Below, piece after piece: positions 1 to 64,000 of a stretch of DNA of 64,000 nt; within the stretch, counting starts at the first letter, position 1, and every line of letters begins with the position of its first letter. The notes beneath the pieces were generated by a model. It did not search any database, was not told the origin of the DNA, and saw nothing but the letters and a program-made list of their open reading frames with translations. The position numbers and the translations under genes are program-made. This stretch comes from a virus. The DNA lies in IMG/VR virus record IMGVR_UViG_3300043429_000130, positions 1 to 64,000 of that record, one strand, 5' to 3'.

Positions 1-183
1 CTAAAAGACACACTAAAGTTAGTTTGTTTTGGCCATATCCATAATATGGATGGGGTAGACACTAACCAAGGCGTCTCCACTTACTCACGTACAAAAACTG
101 TATTTTCTAATGCAGCTTGTGTATATGACGGAAAGTTTAGCCTTGGTCTAACTTCTTTTGGAAACGTGCTAGAAGTTCAATAA
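1..183 (+). CDS. Metallophosphoesterase, C-terminal end (partial)
   Basis: The frame is open from the first base and stops at TAA 181-183, giving 60 residues of a C-terminus whose start lies outside the window. The visible GHIHN motif (residues 11-15) followed by a Gly/Asn/Thr-rich segment and an SNAA turn is typical of the last metal-binding block of calcineurin-like phosphoesterases, where the two histidines bind the dinuclear metal centre. The substrate cannot be told from this end piece; phage members include DNA and cyclic-nucleotide phosphoesterases. It is the first visible gene of the plus-strand operon, and the next start follows after about 30 bases. It is not a copy of the other phosphoesterase in this window (42524-43840), whose C-terminus differs. 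Confidence 0.7.
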   Translation, partial: LKDTLKLVCFGHIHNMDGVDTNQGVSTYSRTKTVFSNAACVYDGKFSLGLTSFGNVLEVQ

Positions 184-214
184 TTTTAAGTATATTATAT
201 AACCAACACTTACT

Positions 215-445
215 ATGAAAGATAAATGCGTAAGCTGCGGTGCAGAAACCGCCTATGAAATATCTACTCATATAGATATGAGAAATGGATATGTTGAAGG
301 TTTAGGACAGTTGTGTAACAAATGCCACACTTCTAGTACTAATTTTAACCACATACTTATACCAGAGTCTATTATTATTAACAACCCTAATAATAATGAT
401 TTAGGAGCTAAAGTTAGAGAGTTTTATTATGAAACAAAAAACTGA
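215..445 (+). CDS. Small zinc-ribbon-like protein, function unknown
   Basis: A 76-residue protein with two CxxC pairs, C5/C8 and C34/C37, spaced as in a small zinc ribbon. The second half is Asn/Ile-rich and shows no recognisable domain. I do not recognise a named family; small zinc-binding proteins of this kind are common in phage early operons and may bind nucleic acid or a host protein, but that is inference. Its end overlaps the start of the next gene by 17 bases, which supports expression as part of one polycistronic message. Confidence 0.6.
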   Translation: MKDKCVSCGAETAYEISTHIDMRNGYVEGLGQLCNKCHTSSTNFNHILIPESIIINNPNNNDLGAKVREFYYETKN

Positions 446-692
446 CGCAATTAAGGATATTATTGATCAGATGTTTATCATAGCCGGCCATCCTGAAGTC
501 GGCTATGATGACGTCATTGGTAGAAAAGACCAATGGTATCTTCAGTGGAGTATGACTGAAGACCAACGTAAAGAATGGATAGACTGGGGTGTTGCATACT
601 TCCGTAAAAAGAAACGTTGGAATAAGAAGTTTGCAGAAAGAGAAATGGCATTCATAGATCTATATTGTGGACTAACAAATAAAATAAAATGA
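429..692 (+). CDS. Conserved hypothetical small phage protein
   Basis: An 87-residue charged, tryptophan-rich protein (WYLQWSM, EWIDWG) with a basic stretch FRKKKRWNKKF near residues 58-68. No catalytic motif is visible and I do not recognise the function. It overlaps the gene before by 17 bases and the gene after by 4 (ATGA), so translation is probably coupled. The basic, aromatic composition would fit nucleic-acid or protein binding, but nothing in the sequence decides this. An antisense frame over the same DNA is judged a shadow. Confidence 0.6.
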   Translation: MKQKTDAIKDIIDQMFIIAGHPEVGYDDVIGRKDQWYLQWSMTEDQRKEWIDWGVAYFRKKKRWNKKFAEREMAFIDLYCGLTNKIK

Positions 693-958
693 AAAAGTAC
701 ATAAGTGCTGCACTTAGTATTACTACTATTGGATTGTTGTTCTATACACTTATTGACCTTAAAGAACAGGTTAAACAAATAACAGTATTACAACATCAGG
801 TAGATAGTCTTACAACTATTAAAGATAGTTTAGTAAATGAAGTTTTTATACATGAAGTTACTAACGGTAGATATGAGATAACAATAGATCACCTACAAAA
901 AACTAATCCTAAAGCTGCACTGGAATTTATAAACTTTATGAACCATGAAACAGAATAA
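689..958 (+). CDS. Small membrane-anchored coiled-coil protein
   Basis: An 89-residue protein with an N-terminal hydrophobic helix (about residues 5-23, rich in Ala, Ile, Leu) and then a heptad-like helix with LKEQVKQI and LQHQVDSL, suggesting a single membrane anchor with a cytoplasmic or periplasmic coiled coil. The start ATG overlaps the previous TGA by 4 bases. With the next mini-gene it forms a pair of small membrane proteins. Such proteins in phage operons can be spanin-like, holin-like or superinfection-exclusion proteins, but no specific family is recognised. Confidence 0.6.
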   Translation: MKKYISAALSITTIGLLFYTLIDLKEQVKQITVLQHQVDSLTTIKDSLVNEVFIHEVTNGRYEITIDHLQKTNPKAALEFINFMNHETE

Positions 959-1049
959 ATGGAACTGGGATGTAATACTAGTATGGCTAGTTATTGCTGC
1001 TACTAGTTTTACACTATGGTACAACATTATAAACTGGATAACAAAATAA
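945..1049 (+). CDS. 34-residue single-span membrane peptide
   Basis: A short frame beginning ATG 945 inside the end of the previous gene and stopping at TAA 1047-1049, three bases before the next start. It reads as a Trp/Asn-rich N-terminus, one hydrophobic segment (VILVWLVIAATSFTLWY) and a short polar tail. Support comes from the operon-style 14-base overlap upstream, the 2-base gap downstream and the clean transmembrane profile. The function is unknown; a small membrane effector is possible. It is short enough to be spurious, hence the moderate confidence. Confidence 0.5.
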   Translation: MKQNKWNWDVILVWLVIAATSFTLWYNIINWITK

Positions 1050-1051
1050 AT

Positions 1052-1522
1052 ATGAAAGTAAGCTTTGATTTTGACGGCACACTAGAAAGACCAGATGTCC
1101 AAGAGTATGCTAAAGAACTTATAAAATTAGGTGTAGAGGTATGGGTTGTAACTACACGTTATGACTCTAACCATCAACATAAATATTATAGAGCATTTCC
1201 TGAAGAGGTTTGGGCTAAGATTTGTAGCACTACAAATGGTGATCCTAATTTTGGATTATGGGGTGTGATTGAAAAACTAGGTATACCTAGACATCATGTA
1301 CGTTTTACATGTATGGAATACAAACATAAATACTTAGATGGTACTAAGTTTTTATGGCATCTAGATGATAATCCAGAAGAGTTTTCTCACGCTAAAGCTA
1401 ACAATCTTAAAGTACCTATGATCAATGTAGAACTTAATACTTGGAAAGAAAAGTGTGATAATATTATCAGGATTAAAATGAATGAGCTCATAGCTAACCA
1501 GCAAGAAGAAACAGAAGACTAA
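1052..1522 (+). CDS. HAD-like phosphatase
   Basis: The start is taken as ATG 1052, because the family begins with the catalytic strand FDFDGTL (D6 nucleophile, D8 acid/base); an upstream in-frame ATG at 1016 would only add residues overlapping the small membrane peptide. Other HAD motifs are VVTTR (T34 region) and HLDDN (D105/D106, magnesium binding). At 156 residues it is a compact member with little cap. Phage HAD proteins of this type are usually nucleotidases or polynucleotide 3'-phosphatases. The position just upstream of ribonucleotide reductase fits nucleotide metabolism, but the substrate is inferred only. Confidence 0.8.
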   Translation: MKVSFDFDGTLERPDVQEYAKELIKLGVEVWVVTTRYDSNHQHKYYRAFPEEVWAKICSTTNGDPNFGLWGVIEKLGIPRHHVRFTCMEYKHKYLDGTKFLWHLDDNPEEFSHAKANNLKVPMINVELNTWKEKCDNIIRIKMNELIANQQEETED

Positions 1523-1539
1523 CCATAATACACTATAAA

Positions 1540-2535
1540 ATGAACGCAGAAGACAAAAAGAAAAACATCTTTGAGGCTAGAGTAAACATCCTACCTTATG
1601 AGTACCCACAGTTATTAGCATATAAAGATGCTATCCGTCACTCCTATTGGATTGATACTGAGTATAACTTTACTACAGATATTGATGACTTTAGAGTTAA
1701 GGTGACAGATGAAGAAAGAGAAGTTATTAAAAAGACTATGCTGGCTATTGCTCAGATAGAAGTTAACGTTAAAACCTTTTGGGCTGACTTATATAAAAGA
1801 ATGCCCATCACTGAGATTGGTGATGTAGGTATGACGTTTGCAGAGTCTGAAGTGAGACACAAAGATGCTTATGCAAGACTACTTAGAATCCTAGGATTAG
1901 AAGAAGAGTTTAGAACAGTTATTGAAATCCCAGCTATTGAAGGTAGAATTAAGTATCTAAAAAAGTATCTTGATGGATCTCGTAGTAAAGACAATAAGAT
2001 GTACACTAAGAGCGTTCTTTTATTCTCTCTGTTTATTGAGCACGTAAGCTTGTTCAGCCAGTTCTTGATCATGATGTCTTTCAACAAAGAGAAAAACTTA
2101 TTTAAGGGTATCTCTAACGTGGTAGAAGCTACCTCTAAAGAAGAGGATATCCATGGTAATTTTGGAGCTGAGCTGATTAACATTATCAGATCAGAAAATC
2201 CAGAGTGGTTTGATCAAGAGTTTGAAGACCTAATCTATTCTGCTTGTAACAAAGCATACATTGCTGAGTGTGACATCTTAGACTGGATCTTTGAAAAAGG
2301 TGAGCTTGACTTTCTTCCTAAAGAAAACATCAGACAGTTCATTATGAACAGGTTTAATAACTCTCTTGCAAAGATTGGTATGAAGCCATTGTTCTATGTA
2401 GATAGTAGCTTACTAGAGCAGACTCATTGGTTTGATGTAGAGATTACAGCTACTAAGGAAGGGGACTTCTTTTACAAGAAACAAATTGACTATAACAAAA
2501 AATCTAAAGCTATCACAGAAGATGACCTATTCTAA
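1540..2535 (+). CDS. nrdB: Ribonucleotide reductase class Ia, small subunit
   Basis: A 331-residue beta subunit of class Ia ribonucleotide reductase, which makes the tyrosyl radical needed to reduce ribonucleoside diphosphates to deoxy forms. Diiron ligands are visible: E104 and H107 in ESEVRH, E167, and E202xxH205 in EEDIH; E74 is the likely first ligand. The radical tyrosine is Y111, four residues after H107 as in the E. coli enzyme. The C-terminus TEDDLF is the usual acidic tail with terminal Leu-Phe that docks into the large subunit. The length is normal for the family. It overlaps nrdA by 14 bases, so the two subunits are probably translated together and supply dNTPs for phage replication. 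Confidence 0.96.
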   Translation: MNAEDKKKNIFEARVNILPYEYPQLLAYKDAIRHSYWIDTEYNFTTDIDDFRVKVTDEEREVIKKTMLAIAQIEVNVKTFWADLYKRMPITEIGDVGMTFAESEVRHKDAYARLLRILGLEEEFRTVIEIPAIEGRIKYLKKYLDGSRSKDNKMYTKSVLLFSLFIEHVSLFSQFLIMMSFNKEKNLFKGISNVVEATSKEEDIHGNFGAELINIIRSENPEWFDQEFEDLIYSACNKAYIAECDILDWIFEKGELDFLPKENIRQFIMNRFNNSLAKIGMKPLFYVDSSLLEQTHWFDVEITATKEGDFFYKKQIDYNKKSKAITEDDLF

Positions 2536-4147
2536 CTATTATTGGCTTAATGATGAAAGCCGCAAGTTCCTCTCAAGAGGTTACATTACAGAATCACCAG
2601 AACAGAGAATTAAAGACATTGCTAGGACAGCTGAGAAGTATCTTGGCGTCCATGGCTTTGCACAGAAGTTTGAAGACTATATGGCTAAAGGCTACTATAG
2701 TCTTTCTACACCAGTATGGATTAACTTTGGTAAGCAAAAAGGTTTACCTATTAGTTGTTACGGATCTAACGTAGACGACAATCTTGACAGCATTCTTAAT
2801 GCAGGTAGAGAGATTGGTATGATGTCTAAGTATGGTGGAGGTACTAGTGTATACCTGGGAAACATCCGGGCCCGGGGAACAGTGATTTCTACAGGAGGTA
2901 CTGCAGATGGACCTGTACACTATGCACGTATATACGATACAGTGGTTGATGTTTGTAAACAATCAGAAGCTAGACGTGGTGCATGTGCTGCATACTTACC
3001 AGTAGAACATCCAGACATCCTAGAATTCCTAGATATTGGTACAGAAGGTAATCTTATTCAGAATCTTCAGTATGGTGTGACAGTTGGTGACGCATGGCTT
3101 GAAGAGATGAAAGCTGGTGATCCAGACAAACGTAAGATCTGGGCTAAGATTATCCAGAGACGTAATGAGTTTGGTTTTCCTTACATCATGTTTAAGGACA
3201 ACACTAACAACAACTCTCCTTATAAAGAAATAGGATTAGAGATTACAGCTAGTAACTTATGCTCAGAGATCCAGCTTCCTACAGATAGTTATAACTCTTT
3301 TGTGTGTTGTCTAGGGTCCCTAAATCTATTACACTGGGACAAGATTAAGCAGACAGATGCTATTGAGATCTATACACTGTTTCTTAATGCAGTGATTGAT
3401 GAGTTCATTACTAAAGCTGCTACTCTCCCGGGGATGGCAAGGGCCCACAGGTTTGCAGAACAACACAGAGCTATTGGATTAGGTGTACTAGGATACCATT
3501 CTTATCTGCAGTCTAAGCTTGTAGAGTTTGAATCTATGCAGGCTAAGATGATTAACGTAGATATCTTTAAAACTATTAAAGAAAGATCTGACGCTACATC
3601 TAAAGTGTTGCATACAGAACATGGGTATACATCTCTTAGAGAAGGATATGCTAACACTACGCTTGTAGCTATAGCTCCTACTAAGTCTAGTTCATTTATC
3701 CACGGTCAAGTATCTATGGGTATTGAACCTATTAAGTCTAACTACTTTATCAAAGACTTGGCTAAGAGTAAAACTGTGTACAAGAATCCTTTCTTAGAAG
3801 AAGAGCTTGAGAAGTATGGTCTTAATACACCAGAAACTTGGGAAAGCATCTTAAAGAAAGATGGTTCTGTACAACACTTAGACTTCCCTACTAAAGAGGT
3901 GTTTAAATCCTTTATAGAGATTAGTCCTAAAGAGATTATCATTCAAGCTGCTGCAAGACAGAAGTTTATTGATCAGTCTCAATCTTTAAATCTAATGATC
4001 CACCCTTCAGTTCCAGCTAAGGACATTAACCAGTTATATTTATTTGCTCATGAACAAGGAGTCAAGACTCTATACTACCAGTTTAGTATAAGTAGTGCCC
4101 AGTCATTTGCAAGAAACATACTAGAATGTGCAAGCTGTGAAGGATAA
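2522..4147 (+). CDS. nrdA: Ribonucleotide reductase class Ia, large subunit, short form
   Basis: The start is taken as ATG 2522, inside the end of nrdB, because upstream in-frame sequence only repeats nrdB in another frame. The 541-residue product contains the active-site C79 (SCYGS), the radical core N245-L-C247-S-E249, a cysteine pair at 262-263 (partner of C79), PTKSSSFIHG, and the late KTLYYQF with the two radical-transfer tyrosines. It ends in CASCEG, the mobile redox CxxC. It is about 200 residues shorter than the E. coli enzyme and lacks the N-terminal ATP-cone that senses dATP. Overall dATP feedback is therefore probably missing, as in several phage enzymes. A strong terminator follows directly. 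Confidence 0.95.
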   Translation: MTYSNYYWLNDESRKFLSRGYITESPEQRIKDIARTAEKYLGVHGFAQKFEDYMAKGYYSLSTPVWINFGKQKGLPISCYGSNVDDNLDSILNAGREIGMMSKYGGGTSVYLGNIRARGTVISTGGTADGPVHYARIYDTVVDVCKQSEARRGACAAYLPVEHPDILEFLDIGTEGNLIQNLQYGVTVGDAWLEEMKAGDPDKRKIWAKIIQRRNEFGFPYIMFKDNTNNNSPYKEIGLEITASNLCSEIQLPTDSYNSFVCCLGSLNLLHWDKIKQTDAIEIYTLFLNAVIDEFITKAATLPGMARAHRFAEQHRAIGLGVLGYHSYLQSKLVEFESMQAKMINVDIFKTIKERSDATSKVLHTEHGYTSLREGYANTTLVAIAPTKSSSFIHGQVSMGIEPIKSNYFIKDLAKSKTVYKNPFLEEELEKYGLNTPETWESILKKDGSVQHLDFPTKEVFKSFIEISPKEIIIQAAARQKFIDQSQSLNLMIHPSVPAKDINQLYLFAHEQGVKTLYYQFSISSAQSFARNILECASCEG

Positions 4148-4148
4148 C

Positions 4149-4182
4149 AAAAAAAAGGAGAGCTAACCACTCTCCTTTTTTA
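4149..4182 (+). terminator. Rho-independent terminator after nrdA
   Basis: An A-tract plus GGAGAG arm (to 4162) pairs with CTCTCC plus T-tract (from 4170) around a seven-base loop, giving a long stem followed by a T run. It lies two bases after the nrdA stop and would end or attenuate the nrdB-nrdA message. The A-rich 5' arm makes it near-symmetrical, so it may work on both strands. Confidence 0.9.
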
Positions 4183-4196
4183 TTTAAAAAAATAAT

Positions 4197-4598
4197 ATGA
4201 TAACAGATATTTTAGAAGACAGACAAAAAGATCAAGCTCCTAGGTTCTTTTTGCATGATGAAATGACTATTTGGTTACGAGAACATCTACGTTTATCTAT
4301 CTCAGATCAAGTATATGATGAGCAATGGGTAGATTCTGTAGCTGAAGCTGGTACAGCATACGCTTATAGAGAGCAGGTAAAATTATCAGGTAGGAGGAAT
4401 ATATATATTACACCTATGATAGCTGGTGCAATGATGCCAACTAACGGTTTTGAAATAGACTTATCTCCGTATAGGTCAGCTATAGTTTCTCTTACAAAAA
4501 GAGTAAGTTATTTAGAGCAAAGTAACCAAGATTTACGTAACTTTATAAACCAATTAGAATCAAGAATTATAAAACTAGAACAACATGCAAACATTTGA
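4197..4598 (+). CDS. Hypothetical protein with C-terminal coiled coil
   Basis: A 133-residue protein without a recognised domain. The C-terminal third (about residues 92-130) has a heptad pattern (LTKRVSYLEQ, LRNFINQLESRIIKLEQ) that predicts a coiled coil. The N-terminal part is acidic and aromatic. Translation begins 15 bases after the nrdA terminator hairpin and the end overlaps the MazG-like gene by 14 bases. It may be an oligomeric accessory protein. The function is unknown. Confidence 0.65.
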   Translation: MITDILEDRQKDQAPRFFLHDEMTIWLREHLRLSISDQVYDEQWVDSVAEAGTAYAYREQVKLSGRRNIYITPMIAGAMMPTNGFEIDLSPYRSAIVSLTKRVSYLEQSNQDLRNFINQLESRIIKLEQHANI

Positions 4599-4887
4599 CG
4601 CACTTATTGACAACGTAGTAGGCTGGGCTGCAGACAAAAACATCCTTAAACCTGAGAATGCACCTAAGCAGATGCTTAAAGTGATGGAAGAAGTAGGAGA
4701 AACTGCTGGAGCCTTAGCTAAAAACAAAGAAGCTGAACTTAAAGATGGTATTGGTGATGCTTTTGTAACACTAATCATTCTAGCCAAGCAAGTAGGTATG
4801 GAACCTGCAGACTGTTTAGAAGCAGCTTGGAATGAGATTAAAAACCGTACAGGTAAAACTGTTAACGGTGTCTTTGTAAAAGATTAG
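4585..4887 (+). CDS. MazG-like nucleotide pyrophosphohydrolase
   Basis: A 100-residue all-alpha NTP pyrophosphohydrolase of the MazG-like type, hydrolysing NTPs or dNTPs to monophosphates and pyrophosphate. The metal-binding pattern EExxE is at E35-E36-E39 and ExxD at E51-D54 (ELKDGIGD), with the typical short loop between the helices. Such enzymes tend to be dimeric or tetrameric. In phages they are linked to nucleotide-pool sanitation or lowering of alarmone levels during infection; which applies here cannot be read from the sequence. It stops with TAG, evidence that TAG is not reassigned in this operon. Confidence 0.88.
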   Translation: MQTFDALIDNVVGWAADKNILKPENAPKQMLKVMEEVGETAGALAKNKEAELKDGIGDAFVTLIILAKQVGMEPADCLEAAWNEIKNRTGKTVNGVFVKD

Positions 4888-4888
4888 T

Positions 4889-5047
4889 ATGAATAAAAAT
4901 CAAATGATTAATAAACTACAACATCTATCTGTAGAAGATGCTTATGTAAGAAGAATTCTTAAAAGAGCTGTCAGAAGACTTAGATGTGGTAGTATTAGAT
5001 TAGTGTTTAGAAACGCTAAAGAATCATTACTTAATATAGAATTATGA
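4889..5047 (+). CDS. Small basic hypothetical protein
   Basis: A 52-residue frame starting ATG 4889, one base after the stop of the MazG-like gene, and stopping at TGA 5045-5047, overlapping the next ATG by 4 bases. The product is strongly basic in its middle (RRILKRAVRRLR) and could bind nucleic acid. The tight fit between two real genes, filling the gap exactly, is the main evidence that it is a gene. No family is recognised. Confidence 0.6.
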   Translation: MNKNQMINKLQHLSVEDAYVRRILKRAVRRLRCGSIRLVFRNAKESLLNIEL

Positions 5048-5484
5048 AAAGAGCACTCTATTTAGATGATCAAAGAACTCCAACTAACACACTACCAGGG
5101 TACGAGCCCTGGTTTGTTGTTAGGAACTATGATCAATTTGTAGAATGGATTAGTACCAATGGTATATCAGACTTTGTATCATTTGATCATGATCTAGCTG
5201 AAGAACATATAGACGATTATTTCAAACAGAAACTAGCATTAGGATATCAGCATCCCAGTTATAATGAATACACTGAGAAGACTGGTCTAGACTGTGCTAA
5301 ATGGTTAGTGGATTACTGTCAAGAAAGAAACATTCCTTTATGTGGATGTTCTGTACACAGCCACAATCCTGTAGGAGCTAGTAACATACATAGCTTACTT
5401 AACGGATTTAAAAAACACTTAGGGTTACCAGAAGATTGCTACATTGGCAAGCACCCGTTTACAGTAGAAACTAAAACAAAATAA
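5044..5484 (+). CDS. Cyclic-phosphate processing receiver (cREC)-like protein
   Basis: A 146-residue protein matching the cREC pattern, a receiver-like fold. Visible signatures are LYLDDQRTP (acidic pair D8-D9), SFDHDL (residues 46-51), TGLDCAKWLVDYC and the C-terminal VHSHNPVGASNI with paired histidine and asparagine. The family was named for comparative-genomic links to enzymes that make or process nucleotide cyclic phosphates, and is frequent in phages and conflict loci; the reaction is not established. Here it shares an operon with a MazG-like hydrolase, a HAD phosphatase and metallophosphoesterase, which suggests nucleotide or RNA-end processing, or neutralising a cyclic-nucleotide signal. 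That role is inference. Confidence 0.8.
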   Translation: MKRALYLDDQRTPTNTLPGYEPWFVVRNYDQFVEWISTNGISDFVSFDHDLAEEHIDDYFKQKLALGYQHPSYNEYTEKTGLDCAKWLVDYCQERNIPLCGCSVHSHNPVGASNIHSLLNGFKKHLGLPEDCYIGKHPFTVETKTK

Positions 5485-5485
5485 T

Positions 5486-5689
5486 ATGAAGATTGAAAAA
5501 TTGCCAACAGTATTACTATCTTTCTTTAGCCCAGACAAAAGTCTTCTAGGAATAGATTGTGAAGTATTAAACATGTGTGACGGTGTTAGACCAGATAAAA
5601 GCTTCATCATATCAAGATATGCAAGCATTAGTATTGGTTTAATTATAGTAACACTAAATGTAAATATAAAACTAAGGGGTGAAGATTAA
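5486..5689 (+). CDS. Small hypothetical protein at end of plus-strand operon
   Basis: A 67-residue protein starting one base after the previous stop. The second half contains a hydrophobic segment (about residues 44-60, rich in Ile and Leu), perhaps one membrane helix or a buried strand. No family is recognised. Its TAA stop lies just after the loop of the convergent terminator hairpin, so it is the last gene of the operon. A 67-residue antisense frame over the same DNA has no such context and is rejected. Confidence 0.55.
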   Translation: MKIEKLPTVLLSFFSPDKSLLGIDCEVLNMCDGVRPDKSFIISRYASISIGLIIVTLNVNIKLRGED

Positions 5690-5705
5690 TTCACCCCTTT
5701 TTTTT
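5674..5705. terminator. Bidirectional terminator at the convergent strand switch
   Basis: A perfect ten-base inverted repeat, AAGGGGTGAA (5674-5683) with TTCACCCCTT (5690-5699), around a six-base loop and followed by a T run on the plus strand. On the minus strand it lies just after the stop of the 1647-residue gene and is followed by a weaker T-rich tract. It separates the plus-strand metabolic operon from the minus-strand virion genes. Confidence 0.92.
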
Positions 5706-8700
5706 AATATCCTGGCTGGATTCTAATATCCCAGTCTTTTCTAAAGTCTTCATCAAATGTAGCAGTTAGTAGCATAATTTCTTTAGCTACAGGTACCATC
5801 TTAGTAAAATACTTCAATGGCTTTGCATCTTCAGTCCACTCTTTGTCACCAATGAGCTGACCTCCTGCTTCCTCACTTAGATTTCCTAGAAACTTAAACA
5901 TGTCTTCAGCTAAGCTAATAACTGGTAGAGGACGTTGTACTAGTCTAGTAAACTCAAGTGGGTTATAGTAGAATGCAAACTCATTGTAGTATTTTTTAAG
6001 AGCTCTAGCTAAGTACTGCTTCATACCTTTATTTCTTCTATTCTCATCATCTCCTGATACTACTGAGAATACAGCTGCTGCAAAAGAGCTAAGAGTCATA
6101 AGTTCAGCTACCATGGAACGTAAGTTACCAATATGAATATCTATAAACTCTCCTTCTGTAATAGTAAACTCTTCTCCTTTTTCATAAGCTTCACGCTTAA
6201 GGTTTTCATATTTCTCTTTAGCTAATTCAACAGCATTGTCTCCAAAGCCAGTCATTATAGCTTTAAGTAGCTTACCTATTCTTTTACTGAATAGATCTCC
6301 AAAGAATGAATGGAACTTACCATACGTCCAGTTTTGTAACTCATCGTCATATCTTAATCCTTCTAATCTTTCTTCAATCATTTCAGGCATCCAAGATCTA
6401 AACTGCATAAGTCCTTGACCAAGTAGAGTAGTTCTAATGTTGTTAATATCATCTCTAGATTGGTTACCTACAATACGTTTGTTAACACCCTTAATTTTAT
6501 TTCTAAAGTCAGAGAAAGTTTCACTGTCTTTTTCAATTCCAGGTATAGTAAATTCACCTTCTGGTGAAAGTACACCCTTTACATATACACTTTCCTTTTC
6601 TTGAAGTTCTCCTACTTCTTTATCTATCTTAGCCATTAAAGCTTTACGGTCAGCACTAGAAAGATTGTAGAACTCATTGTTATAGTTATACTTAGCTTTT
6701 ACAAACTGTTGTATGTTTACAATCTTACCATCCTGTACCATGTGCTCCATCATCATAGCAATAGCTACTGGGTATTGTACAGCTTTATCACCCATACGCA
6801 TGAATAAGTAGAAGTTCTCATCTTTTAATACTCTGTTTGTACCAGATAGACTAAGCTCTTCTACCATAACATTAGTATTACCTTCCCCAAGAACATTCAT
6901 ATACTTTAGTGCAGCCCAAGCTTTTTTACTACCAGCAGCAGTGTACATAGCTTTAGCCCATGTTCTATTAGTAAAATAAATACCTTTTTGAGCCATGAAT
7001 AAAGCATTACCTGTACCACCAACAAATTGTGCAGTACCAGATAGAGGGTTCAAGGCGAGTGTTTTTAAACTAAAGAATCTCATAGCTGCTTGAGCAGTCT
7101 TTAAAAGAGAGTACTCTTTACCTAAAATTTTTACTTTAGCATCACTACTCTTACCTCCAATCCTATCATAGATGTAGAAGTTTACAAACTCTTCAAAAAT
7201 CTTAGCATTTCTATCATTATTATTTGCAGCTTTAGCTTTACCATTTTCAATAGTAACATTACCAAAGTTATCTGTAACTAAGCTTTTCTTATTACGCTCT
7301 ACTTCAAGAAGCATTTGTGATGAATCTTCAATACTATGCATAGCTTCATAGTTATACATGTGAGCAGACCATACCGCAAATACTTTAAATAGATCTCTAG
7401 ACTTTTTACTATAGTCTGTTTCTCCTGTCTCTTCATTCTTTACTCCAATATCAGTAGTAAAGTATACAGGTATACGATTGATTACACTACCATCTGTAGG
7501 ATCTACCTCTGGTGTATAAGTATTACCGGCATCAACCTGTAAGTTTTCAAATATACCTTTAGTGCTAAATACGTTCTTAATGTCTCCAAATACAAGCTGA
7601 TCAACTTTTGACTTATAAAGAGAAGGAATAAATCTTTTAGACTTCTTGTCTAACATACCAAGTTCTTCTGCTTCATCAACCAATCCTTTAAAAAAGTCAT
7701 AGACATCTTTAACAGGTTTGTTTTCAGGCTTTTGTAAGTTAGACCACTTTTCACTAAGCCATTGATCAGCAGGAACTAAGAAGTTATTACTTGGGTTAAG
7801 AAGAGCTTTAACGTTAATGGTTCCATTATCATTAAGAACCTTATGATTAAGAGACCACTCTTTAATTTTCTTTTCAATTATCTTTTCATTAACAGCTTCA
7901 TCTAAAGCATAGTTAACACTTTTAAAGTTTTCAATGGTTCTTTTTTCTTCAGCCTCATATCTTTCTTTATCATAATCCATGTTGTCTGCAATCCACTTAC
8001 TATTACCTACAAGTATGGCTTTCTTCTTAAGGTCATAAAACTCAGATGTATATTTTTTTAAGAAGTTACCATCCCAGTTTCCTTTCTGATCAATCTGAAG
8101 AATCATTTCCATAGCTTTATCTGCAGATATTCCTCTACCATTAGCCCATGTAAGAAATTTCTTCTTTAACAAGACCATCTTAGCTGCTGTGGAATCAAAC
8201 TTAGCATCTCTGTTATTCTGAGCAACACGCAGTAACTTAGAAAACAATCTAAAGCTTTTCTGTGAGATGTTACTTAGTGCACTAAACAATCCTCTATATA
8301 CATTTAGTGGAGCTTCTGCATCTAATATATTAAATATACCATTCTTCTTACCTAAGTTTTCAACTTGCTCTCTTCTATAATACTCAATGTCTTTAATTAA
8401 CTTATCTACTCTTGACGTCATGGTCAAGAATTTTTTATTCATTTCCTCATACTCAGCTTTAGCTCCTTTCTTTTTACTGTTTTGAGCTACATCAAAGTAC
8501 TGTTGTCTTAGATCATAAAGAAGTACTCCTGAGTCACTAAAAACTTCTAGGATTTTAATAGCATCTTGTATCTCTTTACCGTTTAATGTTTTATCATTAA
8601 GCATCTCTGAGTACTTTTTATACTCAAGAAGACCAAGCTCAATCAAACGATCCATCTTATTTTTAAGCTGTAGATCTCTAATAGCAACTCTAAGCTGAGC

Positions 8701-10647
8701 TAGCTCTTCACGCTTCTTATATAGTTCTTCTTTGGTATATCTTGTCTTATCAATCTTATCATAGATACCATTAAGCTTCTCTAATAGATCATCTAGCTGC
8801 GTATCTCCTGTACTTTCTGTACGAAGAGTAACAGGTAGTAAATAACTTTTATCATCTGGGATTAAGCTTGGATCAATATTACCTACTTCTAATTCCTTAA
8901 TAGTATCAATTTGACCATTCTTAATAGTGAACCTAGTTCTCATAGGAATACTACGTATCTTTCCAAACTTTTGGAAACCATACTGCAGCTGTAATATCTT
9001 ACGATAGTTCTCTAGCTGTATACGATACATAGTTTCTTTATAAGTCTTTAGGTCAGTTTGTGTCTTACCAACTTCCTGAGACTTCCAGTCATATATATCT
9101 ACAACACCATTTGGTTGTATTACTAACAAGTCAATACTACCACCAATCTTAGCTTTCTGGTCAAATACTTTAACCTCAGCCATAAACGTTGTACCTGGTT
9201 CATACTGAGCCATTACAGACTGAATGTATGTATTAAGCTTATTATAAATACCAGTAGGTAAAATAACTTCTATAGGACCTTGAGTATCACGCTTACTACC
9301 ATCATCATAAGTCCAACTGTTTACAATATTCTGAATCTGCTGATGAATTATATCACCAAATTCAGCTTTGTTTAAATCTATAAGTTTCTGTTTATCAGAT
9401 CTTTGGTCTGATCTAAATATCTTCTTAAGCCATCTATCTACATAAACAGATGTAACAGAACCTTTAGCATTCTCTCCTTTGTACTGATATATATGTCTTT
9501 TCTGTCCTGTTCTAGGATCAATGCTGTTATCAAGAGTAATATTAGTTTGATCAAGTTTTAATCCTTGAGTAGGATCAACTAACTGGTAGTATTCTTCATC
9601 TAGTTCTAGATCAGTATCTAGCATTTCTGTATTACCGTCTAGAATATTTTCAGCTGCAGTCTCAAAAGGATTATCTTCTGACTTATTAAATGCTTCTTTA
9701 ATAAAGTTCCATAGCTTATTCCACCAGTTCATCAAGAAACTAATACGTTCTTGAGTCTCGTTTCCAGCTTGCATTTGCAAAACATGCTGAGCAATCACTC
9801 TACCAATAGCTTCTTTCTTAATCTTATCAAAGTTAATACTTCCATCAGCGTTACGGTAGTCTCTTTTATTCTTATACTGCTCTACAGTGTCTGCATATAA
9901 CTTATACCCTGTAATTTTTGCAACCATCTCTTTGTACAAAGGATGACCGGGGCCTAACATTTCTACAAAAAAGTGAGCTGCTTCTTCTGGTAGTGTATCT
10001 AGTGATTCTAAACCATCTACTACCTGAACAATCTTATTAAGCATGTCTGCTTTAGCTGCAGCATCTCTAACTATATTACCCTGAGAGTCTCTGATTTCAT
10101 TTACTGACTGTACTGCTACGCCAATGTTTTCTAAGAACTTGGTTATTTTAGTTTTTAGATCTTCTGGTTGGGTAAACTCTTCTACAGTTTCAGTAGTAAC
10201 TGCTGGTTCTACTTCTTCCTTTGGCTCACGTATATCTGTAGTAAAAGGTGTATTAATAAGAAAGTCCTCATTAAGCTGCTCTATATTTGTTTCTAAAGCA
10301 TCATAAAACATTCTTACGTTACCTTCCTTATCTGTAAAAAGACCGTTACTAATTCTAGGCTCACCATTCTCATCTATTTCAGTAGATACAAATGATGCAA
10401 TACTCTCTAGAGTACCAGCATCCATACCTGGGTCTTCACGTCTAATACGCTCTAGTCTTTCCCAGTCACCAAACCAGTCTTTAAACTTAGTGGTATACAC
10501 TTGAGCCCAAAGCTTAAGAGCATCCTCTTTAGCTTCAGGTCCCATGATAGAAAGAATATCATCATAGAGTCTAGACTCTTTCCCGTTAGGAGCCAATACT
10601 CTTTCTACTTGTTTAGTCTCAGGATTACGAATTATACTACAAGCCAT
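5704..10647 (-). CDS. Giant crAss-like virion protein with PD-(D/E)XK-like nuclease motif
   Basis: A 1647-residue protein, last in the minus-strand virion unit, five bases after the polymerase polyprotein. The N-terminus has an APNGKESRLYDDI block and FKDWFGDWE, a pattern I associate with giant proteins of crAss-like phages. At about residues 221-229 is EEAAHFFVE, resembling a zincin helix with the first His replaced by Glu. At D506 (GGSIDLL) and D520-W-K522 (YDWKS) it shows the two halves of a PD-(D/E)XK nuclease site, with a basic helix region beyond. Long charged helical and coiled-coil segments fill residues 620-1000. In phi14:2-type phages proteins beside the virion RNA polymerase are packaged; co-injection with nuclease or processing activity is inference. 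Confidence 0.82.
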   Translation of the reverse strand: MACSIIRNPETKQVERVLAPNGKESRLYDDILSIMGPEAKEDALKLWAQVYTTKFKDWFGDWERLERIRREDPGMDAGTLESIASFVSTEIDENGEPRISNGLFTDKEGNVRMFYDALETNIEQLNEDFLINTPFTTDIREPKEEVEPAVTTETVEEFTQPEDLKTKITKFLENIGVAVQSVNEIRDSQGNIVRDAAAKADMLNKIVQVVDGLESLDTLPEEAAHFFVEMLGPGHPLYKEMVAKITGYKLYADTVEQYKNKRDYRNADGSINFDKIKKEAIGRVIAQHVLQMQAGNETQERISFLMNWWNKLWNFIKEAFNKSEDNPFETAAENILDGNTEMLDTDLELDEEYYQLVDPTQGLKLDQTNITLDNSIDPRTGQKRHIYQYKGENAKGSVTSVYVDRWLKKIFRSDQRSDKQKLIDLNKAEFGDIIHQQIQNIVNSWTYDDGSKRDTQGPIEVILPTGIYNKLNTYIQSVMAQYEPGTTFMAEVKVFDQKAKIGGSIDLLVIQPNGVVDIYDWKSQEVGKTQTDLKTYKETMYRIQLENYRKILQLQYGFQKFGKIRSIPMRTRFTIKNGQIDTIKELEVGNIDPSLIPDDKSYLLPVTLRTESTGDTQLDDLLEKLNGIYDKIDKTRYTKEELYKKREELAQLRVAIRDLQLKNKMDRLIELGLLEYKKYSEMLNDKTLNGKEIQDAIKILEVFSDSGVLLYDLRQQYFDVAQNSKKKGAKAEYEEMNKKFLTMTSRVDKLIKDIEYYRREQVENLGKKNGIFNILDAEAPLNVYRGLFSALSNISQKSFRLFSKLLRVAQNNRDAKFDSTAAKMVLLKKKFLTWANGRGISADKAMEMILQIDQKGNWDGNFLKKYTSEFYDLKKKAILVGNSKWIADNMDYDKERYEAEEKRTIENFKSVNYALDEAVNEKIIEKKIKEWSLNHKVLNDNGTINVKALLNPSNNFLVPADQWLSEKWSNLQKPENKPVKDVYDFFKGLVDEAEELGMLDKKSKRFIPSLYKSKVDQLVFGDIKNVFSTKGIFENLQVDAGNTYTPEVDPTDGSVINRIPVYFTTDIGVKNEETGETDYSKKSRDLFKVFAVWSAHMYNYEAMHSIEDSSQMLLEVERNKKSLVTDNFGNVTIENGKAKAANNNDRNAKIFEEFVNFYIYDRIGGKSSDAKVKILGKEYSLLKTAQAAMRFFSLKTLALNPLSGTAQFVGGTGNALFMAQKGIYFTNRTWAKAMYTAAGSKKAWAALKYMNVLGEGNTNVMVEELSLSGTNRVLKDENFYLFMRMGDKAVQYPVAIAMMMEHMVQDGKIVNIQQFVKAKYNYNNEFYNLSSADRKALMAKIDKEVGELQEKESVYVKGVLSPEGEFTIPGIEKDSETFSDFRNKIKGVNKRIVGNQSRDDINNIRTTLLGQGLMQFRSWMPEMIEERLEGLRYDDELQNWTYGKFHSFFGDLFSKRIGKLLKAIMTGFGDNAVELAKEKYENLKREAYEKGEEFTITEGEFIDIHIGNLRSMVAELMTLSSFAAAVFSVVSGDDENRRNKGMKQYLARALKKYYNEFAFYYNPLEFTRLVQRPLPVISLAEDMFKFLGNLSEEAGGQLIGDKEWTEDAKPLKYFTKMVPVAKEIMLLTATFDEDFRKDWDIRIQPGY

Positions 10648-10652
10648 AGTTA

Positions 10653-13600
10653 TTATGCTTTACCTTTATTACATTTTACAGACTCCTCTTCTTTTTTAGA
10701 GATAGTTTCGTCCACTTCATTATTATCTTTTACTTTTCTTAAAGCTTTCTCAGCTAGAGCTTTTAACCCATTGTTCTGAGTTTTTTCTCCTTTAAGCTGT
10801 TCCATAGCTTTTATGAATTCTGGCTCTCTCATCAAGTCCTTAGCAGATTTATAACCTTCGGCTGCAGTTAAAGCTGCTTTAGTATCCATCTGCATTACGT
10901 TACTTGGTAAGATTGACTCTTGATCATCTTTATAGATCTCAAGCATACGATTACCGTTACCAACTTTAGAAATAGGAATGTATAGAATCTTTCCTTTTTT
11001 ATCTTTCTGATCAGTCTTTTCAAATAGTATTGGCTGATAAGCTTGAAGAATAGTTTTATTCTTCTTCATCTTCTTAAGCTCTTCTCTACTAATCTTAGGG
11101 TCACGCACATACTTGATCAAAAAGTCATTTAGACTAACAGAGCTATTAGGACTAATAGATAACTCACCATTTTTAACTTTTATCCATGATGGTGCTTTAG
11201 CAACTATGGATCTGTTGAACCAGTTATTTTGATGGAAGCTTCTCCAAACTTGATCAGTTGATATAACAGGGTTTAGTTTAAATCTATCTAAGATTGTTTT
11301 TACAAGTTCAGAGTATATCTCAGTACTTAATACTTTCTTATAGTCAATAAAACTAGACTGCATACCTGACTGCAATATACTAAATTTAGCTAGGTCATCA
11401 GCAAACTTTACAAGATCTTCATCAGCTGTTTTCTCACCATAGCTTCTTAGGTTATTGTAAGCTTCTATAACATTGTTTATCTCAAAAGTATCCATCTTGT
11501 TTCTAAACAACATGATGTTATCTGTTTTAGTAGCATCATCTGTCATCATAGGTATTAACTCCTTGATAATCAAGTTATCAGATATGTTTGGATCTTCAGA
11601 ATTTTTAAGCTTATATAGTTTAGCAGGGAATGAATTATTACCTGTAAACAAGTCCTTATACATATTATTAAGAGTTTCCTCTTTACCTTCTGCATTTATG
11701 TATGAAGTAGTATGTAAAAGATATGCAACTACAAAGTTTTGGTACTTGTTAATAAGATTAATAGCGTCATCCTTCATCATAAAGAACTCTGGGTTATCAA
11801 TCTTTTCATATAATGGTTGGAAAACCTCTTGGATTTCAGGAGACAATGTTATAAAGAAGTCTCTAAACAAGTTAAAGATATCTTCCTTTTGCTTTTTTAG
11901 TTCTCCTAAAAACGTATTATCAAGGATATCTTCTGGATTGTTTATGAAGTTTTCTTGTTTAGATCTTTCCCAACGACCAATCTGTAGCATGTTTTCTTGT
12001 ACAGTTTTGGTCTTATTAGTATCATAACCAATAGCTTGCATAAAGTTAGACATCAATCTAGCCTGTGCTTCATACTCAACATAGTCCATAAGAATAGCAA
12101 TCTGTAATCTAGCATCAGCATTGCTGCCATCTTTGATAGCTTTCTTAAGATCTTCAGGTTTAAATGACTCTACGCTATCTTTAATTTCATTAAGCTCAGT
12201 TAATACAATGCTATAGATTGCATCTTCAGATGCTTTTCCATTTTTCTCTGCACCAGCTAACATAGCCATTAAATCTCCACCAACTACTTTATTATAGTAT
12301 GGAGCAATAACTTTATAGAATAACTCTTTTCTAGTTAGATTCTCACCGTTGATCACTTTAAAGGAAGAACGGTTCTTAGAGATCTCTTTAAATAAGCTAT
12401 CTAATACTGGCTGGTTAAAGAAGTAAGCCACCTCTTCTACTGGTACACCATGGTGCTGTAAATAGAACCATGTATTAGCTGTATTAAGTGAGAAGTTAAG
12501 GTCAAATACAAATGGATCTTTAGCTCCATCCACAAAGCCTGATAGAGCTTGAGAGATTAAGTCACTGATATAATCACCTGCTTTATCTAGAATGTGACCT
12601 ATAGAGTATAGTCCATTCTCATCTCTGCCGTGATGATTGAGCTTAATATTTACAGTTTTAGCATCCTCACCTTTAGCGTTAAGATAGTATAAGCTCTTTG
12701 AACTATATTTATTATTTAGCTTAAGACCACTAACCTGAGACATTACATGGAATGTAGAATGTAATGCGGCAATACCAACCATTCTCTTAGCTGTTAAGTA
12801 ACGCTCACGGATACTGTTAGATCCAATAAATGTTCTTAAGTAAGTAGGAGACTTCTCATCTTCTAGTTGTTTAGTACCAGCATCTACCTTCCATCCCTTA
12901 ATATCTTCTGCAAGATCTTTAAGAGTGTCTGTAGTGTTAGGTGCAACAAGCTGTGCATAGTTTTCAGGTCTAAGAACTAACTCAGACATGATATTTATGA
13001 GCTTGTTCTGTAAACTTTCTTTAGTTCCTAAGTTATCTTTAATATAACGAATAGTCTTTTTACCCTTTACAGAAGCGTTATATCTAGTTATACTAGCTTT
13101 AATAAACGCTAAGTCTTCTTGTGTTTCTTTAGAAGCACTAATATCACTTAAGCTGCTTTTAGCTCCTTTAATAAGTTTGCCATTATCTTTATAAGTAGAT
13201 TGGTTAATCTGCTTAAATTGATCAGGCGTAATAATACTTAATACATTATCAATATATTCTTGACTAGCTCCTGCTGATAGCATATCTGCTGTCATAAAGT
13301 CTTTGAACTCTTGACTAGAGTAGTCTCTACCTAATAAATCTACATAGTAGTTACCTAAATAGATATTAAGTTTATCTATATCAAAGTCAGATCCAGCTTT
13401 ACCAACAATTTCAGAAGGTACTACAACCATATCACCATTAGCAGCTGGTGTAAATCCTTTAATGATAATACTTTCTATAGAGTTCATACCTTGAGTAGGA
13501 ATACGGAAGGCAATAGCTTTAAGCAGCTCATTGTCTAAACCGTTAATACCACCTTCAGGCATTCTATAAATACCATTTTCAAGTTTTAATCCTAACTCTT

Positions 13601-16600
13601 CTGGAGTAACTTCAGTAAATGGCCATGTTATATACATTTCAGCAGCTTGAACTTTACCATCTTTAGAATGGTAAAACTTAAGATCTGATGACTGCATACG
13701 AATAGATGCCTTTTCTTCAGGAGTTAATGCTTTTATTTCTGACTTAGTAAGTGTCTTGTAAACACCATCTTTAAGATATACATAGTTTCTTGGTGCTGAC
13801 TCATATAATGTACTAGCCGCTTGTGGAGAAGATTTACCGCTCATCTTCTGAGAGATAACTCTACTATCTACAATAGAGTTAAGAATGTTATCTATCTTAT
13901 CACGGTTAATCAACGTATCAAACTCATACTCCAAAGACTGTGTATCATTTTCATTTGTGATATAGTTGATAGCATTAATCATGTTATCAGGTAAGTCTCT
14001 GTTCTCAGCTTCTTTTCTTAAAAGACTAACCAATCTAGATATATCCTTTGTGGTATACTCAGTATCATTTTTTCTTTCAAGACCAATTTCTTTTAGTAGT
14101 TCTTCTTTACCAAGTTTCATCATCTCACGAAGAGTATCATTATACTCCTTGATAAGAAGACCTATAGCTTCATTTACAGGCTTTCCGTTTTCATAGAAGT
14201 TACTCATTACTTGTTTAGTAACCTGAGTACCTTTTACTACAAACTTCTTAGGCTTGCTAGATTGTTCTACTTGAATACCGTAGAATCTACTGTATAAACT
14301 TTGACGTGGTAAATCAGCAGCAAGTTGATAACCTTTATTTGTAGTTTGAATGTTTACATCCCCAGCTTCAGTATATACTGGAACAAAGTTTCCTTCAGCA
14401 GTAGTTACGTTACCTACTTTTTCTCCAGACTCAAATCCAATAACATCTACCTTTTCTTTCTGTGCGGCTATATAAAGCTTTTCAAACTGGCTACCTTCAA
14501 CGTGACGGTAAAACTTAGGTTGTAAAGCATGCTTTAAGAATACAGGGTGTGTAACATTATCTGTTACGGCATATCCAAAGTACTGAGGTTTTAACATCTC
14601 AAATATATATCCTGGGTTTCCTTTATCAAATGTTTCTTGAGCAGCTTGAATTTCTGCTTGTGTAGCTTTTTTATAACGAGGGTCTGTCTTTTTAATAGTC
14701 TCACCTTTAGCATTACGCATGCTACCAGAACGTACAAGAGTTTCATAAGCAATCTCATAATTCCACTGTGCTTTACGCTGAGCTGTAAACTTACCACTCA
14801 TAAATAGAATATCTCTAATTACGTCTGGTAAACCCATAGCCATAGCATCAGCTTCATTCAGATTCATGTAAGCTTTAATGACTCCAGTAAACTCTTTCTT
14901 TCTGTTTAAAATAAAACCAGTTATTTGACCCTGCTCATTAAATCTAGCACCAACTTTCTTTTCTGCTTTATCTTTAGGTATACCAGATTCAATCATCTGA
15001 TTATAAGTACTCTGTGCAATATCTTGGTAGAAAGCACTAACTACATCCATATCTTTAAATGATATGTTTTTAATAGTCTGATGTACCTCAGAAGAACGTA
15101 ACTTACCATCGTTACGTACCATGTTCATATCCATCCAGTCTATAACATCACTGTCCTCTACAAAAGCTTCTTTAGTAGAAGTAGCTCCGTTAGCACGTTT
15201 AGGTAAGTCTTTATATAAAGCTGGGTGACCATAGATCAACTTATGTTGCTCTGTCAATAAGATTTCCTCATTAAGAGCAAGAATAGCTGCTATAGTTTTT
15301 ATGTTTTCTTCAGTGTAACCACTGCGTGTTTTAGACTCAGAGTCATATCCTGCAGTGTTATAATGCAATGTTTGTTTCTCTGCAGTACCTAACATTTCAT
15401 CTAAGCTTTCATTATCAATAGCATCAGTAACATATAAGTCACTATTAAAGCTATTAGGCTTAATGAAAATATCTAAATCTTTTAAGAATGCAGCTGTATC
15501 CTCAATCTTAAAATTAATGTAAGTAGCTATCTTATCTTCAAGAGCTTCTCTATTTTGTTCTACAAAGTCTTCACGCTCTAACTCACCATTGATAACATCT
15601 TTATTAAACTTAGCAATTAAATCTGGACCAATAATATCTCTAAAGTGTCCTAAGTTAAATACGTTATCACGGTAGTATTGAATATCTACAGGAGCTATTG
15701 ATTGTATTTCAGCAGCATCTAGTTCATCTATTAGCTGATTCATGTACATGTCTATGATAGTTCTATTATCATCCTGCATCATTCTTTCAACATCTCTTCT
15801 AGAAACCATTAGCTTTCCAGGGATACCGATACCATATTCAGTACTCTTATCTGAGTTAATGTTAGAGAATACAGTGTTGTTTAATAAGAAATGAATCTTA
15901 TTAGCTACACGCTCAGGGAACTGAAGCTTAGCTGTATTATTACCATCCACTTCTGTAATACCTAAACCAGATATTACGTGGAATGTAAGCTGTGTATTAT
16001 TCTTACGTTTACCGTTAATATCAAATAAGCGTCCACCTTTCTTAAGTAGTTCAGAATTAGTTTGATAAGCATTAAACACAACCTCTCCAGTCTCTTTATC
16101 TATAGTTCCTAACCAAGGAGCAGTTTGAATAAGTTCTTCTTGAGAGTTTACAGTGTTTAAGATATTAATCATATTACTTAACAAAGATGGTTGACCAACG
16201 CTAAACTGTTGTTGACCCTCTGCATTATTATAACTTAAGATGTTATCTTCACTGTTAAACTTAGACTCAATAGCAATAAGGGTATTAATTCTACCACCTA
16301 CTACGTTTCTACCAAATAGATCAGCTATGTCTTCAATCTCTCCAGACTTCATTACATCTAAAATCTGTAATGTTTGTTCACGGATACTTTGTTCAAACTG
16401 AGCTAAATCATTAAGTGTAGCATTAAACTCAATACCTAAAGAGCTTAGTGCATTTAAAGCTGTAGCTAAATCATAACTACTTCTATTTCTAGCTGTATCC
16501 ATTAGATCAAGATAGTCATCTGACTTTCTATTGATCATCATACGTCCAGAAGAATCAATCTTAACTATCTGAGTCTGTTTGTTTTGAACAGCTATCTTAA

Positions 16601-19600
16601 GATTGTTAGCCCACTCATTACGAATTCTATCATCATTTACGTTAATAAGTGGATTAGTATTATAGATGTAACCCTCATCAGAAATAATAAGCTTTTCTGG
16701 GGTAAATCTAGCATTACTAAAGCTCTTAGTAAATGAAACTCTAAGCATCAAATCTTCTTCACTTAAAGAAGAAGCTGGTATCACCTTACCAAGATTGTTT
16801 TCATATTTAAGACGAAGCTTAAGGTTACGTAACCAACCGTAGTTTTCACGGTAGTTATTATCTTGTAGTCTATACTTTTTATCTAACTTTTGAAACATTA
16901 GATTTAAAGTGTTCTTACGAATGCCGTTCTTATCAACAATACTTACAACGTTGCTAAGCTCATTTAATAATGTAGTATGTACTCTATCTGTATTAACTAA
17001 GCGTGGTTGATTAAGATCATTCTTAACAAGTACTGTTTTACCCTTCACTACAGTAGTTTGAGGTAAAGAAGCAAGAAGTAACATAACGTTTGTAGACGTC
17101 ATTTTTCTTGGATCAATAGTAATAGCATCTCTAATACCTAAAGTATCAGTTACATCATTCTCATCTTGCTCAATTTCTGAGAAGATAACACCGTATCTGT
17201 CAAGGTTCTTTTTGAACTCTCTGTAAAAATCATCTTTATAAGCCTCAACAATAGACTTAATTTTAGGACTTACTAATGTAAGATTATTAATAACCTGTTC
17301 AGTAGCTGTATTCCATAAAGATGATAGTAAAACATTAGACTCTTTCTTATCTAGACTGCCAAGAATACTATCAATGTTATTACCTTTCTTAAATAGCTCA
17401 GTAAAGAAATAATAGTTCAGACCTTCTAAAATATCTGAAGTATCTTTTTGTGTTAAATCTGCTACTGCTTTATAAGATGGACCTGTAAGTCTATTGTCTT
17501 TTATAAACTTAGCATTCTTAAATTTACCGCTACCAATCTTCTTGAATAGTTTATTAATAGAACTATTCATCTCTGTCTTATCTTTAGTAGAAAGATTGAA
17601 CAAAGCCTGAATACCTTTCCATAAATTTTTAAAGAACCTTGCTATCTTATTACCAATAGATTGATCTAAAAGAATATAACTACGGAATTCTTCTGCAAGC
17701 ATTTCACGTACATCATACATACTAGCTTCAGAATAAGGTTTAGTTTCTCTGCTAAACTTATTATAGAATGTACCTTCACGAGATTTAAACTCAGATGCTA
17801 ATTCAAACTTCTCATCTTGAGTTAAGAAAGATGCCCATACAGCTTCAAACGCTTCATGGAAACCAGTACCTAACCCAGCATTTTCATAGATATAAAGTGC
17901 TCCTCTCATAAAGGCACCTAAACCTTTACCATGAATAAGATGACCCATCTTTTTAATAGGGAACATAGGAAGCTTTTCTTTCATGAACTTAGCTAACTTA
18001 GCAAAGTCTTCTGTAGCTTCCATCTCTCCTACATCTAAACGGAAAGGAGGTTCTTCAGAGTCAATATCAAGTTGTGCAATTAAAGCCTTGGTTAACAATG
18101 CTTTAGCTGCATTTATATTACCAGAAGGAATACCTATAACAGCTTCAGCTAGTTTAACTACTTCTTGCGTCTTAACATTCATCTGGTATACAGCAGCTGT
18201 TAGCTTACCATTCTCTGGTACAGCGTTTGCTACTGCTTCTTCTACACTAAAGAAAGGACCTTCTTGAAGAGACTCTGTTGATGTAGTTACACCAGTTAAT
18301 GGTTCTCTACCTGATAGTCTATCAGCTTGTGATTGTTCTGATACAATTACACCAGCTGTTGTTGATGTAGATTCTGCATTCTTTTGAGCAAGTCTTAAAC
18401 CTTCTAAGAAAGCTTCATCAATTACTTCTTTAGTAGTATGTGTAAAGTCACTATACTTTAATAATAACTGAGCTTTATCTGGATTTTGTTTGAATGACTC
18501 TACAACTAAATCTCTCATTAGCTGTAAGTTATCAAAGCCTTTCTTTACTGCTTTACCTCTAATCTTAGTACCATAACCACCTACTGCAACATACTTATCA
18601 TATGTGGCTTGATCAAAAGTACCTGACTTGTTAGTTTGATAAGCATGCTCTACACTACCATATTCATTTCCACTCCAAGTAAATGTACGAGGAGCTAGAT
18701 TAGAAAGTTCTCTAGTATTAGTTTCACTTTCTGGACCACTCCAATATACGTTAATTACTGGTTTAGTAGGTTGCACAACAGGAGCTGTAGGCTGTTGCCC
18801 AGTAGCTTTAGTTTCTGCAGCTTTTTGTATAGCTTGGGCAGCAAGTTGTTTTAAACCACGATTGACTCCGTATATATACCCAGTAACTTGTGTGATGCTT
18901 TTAAGAATCTCACTTCTATTTTCTTGTATTTCTTTTTGATTAACAAAAAGCTTAGATAACTTAGGCTTAAGTTTTGGACCTTCAATTTTAATTACAAATC
19001 CACCTTGTTGTACTACATAGCTAATCTTAAAACCACTAAGTTCAATCTCGTTACGAGACATATCTAAGAACTCATCAATCTTATCATCCATTAGTTCAGA
19101 AGAACCCTTTACTTTAGGTATAGGTTTCTTCTTAGCAGCTTTTTGTTCTTGAGAAACTTCTGGCTCAACTATAGATGGATCTTTCCATATAAGCTGAACT
19201 TGAGTACGTTGAGGAGTACTAGAATCATATAAAGGTAAAGAGGTATACACTGGAGGTGTAGTACCATCTTCTCTAGCAGCAAGTAAGTATTCTTCGTAAG
19301 AGTCAAAAGACTTATCACGAACTGCTTTATCTTTTACAAACTTAATAGTGTCAAAGCTATCATTGTTCTGTAACGCAACGTTATTTACGTGATGAGTAAG
19401 TCCTTTAACTAACTTGTCTCTATTCTTAAGAATACTTTCTTTATCAAAATCAATCTTAAAGCTACCTCTATGAAGTCCACTTTGAACCCAAAAGTATTTA
19501 TCAGAAGACTTTCCTTTTACAGGACGGCTCCAGTTAACAATATGCTTTAAGTAATCTTCAATTAGTTTTAATTCAGCTGCATCTTCTTTAGATAAAGCCT

Positions 19601-22600
19601 TAGTTCTCTTCTTACCTAAAGCAGCATTATATCCATACTTTTGAATATAAAGATCTGATAGTCTTACTAATGCCTTAATAAAGGTATCTTTTTCTACATC
19701 AGTTAAGTCACGGTTAAATACACGAACAACCTTATCACCATAGATCTTCTTACCGTTCTCCATGGTATACTCCTGCATAACCAAACGGCCAGGTTGAACA
19801 CCTGCCATTACTACACCACGTCCAGTAGATACCCTTAGACCAATGTTTACATCAGGATTGCTTGCACTTCTTAAATCTGTAAAGTCTGGGTTCTCTGTAA
19901 TTACACGACCCTCTACTTCAGATTTAGAAAGTTGACGTTTACCATCTTCACCTATAGCAGTAGTAAATTCAATTCTTTGGATACCTGGTAATGCACTAAC
20001 TACATCTAGATATACATTACCTTCTTTAGTACGATCTACTAAAGATTGCTGAAAAGCTTTATGATCATCAATAGCCTTCTGAATATCTTCATCAGAAGTC
20101 ATTTCTTCATTTACAGTATAGTCTCTCTTAACTCTTTCTACATCCCAGCTCTTAACATCTGCTAAAGAACGATATATAATATTATCTTTAGACTCTTGTC
20201 CTTCTGGAATTAGTTCATTGTTTACATCTACGTAAGCATATTTAACTGTACCGTCAGCTTGTGGTAGTTTCTTTACAAGGACAACCTTAATATCATCTGC
20301 ATTAAATTCAGTATCACGTATAGAGAACTGATCATTATCTGCAGTGACTACTAAAAAACCATAGTTACGACCAACTAAGTTATATTTACCAGTAAACTGA
20401 AAAAATCTATCAGTACCATTTTCTTGATTAGGAACAGTATCCTCTGTATCAAGATACTGACGTCCAAAGGTTTTATTAAAACCAACCACCTCAAACTTAG
20501 GTCTTCTTCCTTCCTCACTAAATACTGTACTAGTTTCCTCAAGTTCTTCAGAGTCTTCTTGACTCTCTTCTTCAGGAGTTTTCTTTATAGCTTTTTTACG
20601 AGACTTTTTTACTTCTTCTTTTACCCAACCTTCTCTATCTAATATAGCAGCTAGTTCTTCTGCATCAACAATTTTTGGATCTCCTTCATTAAGTTTAATA
20701 GTAGCAGACTTATCTTCTTCGTTAACATCTACTATCTCAAGCTTAGAGACTTCACCACTTTCTTCATCTGTTCTATTATATACATCACCTACAGTAAACT
20801 CAGTAGTATTTTCTACATTATCATCTGTATCATAAGTGACAGAAATCTTTTTACCAGATGGTATTGGTGAAACTACAGGCTTAGGTCTAGATGCTTGTTC
20901 TTTAAGTTGTGAATCTACAACAGATAGCATGTCATCAGATAAAGCTTCTAAGAAGTTTTTCTTACCGTTAATAGTATCTGCATACTTAGCCCACTCTAAA
21001 CCAATACTCTTAATATGATTCTGTAACTCACCTTTAAGCTTAATCTTTTTATTTAAGTTATCAGTAACACCTGGCTGGTTACGATCTTCTTTCTCATATT
21101 TAAAGAAACCGTTCTCATCTTTCTCAAGAGTCTTAACAGTTGTCTCATTATCTTTTTGTAGCTTATCAAAGCTTTTCTTTAAACCATCAAGTACATCACG
21201 AGCTACAGTTTCTAGGTTTGTAACAAACCCTTTCTTCTGCATAGCTTCAATAACTTCTTCTTGAGATTTAATTCTGTACTGATATTCGTTAAGCTGATCT
21301 ACAATACCATCTGATAGAGAACTATTCTCTGTAGATAGTAAATCATTCTTAACTTCAGTTACTTCTGTTAACAGGTCATTAAGAATAGTCTTATAAGCTG
21401 CTTGTTCAGCTGCTATATTAACCATCTTATTTTTACGAGCTACATCATCCTGAGTACCATCAAACATGATGTCAGAATTCATAAGCTTGTTCTGTCTAAT
21501 AATAGAAGCGGCTAGTCCTTTATATCTATTGATCTGAGTATCAATATCTTCACCTAAAACAAAACCTAGTTTAGCTATTTGTTCTGGATCAGACTTTCTA
21601 ACTGCATCTAGCTTTTGATCAATAGTTCCTTCAACACCAGCATTTATATGTGCTACCACAAACTGTGCAAATGCTGTATCTCTTAATGCATCTTTCTTAA
21701 ACTTATCATTTACTTTAGTAGACTCATCTAATGCAGAGTTTACTGCTCTAAAAGAAGCTGCAATACCAGCAATCTTTTCATTATTTAGAATAGGTTGGTT
21801 GTTCTCATCATACACAAGTTGTTCCTTTTGTATAAGATTACCAGCCTCATCTGTAGACTCTACTATTTTAGTTTTGTATACATTACCAAACTTAAGCCAG
21901 TTTTCTTGAGCAGCATTATACATCTCAACAGATGATTGAGTAGCTGCTTGATCACGGTTAAATTGTCTTAAGCTACCAACAGCTGAACCAAAACCTCCAA
22001 GTATACCACCAATACCAATACTAACTGATGCTTCTGGATCGTTACCTTTTAAAGCTTCTGCTGTTTGTTTAAAGTATTGATCAAACACTTCACTAGTCAT
22101 AGATAGATCAGTCATACGTCCTTTAGTACCGTATGCTTCATTAATTCTCTGAATAGCAAGCTGTGCATTTTCTTCTACAAAACCTTCAATTGCTACACCT
22201 TGTCCAACACCACTTATAAACGCTCCTTTCTTAGAGTTAAGAAAACGCTCTATACCTGATGTAGCAGCTCTTACTCCCATGCTTTCACCAAACTCTGTAG
22301 CCCCAGTTACTGCACCTGCAATACCTGGAGTCTTACCAAAAGCTTGACCTAACCATTTAAGTTCAAATGCATTTGTTGCGGCTAATAAGCCAGCATTCAT
22401 TAAAAAAGTATTCTGTGCAGCAGCTCCTGAAATACGTGCTTTCTCTTGTTCAGTGTATGGTGTTCCATCTTCTTTAAGACGCATTCTACCAAACTCATCA
22501 TAAGTTAAAGAATCCATTACCCTATCTTTAACTTCTTTAGCTTCAAACATAGACTCTGAAGCTGTAGCCAAAGCCCAAGCATTAAACTTATCTAACCTAC

Positions 22601-23432
22601 TAAAAGCAGTAGCAGCATTCCTTGTATAGTTAGCAGCGGCACCAGCTCCTTCTATAGCAGCTTCTGCAGCACCTACACCAATACGTAATCCTGAAATACC
22701 TCTTGCTAATCTTGCTCCTAATGATAACTTACTTAAAGCTAAACCAGGAACCCATGCTGACACTAAAAACGCAACACCGTCTACAGCATCCGTCATCCAG
22801 AAATCTCCATCTGTAAAAGCTCTAGACCAAAAACCTTTATCTCTATCTTCTGCTTCTTGATAAGTAGGTAACCATTCATTCTTAGATTTTTCATCTAAGC
22901 TTTTAAATAAATCTGAAAAAGCATTATCTGATGCATTACTAATAAGGTCAGCATCCCAGTTTTCTGGGTTAAGTAAACTACCAATAAAACCTACACCTTC
23001 ACCAACTTTACTAACAATACCTACACCTAATCTTGCTGCACCTTTACCAAAAGTTTTAAAAGCTCCTTCTTGTTGACCATAGAAGTCATCATTGTCTATA
23101 CCATAGACATAACCATAGTCAGTACCTTCATACTTTTTAGTAATGTCTTGTGGTGTAACTTTAGGAGCAAGCCATGCTTCTCCAGAAAGTGGAAAAGCTC
23201 TCTTACCTATCATAGAGGCTGCATTAACAGCCTGCTCATAAGTTAATTTTTTACCTGGAGGATCTTGTTGTACAGGAGCTACTACTTGTTGTGGCTCAAG
23301 TGTTTCTACAGGAGCAGGGGGTTCTACTACAGGAGTATCTTCAACAGGAAGCTCTTCTGTATTAGGTAAACCTTCAACCATAGTATCTGGTATATTAGAT
23401 AAGTATTCTTGCTCAAAAAGATTTTCAGCCAT
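10653..23432 (-). CDS. Giant virion RNA polymerase polyprotein (DFDID motif) with NADAR-like and zincin-like regions
   Basis: A 4259-residue protein, extreme even for phages. The DFDID motif starts at residue 3349 inside AGSDFDIDKLN. This is the magnesium-binding loop of the two-barrel RNA polymerase described for phi14:2 gp66, which is packaged and injected to transcribe early genes. Segments in order: Pro/Val-rich N-terminus (1-60); hydrophobic Ala/Gly-rich stretches (about 210-500) that could insert in membranes; coiled-coil region (500-900); NADAR-like domain (about 1558-1685, SNLAPRTF and SVEHAYQ); zincin-like helix with HEAFE (about 1857) in place of HExxH; long unassigned middle; polymerase core around 2900-3700; helical tail. 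Fusion of parts that are often separate genes is likely. Proteolytic maturation is possible but unproven. Confidence 0.88.
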   Translation of the reverse strand: MAENLFEQEYLSNIPDTMVEGLPNTEELPVEDTPVVEPPAPVETLEPQQVVAPVQQDPPGKKLTYEQAVNAASMIGKRAFPLSGEAWLAPKVTPQDITKKYEGTDYGYVYGIDNDDFYGQQEGAFKTFGKGAARLGVGIVSKVGEGVGFIGSLLNPENWDADLISNASDNAFSDLFKSLDEKSKNEWLPTYQEAEDRDKGFWSRAFTDGDFWMTDAVDGVAFLVSAWVPGLALSKLSLGARLARGISGLRIGVGAAEAAIEGAGAAANYTRNAATAFSRLDKFNAWALATASESMFEAKEVKDRVMDSLTYDEFGRMRLKEDGTPYTEQEKARISGAAAQNTFLMNAGLLAATNAFELKWLGQAFGKTPGIAGAVTGATEFGESMGVRAATSGIERFLNSKKGAFISGVGQGVAIEGFVEENAQLAIQRINEAYGTKGRMTDLSMTSEVFDQYFKQTAEALKGNDPEASVSIGIGGILGGFGSAVGSLRQFNRDQAATQSSVEMYNAAQENWLKFGNVYKTKIVESTDEAGNLIQKEQLVYDENNQPILNNEKIAGIAASFRAVNSALDESTKVNDKFKKDALRDTAFAQFVVAHINAGVEGTIDQKLDAVRKSDPEQIAKLGFVLGEDIDTQINRYKGLAASIIRQNKLMNSDIMFDGTQDDVARKNKMVNIAAEQAAYKTILNDLLTEVTEVKNDLLSTENSSLSDGIVDQLNEYQYRIKSQEEVIEAMQKKGFVTNLETVARDVLDGLKKSFDKLQKDNETTVKTLEKDENGFFKYEKEDRNQPGVTDNLNKKIKLKGELQNHIKSIGLEWAKYADTINGKKNFLEALSDDMLSVVDSQLKEQASRPKPVVSPIPSGKKISVTYDTDDNVENTTEFTVGDVYNRTDEESGEVSKLEIVDVNEEDKSATIKLNEGDPKIVDAEELAAILDREGWVKEEVKKSRKKAIKKTPEEESQEDSEELEETSTVFSEEGRRPKFEVVGFNKTFGRQYLDTEDTVPNQENGTDRFFQFTGKYNLVGRNYGFLVVTADNDQFSIRDTEFNADDIKVVLVKKLPQADGTVKYAYVDVNNELIPEGQESKDNIIYRSLADVKSWDVERVKRDYTVNEEMTSDEDIQKAIDDHKAFQQSLVDRTKEGNVYLDVVSALPGIQRIEFTTAIGEDGKRQLSKSEVEGRVITENPDFTDLRSASNPDVNIGLRVSTGRGVVMAGVQPGRLVMQEYTMENGKKIYGDKVVRVFNRDLTDVEKDTFIKALVRLSDLYIQKYGYNAALGKKRTKALSKEDAAELKLIEDYLKHIVNWSRPVKGKSSDKYFWVQSGLHRGSFKIDFDKESILKNRDKLVKGLTHHVNNVALQNNDSFDTIKFVKDKAVRDKSFDSYEEYLLAAREDGTTPPVYTSLPLYDSSTPQRTQVQLIWKDPSIVEPEVSQEQKAAKKKPIPKVKGSSELMDDKIDEFLDMSRNEIELSGFKISYVVQQGGFVIKIEGPKLKPKLSKLFVNQKEIQENRSEILKSITQVTGYIYGVNRGLKQLAAQAIQKAAETKATGQQPTAPVVQPTKPVINVYWSGPESETNTRELSNLAPRTFTWSGNEYGSVEHAYQTNKSGTFDQATYDKYVAVGGYGTKIRGKAVKKGFDNLQLMRDLVVESFKQNPDKAQLLLKYSDFTHTTKEVIDEAFLEGLRLAQKNAESTSTTAGVIVSEQSQADRLSGREPLTGVTTSTESLQEGPFFSVEEAVANAVPENGKLTAAVYQMNVKTQEVVKLAEAVIGIPSGNINAAKALLTKALIAQLDIDSEEPPFRLDVGEMEATEDFAKLAKFMKEKLPMFPIKKMGHLIHGKGLGAFMRGALYIYENAGLGTGFHEAFEAVWASFLTQDEKFELASEFKSREGTFYNKFSRETKPYSEASMYDVREMLAEEFRSYILLDQSIGNKIARFFKNLWKGIQALFNLSTKDKTEMNSSINKLFKKIGSGKFKNAKFIKDNRLTGPSYKAVADLTQKDTSDILEGLNYYFFTELFKKGNNIDSILGSLDKKESNVLLSSLWNTATEQVINNLTLVSPKIKSIVEAYKDDFYREFKKNLDRYGVIFSEIEQDENDVTDTLGIRDAITIDPRKMTSTNVMLLLASLPQTTVVKGKTVLVKNDLNQPRLVNTDRVHTTLLNELSNVVSIVDKNGIRKNTLNLMFQKLDKKYRLQDNNYRENYGWLRNLKLRLKYENNLGKVIPASSLSEEDLMLRVSFTKSFSNARFTPEKLIISDEGYIYNTNPLINVNDDRIRNEWANNLKIAVQNKQTQIVKIDSSGRMMINRKSDDYLDLMDTARNRSSYDLATALNALSSLGIEFNATLNDLAQFEQSIREQTLQILDVMKSGEIEDIADLFGRNVVGGRINTLIAIESKFNSEDNILSYNNAEGQQQFSVGQPSLLSNMINILNTVNSQEELIQTAPWLGTIDKETGEVVFNAYQTNSELLKKGGRLFDINGKRKNNTQLTFHVISGLGITEVDGNNTAKLQFPERVANKIHFLLNNTVFSNINSDKSTEYGIGIPGKLMVSRRDVERMMQDDNRTIIDMYMNQLIDELDAAEIQSIAPVDIQYYRDNVFNLGHFRDIIGPDLIAKFNKDVINGELEREDFVEQNREALEDKIATYINFKIEDTAAFLKDLDIFIKPNSFNSDLYVTDAIDNESLDEMLGTAEKQTLHYNTAGYDSESKTRSGYTEENIKTIAAILALNEEILLTEQHKLIYGHPALYKDLPKRANGATSTKEAFVEDSDVIDWMDMNMVRNDGKLRSSEVHQTIKNISFKDMDVVSAFYQDIAQSTYNQMIESGIPKDKAEKKVGARFNEQGQITGFILNRKKEFTGVIKAYMNLNEADAMAMGLPDVIRDILFMSGKFTAQRKAQWNYEIAYETLVRSGSMRNAKGETIKKTDPRYKKATQAEIQAAQETFDKGNPGYIFEMLKPQYFGYAVTDNVTHPVFLKHALQPKFYRHVEGSQFEKLYIAAQKEKVDVIGFESGEKVGNVTTAEGNFVPVYTEAGDVNIQTTNKGYQLAADLPRQSLYSRFYGIQVEQSSKPKKFVVKGTQVTKQVMSNFYENGKPVNEAIGLLIKEYNDTLREMMKLGKEELLKEIGLERKNDTEYTTKDISRLVSLLRKEAENRDLPDNMINAINYITNENDTQSLEYEFDTLINRDKIDNILNSIVDSRVISQKMSGKSSPQAASTLYESAPRNYVYLKDGVYKTLTKSEIKALTPEEKASIRMQSSDLKFYHSKDGKVQAAEMYITWPFTEVTPEELGLKLENGIYRMPEGGINGLDNELLKAIAFRIPTQGMNSIESIIIKGFTPAANGDMVVVPSEIVGKAGSDFDIDKLNIYLGNYYVDLLGRDYSSQEFKDFMTADMLSAGASQEYIDNVLSIITPDQFKQINQSTYKDNGKLIKGAKSSLSDISASKETQEDLAFIKASITRYNASVKGKKTIRYIKDNLGTKESLQNKLINIMSELVLRPENYAQLVAPNTTDTLKDLAEDIKGWKVDAGTKQLEDEKSPTYLRTFIGSNSIRERYLTAKRMVGIAALHSTFHVMSQVSGLKLNNKYSSKSLYYLNAKGEDAKTVNIKLNHHGRDENGLYSIGHILDKAGDYISDLISQALSGFVDGAKDPFVFDLNFSLNTANTWFYLQHHGVPVEEVAYFFNQPVLDSLFKEISKNRSSFKVINGENLTRKELFYKVIAPYYNKVVGGDLMAMLAGAEKNGKASEDAIYSIVLTELNEIKDSVESFKPEDLKKAIKDGSNADARLQIAILMDYVEYEAQARLMSNFMQAIGYDTNKTKTVQENMLQIGRWERSKQENFINNPEDILDNTFLGELKKQKEDIFNLFRDFFITLSPEIQEVFQPLYEKIDNPEFFMMKDDAINLINKYQNFVVAYLLHTTSYINAEGKEETLNNMYKDLFTGNNSFPAKLYKLKNSEDPNISDNLIIKELIPMMTDDATKTDNIMLFRNKMDTFEINNVIEAYNNLRSYGEKTADEDLVKFADDLAKFSILQSGMQSSFIDYKKVLSTEIYSELVKTILDRFKLNPVISTDQVWRSFHQNNWFNRSIVAKAPSWIKVKNGELSISPNSSVSLNDFLIKYVRDPKISREELKKMKKNKTILQAYQPILFEKTDQKDKKGKILYIPISKVGNGNRMLEIYKDDQESILPSNVMQMDTKAALTAAEGYKSAKDLMREPEFIKAMEQLKGEKTQNNGLKALAEKALRKVKDNNEVDETISKKEEESVKCNKGKA

Positions 23433-23447
23433 AAAAGTACAGAGTTA

Positions 23448-25814
23448 TTATTTTGTGTTTAGTATGGTTCCAAGAAGTCGTGGATCATTAGCAAATCCAA
23501 AAGCTGCAGCATATGCATCTAATGGAGATACGTATGTATTATTTACAGCATGACCGTTTACATGTAATAAGTATTTATAAACGCTTGGTGTATTAGTACC
23601 TATTTTCTCAATTTGATATGTTGGCATACCTGACTTACCCATAATATTAAAAAAAGTAGTAAATCTAGATTGACCCGGAGGAGTCATTAAATCATCAAGA
23701 CTAGTTACAATTTCTCTATGTAAAGGATCCATTCTTCTAAAAGGATCTAAATTAGCTGCAATAGTTGGACCGATTTTACCTACAGTAAATGTATTAGTCT
23801 TTTCATTATAAGTTACATCTTGTGTACCAAGAGTTGCTATTAGTTTATTTTTAACAACTTCTCTATCTACAGGTTTAGTAGAATTAAAATCATCAAGACT
23901 AAACTGTAGCTGCAAATCTTTAGCAGTAGGAAAAAACATAATACCAGCTACCTTACCTTCTAAACCTGTAATAGCTTCTAAGTATCCTTTAGTTCTTTTA
24001 TAATCAGGATCATTAACACTTAAAGCCATTCCACTTTTAGTTTGAGTTACTATAGTATTACGTTGATTATTAAACTCTCTTTTAAAACTATTAAATTGAT
24101 TATCTAAAGCCATTCCTTCTTTTAAACTTATACCAACTTTAACAGCAGCTGCTTGTTGTGGTAGTACTAATCTAAAATTGTTTGAAGTTCTAGTTGCATC
24201 TTGACGTGCTGGCTCTTGATAAAATCTACCTAAGTCACGAGTAACTTTTTGACCATCTGCATCAACTTTTGTTTCAAAATAGGTACCAGTTGTAGGATTA
24301 AAGTTTACAACTGGTTTAGCCATACTAGCCTGAACTTTATTTTTTTCTTGTAAGTATGTTTGATATACTTCCCATTGTGGGCCCATTTTTTCTATGGCAT
24401 ATCTTTCTGCATCAGCATTCCAGTGTTCTAACTTACCTTTAGCGTTTTCTACAGCTTGACTTGCTCTTGTAAACTCTATAAGTTCCTTGTTAGTCTGATT
24501 TCTGCTAATCCAGTTATCAAGTTCTTTTTGAGTTAATGAACCAGAAGATCTACCTTTAAAAGTAGGATCTGTTCTAACAATAATATCTTTAAGTTCAGAA
24601 AGTTTAGATCTTTGTAATCTTTCTGCATTAGATACTTCAGCATTTAAAGTAGTTAAGTTAGTTGTAACTTCTTCTCCAGGAGTTTGTACAGGCACAAATG
24701 GTAAGTCTTCCTTATCTTTTTTCCTGTTTTTTTCATTCTCTGCAGCATCAAAAGCCATACGAGCATACATCATAGCCACTTGGTTAAAACCAATAGTTTG
24801 TTCTATATCTCTATGTGAATAACCATTAGCTATACGACCAACTGTTTGACCAATGTATATATTCTCAGCAAGCTTCTGAGCATTCTTCTTTAAAAAATCT
24901 ACATCTCCTTGTTGAATACTCTGAATATTACCACGTATTTCTTTAGATCGTTCTGTATAAAAATCCCTCTCTTCTTTTAAAGCTTTAACTTTTTCTGGAT
25001 CTTTTTCTGCTTTTAAAGCTATATTAACATCTTCAAGTCTATTATCTATTAATGGTAAATCTTCAGCAGCTTGAGTCATGTATAAACCAGCAACAGAATT
25101 AAGATCTGGAAATCTAACAGCTGCTTCAATACGCATCTGCTGTTTAGCCTTATCAGAAAGTACAGAACTTAAGTATTTATTAATTTCTTCTTTTGTATAA
25201 GAAGCATCCTTAGTAGTAACCATGTACATACCATTGATCTTTTCAATCTTAGTAGAACTAGGTTTAAAGTCTTTCATGGCATCTTTGATCTCTTTATTCC
25301 AATCATGAAAAGGAGTAAAAGATCTTCTGTTACTATAGTAATCACCTACAGTAGATATATCATCTTTAGCAAAAGCTTCCCTTTGCATACGGACATACTT
25401 AATATTATCATCACTATATTCTTTACCACCGTCTTTTAATCTATAAGATTCAGCAATACTTTCTTGCTGATCCCAGTGAGATGTTAAAGCCATATCAGCA
25501 AGAACCCCACGGTTCTTTACAAAAGGTTCAAATACACCAGCAGCCATTTTAACATTCTGCTGTTGTGATAAGTCTAATGAAGATAAGTTTTTAAGATTAT
25601 CTTGTGCTTGTTTAAGAAACGTATCTCTCACTTGAGTACTGTAAGGGTTAGTTACATTTCTATTTACAAAGTTATAGGCACTATTAACTTGAGCAAAACC
25701 TTGCTCATATAGTCCCTGTCTCCTTCTTAGCATTGTATCTAGAAAGGAGAAGTCAGGTGTAAACAGAGCTGGCTCTGGAATTACATCAGTTATGTTAGGT
25801 AAGTAGGTTGCCAT
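23448..25814 (-). CDS. crAss-like virion (cargo-type) protein
   Basis: A 788-residue protein directly upstream of the polymerase gene (15-base gap). The N-terminus contains the pattern PDFSFLDTMLRRRQGLYEQG followed by an AQDNLKNLSSLDLSQQQN block, a combination I recognise in structural proteins next to the RNA polymerase in crAss-like phages. The rest is mostly helical and charged, with a Thr/Pro-containing middle (about 350-370) and a more globular C-terminal third. No enzymatic motif is visible. Its place between muramidase-containing virion proteins and the polymerase suggests a capsid cargo or ejection protein, by analogy with the cargo proteins of the crAss001 virion. Confidence 0.7.
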   Translation of the reverse strand: MATYLPNITDVIPEPALFTPDFSFLDTMLRRRQGLYEQGFAQVNSAYNFVNRNVTNPYSTQVRDTFLKQAQDNLKNLSSLDLSQQQNVKMAAGVFEPFVKNRGVLADMALTSHWDQQESIAESYRLKDGGKEYSDDNIKYVRMQREAFAKDDISTVGDYYSNRRSFTPFHDWNKEIKDAMKDFKPSSTKIEKINGMYMVTTKDASYTKEEINKYLSSVLSDKAKQQMRIEAAVRFPDLNSVAGLYMTQAAEDLPLIDNRLEDVNIALKAEKDPEKVKALKEERDFYTERSKEIRGNIQSIQQGDVDFLKKNAQKLAENIYIGQTVGRIANGYSHRDIEQTIGFNQVAMMYARMAFDAAENEKNRKKDKEDLPFVPVQTPGEEVTTNLTTLNAEVSNAERLQRSKLSELKDIIVRTDPTFKGRSSGSLTQKELDNWISRNQTNKELIEFTRASQAVENAKGKLEHWNADAERYAIEKMGPQWEVYQTYLQEKNKVQASMAKPVVNFNPTTGTYFETKVDADGQKVTRDLGRFYQEPARQDATRTSNNFRLVLPQQAAAVKVGISLKEGMALDNQFNSFKREFNNQRNTIVTQTKSGMALSVNDPDYKRTKGYLEAITGLEGKVAGIMFFPTAKDLQLQFSLDDFNSTKPVDREVVKNKLIATLGTQDVTYNEKTNTFTVGKIGPTIAANLDPFRRMDPLHREIVTSLDDLMTPPGQSRFTTFFNIMGKSGMPTYQIEKIGTNTPSVYKYLLHVNGHAVNNTYVSPLDAYAAAFGFANDPRLLGTILNTK

Positions 25815-25834
25815 ATACTACATTATAAATATAC

Positions 25835-25865
25835 AAAAAAATCTTTAAAGTTTAGAACTAAACTT
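25835..25865 (-). terminator. Weak hairpin and T run between two virion genes
   Basis: Read on the minus strand, AAGTTTAG pairs with CTAAACTT around a tiny loop, then a T run follows a few bases on. It lies in the 72-base gap after the 1303-residue gene, the largest gap in this virion run. The AT-only stem is weak, so it would attenuate rather than stop transcription. Confidence 0.45.
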
Positions 25866-25886
25866 CATAGGTTTACAATTAATTAT

Positions 25887-28800
25887 TTAAGTGGTTTGTC
25901 CAAATGGATTAATCATTGCACCAAACAATGGATTATACATTGCTGGCATACTTTGAGCAGTAGTTCTAATACTGTTTGGAATACCATCTGCATTACTATC
26001 TGAATATGTACTTCTTGGAACTGTTCTGTTCATATACTGTTCAACTGTTAAATCTGGAAAAGATTTCTTAGCTGCATTATATCCTTTAGAAATACTAGCC
26101 CAATCTAAACCTCCAGCACCTGACCCACTAGACATCATTCCTAATCTACTAGGATCATATCCTTGTTTAAAGAAGGATAAACCAGATCTTGGATCTACAT
26201 TGTAGATAGGGTTAACTTTATTAAGCATATCTAAATACATTCTATTAGCAAATGCATTGTTAGCTGCTTTAGTAATACCAGTTAAATACTTTCTACGAGC
26301 ATTATCAAGATTTTGTTTAGTAGTAACAAAGCCTTCCCAACGTCTTTCTCTTGCGTTAGTATTGTAAGCATCATTAGCTGTCTTACGTTGTAACTCTTGA
26401 GCCATAAACTGATTAGCTCTATCTACATTACGAGAGTCTACTTGAGCAATATCTTGTGCTACACCCTCACCAGTTTGACCTGCTAAGAATGAAAGGTTAG
26501 AAGCCATAGCTGTTCCTGGTTGATATTGACCAAGAGTAGTAGCAGCAGTATTAAATGTCTGCTGTCTTTGCTGAGCTTTAGATAACCAATCTTCTAATAC
26601 TAAATCACCTTGTCTATAAGGAAGATCTGGAACAAAAGGAAGATAAGCTTGTGGAGGAACCAATCCTGCTGTTAACAATGCTAGTTTATCTGGTGTTAAG
26701 AAACCAGGTTTTTGTTCAGGAGGTATTTCACCAGTACGAATTTTACCTGGTATAATTTCACCAGGACATTGTAAAGAAGCAGCTTGTCTTGATCCTACAG
26801 CTCCATCAGCAGCCATAGCTTGAGCATCCATATAAGATGACTCAACAATAATAGGATTACCGTTTTCATCTCTACCAGTACACTTATAACCAACTGGAGA
26901 CTTTCCAGGAACCATTTTAGGTTTAGAACGATAACTATCATAGTGTTCAGCTGCAAGCATCATATCATCTCCTAACTGAGTTCTATAATCTGCACCTACA
27001 AATCTTTCAGCAAACTTTGGATAAAACTGTTTCTCAAAGAAGTTCTTATTAGTATATAAACTCTTAGTATTCTTTAATTGGTCATCACTTAAGTTAGATA
27101 CATCTACACCAAGTTCTTTAAAGTAAGCTTTACGAATATCAAGCTCACTCATATTCTTCATGGCATCTTCACCCAGAACATCTTCTACTACTCTACGTTC
27201 ATACATTTCAGGTTTATATCCACCAAAGAATCCAGCTTTTTTCTTTGAGTCACCAGTCCTTTTAAAAGTTAGTCCAGGAGTAGATGATTGAATAACTCTA
27301 AACCCAGTATTATTTCCTTCTGCACCTCTTTTAAATCCAAACTTACCAGCTAAACGAGCAAACTCTTTTGCATCTGCATCAGACATGTCTGCAACATTAT
27401 ATGCACCAGGTACTAACTTATTATTATATTTCTCAAGTAGTCCTTTATATTTTGCAAACTCAGGATCACTAAGAGCTGCTAGTTGTTTAGGTGATAACGT
27501 TTGATCTATAACTTCAGTATCCGGCATAACTGTAGGCTTAGAAGCAGCTTGACGTCTGTCTAACTCATCAAGAATAGCTTGTTGTTTTTGCTGTTCAATA
27601 AAAGCAACAACACTAGGATCTAAAACTTGACCTGCTACTTGATACTCAGGTAAATAACCACCATAAGCAGCTATAGCCATTTGATCTTCTGAACCTTCTG
27701 CAACAGCAGGAATACCTTGAGGGAATCCTTTCATCTCCTCTTGTATAGTAGCAAGAGCAGAAAGTTTTTTACGGTAGTTGGTTAACATTAACTGAGCAGT
27801 AGATTTAGAAATCTTATCAGCTTCTGGATCTTCTACAATAGCTTTATACTTATTAATATCATACTTCCTAGCAATCTCAGCAGGAGTATAACCGCCTTTC
27901 TTAAGAGGCATACTAAATAAAGTAAGAACAGAAGGATCTTTAATTTTCATCTTAGCCGTATCAGAAAAGATAAAACTTCCTTCTGGTACATTAAGAGGAG
28001 TACCACCTTGAGAGTGACGCTTACCGCCAATCTTCATATGCTCAAGTCCTCCATCACCATCTAAATCACCATATACAGTTTCACCTCTTTCTGCCTCTAT
28101 ATTAGCTGCGTAACGAGGTACTTCTCTAATAGTATTACTTACTGAGTCAGCTTTAGACTGAGGCATTTCAGTTTGTACTCTACGTTGACCAAGATCTAAA
28201 CCATATCCATTTTGACCACCGTATTCAAACTCTAAGTTTTCTGGTTTACCAGTTATTCTAATCTTTATCATGTTACTTGTATTAGCAAAGTTTTGTTCAC
28301 CACCCATTTCAAACATTCCCTCATTAGGCTTACGTGTTACATCCTCACGGAACCTACCTGTATTAATGTTATAGTTTCCTCTAAACTGAGGACTAACAGC
28401 TTGATTATCAAACTGGTTTTGTCTAAATGCTCTCTCGTAATCTTTAAGCTTTTTATTTTGACCAAAGTAATCTACTACAGCTCCAGCTGTTAATACAGCA
28501 TCAGATATATCAGAAACTTTATTAGCAAGTGATGAGTTAACCGCACCACATCTAATAGCTGCTTCTGCTTTTGTAGAGAAGGCACCTGCTGCTTTTCTAG
28601 CATCATCATTTGCGTAAGAAGACGCTTGAATATCAGCAGTTCCATCTGGTTTCAATCCTTTACATATATATCCTATTGGTGACTTCATACCGAATGTTTT
28701 ATTAGCAGCTTGTTGTTGAGGAGTAGCACCTAATGTAGGATACTGTTGTTGTAACTTAGCATCTGCAACAGCTTGAGTATCAGCTACATAATCTGTCCTA

Positions 28801-29798
28801 CCCATGTTTCCAAAATATGTTTTAACAGCTTGTGGGTTAAGTGAACTAGGCATATTAAAACTAGAAGCTAATGCACCACTTACTGAACCAGGTGAACTAG
28901 TTGTTGCTGTAGCAGAATTACTAGCAGGAACTGTAGATGCAGCTGATACTAATGCTGCACTTGGTGAAAAAGCAGAAGGCATACTACTACCATTTAACTG
29001 TAGTGGAGTAGGTGAGTTAGCTAAACTAACTGTAGCCGCAGGTTGTTGAGTAGGTGCTGCTGGTGTTTGAGCTGAAGGCTTAAAAGTTGTAGAAGCAAAC
29101 TGCTTAACATCAGATATAGCATTTCCAATAGCTGGTCCAACTTTAGGTATAAAGTTTTTAATATCAGTTATAGCATTGGTAACAACTGGTCTAACCTTTG
29201 GAACAAGATCTTTAACTTCATTTACAGCAGTATTTACTGCAGCATTTAAAGGTGAAGAACCAGGAGCTTTATAAGTTCCCCACATTGTTGTTCTTGGTTG
29301 CCAAGTATTAGCATAGGCAACATTAGGTTTCCCGTCTGTTTGTTTAGTTGTTCTATAAACATTTAATTTAGAGTTATCTAAATTATTAATAAAGTCAGGA
29401 TCAGAATACATTTTCTCAATATCTTTTCCATATTGATTCCACTCATTAGGAAATGAGTTAGGACTGTTTAACTGATCTAAACTAATTTTACCAGCGTTAT
29501 AAAGAAGTAAGTCATTAGGATTACGATCCGTATTAAACATATAATCAGCCATCCTTTCTCTCATACCCATTGGATACATAGATACTTTAGGAAGATACTG
29601 TTGTTTAAATAATGTAACAGCCTCATCTAAGTTTGCCGGACTTGCATTATTAAATCCAAATGCTGGATGACCAGTACCATCAGCTAATCCTTTCTTAGAT
29701 TCATACTTTAGTATTTTACGAATCCAAGAGTCATTTTCATCTACCTGACCTTTAGATTGATACTTAGTTAACGGTGCTTTAGTTATACGTATTTTCAT
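25887..29798 (-). CDS. Large virion protein with muramidase-like N-terminus
   Basis: A 1303-residue protein. Residues about 20-120 (ILKYESKKG, FGFN, then MADYMFNTDRNPNDLLL) resemble small phage muramidases, suggesting local cell-wall cutting during DNA entry. A low-complexity Pro/Ala/Thr/Ser linker follows (about 235-320). A block around residue 594, IEAERGE then IGGKRHSQGGTPL and SFIFSDT, is typical of large crAss-like virion proteins. A 45-residue module starting SPxGYxC and ending in a second Cys occurs twice (about 370-417 and 965-1011). Short LxxYQxxGQV motifs occur at the very N-terminus and near residue 710. Enzyme activity is likely but the catalytic residues are not certain. Confidence 0.72.
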   Translation of the reverse strand: MKIRITKAPLTKYQSKGQVDENDSWIRKILKYESKKGLADGTGHPAFGFNNASPANLDEAVTLFKQQYLPKVSMYPMGMRERMADYMFNTDRNPNDLLLYNAGKISLDQLNSPNSFPNEWNQYGKDIEKMYSDPDFINNLDNSKLNVYRTTKQTDGKPNVAYANTWQPRTTMWGTYKAPGSSPLNAAVNTAVNEVKDLVPKVRPVVTNAITDIKNFIPKVGPAIGNAISDVKQFASTTFKPSAQTPAAPTQQPAATVSLANSPTPLQLNGSSMPSAFSPSAALVSAASTVPASNSATATTSSPGSVSGALASSFNMPSSLNPQAVKTYFGNMGRTDYVADTQAVADAKLQQQYPTLGATPQQQAANKTFGMKSPIGYICKGLKPDGTADIQASSYANDDARKAAGAFSTKAEAAIRCGAVNSSLANKVSDISDAVLTAGAVVDYFGQNKKLKDYERAFRQNQFDNQAVSPQFRGNYNINTGRFREDVTRKPNEGMFEMGGEQNFANTSNMIKIRITGKPENLEFEYGGQNGYGLDLGQRRVQTEMPQSKADSVSNTIREVPRYAANIEAERGETVYGDLDGDGGLEHMKIGGKRHSQGGTPLNVPEGSFIFSDTAKMKIKDPSVLTLFSMPLKKGGYTPAEIARKYDINKYKAIVEDPEADKISKSTAQLMLTNYRKKLSALATIQEEMKGFPQGIPAVAEGSEDQMAIAAYGGYLPEYQVAGQVLDPSVVAFIEQQKQQAILDELDRRQAASKPTVMPDTEVIDQTLSPKQLAALSDPEFAKYKGLLEKYNNKLVPGAYNVADMSDADAKEFARLAGKFGFKRGAEGNNTGFRVIQSSTPGLTFKRTGDSKKKAGFFGGYKPEMYERRVVEDVLGEDAMKNMSELDIRKAYFKELGVDVSNLSDDQLKNTKSLYTNKNFFEKQFYPKFAERFVGADYRTQLGDDMMLAAEHYDSYRSKPKMVPGKSPVGYKCTGRDENGNPIIVESSYMDAQAMAADGAVGSRQAASLQCPGEIIPGKIRTGEIPPEQKPGFLTPDKLALLTAGLVPPQAYLPFVPDLPYRQGDLVLEDWLSKAQQRQQTFNTAATTLGQYQPGTAMASNLSFLAGQTGEGVAQDIAQVDSRNVDRANQFMAQELQRKTANDAYNTNARERRWEGFVTTKQNLDNARRKYLTGITKAANNAFANRMYLDMLNKVNPIYNVDPRSGLSFFKQGYDPSRLGMMSSGSGAGGLDWASISKGYNAAKKSFPDLTVEQYMNRTVPRSTYSDSNADGIPNSIRTTAQSMPAMYNPLFGAMINPFGQTT

Positions 29799-29800
29799 GA

Positions 29801-31237
29801 TTACATTATTTCAAACTGATAACCTTGTTGACGAAGAGTTTCTAATTGTTCTGGAGATACATCTAAAACTTCACCTTCTACTGGGCCACCCATTTGCTTA
29901 GCAAAGTTCTTAGCAAAGTTAGCTTTTTTTCTCATAGCTGGACTATATCTTCCTTCTGGTGCACCAAGTATTGCAGAAGCTGCTTCTTGTACTCCCATGC
30001 CCATACGAGTAGCTTGAGCTTTAAACGTTCCTCTTTTAGAAGGATCTAAATGTATTCCACCTTGTCTCATCATTTCTACAGCATAGTCTGCTGGAAATGC
30101 CATATCATATTCAGGAATAAAAGCACCACCACCTTGATAGAATGCATTACCACTAAATGTAGAACCACCATCTTTCCATGTTGCTCTAGCAAATGCTCTA
30201 AAGTATGGATTACCATCTAAGTTCTTTTTATGACGAGCATAGAAAGCTGCTTTACGTTCTGGATCTTTAGGATGCTGACCTAGTTTAGAATCACCAAAGT
30301 ATTTAACAGTTCCATCAGGTCCTGTCACTTTATGTGTTTTACCTTTACGATCATTACTTCTAGTTACAGTGTAACCACCTCTACTCATTTCTGGCATTTC
30401 TTCTTGCTCATACTCTTCTTCCATTTCTTCTTCACCACCCTGAGCTTCAGGATTGTACATCATATAGTCAGCAATAGCATCTGCAGAGTGATCCATTACA
30501 GCAAGCTTAGAAGCAATCCAAGGATCTAAGTTTTGTTCTGGTGACACAAATTGACGTAGCTTAGACATTTTATCCGCAACTGCAGACATTTGTCCTAAAG
30601 CCATACCACCATTTGGTTCACCACCTTCAGCAAAAATACCTGTTGTATACCCACCATAAGCCATAGCTGCTTGTGTCATATCAGGTTGCTGAGAAGCTTG
30701 TTGTACAGACTGAGCCATTTGTTCAATAGCTTGTTGCTGCTGTTCTGCAGGCAACTCTTGTAACTGCTGCATTAACTGGTTAGGATCCATCTGATTCATT
30801 TCAGCAAACGCTTGTATAAGCTGCATAATCTGCTCTTGTTCTCCACCTTGTTGCATATATTGATTACCTCCATACATCATTTCTGGAATATATCCACCAT
30901 AAGCATAACCATAATCAGCCATTTGATCTAAGTTACCGGCAGCTGCAAAACGTGCACGTGCAATTTCAGATGGCATCTTTTCTCCACCTTGTGCCATGTT
31001 ATCCATAATCTTTTGTTGTACAGCAGGAGGTAAAGCATTAAAGCCTGGGTTGTCTGGTGTACCACCGTCACCCATTACTTCCATACCATACTCAGCTTTA
31101 CGCCACGTACCGCCTTTACCTTTATACCATTTAGCAGCCCAGCCATTAGCATATGCACTTGGGTATACATCAAATTTCTGTTTAGCCATAGACTTGGCTC
31201 TAGACCAAAGGGCTGGGTTGTTAGGTTTGTTTGCCAT
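29801..31237 (-). CDS. Gln/Met/Gly-rich virion protein with conserved phage motifs
   Basis: A 478-residue protein built from several short conserved blocks: an N-terminal YPSAYANGWAAKWYKGKGG block (about 26-44); a Gln/Met-rich middle (about 125-190); a KYFGDSKLGQHPKDPERKAAFYARH-type block near residues 308-335; and PSKRGTF, MGVQEAAS, YSPAMRKKANFAKN near the C-terminus (about 405-460). These blocks recur in uncharacterised proteins of many environmental phages, generally near virion genes. Repeated AYGGY and GGYIPE segments link it to its neighbours, which carry similar motifs. It starts eight bases after the 1360-residue gene. A virion assembly or cargo role is inferred from context only. Confidence 0.68.
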   Translation of the reverse strand: MANKPNNPALWSRAKSMAKQKFDVYPSAYANGWAAKWYKGKGGTWRKAEYGMEVMGDGGTPDNPGFNALPPAVQQKIMDNMAQGGEKMPSEIARARFAAAGNLDQMADYGYAYGGYIPEMMYGGNQYMQQGGEQEQIMQLIQAFAEMNQMDPNQLMQQLQELPAEQQQQAIEQMAQSVQQASQQPDMTQAAMAYGGYTTGIFAEGGEPNGGMALGQMSAVADKMSKLRQFVSPEQNLDPWIASKLAVMDHSADAIADYMMYNPEAQGGEEEMEEEYEQEEMPEMSRGGYTVTRSNDRKGKTHKVTGPDGTVKYFGDSKLGQHPKDPERKAAFYARHKKNLDGNPYFRAFARATWKDGGSTFSGNAFYQGGGAFIPEYDMAFPADYAVEMMRQGGIHLDPSKRGTFKAQATRMGMGVQEAASAILGAPEGRYSPAMRKKANFAKNFAKQMGGPVEGEVLDVSPEQLETLRQQGYQFEIM

Positions 31238-31245
31238 AACTTAAG

Positions 31246-34200
31246 TTATTTATTTCTTTTATGATTATAATTTATACGTTGACTACTAGTCTTACTAGCT
31301 TTAAACTTAGCTTTTTCTGCAGAGCTCATTTCTGAAGCAGTCTTAGGTGTCTCACTAGATACTCTTTTAGAAGGACGGCATGCGGGATAACCTTTACGAG
31401 ACTCTCCTTCTTGTCTACCACAATCTTTACCTGTCTTTACATCTACCCACTTCTCAGCAAACCATCTATCTAGTCCACCATGTTGTCCACCATTTTTCAT
31501 CTTAACCATACCTCCACACTTGTGACAAGTTAATGGATCAGATCCACCTTCTACTGCTTTCCATGACCATCCACAATTAGAACAGCTAACAGACTTACTA
31601 AGAAGACCACCACCGTTTCTCATCATTGGATTATCATCTGCACTTGTGATATTCCAGTTTTTATCAAAAAACAGAATACTTCCACTTCTTGTCTTTACTT
31701 TTCTAGCACCAAGTTTTTTAGCTTGTTTAGCCATAGCAGCATGATCTGGAATCCATATACCTTCTTCATTAAAGTTTCCAGCATCTTCAATTACAGGAAC
31801 AGACCCACCACTTTGCATCATAGGATACTCGTCTACATAAGATGCACCGCCAAAGTTATACTCTTGTTCTGGATACATCATCTGTTCCTGACCATTAGAT
31901 CCTATACCTAACACAGGATAAGGAACACCTTGCATAGTTATATTAGCACTAGGTATACGAGTTACTTTACCAGGGTGAGCCCACTGACCACGAGGATCTA
32001 ATATAGGACCACCTTGTTTTTTAATATACATATTGCCTGCTCCATAACCATCTGGTAATTTATTATTAAGAGAAAGGTTTAAAAGATACTTAGTCTTTTG
32101 TTCAGGACTTATAAAAGGTGTAGATCCTACAGCTGCACCTACCATGTTATTAAAAGCATCTTCTGCAGATTCTCTTAGTTTAACTCCCCAAGGTCTAGTA
32201 TCACTACCTTTCATTAATGTAGAAAGTTCATGGCCTGCTCCTAATGCATTTGCACCTAAGAATCCTGCAACTTGTGATAATATAGGTATATTTCCAAGTT
32301 TATCTTGTATTGCTTCTGACGTATATCTACCAGCCATTGGATGTCTAAAGTTATCTAAAGGATCATCCTTTGGACCAAAGTATTCTTTAGATGCACTTAT
32401 ACCATCTTTAACTGCTTTAGCCATAGGTCTACCAAGCCAACGATCTAAAGACTTTTCATAATCACGTAATGTATTACTAATACTATTTACTGATGTGTTA
32501 GGTTTCTTACCTGCTACTTTACCAGCCAGTTGCATTTTTGGTAGATTAAACACCCCACCATTAGCAAACTCTTCTTTAGGCATAGGAGCTCTATATGTAC
32601 TATCCATATACCTCATGAACTCTGGGTTACGCTTAAGCACATTATCTCTAATGTCAATAACCTGTTTACCATAAAGAGGATTCTTTCTTAGATCAATACC
32701 TCCTTTAGGAACCTCTACTCCATATATCTTCTTCATCTTGAAGCCATGATAATCTGCCTCTGTAGAAGGAAATACTTTACCTAAACCATTATATACCTGT
32801 AGACGTGTAGCTTCATCTTTAATCTTTAGTCTATCCGCATCTTTCATTTTAGAGTTGTAAGCACTAATGAAACTTTGGTAAGCATCTTCTTCTGGATTAT
32901 CACTATGTACACCTTTTGTATGCCCTATATTATAATCTGTTTTTCCCCACTTAGTTTCTTGAAAACCCATAGCTGCAAGATTCATCATATCATTATAAGA
33001 CATGTTTTTTCTTTTAGCTTCTGTCAATAACTTACCTAAATCTTCAGAATCATAATCACCACTAACTAAATCTGAGTTAGGTCTAAGCGGTTTACCAGTA
33101 GTCATCATGACTTTTCTAGGGTCACGTATGCTTAATCTTTTAGGAGCTGAGGCAGGTGTTCTAACAATCTTAGGTTCATTAAAACCAAAAAACTCTTTAG
33201 CTTTTGCAGCCATAGTTGCCATAGCAGCTATAGTAGTAGGGTTTACAAAAGTTCCCCACTGAGCTTGAGGTAGATCATACTCACCACCTTCTTCTTTATA
33301 TACATTAAACAAGAAGTTTCTCATGCCATTCCATCCACCCATCTTAGGAGCTAGCTCAGACTGCATTCGTTGTAAATCATAATATCTAGGATCTACACCA
33401 AGTTTTTCTTGAGCAAGTTTAGAACCCATAGGGGTACTTAATCTCTGCTTTAATTTACTAGCAATAATATACTTTTGTTCAGGACTATATCCAGACGTAT
33501 CATCTGCTACAAATACATTAGGGTTCTGTTGAAAAAACTGTTTAGACGCTGCCATAGCTGCTTTCTTATCAGCTTTATCTAAAGGACTCTGCATCCAGTC
33601 ATAGTCAAAAGTTAACTGACCTGCAGCTTGTGCGGCATATTGTTTAGCATTTTCTTTATCCATAGCAGCCACCTGCTTAGCCCATGCATTCATATCTGCA
33701 TTAGCAGCTTTATTAGCAGCCGCAGCTTCTCTACCTCTAACTACCTCAGCTTTACATTTACCTGTTACAGGATCTTTTTCTTGATCAGGACAATCATAGA
33801 ATCCACCTACGTCATACTTGTTAACACTACCTCCACACTCATAGCATGGTTCACCACCATATCTTTTTTCTTTTTGACCGGCTATATTCATACCAGCATT
33901 GTATGCAGCATTACTTAGAATAAAAGGTATACGTGGATTTTCACTATATCTATTACGTCCAAAAAAAGCTTTAGCTCTTTGCCCAGCATAGTCACCAATA
34001 ATTTGAGGAACTCTAGATAAAGGATTACCTTTTACCATATAAATACTAGGTTGTTCATAAAGCCCACTAATAAATCTTCCAACATTTTCATCTGCTATTC
34101 TAGTCATTGGAAAATTTAAACCTGTTTTTTTATTAACTTCCAGTATAGGATTATCTAATGTAGGTTTATAATTATCTAAAAACTGTCTTAAAGAACCTTT

Positions 34201-35328
34201 GATAGTATTATCATTTTGAGCAGCATATGGTAAATCAAGTATAAGTTGTTGAGTTATACCATCTTTTTCTAATTGAGCAGCTCTTTGTAAAGATTCAGGA
34301 TTTCCTGTTTGTTTTAAAAGGCTAATACGATTTTGTAATTCTTGAGTATACTTAGGTGCATTAGGTAAAATACTTTCTATGTTTTCTGGCAAAGCATTAC
34401 TAATTCTTTTTCCTTTATTACCTGCCCAGTTTAACGGTTGAGTTTTTCCTGGATTAACTGCAGTAAATCCTTTACTTCTAGCAGCTTGTGTCCAAAATAA
34501 TGGAGCTGAATTTTTACTCATACTTCCATCAAAAGTAAATGCTCCTTTAGGTAGTGCAGCCATTTCTTGAGACATCATTTTAGCCACATCATCAGCAGGT
34601 ATATTAAAATATGAGTGACCAGTTACATCACCTTTTAAATAACCTAAATCAATAGCTCCAGCATTAAGTGCATTTTTTACTCTACCTACCTTACTAGTCA
34701 TTCCTGCTGTACCCTTATAAGCTGTAGTAGCTCCTCTTAATCCTCTAGAAAGTAGGTTAGTTCCTTGAACAGCTTCTGCTGCAAAAGGCATTGCTCCTAA
34801 AGCATGCATTCCTGTATTTAAAAAATCCATTCCACTTAAACTAAGTGGATCAGTAACTCCTCTATATATTATATCACCAGCACCTTTACCAAACTCTTTT
34901 GCTTCATTCACATAGAAAAAAGGATTAACCATATTAGCAGCTATATCTAAAGAGTTCTTTTTTCCTAACTCAAAATTATCTGGTATATCTCTACCTTGAG
35001 CTTTATAAGCTAAAGCTGTCATTGGGTTAGTAGCAATAGCCCAAGCTTTAGAAGCCATAGATTTTGGAGCAGGAGCTTGTCTAATATATCCCTGTCTATC
35101 TCTAGCAGCTTGATCAGCAGCACGTTTAGCTAAAACTTGTTTAGCTGCAGCGTCCTTTACCATTTGTGATCTAACAACAGCAGGATTAGGTATGTTATCA
35201 TACACAGGTTTTTCACTAACTGGAGGTTTAAACATCACTACACCAGCTTTTTGCATCTTCTGCAGGCCAGGAAGAATTTTATGTTCTACATTAGGCTGGC
35301 TCATTAAATATTGAAGTAACTTATTCAT
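31246..35328 (-). CDS. Large virion protein with transglycosylase-like segment, zinc ribbon and DUF5872-like C-terminus
   Basis: A 1360-residue protein whose ATG shares one base with the stabilization-protein stop (TAATG). The first 480 residues have Ala/Gly-rich and hydrophobic stretches. A CYECGG pair follows near residue 495. At about 775-910 FQETKWGKTDYNIGH and a helical tail resemble lytic transglycosylases or lysozyme folds in phage virion proteins. The C-terminus has a zinc ribbon (CSNCGWSW and CHKCGG, about 1246-1271), then LDRWFAEKWVDV, CGR, YPACRP and a TPKTASEM block, the DUF5872-like signature also found alone in other large viruses. Role: probably ejected or internal virion protein; wall-cutting is inference. 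Confidence 0.72.
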   Translation of the reverse strand: MNKLLQYLMSQPNVEHKILPGLQKMQKAGVVMFKPPVSEKPVYDNIPNPAVVRSQMVKDAAAKQVLAKRAADQAARDRQGYIRQAPAPKSMASKAWAIATNPMTALAYKAQGRDIPDNFELGKKNSLDIAANMVNPFFYVNEAKEFGKGAGDIIYRGVTDPLSLSGMDFLNTGMHALGAMPFAAEAVQGTNLLSRGLRGATTAYKGTAGMTSKVGRVKNALNAGAIDLGYLKGDVTGHSYFNIPADDVAKMMSQEMAALPKGAFTFDGSMSKNSAPLFWTQAARSKGFTAVNPGKTQPLNWAGNKGKRISNALPENIESILPNAPKYTQELQNRISLLKQTGNPESLQRAAQLEKDGITQQLILDLPYAAQNDNTIKGSLRQFLDNYKPTLDNPILEVNKKTGLNFPMTRIADENVGRFISGLYEQPSIYMVKGNPLSRVPQIIGDYAGQRAKAFFGRNRYSENPRIPFILSNAAYNAGMNIAGQKEKRYGGEPCYECGGSVNKYDVGGFYDCPDQEKDPVTGKCKAEVVRGREAAAANKAANADMNAWAKQVAAMDKENAKQYAAQAAGQLTFDYDWMQSPLDKADKKAAMAASKQFFQQNPNVFVADDTSGYSPEQKYIIASKLKQRLSTPMGSKLAQEKLGVDPRYYDLQRMQSELAPKMGGWNGMRNFLFNVYKEEGGEYDLPQAQWGTFVNPTTIAAMATMAAKAKEFFGFNEPKIVRTPASAPKRLSIRDPRKVMMTTGKPLRPNSDLVSGDYDSEDLGKLLTEAKRKNMSYNDMMNLAAMGFQETKWGKTDYNIGHTKGVHSDNPEEDAYQSFISAYNSKMKDADRLKIKDEATRLQVYNGLGKVFPSTEADYHGFKMKKIYGVEVPKGGIDLRKNPLYGKQVIDIRDNVLKRNPEFMRYMDSTYRAPMPKEEFANGGVFNLPKMQLAGKVAGKKPNTSVNSISNTLRDYEKSLDRWLGRPMAKAVKDGISASKEYFGPKDDPLDNFRHPMAGRYTSEAIQDKLGNIPILSQVAGFLGANALGAGHELSTLMKGSDTRPWGVKLRESAEDAFNNMVGAAVGSTPFISPEQKTKYLLNLSLNNKLPDGYGAGNMYIKKQGGPILDPRGQWAHPGKVTRIPSANITMQGVPYPVLGIGSNGQEQMMYPEQEYNFGGASYVDEYPMMQSGGSVPVIEDAGNFNEEGIWIPDHAAMAKQAKKLGARKVKTRSGSILFFDKNWNITSADDNPMMRNGGGLLSKSVSCSNCGWSWKAVEGGSDPLTCHKCGGMVKMKNGGQHGGLDRWFAEKWVDVKTGKDCGRQEGESRKGYPACRPSKRVSSETPKTASEMSSAEKAKFKASKTSSQRINYNHKRNK

Positions 35329-38300
35329 TATCTATGGGACTGTGTTAACTTTTGGTTAGATATTTTAAATAGCATCTTTAGATCTCCACTCTTTGTTTTT
35401 CTTAACCATACTTTGTTTACATTGTGTCTAAACCTCTTACGTTCTAAAGCTGCCTTGGTATAATCAATATACTGAGAATTAATATCATACTGATATCCGT
35501 TAGCCTTAGTATTAAACATAGGTACATTAACAGTACTAAATTCTCCACGATTTTTAGTAATATCCCAGAACTGATTAAATCTATACTTGTTCTCTTCTTT
35601 AGAGAATAAAATTTTTATAGAATTAGTTTGTATCTGAGGATAAGATAAAGCTGCTACAGGATTGTTCTTAGGCTTTAAGTTTAACTCTAGTAATCCAGAT
35701 ATCTGCTCTGAGTTAGAAATAACAGCTTGATCAAAGTTTTCATCTAATACATGAAACTTATCAGCACAATTATTGTGTGTCTTGTATACCTCTAGCAAGT
35801 ATTCAATATTTCTTACAGAGTTAACCTGTTGGCCAGTAGCAGAAATAAACTCCACCTCAAAAGGATAATCTTTACCATAGAAGTTTGCATAAGAGTCACA
35901 ACGTACATTATGCTTCCATATAGAATTTGTATCCACACTCATGAAGTGAGCTTTACCTGGAATGGTAAACGTAGGCTTCCAATCATGGAATGATAACCAT
36001 GTTTGACTCTTAGGATCATAGCTAATAGTCCATGATGCATCTTCAAATGCTAAGGTATTAGTAAGATCATAATATGTCTTAATACCTGAAACTGTTCTAT
36101 AAAATCTACCATCAGCGTCATAAGCCATATCATTAAACAAAGGCTTATAGTCTTTCTTAGTGATATAGATTATCTCATTAGTATTATCATAGGTCATTTG
36201 TACACCTACACCTTTTACAGGGTTATCGTACAAAGGATAGTTAGGATACTTAGCTAGTAGTTCAGAAGGTAGGTATTTAGCAAACCACCATTTCATACCT
36301 TCTCTAGAAATCTCTTTAAGCTGCCCAGCATACTGAAACACCTTACCTTGGTTCTGAGAAACCCAGAATACACCATGAGTACATCCTAGGTTAGCAAACT
36401 TATTCTGACAAGAACCATACTCAAATGATTCATCAGCATTTACTAAAGCTTGAAGTTGTTGAGGACCGCTAAATAATGCTCCATCACCAATAGTAATCTT
36501 AGCACCAGTACCATCTAACTTAAGTTCCTCAACACCCATGAACTGCATAGGACTTTGATAAGCCATCATAAATAACGCACCAGTCTTATTAATAGACTTG
36601 ATTGCTGTTACACGACTACCAAATGTCTTATAGTTGTTAGCTAAGTAAACTCTCCAGTTATCTTTCTTACTCTCATCTTGTTGTGGAAGAGAATAAACAA
36701 CTCTATTAGGATAGTAACTATAACAAGATTCTACTTTCTTAGGATCAAAATCTCTGTCAAGCATGTTGCCCCAAGTGATCTGAGAGTTAAATAACTTAGA
36801 TACACTTAGTGAGTAATCATATTTATAGTAGTTAGGTTCTTTAATAATGTCTGATCTAAACATATTACTTAGATCAGTTAGTCCGTTATAATCATAATGA
36901 CGTTTATCAATACGATCTTCCCAATCTCTGTATGCTACGTTAACCTCAGATTCTACAAAGAAGTCACGTACACCAGAGTTAAATAAATAAAAGTACCCTC
37001 TACTAATATGAAATGCACTAGATACTCTATGATCTAATGATCTAAATTGACTAGCTAGCTTAAATAAACCACCAGATAAATTAGTATTGTTTACCCAAAA
37101 TCTTGGATAAGGCATACTAAAATACATAGTGTAATCTAATTCAGCACCGTTAGGTTCACCATATAACCATGTGTTAAAGAACAACATGCTATTCTTTTCA
37201 GTGAATCTATTTATGTAAACATCACCATTAAAGTAAACATTAGATGTAAACTTACTAGCAGTAGATGTAGATATATCTTCTATACATAAAGAAATAGGTA
37301 GCTGCTTTAAACTATCCAATTGACCATATTGAGATGGTAAAGGAATTTTTAAAGCACCATAGTGTCCAGATATTGGAGTTTGATAAGTAGAGTATAGGTT
37401 AGCATTCTTTTCACTAATTAAATATCTACTTGTATCTTGGACAGTTGGATCACTTATATCAGCATGAGTTTTGATTACTACAAACTTACCACGATTAAAG
37501 TTATTAATCATGTAGTTCTGAGTATCTGCAAAGAATGACTGAACATCAGATCCAACATAACTAGATTCTATTAACTTTCTTCTTCTGTTTCCTTCTGGTG
37601 TAACTTTAGATTTATTATAATAACCATGAGAAACATACTGAGCAGCATATTGTCTATATGGAATAACAGCTAATACTAACTTCATTAGTTGTTCAGAAGT
37701 AACATCTGTCATGATAACAGACATAGCTCCTAATACAAGAATATTAGCTGCTGTAATAGCTGAGTTACCTACAGTTCTTTTTCCTGCTGCTCCAATAGGT
37801 CCTACTTCAGGAACACCTGTTGTGCTAAAATAACCATTGGTTACACCAACAAATGTACCCATAAGTGCTTCAGCTCTATGCGGAGCTAATAAACTTTGAG
37901 TAACGTTTACATCACCATCTGCTTGAAGATTTAATGTAGCATCAGCACCTGCAACTGCTCCAATTACTTTTGAAATCTGAGATACAGCTGCTAATACGTT
38001 TGTTATTAGATCTGTAAAGTTTGTAGGAAGTTTAAACTTAGGATGCTTATATGGAGTTTCAAACCTACCATTAGCTTCACCATAAAGCTCTTGGTATATT
38101 TTTAATTCATTACTATTTAAAAAAGGAGTACTAAATGTTACATCTGGTCCATGAAAAGATAATACATCTTTCTTATATTTTGATAGTTTAGATGATGTAG
38201 GATTAGGTCCACCATTATCACCACGTTGTTCATCAGGAGTTAAATAACTATCTTGTCTTAAGTCATTAAATGGATAGTTCTGGTATAGACCAGTTACGTT

Positions 38301-39947
38301 AGTCTGATTAGGAACAGAGTATTCTCTCATGTTATTAATCAAACCTTTACTTATAATAGTTTTATGTCCTTCTCTTGATGCACGTAATACTTCATATCCT
38401 ACAATAGATGTAATAACGTTTCCGTTAATATCTACAGGTTTTGTAATGTTCTGAAACTCAACACCTAGTATAATAATTTTATTACCATCATTTGTAAAGT
38501 GGTTAACAACATCACCACCAGGAATTGTAACATCAGGAAACTTATGGTGTCTAATAGGTTGACCACAAAGGCTTCCCCATATGTCTACTCTATTAGAAGG
38601 ATATAATTCTGTAGATTCCCAGTAACCCATTTTACCTTTACCTACAACACGTCCACCATCTGCTAAAACAGAAGGAACAACTGACTCTACAGTAGCCGTA
38701 TTACTTGTTTGCCATTTCTCTACTTGAATACCTTCTATAGTTTCAAATGCATCTGTACCATTAGCTAAAGCTGTGTCTGTAGATAAAGGTGCTCTACCTG
38801 GAATATGATATGATTCAGAACGTTCTCCTGTATTATATACCCATCTAATAAAAAATGCATATTGCTCATCTCTCATGTATCCAGTGTTATTACCACCTTT
38901 TACATAATAGTTACTAGGATATTCTACAGCAACCCATCTAGCTTCAATATTATTAGCTTGTAGTTGGTAGTTAAACTTAGTCTTACTGTATGTACCTACA
39001 CGTAACATGTAATTGTTTACTGTATAGATAGCATCAGATTTTTCAATAGGTTCAGTTCTTACAACAATCTGAGAAATAGGTACAGTCTCAAAATCATTAC
39101 TAAGAGCATCTAAGTAAATAGTTCCTTGGTTAGTAGAATAGTAGCCCACTCTACGTGCAATTGTTTGACCATTAATCTGAGCTAGTATAACTAATTCAAA
39201 TTCTTCAAAGTCCTCGTCAACTGCTGTAATTTTTACTTCTAAAGAAGAACTAACGTTTTGATGAGTAAATAATGACTGTACCTCAGATAGTCCAAGATAG
39301 TCTGTCACTTTAACTTTATTGATTGTATATGCAATAGCTACTTGATACGATCCATTAGGAAGAGTACCACTAGCTTTACCTTTTTCTAGAACAATGCAAG
39401 GATGCTTAATAAGAGATGTTAAACGGATCTCTTCACAGTCAAGGTCTGTTGTATAAACTCTAGTTACACAACCATTAGATATATTCTCAGTGTATTTAAA
39501 TGGAGGATTATCTAAATCCATAAATCTGTCTGGGTTCAATCCATCAGACCAATAAACTGGACGTTCACAGTCATAGCGTCTACGGCTAGTTCCTGTAATT
39601 ATATTAGAACGCTTAAAGTTTAAACACTTAGCGTTTACTTTCTTTGTATAAGAACATGCTGACTCATCAAAGACACCAATCTCAGAATCTACATCATTTG
39701 TTGTAAAGATAGCCCAAGTATCATCAGTAAGATGAATACAGCCAATCATGGTATAAGGAAGAGTTACACAATGTAAGTTAGATGGTTCATTACCTATAAC
39801 ACCAATCTGACCATCATGTGAGTTGTTTACAGCATTACGGGCATGTGTCCACAATCCCTCTCCAACGAAGGTCTCATTGTAATCCTTAACCATCCCCTTA
39901 TTAAAAAGGTTAGTGGTAGATGTAGGGTTCTGTGTATTTTCAGCCAT
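35328..39947 (-). CDS. crAss-like tail stabilization protein (P22 gp10-like)
   Basis: A 1539-residue protein beginning with NLFNKGMVKDYNETF, then GLWTHARNAVNNS and IGNEPSN, the characteristic N-terminus of the tail stabilization or hub proteins of crAss-like phages that were related to P22 gp10. The rest is beta-rich with repeated Tyr/Asn/Asp-containing strands (SYQVAIAYT-like segments) and one hydrophobic Ala/Ile-rich segment near residues 660-760. No enzyme motif is visible. It would close the tail below the ring proteins and hold fibres; both ring-protein genes lie just upstream in the same transcript. The start overlaps the zincin gene by eight bases. Confidence 0.82.
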   Translation of the reverse strand: MAENTQNPTSTTNLFNKGMVKDYNETFVGEGLWTHARNAVNNSHDGQIGVIGNEPSNLHCVTLPYTMIGCIHLTDDTWAIFTTNDVDSEIGVFDESACSYTKKVNAKCLNFKRSNIITGTSRRRYDCERPVYWSDGLNPDRFMDLDNPPFKYTENISNGCVTRVYTTDLDCEEIRLTSLIKHPCIVLEKGKASGTLPNGSYQVAIAYTINKVKVTDYLGLSEVQSLFTHQNVSSSLEVKITAVDEDFEEFELVILAQINGQTIARRVGYYSTNQGTIYLDALSNDFETVPISQIVVRTEPIEKSDAIYTVNNYMLRVGTYSKTKFNYQLQANNIEARWVAVEYPSNYYVKGGNNTGYMRDEQYAFFIRWVYNTGERSESYHIPGRAPLSTDTALANGTDAFETIEGIQVEKWQTSNTATVESVVPSVLADGGRVVGKGKMGYWESTELYPSNRVDIWGSLCGQPIRHHKFPDVTIPGGDVVNHFTNDGNKIIILGVEFQNITKPVDINGNVITSIVGYEVLRASREGHKTIISKGLINNMREYSVPNQTNVTGLYQNYPFNDLRQDSYLTPDEQRGDNGGPNPTSSKLSKYKKDVLSFHGPDVTFSTPFLNSNELKIYQELYGEANGRFETPYKHPKFKLPTNFTDLITNVLAAVSQISKVIGAVAGADATLNLQADGDVNVTQSLLAPHRAEALMGTFVGVTNGYFSTTGVPEVGPIGAAGKRTVGNSAITAANILVLGAMSVIMTDVTSEQLMKLVLAVIPYRQYAAQYVSHGYYNKSKVTPEGNRRRKLIESSYVGSDVQSFFADTQNYMINNFNRGKFVVIKTHADISDPTVQDTSRYLISEKNANLYSTYQTPISGHYGALKIPLPSQYGQLDSLKQLPISLCIEDISTSTASKFTSNVYFNGDVYINRFTEKNSMLFFNTWLYGEPNGAELDYTMYFSMPYPRFWVNNTNLSGGLFKLASQFRSLDHRVSSAFHISRGYFYLFNSGVRDFFVESEVNVAYRDWEDRIDKRHYDYNGLTDLSNMFRSDIIKEPNYYKYDYSLSVSKLFNSQITWGNMLDRDFDPKKVESCYSYYPNRVVYSLPQQDESKKDNWRVYLANNYKTFGSRVTAIKSINKTGALFMMAYQSPMQFMGVEELKLDGTGAKITIGDGALFSGPQQLQALVNADESFEYGSCQNKFANLGCTHGVFWVSQNQGKVFQYAGQLKEISREGMKWWFAKYLPSELLAKYPNYPLYDNPVKGVGVQMTYDNTNEIIYITKKDYKPLFNDMAYDADGRFYRTVSGIKTYYDLTNTLAFEDASWTISYDPKSQTWLSFHDWKPTFTIPGKAHFMSVDTNSIWKHNVRCDSYANFYGKDYPFEVEFISATGQQVNSVRNIEYLLEVYKTHNNCADKFHVLDENFDQAVISNSEQISGLLELNLKPKNNPVAALSYPQIQTNSIKILFSKEENKYRFNQFWDITKNRGEFSTVNVPMFNTKANGYQYDINSQYIDYTKAALERKRFRHNVNKVWLRKTKSGDLKMLFKISNQKLTQSHR

Positions 39948-40299
39948 GTTTTATTACTAACTTCTTCTTGTCCAAAAATTTATATATCTCTCCAGAAAGA
40001 TGACCAACTAACCAAGCTTGTGCCTCTTCATCTGTTATATCTCTATCTTCTGTTATTCTTACTACAGCATGATAAAGTTCATGGGCAATTGTATTATGAG
40101 TTAAGAACTGATCTCCTAGCAAAAGATAATAGCTATCTATATCTGGCATTACTAGTGCACCTTCAGCCTCTCCTCCAAACTCTTCTTTTATCTTATATCT
40201 TTTATAAAGTTTCTCTGCAGCTACAGATACACTTTCTACCACTACTACTATGAGTTTACAACTATACGTTGGTAATTTTATAGTAGTACTTATCTTCAT
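39940..40299 (-). CDS. Small zincin metallopeptidase (HELYH)
   Basis: A 119-residue protein with an intact zincin site H73-E74-L-Y-H77 and an acidic helix about 14 residues later (DITDEEAQAW, E91/E92) that could give the third zinc ligand, as in gluzincins of the ImmA or short phage type. There is no signal peptide; residues 14-24 are hydrophobic strand-like. The gene lies between a ring protein and the stabilization protein, with a three-base gap and an eight-base overlap. That suggests a role in processing tail or virion proteins rather than host lysis. Substrates are unknown. It is the only complete HExxH site I found in the window. Confidence 0.78.
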   Translation of the reverse strand: MKISTTIKLPTYSCKLIVVVVESVSVAAEKLYKRYKIKEEFGGEAEGALVMPDIDSYYLLLGDQFLTHNTIAHELYHAVVRITEDRDITDEEAQAWLVGHLSGEIYKFLDKKKLVIKHG

Positions 40300-40302
40300 A
40301 CA

Positions 40303-41196
40303 CTATACACCATCTGTGCTTTTAAACATGTCATAATAACGGTTATATTGAGCTTTACGGTTCATCTGCCATACTTTATACATTTCTGCAAAGTCTGGAG
40401 TGTTAACAATACTAAGTGCGTTATTACGAGCACCTCTTAAACGCTGCTCAATAAGCTGCATTTTTTGGCTAACATCTTCTCCGTTAATATATAAGTTTTC
40501 TAGAATACGCTGCTTCATAGCATACTCATAGTACTCATTAATCACAGGATGGTCAAGTACCAATAAGTTACCATCATGATCTTCAAGAGCACCTTGGTAA
40601 GAAATAAATACAGATCCTTCTTCTAGATTAGTATAGATAAATCCGTTTTTAATATAACCAGTTCTCTGAGTATCATTAAGAGCATCTATTCTTCCTGTAG
40701 AAGTAGCAATATCTAACTTGTGTAATGTTTCATAAGTTTTAACCTCATGCTTACGTTTCTCAACTACTTGTACATATACTTTCTCACCGGTCTTACATTC
40801 TACAGCATACGTTCTTTCACATAAACATGTAGTATCTGTACCTCCACATTTGTTACATGTATTTACACCGTTTACAACAGTGCATTTAGAAGGATCTAAT
40901 ATCACATTCTCAGTGTGACGACCAGACATAGAAGGATATGATACCGTATACTTACCACATAAGTAAGCATAGTTAAGTACATAGAAGTCACCAGGTAGTT
41001 TAGCTTTCTTCTTTTCAATATCTACTACCTTTTCTTTAGTACCATGGATTCTAAGACCTAGGTCATAGTTAACTCTTTGAGCCACTTTAATTAGCTGAGC
41101 AGGCTCAATCATACCCTCATTACTGTAGGTGACAAAGTCTGTCTGAACTTCATTAAGAAGCTCATCAAAGGTTCTATATTGTAATTCAGTTTTCAT
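40303..41196 (-). CDS. crAss-like ring protein / tail accessory factor
   Basis: A 297-residue protein beginning with TELQYRTFDELLNEVQ, typical of the second ring (P22 gp4-like) protein of crAss-like phages, which sits between portal and tail. An inserted Cys-rich loop (CNKCGGTDTTCLC, about 116-128) looks like a small zinc-binding finger. The C-terminal half is helical (DHPVINEYYEYAMKQRILEN), as expected for a portal-contacting helix bundle. It overlaps the first ring protein by four bases. The name is by family resemblance and gene order; no structure can be derived here. Confidence 0.75.
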   Translation of the reverse strand: MKTELQYRTFDELLNEVQTDFVTYSNEGMIEPAQLIKVAQRVNYDLGLRIHGTKEKVVDIEKKKAKLPGDFYVLNYAYLCGKYTVSYPSMSGRHTENVILDPSKCTVVNGVNTCNKCGGTDTTCLCERTYAVECKTGEKVYVQVVEKRKHEVKTYETLHKLDIATSTGRIDALNDTQRTGYIKNGFIYTNLEEGSVFISYQGALEDHDGNLLVLDHPVINEYYEYAMKQRILENLYINGEDVSQKMQLIEQRLRGARNNALSIVNTPDFAEMYKVWQMNRKAQYNRYYDMFKSTDGV

Positions 41197-41867
41197 CGTA
41201 ATACATTCTGTTTATCTTGAGAACTATCTGATGGAATCTGCATCATTCCCATAAGATCTTTAAATACGTTACTTTCTATCTCACCAAACAGATAATCTGG
41301 TACATTGAAAGGCTGATCTGTTTTTTGGATACAGCTATCAGCAGCACAAGTAAAAGCTGAAATATCTTCTTCAAAGATTCCTTCTATACGTACAGCATCC
41401 CAATCTAAATCAGGAAAGTATAGATAGTCATTTAGATACCAGAAGTATTTAGATTTGTTATACTTAAAGTTTTTAGATTTAGATAAAGCTAAATATGTAC
41501 CAGGATTAGTTGGTTGAAGTTCTTCTGAACCATCAATAGATGTTGTAGAACGAATAAGTGGGCCATAATAGCCTTGCATAAAAACAGGCATTTTATCTTT
41601 AGTACGTTTAATAGTACAATCAGATTTTAATCCTGTGCAACATGCTTCCACTTTATCTACCTCAACAAGCTCAACAAAGTCTAGGGTTTGTACTACACCA
41701 GAGAAAGAAAGAAGCTGATTTTTACCGTCTTCACGTTTCATCAACCACTTAGCATGCTTTAGGATGAATGCATAAATAGCTCTATCAGTCAAGAAAGCAT
41801 CTTGTCTGACAGCCTTTATCTGTGTACGCATTCTAGAGATTACATCTCCTATAGTAGTTTTAGCCAT
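41193..41867 (-). CDS. crAss-like ring protein 1
   Basis: A 224-residue protein with an N-terminal helical pattern (GDVISRMRTQIKAVRQDAFLTDRAIYAFILKHAKWLM), as found in the first ring or head-completion protein of crAss-like phages. The middle carries scattered cysteines (CCTGLKSDC) and a beta-rich domain. A C-terminal proline-containing PFNVPDYLFGEIE and helix ends the protein. Gene order (196-residue protein, ring 1, ring 2, zincin, stabilization protein) supports the assignment. Portal, capsid and terminase genes are not in this window. Confidence 0.72.
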   Translation of the reverse strand: MAKTTIGDVISRMRTQIKAVRQDAFLTDRAIYAFILKHAKWLMKREDGKNQLLSFSGVVQTLDFVELVEVDKVEACCTGLKSDCTIKRTKDKMPVFMQGYYGPLIRSTTSIDGSEELQPTNPGTYLALSKSKNFKYNKSKYFWYLNDYLYFPDLDWDAVRIEGIFEEDISAFTCAADSCIQKTDQPFNVPDYLFGEIESNVFKDLMGMMQIPSDSSQDKQNVLR

Positions 41868-41871
41868 AGCT

Positions 41872-42462
41872 TTAATCTAAATTAAACTCATCATATCCAC
41901 CGTCTTTAATGATCTGTTGAGTTTCTTGTTTCTTAAAATCTTTAAACTTTTCTTTTCTAAAAAGTCTACTAACCCTTACAAGATTATCAACCATCACATA
42001 CTTCTTCCATTCTTGTGGGTAAGTTTGCCCAACCATCCTTTTAAAATCTCTGATCCCAGTAAAGCTCCACATCTCATGATGTTTAAATCTATACTTGGTT
42101 TCAAAGTTTGTATAGAAAATCTTAGCAGCATACTGATCAGATTCCCAGTTTTGATGTTGTATTACTGTACCATACTTTTTACTTTTACTAAAGTCTACGT
42201 TACTCTTTTTACGAGGACATGTCCCTATAAATATGTAACCTAGTTGTTCTGGTAGTTCTACACCATCACGTTCATCTACAACCTTTTCCCATATCTGCCC
42301 ATTAAAAGCATTAATTATACTTTTAAAAGTAGCCATATCCATAGAAGCATACCTTGGATTACTTGCAATAAACTTCTTGTAGAAATCTATATTAGTAAGG
42401 TTTAACTTCTTAGGTCTATATCTTGGAGCATTTAAGTCCGGTTTTTTACATGCTTTTGCCAC
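41872..42462 (-). CDS. Conserved virion-cluster protein, GTG start
   Basis: A 196-residue basic protein rich in Lys, Phe and Tyr. It starts with GTG at 42462; no in-frame ATG is available upstream before a stop. Conserved-looking blocks are YGYIFIGT-like strand LGYIFIGTCPR, then HHEMWSFTGIRDFKRM and a C-terminal basic helix (RKEKFKDFKKQE). I recognise the type as a companion of the ring proteins in crAss-like phages but cannot name a function. It lies four bases upstream of ring protein 1. A head-to-tail joining or assembly role is inferred from position. Confidence 0.6.
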   Translation of the reverse strand: MAKACKKPDLNAPRYRPKKLNLTNIDFYKKFIASNPRYASMDMATFKSIINAFNGQIWEKVVDERDGVELPEQLGYIFIGTCPRKKSNVDFSKSKKYGTVIQHQNWESDQYAAKIFYTNFETKYRFKHHEMWSFTGIRDFKRMVGQTYPQEWKKYVMVDNLVRVSRLFRKEKFKDFKKQETQQIIKDGGYDEFNLD

Positions 42463-42494
42463 AATGATCTACATTAATAATTTACGAAAAATCC

Positions 42495-42530
42495 ATGAAG
42501 TTTCCTACTTAAACTTTTATAGTTTAAACG
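42495..42530 (-). other. Inverted repeat in the phosphoesterase-ring cluster gap
   Basis: In the 61-base gap upstream of the GTG start, TTAAACT and AGTTTAA form a seven-base AT-only hairpin overlapping the end of the phosphoesterase gene. No T run follows on the minus strand. It may be an RNA processing or attenuation site, or chance in AT-rich DNA. Confidence 0.25.
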
Positions 42531-43840
42531 TTATGGGTAAACTCAGATACTTTACCCTTATTTAAGTCATGGATTTCCATAACTGCCTGACGCTTAGATC
42601 CTGTAAACTTGTTGTGATAATGCCAGTAGTCTGACTTAGATAGAGAAGGAAGATGCTTGATGCTAAAACCATGCACCTCATTGTCTGTTACAAACTCAGT
42701 AACTTTCTTAGTATGGAAGTGTCCAGTAAAGCATGTACGGAATGTAGTGTTACCCCACTGAAAAGGAAACTCTGTAGCATATACAAGAGCTGTCATTTTC
42801 TTAGTAACGTCCCCATGTTCAAATGCAAAGAAGTTCTGACCCCAGGTCACAACTTTTCTTTCCTCATAGGTAGCATTAAATACAATAGATGGTTCTTGTG
42901 TAAAGCACTTAGATAGTGCGTGTACCAGATGGTAGGAAGATAAACGGTCATGATTACCAGGTAGGTATACAACCTCTAGTTCTTTACAGAACTGCTTGAT
43001 AAAGTTAACTGACCAGAACATAGCATCAAATGCTTCATTATAAGCATCCTGAGCTCTAAGGTCAGAGTCTACTGGCGTACCCTTAGTAGTTAGTCCACTA
43101 AAAGTATCCATGTTTAAAAGATCACCTCCTACTACGTATATGATCTTTTCTAGATTATGAGAGTAATAAGATCTTAATACTAGACTCTTAATACTTTCTT
43201 TAAAGTCATCTACTACAGATAGGTTACCCTCTTTACCAAAGTGGAGATCCTGTATAGACAAGATCCCCACAGTTGGGTTTTCAAATTTGTCATTAACAAA
43301 TACCTCTGCAACGGGTTTATATGACGGGTTAAAATTCTGTAAAGTTTCTTGTAATAAGTCCTTGGGTTCCAAGACTTTCTGTGTAACCATGGCTGAAATA
43401 AGCCAGTAGTCTTTATGTTGTTTGTTCCAGTAGGAACTAAGTTTCCACTTTTCAGTGTCTATTTTTAATATCCTAATTATCTCTTCTGGACTCTTAGGTT
43501 CTGAGAAGGCTATACCTTTAATCTCTGCTACCCCTTCTTCAAGGTTTTCCTTCCATTCTACGACCTTTTCTTTAGTTTGGTTGATTGTATCCACCAACTG
43601 ATTTTCAAGGTCTGTAATGTACTGATTTTTGATTGTATCATCATCTATCAGTTCTAGCATCCTTTTACCTACAATACTAACAAGACTACTATCTAGTTCA
43701 TCTTGTAAAAGATCTTTTGTTTGTAAAATCTGTTTCTTAATTTCTTGGTACTTTTGTAGTGAAATACCTAACTTTGAAGCACAGACCTCGTCAGTTTTCT
43801 TCCACCTTAGAGAGCCATACACCTGGTTGATTAGTGTCAT
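42524..43840 (-). CDS. Calcineurin-like metallophosphoesterase with coiled-coil N-terminus
   Basis: A 438-residue protein. The N-terminal 130 residues are helical and charged, with coiled-coil character. The enzyme domain follows with all the classical motifs: SIQDLHFG (about 198), GGDLLNMD (about 243), LPGNHDR (about 295), FEHGD and TGHFHT (about 374). This is a complete dinuclear metal site. Relatives include Mre11/SbcD-like nucleases and phage nucleases; the long N-terminus is unlike SbcD. It heads the ring-protein transcript, separated from the adhesin cassette by a terminator. The nuclease function is inferred; no partner SbcC gene is present. Confidence 0.85.
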   Translation of the reverse strand: MTLINQVYGSLRWKKTDEVCASKLGISLQKYQEIKKQILQTKDLLQDELDSSLVSIVGKRMLELIDDDTIKNQYITDLENQLVDTINQTKEKVVEWKENLEEGVAEIKGIAFSEPKSPEEIIRILKIDTEKWKLSSYWNKQHKDYWLISAMVTQKVLEPKDLLQETLQNFNPSYKPVAEVFVNDKFENPTVGILSIQDLHFGKEGNLSVVDDFKESIKSLVLRSYYSHNLEKIIYVVGGDLLNMDTFSGLTTKGTPVDSDLRAQDAYNEAFDAMFWSVNFIKQFCKELEVVYLPGNHDRLSSYHLVHALSKCFTQEPSIVFNATYEERKVVTWGQNFFAFEHGDVTKKMTALVYATEFPFQWGNTTFRTCFTGHFHTKKVTEFVTDNEVHGFSIKHLPSLSKSDYWHYHNKFTGSKRQAVMEIHDLNKGKVSEFTHNV

Positions 43841-43930
43841 AGTTGTTTGGATTTGGTATATGGTGTATAAAGTTAGCTCATGTTAATGAATAATAGTACT
43901 TTTTATACACAAAATATCAACATTCTAAAA

Positions 43931-43963
43931 TTTTTAGCCCCCGATGTAGAAACACCAGGGGCC
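43931..43963 (-). terminator. Terminator closing the adhesin cassette
   Basis: On the minus strand GCCCCTGGTGT pairs with ACATCGGGGGC, an eleven-base stem with G-U pairs and a four-base loop, followed by an A/T tract. It is one of the few GC-rich hairpins in this AT-rich genome and lies in the largest gap of the window (43841-44009). A second imperfect hairpin (43969-44000) precedes it and faces a T run on the plus strand. The gap also holds the presumed start of the phosphoesterase message, but I see no clear promoter box. Confidence 0.72.
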
Positions 43964-44009
43964 TTGTTTGTCAGGTGGAAACCAACAAAACCACTGACTT
44001 TTTTATATT

Positions 44010-44528
44010 TTAAATAGAACCAACTGCAGAACATACTGTTCCACCACTAGGTATATACTGACCACCAGCAACACAAGGGTCAATAGTAGCTGTAGCAAAA
44101 CCAGCAAGAACTGTTCCGTAAATAGTTGTTCTAAGATTAGTACTAGGATTACATGATACACCTGTAGTTGTATACTCCACTTCAATTGTAAAGTCAGTAT
44201 TTACAGTTACAGGTCCTGATAAGTTAATTTGACCTCCTAAGAAGTCATCTATAGTTCCACCAATACATGGTTGGAAAGATGCACTAGCACTCACTACACT
44301 AACTGTAGCTGCTGTAAAAGTTCTTGGTGACCCAAAAGTTCCTCCACCACAGCTTGCTTCTACAGTACCTGAATAAGATGTAGCTGTTAGACCAACTGCA
44401 GTAAACGAGTTTGTAGCAGTAATCATTGTAGTTACATTTGAAGGATCAGCTGTAGGCCAATACTTTACCCTATACCCTGACGATGGGGCAGGTGATGCTG
44501 CAGGGAAAGTTAAACTTAAGGTTGCCAT
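44010..44528 (-). CDS. FN3-like virion adhesin, small
   Basis: A 172-residue Ser/Thr/Ala-rich protein. Residues 1-75 form a fibronectin-III-like module (SPAPSSGYRVKYW, then an SGTVEASC strand) closely related to the start of the 372-residue protein in the same cassette. The second half is a different beta-rich region with three cysteines and a Gly/Thr-rich C-terminus. No signal peptide is visible, as expected for a virion protein. Probable role: surface decoration or receptor contact on the tail. It is last in the cassette and is followed by the terminator. Confidence 0.65.
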   Translation of the reverse strand: MATLSLTFPAASPAPSSGYRVKYWPTADPSNVTTMITATNSFTAVGLTATSYSGTVEASCGGGTFGSPRTFTAATVSVVSASASFQPCIGGTIDDFLGGQINLSGPVTVNTDFTIEVEYTTTGVSCNPSTNLRTTIYGTVLAGFATATIDPCVAGGQYIPSGGTVCSAVGSI

Positions 44529-44731
44529 TATGAATTAGTGTTTATCCAGTTATCAGCCTCAATAAGATTGTTAAAGAATGGGCTAAGTGCATTATGATCT
44601 TTCATAACTACATTTCTCATTCCATCATACTGCTTAAAAATAGTATAGTGTGAACCATTAAGTTCATAAGAGGCATGGATTATATAGTCTACACCTAGAT
44701 CGTTTTTTACTATAGCTGTTAGTTCTTTCAT
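44528..44731 (-). CDS. Small hypothetical protein in adhesin cassette
   Basis: A 67-residue, mostly polar protein with ELNGSHYTIFKQYDG and a C-terminal helical segment (FNNLIEADNWIN). No family is recognised. It shares one base with the gene on each side (ATG against stop), so it is translationally linked to two adhesin genes. Its composition, poor in Thr and Ser, is unlike its neighbours. It could be an assembly helper for one of them. Confidence 0.55.
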   Translation of the reverse strand: MKELTAIVKNDLGVDYIIHASYELNGSHYTIFKQYDGMRNVVMKDHNALSPFFNNLIEADNWINTNS

Positions 44732-45849
44732 TATACTACAGGTGTTGTTGTATCATTAATATCTATGTTACCTACATTAGTAGATCTATTATATGTAATA
44801 ACAGCTAAACGTTGACCTCTTGATAATCCAGCATTAATGTTTGGACTTTCAAGATCTGAAGAACCTGTAGCAATTGAGCTACCATTTTTATATGCTGTAA
44901 TTACTTTACTAGCAGATGCTCCTGTTAATGTAGCAGTAGCTGTAGGGTTTGTATAACTATATGCTGGTGATCCAGTACTACCCTGTTTAACCATACAACC
45001 TCCTTTATAGAAAGTAAAGCTTAAGTTAATAGGATTGGTACCAACAGTGGCATACCAGAAAGCACGACAGTCTATTACCACTTCATTTTGTCCAGCTCCA
45101 AGTTGTGTAAAATCAACAAGTACTGTTTCAAAACCAGTACCTACGTTATCACTACCCCACATAGCTAATGGTTTAATAACCATATCACAAACGTTACCAC
45201 TTTCTATGTAAGTAGCAGACTGTGGAGTTCTTTGATACTGATTCCAACCAATATATTTACCTTGACCATTTTGATCTGCATAAGTTGTACCATCAATAGA
45301 TACAATTCTTGTACGTGTATCCAAGTCTTGACCATCACTAAACTGATAAGTAATAACCATGTAATCTGCATCAAACGTAAAGTTTGTCTCACCAATTACT
45401 ATATTTTCTGTAGTTACACAACCTGTTACAGTGTCTGTTACTGTAGCCACATATGTTTGTCCACCAGTTAATCCTGTAGCGGTTATTGTTGTTTGTACAG
45501 GAGATGTATTCCAACTGTAAGTGTATGAACCAGAACCACCTACAATATTACTAATAGTAGCTGTTCCGTTTGTACCAGTTTGGTTAGTAGGAGATGTAGA
45601 AGAAATATTAAATGTTACATTACAAACAGAGTCTGTAAAGTTTACTCTAGTAGAGTTACCAAAACTACAAACTGATTCAATAGTACCTGTATAATTATAT
45701 CCAGGTAAGTTATTAATAACAGCAGGACTACTTGTAACAGTTGTTGTTAATACTGTTCCAGGAGTAGCTGTATCCCAATACCTAACAAGGTAACCACCAG
45801 ATGGAGCTGGGCTAGCTGCTGTAAAATTTATAGTTAATTGATTAGCCAT
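44731..45849 (-). CDS. FN3-like plus SprB-repeat-like tail adhesin
   Basis: A 372-residue protein. Residues 1-75 are a fibronectin-III-like module (SPAPSGGYLVRYW). Residues about 75-150 match the SprB repeat pattern of Bacteroidota gliding adhesins: GTNGTATISN, GGSGSYTYSWN, TGLTGGQTYVATVTD and a closing GCVTTENI. The C-terminal 215 residues start with DADYMVITYQFSDGQDLDTRTR, a beta-rich domain with acidic turns that I associate with virion proteins of Bacteroidota phages. Likely role: host-surface binding. The module mix suggests acquisition from, or shared ancestry with, host adhesins. Confidence 0.68.
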   Translation of the reverse strand: MANQLTINFTAASPAPSGGYLVRYWDTATPGTVLTTTVTSSPAVINNLPGYNYTGTIESVCSFGNSTRVNFTDSVCNVTFNISSTSPTNQTGTNGTATISNIVGGSGSYTYSWNTSPVQTTITATGLTGGQTYVATVTDTVTGCVTTENIVIGETNFTFDADYMVITYQFSDGQDLDTRTRIVSIDGTTYADQNGQGKYIGWNQYQRTPQSATYIESGNVCDMVIKPLAMWGSDNVGTGFETVLVDFTQLGAGQNEVVIDCRAFWYATVGTNPINLSFTFYKGGCMVKQGSTGSPAYSYTNPTATATLTGASASKVITAYKNGSSIATGSSDLESPNINAGLSRGQRLAVITYNRSTNVGNIDINDTTTPVV

Positions 45850-45855
45850 TTATAC

Positions 45856-46302
45856 TTATCCTTGGGTTCCTAAACATTGATCTCTACGAATAAAAGTACC
45901 ACCGTTAACAGTACCATCTACTGCACAAATTGTTTGAGTAAGTTCTGAAGTTGAAGAGTTAAATACTGAAATACTACTAAATGATCCACATGGTGTATAT
46001 GTATACTGTGCAGTATCTAATAGTTCATATGTATAACAAGAAGATGATGATCCAGACCCTTCTACACCAAACGTTTCTACAATTTGTAATCCTGATCCAC
46101 AGTCTACCATTAGTCTAACCTCTAAAGGATAACATGATGGTACACCAGATATAGTAATAGGATTAGCTTTTTTATTAGGTTCAGTGTACCAAACCTCATC
46201 ACCTACTACTCTCCATTGGACAGTATAACCACTATCTGGCATTATGCTAGATGTAGTGTACTGAATAGTTAAAGTTTTTAACGAACTACAAGGTGTTGGC
46301 AT
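45856..46302 (-). CDS. FN3-like cysteine-containing virion protein
   Basis: A 148-residue protein with a fibronectin-III-like start (LTIQYTTSSIMPDSGYTVQWRV) and a second beta-rich half with paired cysteines (SSSSCYTYELL, YTPCGSFSS, TICAVDG). The architecture parallels the 172- and 372-residue neighbours, pointing to repeated duplication of the same N-terminal module. No enzyme motif is visible. It starts 11 bases after the preceding gene and ends 6 bases before the next, in a compact operon. Probable minor tail or adhesin protein. Confidence 0.6.
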   Translation of the reverse strand: MPTPCSSLKTLTIQYTTSSIMPDSGYTVQWRVVGDEVWYTEPNKKANPITISGVPSCYPLEVRLMVDCGSGLQIVETFGVEGSGSSSSCYTYELLDTAQYTYTPCGSFSSISVFNSSTSELTQTICAVDGTVNGGTFIRRDQCLGTQG

Positions 46303-46313
46303 ATGGTTATTTA

Positions 46314-46970
46314 TTATACAATTGTACCTGTACCACTCACTTTAATTTGTGAGCCAACAAATGCTCTAAATGTTTGAGGAGCATTTTGTACTACAGTAAT
46401 ATTAAAGATTTGATGATTGGTTCCTGTAGCTTTAATAACAGTTGCACCGCCTGACAATGCTGTACTAGGTGCTGCTGAAGCTACAAATAAAGTTGTATTA
46501 GTAACACTTGCTACAGTAGTTCCTGCAGGAAATGCCCCAACACCAGCCGTTACTTCTAAAGTCATACCTGCTACTAAACCAGTTGTACTACCTACAGTGA
46601 TAGCTGTACCATTACTTGTTGCACCTGCTGTAGAAGTATAAATAGGACCAAGTCCTAAATAACTTACTACCATTGGTGTAGTTGTAGTAGATGTAGCTGT
46701 ATAGTTAGCTAATGTAATAGCCGGGCTAATTACACCATTAAGTACTTTATGTAGTTTAGTCAATACAGTAAGTAAACGATCACCGTTAAGAATACCAAGA
46801 GCTGGAAGATTAGGTCCAGCAAACTTTACACAATCAGTAAACAAAATCTCATCACATGGTTCACCACTTACACAAGGAGGTAAACTCACTGAGTTTGTAG
46901 GAGAGCAATCTGCACAACCATCGTTGCAGTTACCTAAAGGTAGGGGAGTATCGTTACAACCGCATGACAT
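46314..46970 (-). CDS. Cys-rich virion protein with Gly/Thr/Val-rich C-terminus
   Basis: A 218-residue protein. The first 40 residues hold eight cysteines (CGCNDTP, CNDGCADC, CVSGEPC). Residues about 44-85, DCVKFAGPNLPALGILNGDRLL, match the GPDLxCIxLCNGD module of the 410-residue protein, so both may share a virion-attachment domain. The rest is Thr/Val/Ala-rich, with alternating small and beta-branched residues as in fibrous beta structures. Likely a tail or capsid decoration protein. Expression is expected to be late and coupled to its neighbours. Confidence 0.6.
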   Translation of the reverse strand: MSCGCNDTPLPLGNCNDGCADCSPTNSVSLPPCVSGEPCDEILFTDCVKFAGPNLPALGILNGDRLLTVLTKLHKVLNGVISPAITLANYTATSTTTTPMVVSYLGLGPIYTSTAGATSNGTAITVGSTTGLVAGMTLEVTAGVGAFPAGTTVASVTNTTLFVASAAPSTALSGGATVIKATGTNHQIFNITVVQNAPQTFRAFVGSQIKVSGTGTIV

Positions 46971-46995
46971 AATCTTATATTATTAAATGTTTATA

Positions 46996-47550
46996 TTAAG
47001 TTTCAGGTGTTAATTCAGCAGTTACCCCAGTAGGTGCATTACACACAGGAGGAGCAGATGTTACACCAGTAGCAAATGCACAATCAGTTTTAGTAATAGT
47101 TCCCGCTGTAGGAACAACTCTAATCTTATAAGTAGTACTTGCTGTAAGAGAACTGAAAGTACCAGTAAGAGTTGTTGTACCAGTAGGTGTTTGAGAAGCT
47201 AGCTCTGATGTACCACCAGAGTTAAATAACTTAACAACATAACTTGTAACAGATCCACCAATCTCTGGAAAACTATAAGATAGACTATCAGAAGCAGGTG
47301 TTACTGTAACAGTAGGACAGATCATATTGATCTTCTGTACTGTAGGACTTGATGTACTTGTTCCACCATTACAAGCCGTTAGTATTTTAAAATCATAAAT
47401 AAGATTATCACTTAATCCTGTAACAGTTTCTGTTGTAGCAGTACCTGACACAGTACTAAATGTAGTCCATGTAGAAGCTGATGCAAGTTTATATTGCACA
47501 GTTTGTGATGTAGATCCAGCACCAGGTGTCCAGTTAAGTGTTACGTTCAT
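46996..47550 (-). CDS. Two-domain FN3 virion protein
   Basis: A 184-residue protein with two fibronectin-type-III domains, about residues 1-78 (LNWTPG, YKLASASTW, VTGLSDNLIYDFKI) and 79-165 (SYSFPEIGG, YVVKLFNSG, LTASTTYKIRVV), then a short Pro/Cys-rich tail. FN3 domains are common on phage tails, where they may help weak binding to cell-surface sugars. The start is one base after the stop of the 410-residue gene. The C-terminus APTGVTAELTPET looks like the beginning of another FN3 strand, so the protein may have been shortened or may continue the domain series of a neighbour. Confidence 0.68.
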   Translation of the reverse strand: MNVTLNWTPGAGSTSQTVQYKLASASTWTTFSTVSGTATTETVTGLSDNLIYDFKILTACNGGTSTSSPTVQKINMICPTVTVTPASDSLSYSFPEIGGSVTSYVVKLFNSGGTSELASQTPTGTTTLTGTFSSLTASTTYKIRVVPTAGTITKTDCAFATGVTSAPPVCNAPTGVTAELTPET

Positions 47551-47551
47551 C

Positions 47552-48784
47552 TTATGTTAATGTTGCTGTTACTGATGAGATGATAGGACAAGGAACAGAT
47601 ACAGTAAAGTTAGCTGTCTTAGAACAAGTACTACCGTTCTTAGTAAGACATCCTTCTACAGTGATTGTATAAGCTTGAGAAGCATTAAGAGAAGCTCCAG
47701 AAACAGTAAATGTAATACCATCTGTATCTGTAACAGCTGCTACTAAGTCTACATTACTTGTATAAATATGTCCTGATGTATCTTTAATAGTAATTTTAGA
47801 TCCTTGAGCTGTACAGTTTGTAAAGCCTGCAGGAATCACAGTACCACCACCATTAAAGAATACAGTAACTTGAGTACGAGCTTCGTTTGTAGCAGCAGTA
47901 AATCCAAGTAAGAAAGCAGAACAATCTACTTGACCAGCTGCATTTTTTAGATCATAAATAGTTTGACGCATATCACAAAGTACAACCCAAAGGTTTTGTA
48001 CTGCAGATCCAACTGTAGTTGAGTTAGCATTCCAACCTGGAAGTGAACTAATTGTTCCAGTAGTACTTAAAGCAAGAGATGCTCCAAGACCTTGACACTG
48101 TTGTGCAATAGCTGACGTTAGAGCAGCATTGGTACCTAAAACAGTTCTTAAACCACAATACTCTTCTTCTAACTTATCTAATACAACATTCATAGCTGTA
48201 GGTACAGCTGGTAGAATACAGTTAGGAGTAACTTGAGGAAGTGTTACTGCAGGAGCATTTTCTAATGCAGTAATTCTAGTATTGTAAGTAGCTAATGTAG
48301 CTGTATGTCCATCTACTGTAGCCTTTAAACTACAATGCTGATTAGCAAGTCTTAATGTGTATACACTGTGTTGTAACTGTGTAACAGTTTGACCTGTACC
48401 TGGATCAGTGTATTGTAAACAAGTAGGTAGAGCTACGTTAGGTTCTGTATAAGAAGAACCTCCACCAGATGGTAAGTTTTGAATAGTTGTATTCAAACAA
48501 CATACCTTATCTATAATAAAATCCAATACTGCCAATAGGGTCTTATTAGTAGGGGCAGGATTTGCTGCCGAACAAAAAGAAACTAGACAAGATAAGTCTA
48601 AAGTAGATAAGTCCAAAGAAGTCTGAATAGTACAAAGCTTTGTAGCTACTTTGTACACTACATCAGAGATAGCATCACCGTTGCAGAGGTCAATGCATCC
48701 TAGATCCGGTCCTTGCCAGATTACACAATTGGAGGACACCGGAGAACAACCCTTATCGGCAGTATTGGATTTCGTAGGTAACAT
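47552..48784 (-). CDS. Cys-containing tail protein with coiled-coil middle
   Basis: A 410-residue protein. The N-terminus has the module CVIWQGPDLGCIDLCNGD, then repeated Cys/Leu helices (TKLCTIQTSLDL, DKVCCLNTTIQNL). Residues about 130-180 form a helix (HTATLATYNTRITALENAP) suited to trimeric coiled coils. The C-terminal 120 residues are a beta domain (VTVFFNGGG, ITIKDTSG, YTITVEGC). This arrangement fits a trimeric tail fibre or spike. A related N-terminal module occurs in the 218-residue protein. It starts 24 bases after the preceding 170-residue gene. Confidence 0.6.
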   Translation of the reverse strand: MLPTKSNTADKGCSPVSSNCVIWQGPDLGCIDLCNGDAISDVVYKVATKLCTIQTSLDLSTLDLSCLVSFCSAANPAPTNKTLLAVLDFIIDKVCCLNTTIQNLPSGGGSSYTEPNVALPTCLQYTDPGTGQTVTQLQHSVYTLRLANQHCSLKATVDGHTATLATYNTRITALENAPAVTLPQVTPNCILPAVPTAMNVVLDKLEEEYCGLRTVLGTNAALTSAIAQQCQGLGASLALSTTGTISSLPGWNANSTTVGSAVQNLWVVLCDMRQTIYDLKNAAGQVDCSAFLLGFTAATNEARTQVTVFFNGGGTVIPAGFTNCTAQGSKITIKDTSGHIYTSNVDLVAAVTDTDGITFTVSGASLNASQAYTITVEGCLTKNGSTCSKTANFTVSVPCPIISSVTATLT

Positions 48785-48808
48785 AGTATATTGGGTATCA
48801 ATAAGTTA

Positions 48809-49321
48809 TTAACAATCAACCACATTGTCTGCACCAAACAGACCTTCAAGTTTTGTCTTTAAATGACTGTAACCAAACGCAAATACATCAACACCTTCTG
48901 CAGAAGATAAGTCAGGAACAGTCTTAGTGATTGTTTCCTCTACATCTTGCTCTTGCATTTCTGTACGAGTTCTAGTAACAGTAGTAGTTGTAGGATTACC
49001 GTCAGCATCTGGAGCACCAGCTACTTCTTCTTCAAACTCTACTTGTACAGGAACCATACGTTTTACTGTAATAGTTTCTTCTACTTGTTTAGTCAAAGCT
49101 ACATACAAGCTTTCCCCAATTTGTTGGTTACGAGCTACACCTCCACCCATGTTAGGAGTAGGGTAAGATCCAGCAGGAGTAGCATCTTCTTGTGATTGAA
49201 AAAGTTCAATTCTGAAGTTAGCAGACCCATATTTAGAGATCTGATAGTCAGCAATGCGTACATATGCTTCACTTGTAATCCCTTTGTCCGTCCCGATAGG
49301 AACTGTAATTTTAATAGCCAT
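48809..49321 (-). CDS. Conserved virion-associated protein
   Basis: A 170-residue protein with a globular N-terminus (MAIKITVPIGTDKGITSEAY, then a strand-rich segment with FRIELFQSQEDA). It has an acidic Thr/Val/Glu-rich linker (about 100-140, TTTTVTRTRTEMQEQDVEETI) and a C-terminal helix (YSHLKTKLEGLFG). I associate the N-terminal pattern with small tail-region proteins of Bacteroidota phages but cannot name its role. It is first in the adhesin cassette, directly downstream of the endonuclease gene. Confidence 0.55.
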   Translation of the reverse strand: MAIKITVPIGTDKGITSEAYVRIADYQISKYGSANFRIELFQSQEDATPAGSYPTPNMGGGVARNQQIGESLYVALTKQVEETITVKRMVPVQVEFEEEVAGAPDADGNPTTTTVTRTRTEMQEQDVEETITKTVPDLSSAEGVDVFAFGYSHLKTKLEGLFGADNVVDC

Positions 49322-49333
49322 ATTATTTATAAT

Positions 49334-49930
49334 TTATATATATTTTAAATTAAACTTATTTTTTCTTTTTCCAGTAATTTGTCTACATATGTAGGTACGA
49401 GTTACTCCAAAAAATAAAGCTGCTTCATTAGCTGATTCAAATATGTTACCAGTACTTATGCATAAAACCTTTTTTCGTATGCTTTTAGAATACTTTAAAG
49501 ATTCATTTACAAACCTTTTTATTTCTTCAGCTGGCTTATGTTTTAGCTTTAAAGCTTGACTAATCTTAGCTTTAGTTTCTTCAGATGTTATCTTATTAAA
49601 ATGAACTCTACTTGATCTTTTTCTTCCTTCTTCATTAACTATTAAACCTACAGTACCATCACCTCCATCTGTTAAGTTTGCCAATGTACCAGTACCGTTG
49701 TCCAATCTACCATAAAGCTTAATAAATTCTATTTCTTTTATTTTAACCTGATCCCAAGTTAAATCATCAAAGAGTATTTCAACCTCATAGTCTGTTTTTG
49801 CTACTACTTTCTTCCAAATGTTATTTCTTCTTGACTTTTCTTTAGCTCTTCTATGAGATAAGTCAGAACCGATGCCTATGTAAAAAGGCTCATTTTTGTC
49901 TAATCTGATGTGTCGGTATAAATAAGCCAC
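49334..49930 (-). CDS. GIY-YIG homing endonuclease with NUMOD-type C-terminus
   Basis: The start is set at GTG 49930, giving 198 residues. The longer frame from 50002 would begin inside a terminator hairpin, and the only ATG in the gap is out of frame. The GIY-YIG domain spans residues 2-95: YLYRHIRL, FYIGIG, a basic segment RRAKEKSRRNN and E in KEIEFIKLYG. A NUMOD3-like stretch follows (SEETKAKISQALKLKHK), then a NUMOD1-like helix-turn-helix (SANEAALFFGVTRTYICRQI). These enzymes cut a recognition site to copy themselves into it. It is free-standing, inserted between a terminated single gene and the adhesin cassette. Confidence 0.85.
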   Translation of the reverse strand: MAYLYRHIRLDKNEPFYIGIGSDLSHRRAKEKSRRNNIWKKVVAKTDYEVEILFDDLTWDQVKIKEIEFIKLYGRLDNGTGTLANLTDGGDGTVGLIVNEEGRKRSSRVHFNKITSEETKAKISQALKLKHKPAEEIKRFVNESLKYSKSIRKKVLCISTGNIFESANEAALFFGVTRTYICRQITGKRKNKFNLKYI

Positions 49931-49983
49931 TGTGGTTAATAAGTAGTCTACAATATAATATACATTATTTTTGTTGAAATAGC

Positions 49984-50018
49984 AAAAAAAAGACCACCCC
50001 ATAAGAGGTAGTCTTTTA
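49984..50018 (-). terminator. Terminator after the 170-residue gene
   Basis: On the minus strand AAAAGACTACC pairs with GGTGGTCTTTT, an eleven-base stem with one G-U pair and a short loop, followed by T residues. It lies 23 bases after the stop of the 50041-50553 gene. An ATG in the loop would open a frame into the endonuclease gene, but it is part of the hairpin. Confidence 0.9.
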
Positions 50019-50040
50019 TATATAGAAGAAAGCAGGGGGC

Positions 50041-50553
50041 TTAGTTCAATGGAACAACTTTAGTTTCTTCAACCTTAATAAGCTTAAAGAAGGTTCCGTA
50101 GTTCTCAGAAGTCTCAACCTTTTCAAAGTCTTCAAGTGTAAAAGCTTTATACTCAAGATCTTTCTCAGTCTGAAGTAAGTTGTTAAACTCAAGCTCAAAA
50201 GACTGGAACTCAGGGTTGATAACCTTTTTGGTAAACCAGTTACCATCTTTGTCTAGATCTTTTACTGGCTGACCGTCTGAATCTAGTTCATCAATGACCA
50301 TAGGGATAGAAATACCACCCTTGTCATCTTCCTTACCATACTTCTTGATAAGGTCATTCTTTAGTTCTTCTACAGCAGCTTTTTCAGCAGCCACTTTCTT
50401 ACCTAGTTCTGTTAGCCAGTACTTAGTAACTAAAGATAGTTTTTCCTGGATGAGACCAGAAGCAATTTTTTCACCAGTTTGCTGGTTGGTTAAACCGTTA
50501 AGTTCTGCATCTAGATTGTAGAACTCAAACAACTTAAGAGAAATTTTTTCCAT
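50041..50553 (-). CDS. Charged helical hypothetical protein, own transcription unit
   Basis: A 170-residue protein rich in Lys, Glu and Leu, with helices at about 1-75 (LVTKYWLTELGKKVAAEKAAVEELKND) and a small beta segment with acidic turns (DELDSDGQPVKDLDKDGNWF), then a helical C-terminus. No domain is recognised; the composition is cytoplasmic, unlike the Thr/Ser-rich adhesins around it. It has its own promoter-like box upstream and a strong terminator downstream, so it is probably expressed separately, perhaps earlier or at another level than the tail genes. A chaperone or assembly role is possible but unsupported. Confidence 0.65.
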   Translation of the reverse strand: MEKISLKLFEFYNLDAELNGLTNQQTGEKIASGLIQEKLSLVTKYWLTELGKKVAAEKAAVEELKNDLIKKYGKEDDKGGISIPMVIDELDSDGQPVKDLDKDGNWFTKKVINPEFQSFELEFNNLLQTEKDLEYKAFTLEDFEKVETSENYGTFFKLIKVEETKVVPLN

Positions 50554-50591
50554 GTGTTTTTAAAATTTTAGATTAATCTGTTACGAATATA

Positions 50592-50625
50592 CAAAGATAT
50601 ACAACTGGTGTGCCAAAAAAGTTAT
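50592..50625 (-). promoter_or_regulatory. Bacteroidota-type promoter upstream of the 170-residue gene
   Basis: On the minus strand TATCTTTG (50592-50599) matches the Bacteroidota -7 consensus TAnnTTTG in all fixed positions. A T-rich tract ending in TTTG lies upstream with a spacer shorter than the usual 19-21 bases, so the -33 part is imperfect. Predicted transcription would begin near 50585, leaving a leader of about 30 bases before the ATG at 50553. Confidence 0.5.
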
Positions 50626-50641
50626 CCCCAAATGTGGATGA
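50605..50641 (-). terminator. Weak terminator after the 76-residue gene
   Basis: On the minus strand a short ATCC/GGAT-type hairpin ending in GGGGAT is followed by AACTTTTTT, directly after the TAG stop of the tail-fibre block. The stem is only four to six pairs, so it is weak. It overlaps the upstream part of the promoter assigned to the next gene, which would make this gap a compact stop-and-restart point. Confidence 0.4.
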
Positions 50642-50872
50642 CTAGTTGGCAGATAAGAAAGCTAAAACCTCAGCTTTGACAGTATTGTACTCTTCTTGTG
50701 TAACTTCGGCCCAGTTATCTCTAAGTTTAGCCTCATTTAATATTTCTACAGACTCCGCAATCTGTCCATAAATAATAACTTTCTCATTAGGAAAATTATT
50801 TATTTGCTCAAAAAAACTGTTGTCAGAACTTAGTCTAAAATAAGACTGATTAAATTTGTAATAAGTTAACAT
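50642..50872 (-). CDS. Small hypothetical protein at end of tail-fibre block
   Basis: A 76-residue protein with an aromatic N-terminus (YYKFNQSYFRL) and a helical acidic C-terminus (VTQEEYNTVKAEVLAFL). It ends with TAG, confirming that TAG acts as stop among late genes too. No family is recognised. Its position after the fibre genes is where phages often place small fibre-assembly chaperones, which would fit its size and charge; this is inference. It lies about 20 bases after the Tyr/Cys-rich protein gene. Confidence 0.5.
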   Translation of the reverse strand: MLTYYKFNQSYFRLSSDNSFFEQINNFPNEKVIIYGQIAESVEILNEAKLRDNWAEVTQEEYNTVKAEVLAFLSAN

Positions 50873-50892
50873 ATATATTTTTATTTAAAAGT

Positions 50893-51327
50893 TTATTCAA
50901 AACCAAAACATGCATTACCTGAGTTAATCATTCCACCATATGCTGATTGAGCACATACGGATTGGTTAGCTTCAAGATACGGATACTGAGTTGTACCATT
51001 ACAGTCTACATAAGTAAAATATCCTGAGTATCCAGCATACCATGTTGTACAAGCTGAATATCCACAAGCCGTAGAGTTGGATTGATATAGTGAACTATAG
51101 TATCCACATGATCCGTTGTGGTATGTGTAATATAGATCATACCCACTACAATACTGTGAGTAGTATGTACCGGAAGCTGGACAAGCTGAGTAACCATAGA
51201 ATTCACTAATAGCATCCGGTGTAGATTTACCAGCTGCTGCACTAAGTGTTCTAAGACTACCTGAGCTTGATCCTAACTCAGTTCTTATCTGACCTATACT
51301 TAAAGGACCTGATGATGGTAAAGCCAT
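50893..51327 (-). CDS. Tyr/Cys/Ser-rich tail protein
   Basis: A 144-residue protein. The N-terminal 48 residues (MALPSSGPLSIGQIRTELG, LRTLSAAAGKS, ISEFYGYS) match a short module found at the start of many phage tail proteins, probably a virion attachment segment. The remaining 95 residues are extraordinarily rich in Tyr, Cys, Ser and Gly, with repeats such as YYSQYCSGYDLYYTYHNGSCG and CTTWYAGYSG containing ten cysteines. This looks like a small disulfide- or metal-stabilised, tyrosine-rich binding tip. It ends three bases before the next fibre gene's upstream stop. Receptor binding is inferred. Confidence 0.68.
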   Translation of the reverse strand: MALPSSGPLSIGQIRTELGSSSGSLRTLSAAAGKSTPDAISEFYGYSACPASGTYYSQYCSGYDLYYTYHNGSCGYYSSLYQSNSTACGYSACTTWYAGYSGYFTYVDCNGTTQYPYLEANQSVCAQSAYGGMINSGNACFGFE

Positions 51328-51329
51328 TG

Positions 51330-54300
51330 TTATTTATTTTTTAGTTCTTTAATCTCGTTCTTTAACTCTTCTATCTGAGCTTGTTGTTCCTTTATACCTT
51401 CTATTAATAAAGGTACAATCCTATCATACTTTACAGTAAGATAATTTTCACCAGTCTTAGATATAATTTCTCCTGTTTCAGGTACACCTTGCATATCAAA
51501 TGGAGCCAATGAAACAGCTTGTGGTAAAACTGCTTGAATTTGCTGAGCAGATACACCAGCTTGTTCTTTTTCATTAGTATAACCAAGACTACGTGCTAGT
51601 TCATTTTCTACATATACAAATCCTTCTAATGATTTAATCTTTTGTATAGCATCTGTAATAATGGTTATCTTAGTTTTTAATCTTTCATCAGAGTAATACG
51701 CTGTAACATCTCCAGTACCATAATAGTTACCACTACCATAGTTTCCACCACCTGCACTAATTCCTGATAAATAAGAACCATTTATTACTTGGTGATGCCA
51801 CGTAGCTCCATTAGATAAATTCCAAATTGGACCATATGATTCAGATAGTCTAGCTCCAGTACTATTTCCAGTACTTGCACCAGAACCCGTTAAAGCTAAT
51901 ACACCGCCAAAGTTAAGTCCACTAATAGTTGCATTATTTGATAATGTAGATGCTGAACCTGTTATGTTTATTCCCCAAGTACCAGAAGCATTACCACCAG
52001 TAAGTGTAGGAGAATAAGAGTTATAGTTACTTGAGTGTAATGATTGTACTGGAGTAATTGATACTTTTTTAGAAGAAGAAGGTTCAGTACTATCACTTAT
52101 AGATGTTACTCTATTTGAAGCAGAGCCTCCAGCTTCTCTTACTTTTACGCTAAAAGAGTTCCAGTAACTAGCTCTTGGCCACCAAAAAGCTAAATTACCG
52201 CCATAGTTAAATATTCTTATTGGTCCAGGAAAATAGCCACCATAGGATAATGCACCAACATTTATAAAAGTATCTGCATATATATACCCCTCTAATAATA
52301 AAGCAAAAGGTCCTGCACCACTACCATAGCTTTTACCTGTAACTTCCATTACAAAAGAATCACCGTATGTTACAGAGGCATTGATGTTTGTAACTACTAA
52401 TGTACCATTAGGAAAATCACTGCCTGAATGATATGGAACTACATTCTGTAAAGACCATCCACCTAATTGTGCAGCAGATCCAGAAATACTAATACCCCAA
52501 GTGCCATCAGCTACACCACGTATAGAGTTTTTAACATGAGCAAGATTAGATTTTCTAGACCATCCATCACCATTAGAAGTTATAAAACTACTAATAGTAG
52601 GATTTTCATTTTCAGAAGTATTAAAGTTAACATGGTTTGCATAGATGTACCCATTAGCATCTCTTTGTACAATATAACTAGCAATAATACTACTACTTAT
52701 ATTAGAAGCTGATATTGGACCATTAGCTGTTATAGCTCCTGTATTAGCAAGTGTAATTACAGGGGTTCCACCTCTATTAGCTGAAAATATTCTAACCCCG
52801 TATGAAAATCTCATTGAGCAATATGCGTCATTAAGATCTACAATATCACCATCGTCAGCTAGAATAATACCTCCTCCTGTTGTGTTACTTGATGAAACTG
52901 TTATATTACCTGCAATAGATAAAGCACCAGATATTGAACCACCAGCTGTTGGTAAATAAGGACCTCCTGTTACATAACCAGGCCCATTAGTAAGTTGATT
53001 GAGATTGGTTAAATTACCACTATGCCAAACATCTGCATAAGAAGAATAAGCAGTTCCTGAGCCAAATGACTGTTGCCATATTCTCATTCCAATACCACTT
53101 TTAAGAAACATCACCAAGTTATCAGAACCTCCAGAACTATCAGAATAAGAACGTAAGTGTAGATAATCAGCATAAGGAGCACCATCATTATTAGCCCAAG
53201 ATGTAAATCCAAATCTTAGTTCAGCTGCATTATCTTCAGAAGGAGATATTGTTCTATTATCTCTAGAAGATAGTCTAGCTGAAGCACCAGATATTGTTGC
53301 AGAAGAAGTAATGTACCCAGATGGATTAGTACTATTATATGGAGTATAACCAAGAGCATTTGTTACATTAGCTGATGTAATTCCAGTAATATATCCTGGT
53401 CCATTACTTAATTGATTAAGATTTGTAAGAGTTCCTGTTCCCCAAACTGTTCCTGTATTGTGATTTAAAGTTACAGTACCAGAATTCATTTCAAACTTAA
53501 GAACATTAATAGTATCGTGATAAATACCTATATGTGAGTAACCGCTTCTATGAAGTGCAATACCTGCAGTTCCAGAAGTTGCTCTTACTTCAAACTGTAG
53601 TCCACTATAATAATTAGAAGGAGTTGCAATGTTTCTATCAAGCATTAATGTAGAAGTAGTTCCTGAACCACCACTCATTACAATGGCTGTTCCAGTGCTT
53701 GCTCCTCTACTTGTTACAGAAGCCAAAGTATCAGTTTCTGTGTATCCAGTTATATAACCATTAGGATTGGTAGCATTGTAAGGAGTATATCCTAAAGCTG
53801 TTGTTACATTACTAGAAGTAATCCCTGTTATATACCCTGGTCCGTTTGTAAGCTGGTTTAAGTTTGTTAAACTAGCAGCCGTCCATACATTACTACCTTT
53901 ATACTGAAACTGATTTATATTTACATAAAGAAGTTCAGCTCCTGTAGTAGTGACTTTAAGACCTTCGTCTCCATTATCTGTTAGAGCAATAAGTAGATTA
54001 GACAATGCTCTACCGCCACTTGCTCCATCACCAGTAGATTCAAATGTTATAGAAGCTCCATCTGTGTTAGCTGCCCAAGTAAGACCTGCACCACTAGAAC
54101 CAAAAGACAGATTTCCTGTCATTGAATCACCTGCTGTATTAACCCATACATCAGCTACAGATGTTAAGTAACCTTGAGAAGTTACCCAAGACTGAGTTGC
54201 ATATCCAGATAAAGCTGAAGAAGTTATATAACCTGCACCATTGGTAAGTTGGCTATTGTTAGTAATACTATTTGTAATAGTAGTTGTTCCACTACTTGTA

Positions 54301-55892
54301 GAAACACTTATTCCAGAACCAGCTACTATTGATAATATACCTGTATTAGATATGGATAGTGAGCCTCCAGATGTACTTACACTTATTCCGCTACCTGCCG
54401 TGGCAGATAACAATCCTGTATTACTAATGCTTAATGTTCCACTTGATGTGCTTACGCTAATACCACTTCCGGCAACTCCTGATAATAAACCAGTGTTAGA
54501 AATACTTAAAGTACCACCAGAAGTGCTGACACTAATTCCTGAACCAGCAAGTGCAGATAGTATACCTGTATTACTAACAGTTACAGTTCCTCCACTTGTA
54601 GAAGTACTAATCCCAGATCCTCCTACTACAGATGATACACCTGCAGTAATACTCCAAGATCTATCTGCTGATAAATCATAACTAGTACCGTTGATAGTTA
54701 ATGTACGAGTAGTAGGTACACCACCTAATCCACTTAGTGTATACACAGGTAATGTTTGCCAGGTCTTATCACCACGCCAATACTGAGCAGTAGTTCCTGC
54801 TGTAATAGCTGGTTCTTTAGTACCAATTAACGTAGTAATTGTTGCACTAAAGTTAGCATCATCTCCTAACGCAGCTGCTAGCTCATTAAGAGTGTCAAGT
54901 GTACCTGGTGCACTATCTATTAAGTTAGAAATACTTGTATCTACATACGTTTTTAAAGCATAGTTAGCTCTTTCAGATGTCCATACTGGATCAGTCTCTG
55001 TATATGATTGCAAGTATCTAGCATCAGCTGCAGTTTTAGTATAATAGTTAACCTTCTCTGAAGTCCATACAGGATCTGTTTCTGTGTACGACTGCAGATA
55101 TCTAGCATCCGCTTGTAACTTTGTGTAGTAGTTTATTTTCTCTGAAGTCCAGATAGGATCAGTTTCTGTAAAAGAAGTGAGGTAGCCAGCTAATGCATGA
55201 TTACCCCAAGAGTAAGCACTGTTCCAGTTAGTAATGTTTGTAGTGGTAATAGCTTTAATATGGCTAGCCACTGTAGGATCTGTTTCAGTGAAAGATGTTA
55301 AGTATCCTTCTACAGAATGATCTCCCCAACCAAAAGCTGTATTCCAATTGGCTGAGTTATTAACTATACTAGTTCCCCATGATGTTCCATTAGATAATGG
55401 TATACCAACAGATGGGTAAACCATTGAGTCTATACTAAATATTCTATTAGCAGATAGATCAGCTGTCTGCCCGTTAATAGTAATAGTCCTTGTTACAGGT
55501 ACATAGTTTCCTACAATACCAGATCCATACTGTGGTATATTGATTATACCAGTAGTGCTATCATAAGTAGCCGGACCAGATGTATTAAATGTAGTAACAC
55601 TTAAAGCTTTTCTAGCTCTACTATCTGTAAAGTATAAAGCCTGGCCTTCTGTAACTAAGTCTGTGTTATAATCTCCCTGGCGGGCTACTACAGCACCGGT
55701 TCTACCAAATACAGAACTAACAAGATTACCACCACTCTGTGTGATAAGCTGTGCTATAGAAGCAGATGATATCCTACCTCCAGGTCCGGGTACAAGAACT
55801 TTATTCTGTGTACCGGTAGTAGCAGGTATAGAAGCTACAGATACACCTGCAGGAAAATAAGCATTACCATAACTATCTACTTGATAAGACAT
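51330..55892 (-). CDS. Tail fibre 3 with S74 self-cleaving chaperone
   Basis: A 1520-residue fibre. The N-terminus contains SSVFGRTGAVVARQGDY and LYFTDSRARK, an attachment motif shared by many phage fibres, then repeats of YTETDPVWTSEK. Residues about 417-545 hold five copies of a 25-residue unit (AGSGISVSTSGGTLSISNTG). Beyond lie NLNQLTNGPGYITG linkers and beta-rich stretches. At about residue 1397 YSDERLKTKI begins an S74 (endosialidase-type) intramolecular chaperone, with EQAGVSAQQIQAVLP and YDRIVPLLIEGIKEQQ, then a coiled coil. S74 domains trimerise the fibre and cut themselves off before the Ser. It overlaps the upstream fibre by 20 bases. Confidence 0.9.
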   Translation of the reverse strand: MSYQVDSYGNAYFPAGVSVASIPATTGTQNKVLVPGPGGRISSASIAQLITQSGGNLVSSVFGRTGAVVARQGDYNTDLVTEGQALYFTDSRARKALSVTTFNTSGPATYDSTTGIINIPQYGSGIVGNYVPVTRTITINGQTADLSANRIFSIDSMVYPSVGIPLSNGTSWGTSIVNNSANWNTAFGWGDHSVEGYLTSFTETDPTVASHIKAITTTNITNWNSAYSWGNHALAGYLTSFTETDPIWTSEKINYYTKLQADARYLQSYTETDPVWTSEKVNYYTKTAADARYLQSYTETDPVWTSERANYALKTYVDTSISNLIDSAPGTLDTLNELAAALGDDANFSATITTLIGTKEPAITAGTTAQYWRGDKTWQTLPVYTLSGLGGVPTTRTLTINGTSYDLSADRSWSITAGVSSVVGGSGISTSTSGGTVTVSNTGILSALAGSGISVSTSGGTLSISNTGLLSGVAGSGISVSTSSGTLSISNTGLLSATAGSGISVSTSGGSLSISNTGILSIVAGSGISVSTSSGTTTITNSITNNSQLTNGAGYITSSALSGYATQSWVTSQGYLTSVADVWVNTAGDSMTGNLSFGSSGAGLTWAANTDGASITFESTGDGASGGRALSNLLIALTDNGDEGLKVTTTGAELLYVNINQFQYKGSNVWTAASLTNLNQLTNGPGYITGITSSNVTTALGYTPYNATNPNGYITGYTETDTLASVTSRGASTGTAIVMSGGSGTTSTLMLDRNIATPSNYYSGLQFEVRATSGTAGIALHRSGYSHIGIYHDTINVLKFEMNSGTVTLNHNTGTVWGTGTLTNLNQLSNGPGYITGITSANVTNALGYTPYNSTNPSGYITSSATISGASARLSSRDNRTISPSEDNAAELRFGFTSWANNDGAPYADYLHLRSYSDSSGGSDNLVMFLKSGIGMRIWQQSFGSGTAYSSYADVWHSGNLTNLNQLTNGPGYVTGGPYLPTAGGSISGALSIAGNITVSSSNTTGGGIILADDGDIVDLNDAYCSMRFSYGVRIFSANRGGTPVITLANTGAITANGPISASNISSSIIASYIVQRDANGYIYANHVNFNTSENENPTISSFITSNGDGWSRKSNLAHVKNSIRGVADGTWGISISGSAAQLGGWSLQNVVPYHSGSDFPNGTLVVTNINASVTYGDSFVMEVTGKSYGSGAGPFALLLEGYIYADTFINVGALSYGGYFPGPIRIFNYGGNLAFWWPRASYWNSFSVKVREAGGSASNRVTSISDSTEPSSSKKVSITPVQSLHSSNYNSYSPTLTGGNASGTWGINITGSASTLSNNATISGLNFGGVLALTGSGASTGNSTGARLSESYGPIWNLSNGATWHHQVINGSYLSGISAGGGNYGSGNYYGTGDVTAYYSDERLKTKITIITDAIQKIKSLEGFVYVENELARSLGYTNEKEQAGVSAQQIQAVLPQAVSLAPFDMQGVPETGEIISKTGENYLTVKYDRIVPLLIEGIKEQQAQIEELKNEIKELKNK
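54262..54642 (-). repeat. Five 75-base tandem repeats in tail fibre 3
   Basis: Five in-frame 75-base units, each coding a 25-residue GSGIS-VST-SGGTLSISNTG block. The protein units are nearly identical, but the DNA units differ at many synonymous positions; for example Gly-Ser-Gly is written with different codons in almost every copy. The last unit changes to TTTITN. Confidence 0.85.
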
Positions 55893-58800
55893 TATCTAAT
55901 TTGTTTTGTAGTTCTTCAATCTGTTTTTGTTGCTCTTTAATAGCTTCAATAAGCAAAGGTACTATCTTCTCGTACTTAACTGTTAAGAAGTTCTCTCCTG
56001 ATTTAGATACACCCATGTTATTATCAAATGGAGCTAATTTAACAGCTTCAGGTAATACCTCTTGTACTTCTTGTGCAAACACACCTGCTTCTCTTGTTTC
56101 TGTATCAGGTTCCCAACCATGTTTACTACCTACATTATTCCATTGATAAGTCATACCTGTTAGCTTCATCACCTTATCAATAGCATTATCTATAACTTGA
56201 ATATTATGCTTTAATCTTTTATCAGAAGCATAAGCTATAATATCATAATACCCACGGAAGTGATTATCACCGTCATTTACAGAAGCTGTAATTGTAGCCC
56301 AGTCTGAGTTATTATAAAATCTAGTTCCATTATAACCATAGTAAGCACCAATCTTAATACCTGTATGGAATGCAATATGTAAATCTGGGTAAGGATGAGA
56401 CCATGATCCAGTTTGTCTATATATAGCATAACTATAATCTGAGAAACTATTACTAAAATACAAACCAAATGGATGATCAGTAGCAACATCATGAATATTT
56501 CTAGTATAATGTGTAATTAAACTATGTAATCTTGAAGTACTATTTGGATCTAAATAATATGATGTATCATTTCTATCATAAAATATATTAGCATGTATCT
56601 CATTTACATCATAAACTGTATTACCATTTAAATACATAGTGCCATATAACCAGTTAGTACCTGTACTATATATACCTGATGGGTGATAAGATGCTGAACC
56701 AGTTCCTGCTACATTTGATGTTCCTTGAATAGAATAAGCAGATAAGCCTGAAAATTTAACATCTGGATTTATAGTAGTACCAATTGTACCAAAAGAAGTA
56801 ACTATTGATATATTCCAACCTGTACCTTGACTTCCTGCATCTGATGCTCTAAATCCAGAAGTAAAATCTAAAACACTAACTACTGGATATGACCATCCAG
56901 TGTTTGTTTCTCCAATCCATACACAGTCTACACCATCTTGATTACCAAATCTTACAGTATGAACAGGTGCATTACTTCCACCTATAAAGGTAGCAGAAGA
57001 ATTATATCCTCCTTGATCGTATGCATAGTTACCTAATAAATACTCAGATGTTTGATTAGTAGAATAATTATAAATTCTAACTTTCATAGTCCACATAGGA
57101 TTATTACCTCTAAAAGGTAATTTAATCCTTATAGCTCCAGTAGAACCGTCAGAAGAAAATGCTGCTCCTTTAGGTGCAAATACTCTACTAACAACGTTTG
57201 GAGATGAAGAAGAGTACCCATTACTACCAAAAGAACCATCAGAATGAATATTACCTGCAATACGTAAAGATGTACCTGATGTATTAGGATCTAAATAATA
57301 TCCTCTATCGTTGTTATCATAGAATATAGTACCATAAACTGCTCCACCAGATTCTAAATATGAAGAAGCATATAAATAATCAAAACTTCTTTGTGAAGTT
57401 GTTCCAGAACTAGATGCGTAGTTAACGGATTGAGATCCAATGTTACCAGCATGTATAACAGGACTTCCTGCAGATATACCGCCACTAGTACCATTTATAT
57501 ATAACATACCTCTGATTTTAGTATTACCAGAAGTATCAACTATTAATCTACCATGATGAGCATCGTTGCCTGACCAAGCATCACCAATACCATAATGACC
57601 ATTACCATCTTGAAGATCGCTGTATCCAATGCTAAATATACCAGGATTATAGTTAGCAATACCCATAGTCCATAATCTATATCCTCCAGCACTTAAAGTT
57701 CCACTCATTACTATATAAGCACCATGAGTAGTATTAGTACCGTTATAAGCATTCAAGTGTAATGCTGGATAGTAATCAGCATTTATTGCAATAGCTTTTC
57801 TATTATCATCAGCATATATACGTGATGAAGTATCTATACCTACACGTAGTGATGTATATGAGCTTGCATTAGGAATCTTTAATGCACTTAAGTTTGAAAC
57901 ACCATTAGGGTCTACATAATATCCTGTATCATTAGAGTCGTAGAATATTGGTGCTCTCATAGAACCTGCTGCTTCCATATAAACATGAGAGTACACTCTA
58001 GCATCTTCTATAAGAAGTCTACTATTACCACCAACCATCATATTTACACTATGGCCTGTATAACTTCCTATAAATACAGAACCTGGAGTATGCACATACA
58101 TACCTGCTTCAATACCAGGTGTTCTAGCATGTAATACAAATTTAACATGAGGACCATTACTAAATCTTACTTGAGTACCCCATCCACCTGGATCTGACCA
58201 ATCATCTCCACTATCTCCTACATAAAGGTTTCTTAAACGTGAACCTCCTGCTGGATTAAGATAATATGCTGTATCATTTGAATCGTAGAAAATAGGAGCA
58301 CGCATGTCATCTCTAGCCCTAATAGAACCAGAAACAGCAGCTAAAAATGTACCATTTTCCATTACAAGAAGACCATGTGTATTAAGGTTTCCTGCTACAC
58401 CACCTGCATTAGGATGAGACCAAGCTAAACCATAAAGTGAACCTGTAGTTGTACCATCAGCAGGTAACTTATATGCGTCTCCCATTGCAAATACACCTTG
58501 ATATCTAGTAGATGTATACACACCTACTACAGTGTTGCCATAGTTATCATCTATATAAAAATTACCATTAGCTCCATTTGCAGTAGTAGCATTACCACTA
58601 ATATTCATACTAACACCACTCATAGCAGAAGCTAAACCTTGTAATGTATAACTTCTAATATAATAATCACCACTATTAAAACCAGCTATATAACTAATAC
58701 CAGTACCTCTTTCAGAACCACCACCAGATGTATAGAAATAAGAGTTTTGAATGTAACCATTAGAATCACGTTGTACTATTGTATTAGCACCACCTGTTTG

Positions 58801-60684
58801 ATTAGGACCATAACCTCCCAACTGTGAAGAGTTTGTTGCTGTAGAAGCATTACCAGATAAACTTCCACTAAATGTAGGAGCACTAACCGTACCTGTCATA
58901 GTAAGATTACCTGATTGGTCCATTACAAATACTTGAGTGCCACTAGAATTTCTTATTTGGAAGTTAGTTTGAGAAACTATATTATAACTACCTGCACCTG
59001 TAGCTCCACTTGTATTAAATGATATTACAGCAGTTGAACCCGGAAGTCTGACGTTTTCATTATAGTTTCCTCCAGGACCTTGAGCTATTAATAATCCTAC
59101 TGTAACAGCGTTTGATGTAGTGCTTCCTCTACTTGTTACCGAGTTTAATGTATCTGTCTCGGTATATGATGTAATATAACCGGGCCCATTAGTAAGTTGA
59201 TTTAAATTAGTAAGATTACCACTATGATATATAGTGTTACCATCCCAATATAAAACTTGATTTGTTCTCATTTCTAAGAACGTACCTTTTACACCACTAA
59301 TATGAAATGCAATACCTGTTGCAGTATTATCATAAGATTCTGTCCATAAAGCTGCTGTAGTATAGTTACCAGCTGTTTGAGATTTTCTAGTTCTTAATCC
59401 ACCATAATAAGTTGTTTCGGTAGAAGTAGTAGCTCCACGAGCTGTAACATTAGCAAGAGTAGAAGTCTCAGTATAAGAACTTATGTACCCACTTGGATTA
59501 CTATTATTATAGGGTGTATACCCTAAAGCTGTTGTAACATTAGAAGAAGTTATTCCTGTAATATATCCAGATGGATTGGTAGAATTATAAGGTGTATACC
59601 CTAATGCATTGGTTACTTGAGTAGATGTAATACCTGTTAAATAGCCACCACTTGCGTGGTTACCCCACCCATATGCAGTATTCCAGTTTGCACTATTGTC
59701 AGTTATGGATGTGCCCCAGGCAGTACCTGTAGATAAAGCTATTCCTGCACTAGGATAAACCATTGAGTTAATAGTCCAACTACGGTTGGCTGTTAAATCA
59801 TAGCTAGTTCCATTGATAGTTATAGTTCTAGCTTGTGGAACTTTTGTTCCTATAGAAGTAGAAACAGTTGTGGCAAAATTAGGATCATCACCAAGAGCTG
59901 CCGCAAGTTCGTTGAGTGTATCAAGAGTTCCTGGAGCTGCGTCTACTAAATTAGAAATAGCTGTACCTACATACGTTTCTGTAGCATACCCAGTTAAAGC
60001 AGATGATGTGATATATCCAGCTCCGTTAGTAAGCTGGTTGTTGTTAGTAATAGTATTAACTACGTTTAGGTTACCTCCTACAATAGATAAACTGATCCCA
60101 GCACCTGCTGAAGCAGTTAGTACACCTGTATTAATAACGTTTAAGTTCTGATCAACTACTGAAAGACTAATACCAGATCCGGCAGACGCTGTTAGTATAC
60201 CAGTATTTATTACATTAAGATTCTGATTAACAACACTAAGGCTAATACCTAATCCAGCTGAGGCTGTTAATATACCTGTGTTTACAACATTTAAGTTTTG
60301 GTTTACAACACTTAAACTAATACCGGCTCCTGAACTAGCAGTAAGTATACCAGTATTAACAATGTTAAGGTTTTGATTAACTACACTTAATGATATACCT
60401 AAACCAGCACTAGCTGTCATCACACCTGTATCAATAGACCAAGCACGGTTAGAAGAAAGATCGTAAGAAGTTCCGTTGATAGTAATAGTTCTACTAGTAG
60501 GTGCATAAGCAGTTACAGCACCACCTACAATAGATCTTACCCATGCAGTGGTTGGAACCTTTCCGCTATTATCTTCACCAGTAGGAGCTATGCCTAAAGC
60601 AAGACTAGCCGGTAATACCACATGACCGTCTGCATCATACTGAAATACATTAAGTATATGGGAGGTCTTCCTTTGTTTGTTCAT
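55873..60684 (-). CDS. Tail fibre 2 with FYDxNDTxYYxDP repeats and S74 chaperone
   Basis: A 1603-residue fibre. Residues about 86-208 contain five 25-residue units (AGxGISLSVVNQNLNVVNTGIL), parallel in length and place to those of fibre 3. Four copies of a FYDSNDTAYYLDP-type motif (about 797, 917, 1125 and 1372) mark successive beta-helix or knob segments; this motif is widespread in fibres of Bacteroidota and marine phages. ASDKRLKHNI (about 1485) starts an S74 chaperone domain with EAGVFAQEVQEVLP and a C-terminal coiled coil ending EELQNKLDN. It is probably a trimeric receptor-binding fibre that matures by self-cleavage. Confidence 0.9.
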   Translation of the reverse strand: MNKQRKTSHILNVFQYDADGHVVLPASLALGIAPTGEDNSGKVPTTAWVRSIVGGAVTAYAPTSRTITINGTSYDLSSNRAWSIDTGVMTASAGLGISLSVVNQNLNIVNTGILTASSGAGISLSVVNQNLNVVNTGILTASAGLGISLSVVNQNLNVINTGILTASAGSGISLSVVDQNLNVINTGVLTASAGAGISLSIVGGNLNVVNTITNNNQLTNGAGYITSSALTGYATETYVGTAISNLVDAAPGTLDTLNELAAALGDDPNFATTVSTSIGTKVPQARTITINGTSYDLTANRSWTINSMVYPSAGIALSTGTAWGTSITDNSANWNTAYGWGNHASGGYLTGITSTQVTNALGYTPYNSTNPSGYITGITSSNVTTALGYTPYNNSNPSGYISSYTETSTLANVTARGATTSTETTYYGGLRTRKSQTAGNYTTAALWTESYDNTATGIAFHISGVKGTFLEMRTNQVLYWDGNTIYHSGNLTNLNQLTNGPGYITSYTETDTLNSVTSRGSTTSNAVTVGLLIAQGPGGNYNENVRLPGSTAVISFNTSGATGAGSYNIVSQTNFQIRNSSGTQVFVMDQSGNLTMTGTVSAPTFSGSLSGNASTATNSSQLGGYGPNQTGGANTIVQRDSNGYIQNSYFYTSGGGSERGTGISYIAGFNSGDYYIRSYTLQGLASAMSGVSMNISGNATTANGANGNFYIDDNYGNTVVGVYTSTRYQGVFAMGDAYKLPADGTTTGSLYGLAWSHPNAGGVAGNLNTHGLLVMENGTFLAAVSGSIRARDDMRAPIFYDSNDTAYYLNPAGGSRLRNLYVGDSGDDWSDPGGWGTQVRFSNGPHVKFVLHARTPGIEAGMYVHTPGSVFIGSYTGHSVNMMVGGNSRLLIEDARVYSHVYMEAAGSMRAPIFYDSNDTGYYVDPNGVSNLSALKIPNASSYTSLRVGIDTSSRIYADDNRKAIAINADYYPALHLNAYNGTNTTHGAYIVMSGTLSAGGYRLWTMGIANYNPGIFSIGYSDLQDGNGHYGIGDAWSGNDAHHGRLIVDTSGNTKIRGMLYINGTSGGISAGSPVIHAGNIGSQSVNYASSSGTTSQRSFDYLYASSYLESGGAVYGTIFYDNNDRGYYLDPNTSGTSLRIAGNIHSDGSFGSNGYSSSSPNVVSRVFAPKGAAFSSDGSTGAIRIKLPFRGNNPMWTMKVRIYNYSTNQTSEYLLGNYAYDQGGYNSSATFIGGSNAPVHTVRFGNQDGVDCVWIGETNTGWSYPVVSVLDFTSGFRASDAGSQGTGWNISIVTSFGTIGTTINPDVKFSGLSAYSIQGTSNVAGTGSASYHPSGIYSTGTNWLYGTMYLNGNTVYDVNEIHANIFYDRNDTSYYLDPNSTSRLHSLITHYTRNIHDVATDHPFGLYFSNSFSDYSYAIYRQTGSWSHPYPDLHIAFHTGIKIGAYYGYNGTRFYNNSDWATITASVNDGDNHFRGYYDIIAYASDKRLKHNIQVIDNAIDKVMKLTGMTYQWNNVGSKHGWEPDTETREAGVFAQEVQEVLPEAVKLAPFDNNMGVSKSGENFLTVKYEKIVPLLIEAIKEQQKQIEELQNKLDNVLSSR
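60054..60423 (-). repeat. Five 75-base tandem repeats in tail fibre 2
   Basis: Five in-frame 75-base units coding TASAGLGISLSVVNQNLN-type blocks of 25 residues. As in fibre 3, the protein is nearly constant while codons differ between units. The unit nearest the C-terminus changes VVNQNLN to IVGGNLN. Confidence 0.85.
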
Positions 60685-60693
60685 AACCTACTA

Positions 60694-63600
60694 TTATCTA
60701 TTTATAAGTTGTTTTACTAAATCTTTAAGTTCTTCTATCTCACTCTTCTGAGATTCTATTTGTGTCTGCTGCTCTTTTATAGCTTCTGTAAGTAATGCTA
60801 CCATTTTGCTATAATCTATCGAATGCCTATCACTAATTCCAGCAAGTAGGTCAGGCTGTACGCTAACTACTTCAGGAACAATTTCCTTAACATCTTGCGC
60901 AATGAAACCAAGCTTAGTAGACTTATCTTCAATGTCTATTCTGTTATAATAAACACCTGTTAGCTGCAATACTTTTTCTAACGCATTCTTAACAGGGGTA
61001 ATATTACTTTTAATCCTTTTGTCAGAATAAGCAGTTACGTCACCAGACGCTGTAGCGTTACCTGAGTTGTCCACTCTAAATATCCAGTTTCTTCCAGTGT
61101 TTAAAAAACCGATTTCATTTGCGGCTGAGTTGTGAATATAATTCCTAGTTGTGCCGCCACCTATAAAGTGTATAGACGCATCAGAGTTACCACTATGTAC
61201 ATAAAAATCAGAACCATTTTCTGGATATAAATGCCATCCTGTATTAGACCAATAGATACCGTTGTTGTTGGTGTGATTTCTGAACCAACCACCGGATGTA
61301 TAAACATCATTACCAGTTACACTACTTGCTGCAGTAAGACTACCAGCCACAGTTACATACCCATTCCATATTCTAAATTGCTCTCCATTACCATACCTGA
61401 ACTCCATTCTATCTGAGTATCCAAGTATAGATGTAGTAGGCATACCTGATTCACCAGATGCACTAAAAGCAATTACAGATACTCCGTTTGGTGCATTGAA
61501 CAGTCTTATATTTTCATTGTATGCATTAAAATTACCTCCATTGTTTATCCATACAGAACCATTACTTATCGTACTTCCAAAACTAGCAGCACCTGTACTA
61601 GAAAGAGTCATAGATGATGTTCTTGTTCCTCCTGTAGTAGTATTGTAAAAAAACCAATCACCGCTAGGAGAAAATCTCATGTATGCCTGACCAAAGTTTC
61701 CATTAAATCTTCCGAAGCCACTTGGAGAACCTCCGTTATTAATCACGTTATATCCAAAACCAGCCCAGTCCCATGTCACTCCGGGTTCAGAGCACCATTG
61801 ATATAATACAACTCTTCCTGTTGCTGCTCCATTATTTGCAGCAGGTAATTCATTTTGAATATATGAAGTTCCGTGTCCTCCTGTATTTGTAAATCCATCT
61901 ATTGAATAATATGCTCTACTTGCTACACTTGCACTGCCTGCACTAGTAGCATAGTTAACAGATTGAGAACCGATGTTACCAGAATGTATTAATGTTCTTA
62001 TTGTACCATTATCAAAAAAAGTACCATTAGCATAAATATAATATGTACCACCAACCGGTGAGCCAATATACGTTCCATAGCTTCCGTTATACCCAAAAGC
62101 ATCGGTCATTGCACCATGTGAAAACATTGTACCACTACTTAAGCTAGAGTAAAATCTTGGGGCACGCATATCTCCCGCTGCAAATATTGTACTAGCCGAC
62201 CAGATATATCCAGTGAAATTTGACATCATCCACTGAGCATAAGCTGATGTTGCTCCAACAAAATTAGATGTCAACACTCCATTGCCATTTACATTAGCTG
62301 CTGACATACCAAATAATTCAGCGCCAACTGTTGTATATCCACCAAATGTGTGATTCCCAGAAGGATTATTTTTCCAATACAATCCCCAGTTAGCTGCGTT
62401 TTCTTGGAATATCCATGCATCAACTTCAGATACAGCATGCTTTAAAAGTATAGAACCACCAGGAGCAGTAAAAGTTATTCCACTAGCAGTACTAGAACCA
62501 CGTGACATTACTGTTGCTAGTGTATCTGTTTCTGTATATCCTGTTATATACCCGGGGCCGTTAGTTAACTGGTTAAGATTAGTTAAGTTACTAGAATTCC
62601 AAACAGTATATTCTGTTCCGTTACTAGCGGCCCATTTTATTGATCTACCTCTAAATACGTAATCTCCTGTATCAGTTGGTTCACCCCAATATACATTTTT
62701 ACCAGATTCAAAATTATATACACCACTTACTGAACTATGTGCACCTTTATACACAACTCTCCAGTATCCTGATGCTACATCTACTTTATATGCTGGATTA
62801 GTTATACCTGTATAATCACCACCAGCATTTGACCAAGCAGCAGCAAACACAGGAGTTCCACTCATTGTACCACCTGATAAAGGAAGAGCGTATGAATTAT
62901 AATTACCGGCATGAATTATAGTATTGCCAAGTATACTAGCACCAGTAGAAACAATTCTAAGTACTGAACTATTATTAGAACCTAAATGTAAAGGAGCATC
63001 TTGTACATTTATTATAGCAGCGTGGTTAGGTCCATGATATCCAGTAGGAGAACTTTCATTACAGTATCCAAGTAAGAGACCCCATGAACTATTATGACTA
63101 ATATTCATTTGGTTATCTGTTCCACCTGTAACATTAAATATGCCACCATTTGTAGAACCACCTGTACCTATATTAGTCTTACCAGTTACAGTACCACCAG
63201 AAAGAGGTAAATAGTTACTAGGAATAAAATTTCCAGCATGCCAAACTTGGTTACCTCCTTGTTGAAGAGATCCAGTTACTACATTAACTGTTGAACCAGT
63301 AATGCGTAAAGTAGATGCTGATCCTTCAATATTTACAGTACCATAAGTACTTGTTTGTCTGTTATAAGCTATTATATAAACTTGTCCTCCTGATGTACCT
63401 ATTTCAGCTGCTAAACCTGTTGCAGCATTACCTGTATACCAACCAGTAAAACGACCCATTCCACCTGTAGATATATCTCCACTAAAATCTCTCTGTGATA
63501 CTGTTACAGCATTTCCTGAAATATTAGTTTGATCTCCTGTATTAGTACCACTAAGATTTGCAGCTGTTAGTGAACCTGTAAAGTTAGCTGTACCATCTAC

Positions 63601-64000
63601 AGCCATACTAAATCTTGTATCTGAATCTAAAGCTGCCCAACTTCTAGCTATTTTAAACTTATCACTATCTGAGTTATCAATACCCATTGACCAACCTTGC
63701 ACACCTCCAATATCAAAAGAAAGTATTGGATCACCTCCAGTTGCAGAACTAGTTCTGATTGCTATAATAGCATTTGACGTAGCAGTTGTTCCTGTATTAT
63801 ATAAATATATAACAGGAACATTGGTACTTGCAGCAGTACTATACGTATCATTTGTATTAGTAATAGTAAAACCTGTATTAGTTGTACTATTTCTTAAAAT
63901 AACACTTTGTAAAGTATCTGTTTCTGTATACCCAGTAATAAATGCAGGAGCTCCAGTAATCTTAGACCAAGCCAAAGCTGTAATCCAAGAAGGATCTGAG
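60694..64000 (-). CDS. Tail fibre 1 with S74 chaperone (N-terminus beyond window)
   Basis: The frame stays open to the right edge: beyond the TTG that could pass for a start near 63975, the reading frame continues with SDPSWITALAWSKITGAP. The gene therefore begins outside the window. About 1101 residues are visible: YTETDTLQSV and LTNLNQLTNGPGYITG linkers, many short NTGTTATSN-like and HAGN motifs separating beta-rich blocks, and near the end SDKRIKSNITPV, starting an S74 chaperone (LGFIAQDVKEIVPEVV, YSKMVALLTEAIKEQQ) with a C-terminal coiled coil. It lies nine bases upstream of fibre 2. It is probably the longest of the three fibres. Confidence 0.88.
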   Translation of the reverse strand, partial: SDPSWITALAWSKITGAPAFITGYTETDTLQSVILRNSTTNTGFTITNTNDTYSTAASTNVPVIYLYNTGTTATSNAIIAIRTSSATGGDPILSFDIGGVQGWSMGIDNSDSDKFKIARSWAALDSDTRFSMAVDGTANFTGSLTAANLSGTNTGDQTNISGNAVTVSQRDFSGDISTGGMGRFTGWYTGNAATGLAAEIGTSGGQVYIIAYNRQTSTYGTVNIEGSASTLRITGSTVNVVTGSLQQGGNQVWHAGNFIPSNYLPLSGGTVTGKTNIGTGGSTNGGIFNVTGGTDNQMNISHNSSWGLLLGYCNESSPTGYHGPNHAAIINVQDAPLHLGSNNSSVLRIVSTGASILGNTIIHAGNYNSYALPLSGGTMSGTPVFAAAWSNAGGDYTGITNPAYKVDVASGYWRVVYKGAHSSVSGVYNFESGKNVYWGEPTDTGDYVFRGRSIKWAASNGTEYTVWNSSNLTNLNQLTNGPGYITGYTETDTLATVMSRGSSTASGITFTAPGGSILLKHAVSEVDAWIFQENAANWGLYWKNNPSGNHTFGGYTTVGAELFGMSAANVNGNGVLTSNFVGATSAYAQWMMSNFTGYIWSASTIFAAGDMRAPRFYSSLSSGTMFSHGAMTDAFGYNGSYGTYIGSPVGGTYYIYANGTFFDNGTIRTLIHSGNIGSQSVNYATSAGSASVASRAYYSIDGFTNTGGHGTSYIQNELPAANNGAATGRVVLYQWCSEPGVTWDWAGFGYNVINNGGSPSGFGRFNGNFGQAYMRFSPSGDWFFYNTTTGGTRTSSMTLSSTGAASFGSTISNGSVWINNGGNFNAYNENIRLFNAPNGVSVIAFSASGESGMPTTSILGYSDRMEFRYGNGEQFRIWNGYVTVAGSLTAASSVTGNDVYTSGGWFRNHTNNNGIYWSNTGWHLYPENGSDFYVHSGNSDASIHFIGGGTTRNYIHNSAANEIGFLNTGRNWIFRVDNSGNATASGDVTAYSDKRIKSNITPVKNALEKVLQLTGVYYNRIDIEDKSTKLGFIAQDVKEIVPEVVSVQPDLLAGISDRHSIDYSKMVALLTEAIKEQQTQIESQKSEIEELKDLVKQLINR

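Follow-up and report, generated by a model that had tools for sequence, protein, structure and literature searches.

The window, the whole 64,000-nucleotide stretch that was analysed, carries on its minus strand a giant ORF in which a NADAR-type domain is embedded. The principal features were as follows.

10653..23432, minus strand: giant ORF of 4259 aa, unbroken, a gp47-like cargo protein fused ahead of the catalytic subunit of a crAss-like virion RNA polymerase; carries the NADAR domain
18246..19040, minus strand: variable linker slot holding the NADAR domain (residues ~1465-1729; blastp and alignment)
18357..18767, minus strand: NADAR domain (residues ~1556-1692; phrog_1017, YbiA profile, AlphaFold2, and Foldseek)
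17844..17858, minus strand: HEAFE, zincin-like motif (residue 1859), just downstream of the NADAR slot
13374..13388, minus strand: DFDID, polymerase catalytic motif (residue 3349; profile matches)

The first-pass annotation had read the motifs SNLAPRTF, GNEYGSVEHAYQ, and KIRGKAVKK, within residues 1558-1685, as a NADAR (YbiA-type) signature. The coordinates and motifs were recovered exactly as described: positions 18378-18761 encode residues 1558-1685 of the 4259-aa ORF, and no other ORF covers those bases. The signature lies well above chance level and was borne out by PHROG, NCBIfam, profile, and fold matches. Searched against the whole 4259-aa protein, phrog_1017 matched residues 1572-1661 (E 4.5e-7). 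The NCBIfam YbiA-type N-glycosidase model (TIGR02464) matched the isolated NADAR segment at 1.4e-4, below its curated cut-off, and a profile of 11 relatives found E. coli YbiA (2b3w) in the PDB at 2.6e-5. Profiles were required, as Pfam and single-sequence PDB searches with the window domain gave no match. The Pfam NADAR model (PF08719) did not match the window domain at E 0.1 or 0.001 and did not reach its curated cut-off, and the domain was therefore considered a divergent NADAR member. The same model matched a member of the window's clade (L027) at 0.009, and its cut-off was exceeded by other polymerase-fused NADARs (L097, L060, and the cr126_1 polymerase, the last at 1.7e-13). With T4 gp30.3 as the phmmer query, no real PDB match was obtained.

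Fold prediction, which had been proposed as a check of the signature, returned a NADAR fold. The AlphaFold2 model built from 52 homologues had a pLDDT of 96.9 and a pTM of 0.90. The YbiA fold is characterised by five core helices and two small sheets. The top three Foldseek matches in the PDB were 2b3w (probability 1.00), 8bat (1.00), and 8bau with ADP-ribose (0.97), which are the three solved NADAR structures; the remaining PDB matches had probabilities of at most 0.05. A model from 11 relatives only (pLDDT 87) gave the same order. Judged by these models, residues 1556-1692 almost certainly adopt the NADAR fold. A second NADAR was looked for within the 119,642-base record and none was found. 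A chimera or assembly error was rejected, as contigs from other metagenomes (L001 and L002/L003) share the architecture at 87-89% identity.

The pocket residues were compared with those of characterised NADARs in an alignment of 52 relatives, in which the window residue equals the alignment position plus 1552. The sole invariant columns were S25, N26, F32, E43, A45, Q47, K50, M87, and H113. The residues of the putative catalytic centre and its C-terminal tail were located as follows.

18648..18650, minus strand: catalytic Glu E1595 (position 43, A4), equivalent to E43 of the P. nicotianae NADAR and E88 of the E. coli C7 NADAR; 52/52 relatives; role from PMC11543638
18627..18629, minus strand: catalytic/phosphate Lys K1602 (position 50, A4), equivalent to K50/K95; 52/52; role from PMC11543638
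18438..18440, minus strand: phage-type catalytic His H1665 (position 113, A4), replacing E125/D171; 52/52 (PMC11543638, PMC11125620)
18417..18419, minus strand: D1672 in the FTHxTxxxIDxxFxxGLxxAQ tail; Asp in 16/16 clade members

All 52 relatives have the E43/K50-type pair, with Glu and Lys spaced by seven residues, and in the last strand a His in place of the acidic residue of other NADARs. The Glu and Lys are needed for guanine-ADP-ribose hydrolysis, and in phage NADARs the Glu or Asp found elsewhere in the family is replaced by His (PMC11543638, PMC11125620); in the E. coli C7 NADAR the matching catalytic residues were proven by mutagenesis (PMC11543638). The usual C-terminal WG-x-G-x-N-LG block, which the first-pass annotation had described as not evident, was missing in the alignment too. 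The Trp column of this block held W in 36/36 other members and was deleted in 16/16 members of the window's clade, which have an ID motif instead. The absence of the block is hence real by alignment and defines a clade (0/16 versus 36/36). The Trp contacts pyrophosphate in the ADP-ribose complex (PMC11543638). Substrate contacts must differ in this clade. The earlier suggestion of a binding-only domain, drawn from the missing block, was not supported: T4 gp30.3, which ends in ...KHSIASGLTKDDTILTEAEFIDVLNLLRDSL, likewise has no WG block and hydrolyses guanosine-ADP-ribose in vitro (PMC11125620). The missing block is therefore no argument for lost catalysis, and it is not required for NADAR membership. 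We predict that the window NADAR is catalytically active, and consider this likely.

The carrier was assigned by profile searches. A 320-residue profile around DFDID matched the phi14:2 virion RNA polymerase 6vr4 at 1e-50 and aligned through DFDID, and the N-terminal profile matched crAss001 gp47 (1.1e-64) and then phi14:2 gp77, in succession. On these profile matches, the window protein is identified as a gp47-like cargo protein fused to a catalytic polymerase. The earlier description of an injected polymerase stood as far as homology to the virion RNA polymerase goes; the NADAR domain, however, lies in the gp47-like N-terminal half and not in the polymerase half. With a gp47-like part, a NADAR, a zincin-like motif, and a polymerase in one polypeptide, the protein combines several distinct domains as polyvalent proteins do, its delivery being suggested by homologues. 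A zincin fusion is annotated in p-crAss gp45 as well. The phi14:2 proteins gp76-gp78 are annotated in their record as structural proteins from MS/MS, and virions of crAss001 contain gp47, gp49, and gp50, for which ejection as cargo has been modelled (PMC10172136). By analogy with these homologues, we infer that the window protein is packaged in the virion and ejected with the genome, and it is very probable that the NADAR is delivered in the virion. The large neighbours of the window polymerase polyprotein also look like virion or cargo genes.

Single cysteines at the protein ends mark the junctions between these giant proteins, which are otherwise nearly devoid of cysteine. Only 141 cysteines were counted in the 326,130 aa of 82 distinct crAss-like polymerase ORFs, 78 of which have a Cys among their final 10 residues. 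In almost all loci the protein that follows the polymerase begins M-x(1-4)-C, and this Cys is usually the only one in its 1600-2200 aa. In the window, these are Cys 4254 of the polymerase ORF (10671-10673) and Cys 3 of the ORF at 5704-10647 (10639-10641), and the terminal-cysteine pattern was also seen in L182, L186, L187, and L183. The only cysteines of phi14:2 gp78, gp77, and gp76 are the last residue, residues 3 and 2179 (of 2180), and residue 3, respectively; those of crAss001 are 2339 in gp47, 5, 1334, and 2404 in gp50, and 5 in gp49. An N-terminal Cys in the polymerase was paired with a C-terminal Cys in the upstream ORF (8/0/0/27, p 4e-8). In loci such as that of the window, where the first two proteins are fused and the polymerase ORF has no N-terminal Cys, a C-terminal Cys is missing from the upstream ORF too. 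Read most simply, this pattern suggests that the ejected proteins may be joined end to end by a disulfide or similar covalent chain, with a peptide bond instead when genes fuse. In one crassvirus structure paper, disulfides were mentioned only in portal-vertex and tail proteins. Compared with the Cys-poor cargo, two minus-strand ORFs in the structural region of the window were cysteine-rich (46314-46970, 8 Cys in the first 47 residues; 47552-48784, 20 Cys in 410 aa).

We further investigated how the NADAR is distributed among such carriers. The window's NADAR clade was present in DFDxD polymerase ORFs of 21 contigs (the window counted, with a few near-duplicates); in L019, L027/L028, and L029 it was found in adjacent ORFs for cargo or internal virion proteins. 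No stand-alone gene of the clade occurred among the loci seen, which speaks for selection of the polymerase location. The domain was upstream of the polymerase core in the window, L001, L013, L014, L020, and L025, and downstream of it, near the C-terminus, in L004, L015, L022-L024, L026, and others. In L017 (9995-10408) it was seen ~33 residues behind DFDID, adjoining the active-site domain. Lineages that keep the Trp were fused to polymerases too (L060, L097, L138, L157, L159, and L181). Trp-keeping phage-type NADARs were additionally observed in ORFs of up to ~6000 aa that have no DFDxD (L131-L146, L151, L162, L174, and similar), and these are probably other injected polyvalent proteins. A scan of genome contigs for a bacterial donor of the clade gave only a distant 31% match. 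In a polymerase-first sample, 6/80 loci (~7%) carried a NADAR, and the domain is therefore dispensable.

Relatives with and without the domain defined the slot. Among those without it, L033 and L034 are the closest; no NADAR could be aligned in their corresponding linker, and blastp against L033 broke at stop-to-stop residues 1469/1733. L013 and L076 are ~76% identical overall with nearly identical flanks, and an unrelated segment of L076 sits exactly at the position of the L013 NADAR. This segment is itself a candidate for another injected counter-defence domain. Between the polymerases of cr126_1 and the cultured phage frurule, identity is 87%; the alignment covers residues 1-38 of cr126_1 and resumes at residue 211, and the NADAR occupies the gap. 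The DAC15 polymerase also has no NADAR. The slot is a route to new counter-defence domains, in that whatever replaces the NADAR there, as in L076, is a candidate. The close relatives with and without the domain (cr126_1 versus the cultured Bacteroides phages frurule and DAC15) make the idea of a delivered enzyme that acts ahead of gene expression directly testable.

The NADARs were 70-93% identical where polymerase cores shared 20-30%, and over all pairs NADAR identity did not follow core identity (r = 0.04). Identities of NADAR versus core were 90% versus 29% for L022/L024, 93% versus 50% for L013/L014, and 86% versus 25% for L016/L020, in which the domain lies on opposite sides of the core. 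The L016/L020 NADARs had a dS of 0.56, which is unsaturated, and a dN/dS of 0.14. Because synonymous divergence is unsaturated on unrelated cores, these identities reflect recent NADAR transfer and not protein conservation. Close NADAR pairs had dN/dS values of 0.08-0.18, and the domain is under purifying selection. On the polymerase tree, whose long branches make the number rough, presence and absence of the NADAR required at least 9 changes, 8 of them forced by well-supported branches. Comparison of these sequences identifies the NADAR as an exchangeable cassette that is swapped horizontally among polymerase polyproteins. It could be argued that the NADAR and polymerase descended together without exchange and that the NADAR merely evolves slowly, given that it is shorter and more conserved and that the polymerases are described as very fast-evolving (PMC7886860). 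However, the unsaturated synonymous divergence, the varying position relative to the core, the eight or more presence changes forced on the tree, and the with/without pairs (cr126_1 versus frurule, L013 versus L076) all speak against it, making co-descent highly improbable, and slow evolution without exchange was rejected on these grounds.

The polymerase polyproteins carry other modules in changing order. AlkB-type oxygenase, Pif1/UvrD-type helicase, and cpYpsA/SLOG modules were observed at L097:12626-16108, L157:6689-13048, L014:17363-18187, L020:3999-7178, and L138:2548-7065. AlkB-type 2OG-Fe(II) oxygenases were found in the NADAR-bearing polyproteins of L097, L157, L159, and L014, that is, in 4/23 polyproteins with NADAR versus 1/64 without (one-sided p 0.016, rising to 0.055 when L157/L159 are treated as one). 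cpYpsA/SLOG occurred beside the NADAR in L020, L060, and L138 and in 0/64 scored as without NADAR (one-sided p 0.017). Both enrichments are modest and rest on small counts and on search models partly derived from NADAR-bearing proteins, and the full Pfam library was applied to C-terminal extensions only. Helicase modules were not associated with NADAR (3/23 versus 6/64, p 0.69), though helicases and DUF7831 are also found near it. A weak 2H phosphoesterase match was present downstream in L016, and the polymerase record of cr130_1, annotated as DprA-like, holds a NADAR match. The AlkB-type modules hint at nucleic-acid repair and SLOG at small signals. As a separate observation, the cr131_1 polymerase (L191:10779-11574) appears split at DFDID, with a downstream ORF that starts MFDIDHLY after an inserted small ORF, suggesting that an intron or intein interrupts the catalytic motif. 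When cr131_1 and the related cr130_1 and cr272_1 are read with table 11, many in-frame stops appear, which suggests recoding.

Weighing these results, we slightly favour a catalytically competent phage-type NADAR ADP-ribosyl-N-glycosidase, carried as an injected cassette, with guanine ADP-ribose as the likeliest substrate. Packaged in the capsid as part of the virion RNA polymerase polyprotein, the NADAR would enter the cell with the polymerase and DNA, be active before any phage gene expression, and remove ADP-ribose placed by a host defence enzyme, most likely from ADP-ribosylated guanine in incoming DNA or early transcripts. The first-pass annotation had already proposed a delivered enzyme of early infection: a NADAR fold in a homologue of ejected cargo, the kept catalytic residues, the repeated recruitment into the same injected-protein class, and purifying selection fit that part of the proposal, and its binding-only variant did not hold up. 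Catalysis, substrate, and a DarT1-like or other guanine ADP-ribosyltransferase as opponent are predictions. A counter-defence role is probable, and guanine-linked ADP-ribose as the main substrate is an even call. All NADAR subtypes tested so far, T4 gp30.3 among them, release ADP-ribose that is attached to guanosine in DNA or RNA (PMC11125620, PMC11833690), and the AlkB-type modules in the same polyproteins hint at a nucleic-acid substrate. Counting against this explanation are the deleted pyrophosphate-contacting Trp, the SLOG companions, the dispensability of the domain, and the failure of T4 gp30.3 and YbiA to protect cells against E. coli DarT1 in spite of their in vitro activity (PMC11125620). 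This failure, together with a genome-wide survey that argued for small ADP-ribose derivatives as the targets of most phage NADARs (PMC9503650), leaves the anti-DarT role first proposed for the domain plausible and a DarT1-type toxin as the main opponent doubtful.

The survey's argument speaks for a rival reading, an injected NADAR that would not act on DNA, and would instead destroy small ADP-ribose-derived signals or toxins of NAD-consuming defences, or handle RNA-repair by-products. The occurrence of cpYpsA/SLOG only in polyproteins scored with NADAR, the DprA-like annotation of cr130_1, and the phosphoesterase match in L016 are consistent with this. Nevertheless, guanosine-linked ADP-ribose in nucleic acid is the substrate of all NADARs tested biochemically, AlkB-type modules co-occur too, and the SLOG association is partly selected, its search model having been derived from these very NADAR-bearing proteins; we regard this reading as a serious rival, though somewhat unlikely. 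A domain that has lost catalysis and serves as a sensor or anchor, by binding to ADP-ribose or to nucleic acid that carries it, would account for the deletion of the pyrophosphate-contacting Trp (PMC11543638) in all 16 clade members, and is improbable in view of the invariant Glu, Lys, and His and of the activity of T4 gp30.3 (PMC11125620). Even less is to be said for a YbiA-like role in metabolism, in which an enzyme packaged by chance would clear reactive riboflavin intermediates. The best curated name match, TIGR02464, is indeed a riboflavin-intermediate N-glycosidase, but the match is far below the cut-off of that model, the phage-type His replaces the Glu of the YbiA subfamily, and a metabolic enzyme has no sensible place in an injected cargo protein; we give this reading almost no credence.

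Returning to the injected hydrolase, phages are mostly pictured as mounting counter-defence with genes that are expressed once the DNA has entered the cell. As part of the delivered polymerase, the enzyme would be at work from the outset, before the first transcripts can be blocked by defences that modify DNA. As a tentative extension, the polymerase may be a modular injection platform into whose fixed linker slots phages trade small counter-defence cassettes (NADAR, AlkB-type, SLOG, and others), so that the polymerase that opens the template would carry the enzymes that clean template and transcripts of host base modifications in the first transcription round.

Several known systems resemble the window domain. 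T4 gp30.3 and other phage NADARs (PHROG 1017; PF08010/PF08719) have the fold, the catalytic Glu/Lys, and the phage-type His in common with it, and T4 gp30.3 shares the absence of the WG block. However, T4 gp30.3 is small and stands alone, whereas the window NADAR is a cassette in a virion polymerase polyprotein with its own FTHxTxxxIDxxFxxGLxxAQ tail. The DarT1-associated NADAR antitoxins (BC4488 family; E. coli C7 and G. lovleyi 8bat) share the fold and the catalytic Glu and Lys, but have Asp171 where the window domain has His; no DNA-binding N-terminal extension like theirs was identified in the window protein, and no DarT partner was seen. E. coli YbiA (2b3w) and the P. nicotianae NADAR (8bau) are among the best structural matches; the catalytic Glu of the YbiA family is His in the window domain, and the Trp block is absent.

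Polyvalent phage proteins (PMC5512222) are, like the window protein, large injected multidomain proteins with interchangeable conflict-related domains. They include an ART fused to N4-type virion RNA polymerase, and NADAR is not mentioned in that paper; the window carrier is an unrelated two-barrel crAss-type polymerase. Viral NADARs outside RNA-virus polyproteins have been called typically stand-alone (PMC9503650). In the searchable literature, which covered few subscription papers and is not proof of novelty, no discussion of a NADAR fused to a crAss-like polymerase was found. The cr126_1 polymerase of an uncultured crAss-like phage (QOR59539.1, annotated in GenBank as 'DUF1768 domain-containing protein') has a NADAR fused to the virion RNA polymerase as in the window; unlike that of the window, its NADAR is of another sublineage, keeps the Trp block, and is inserted near the N-terminus. 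That NADARs are often packaged into virions was proposed before (PMC9503650); what is new here is the NADAR as an exchangeable cassette in polymerase polyproteins.
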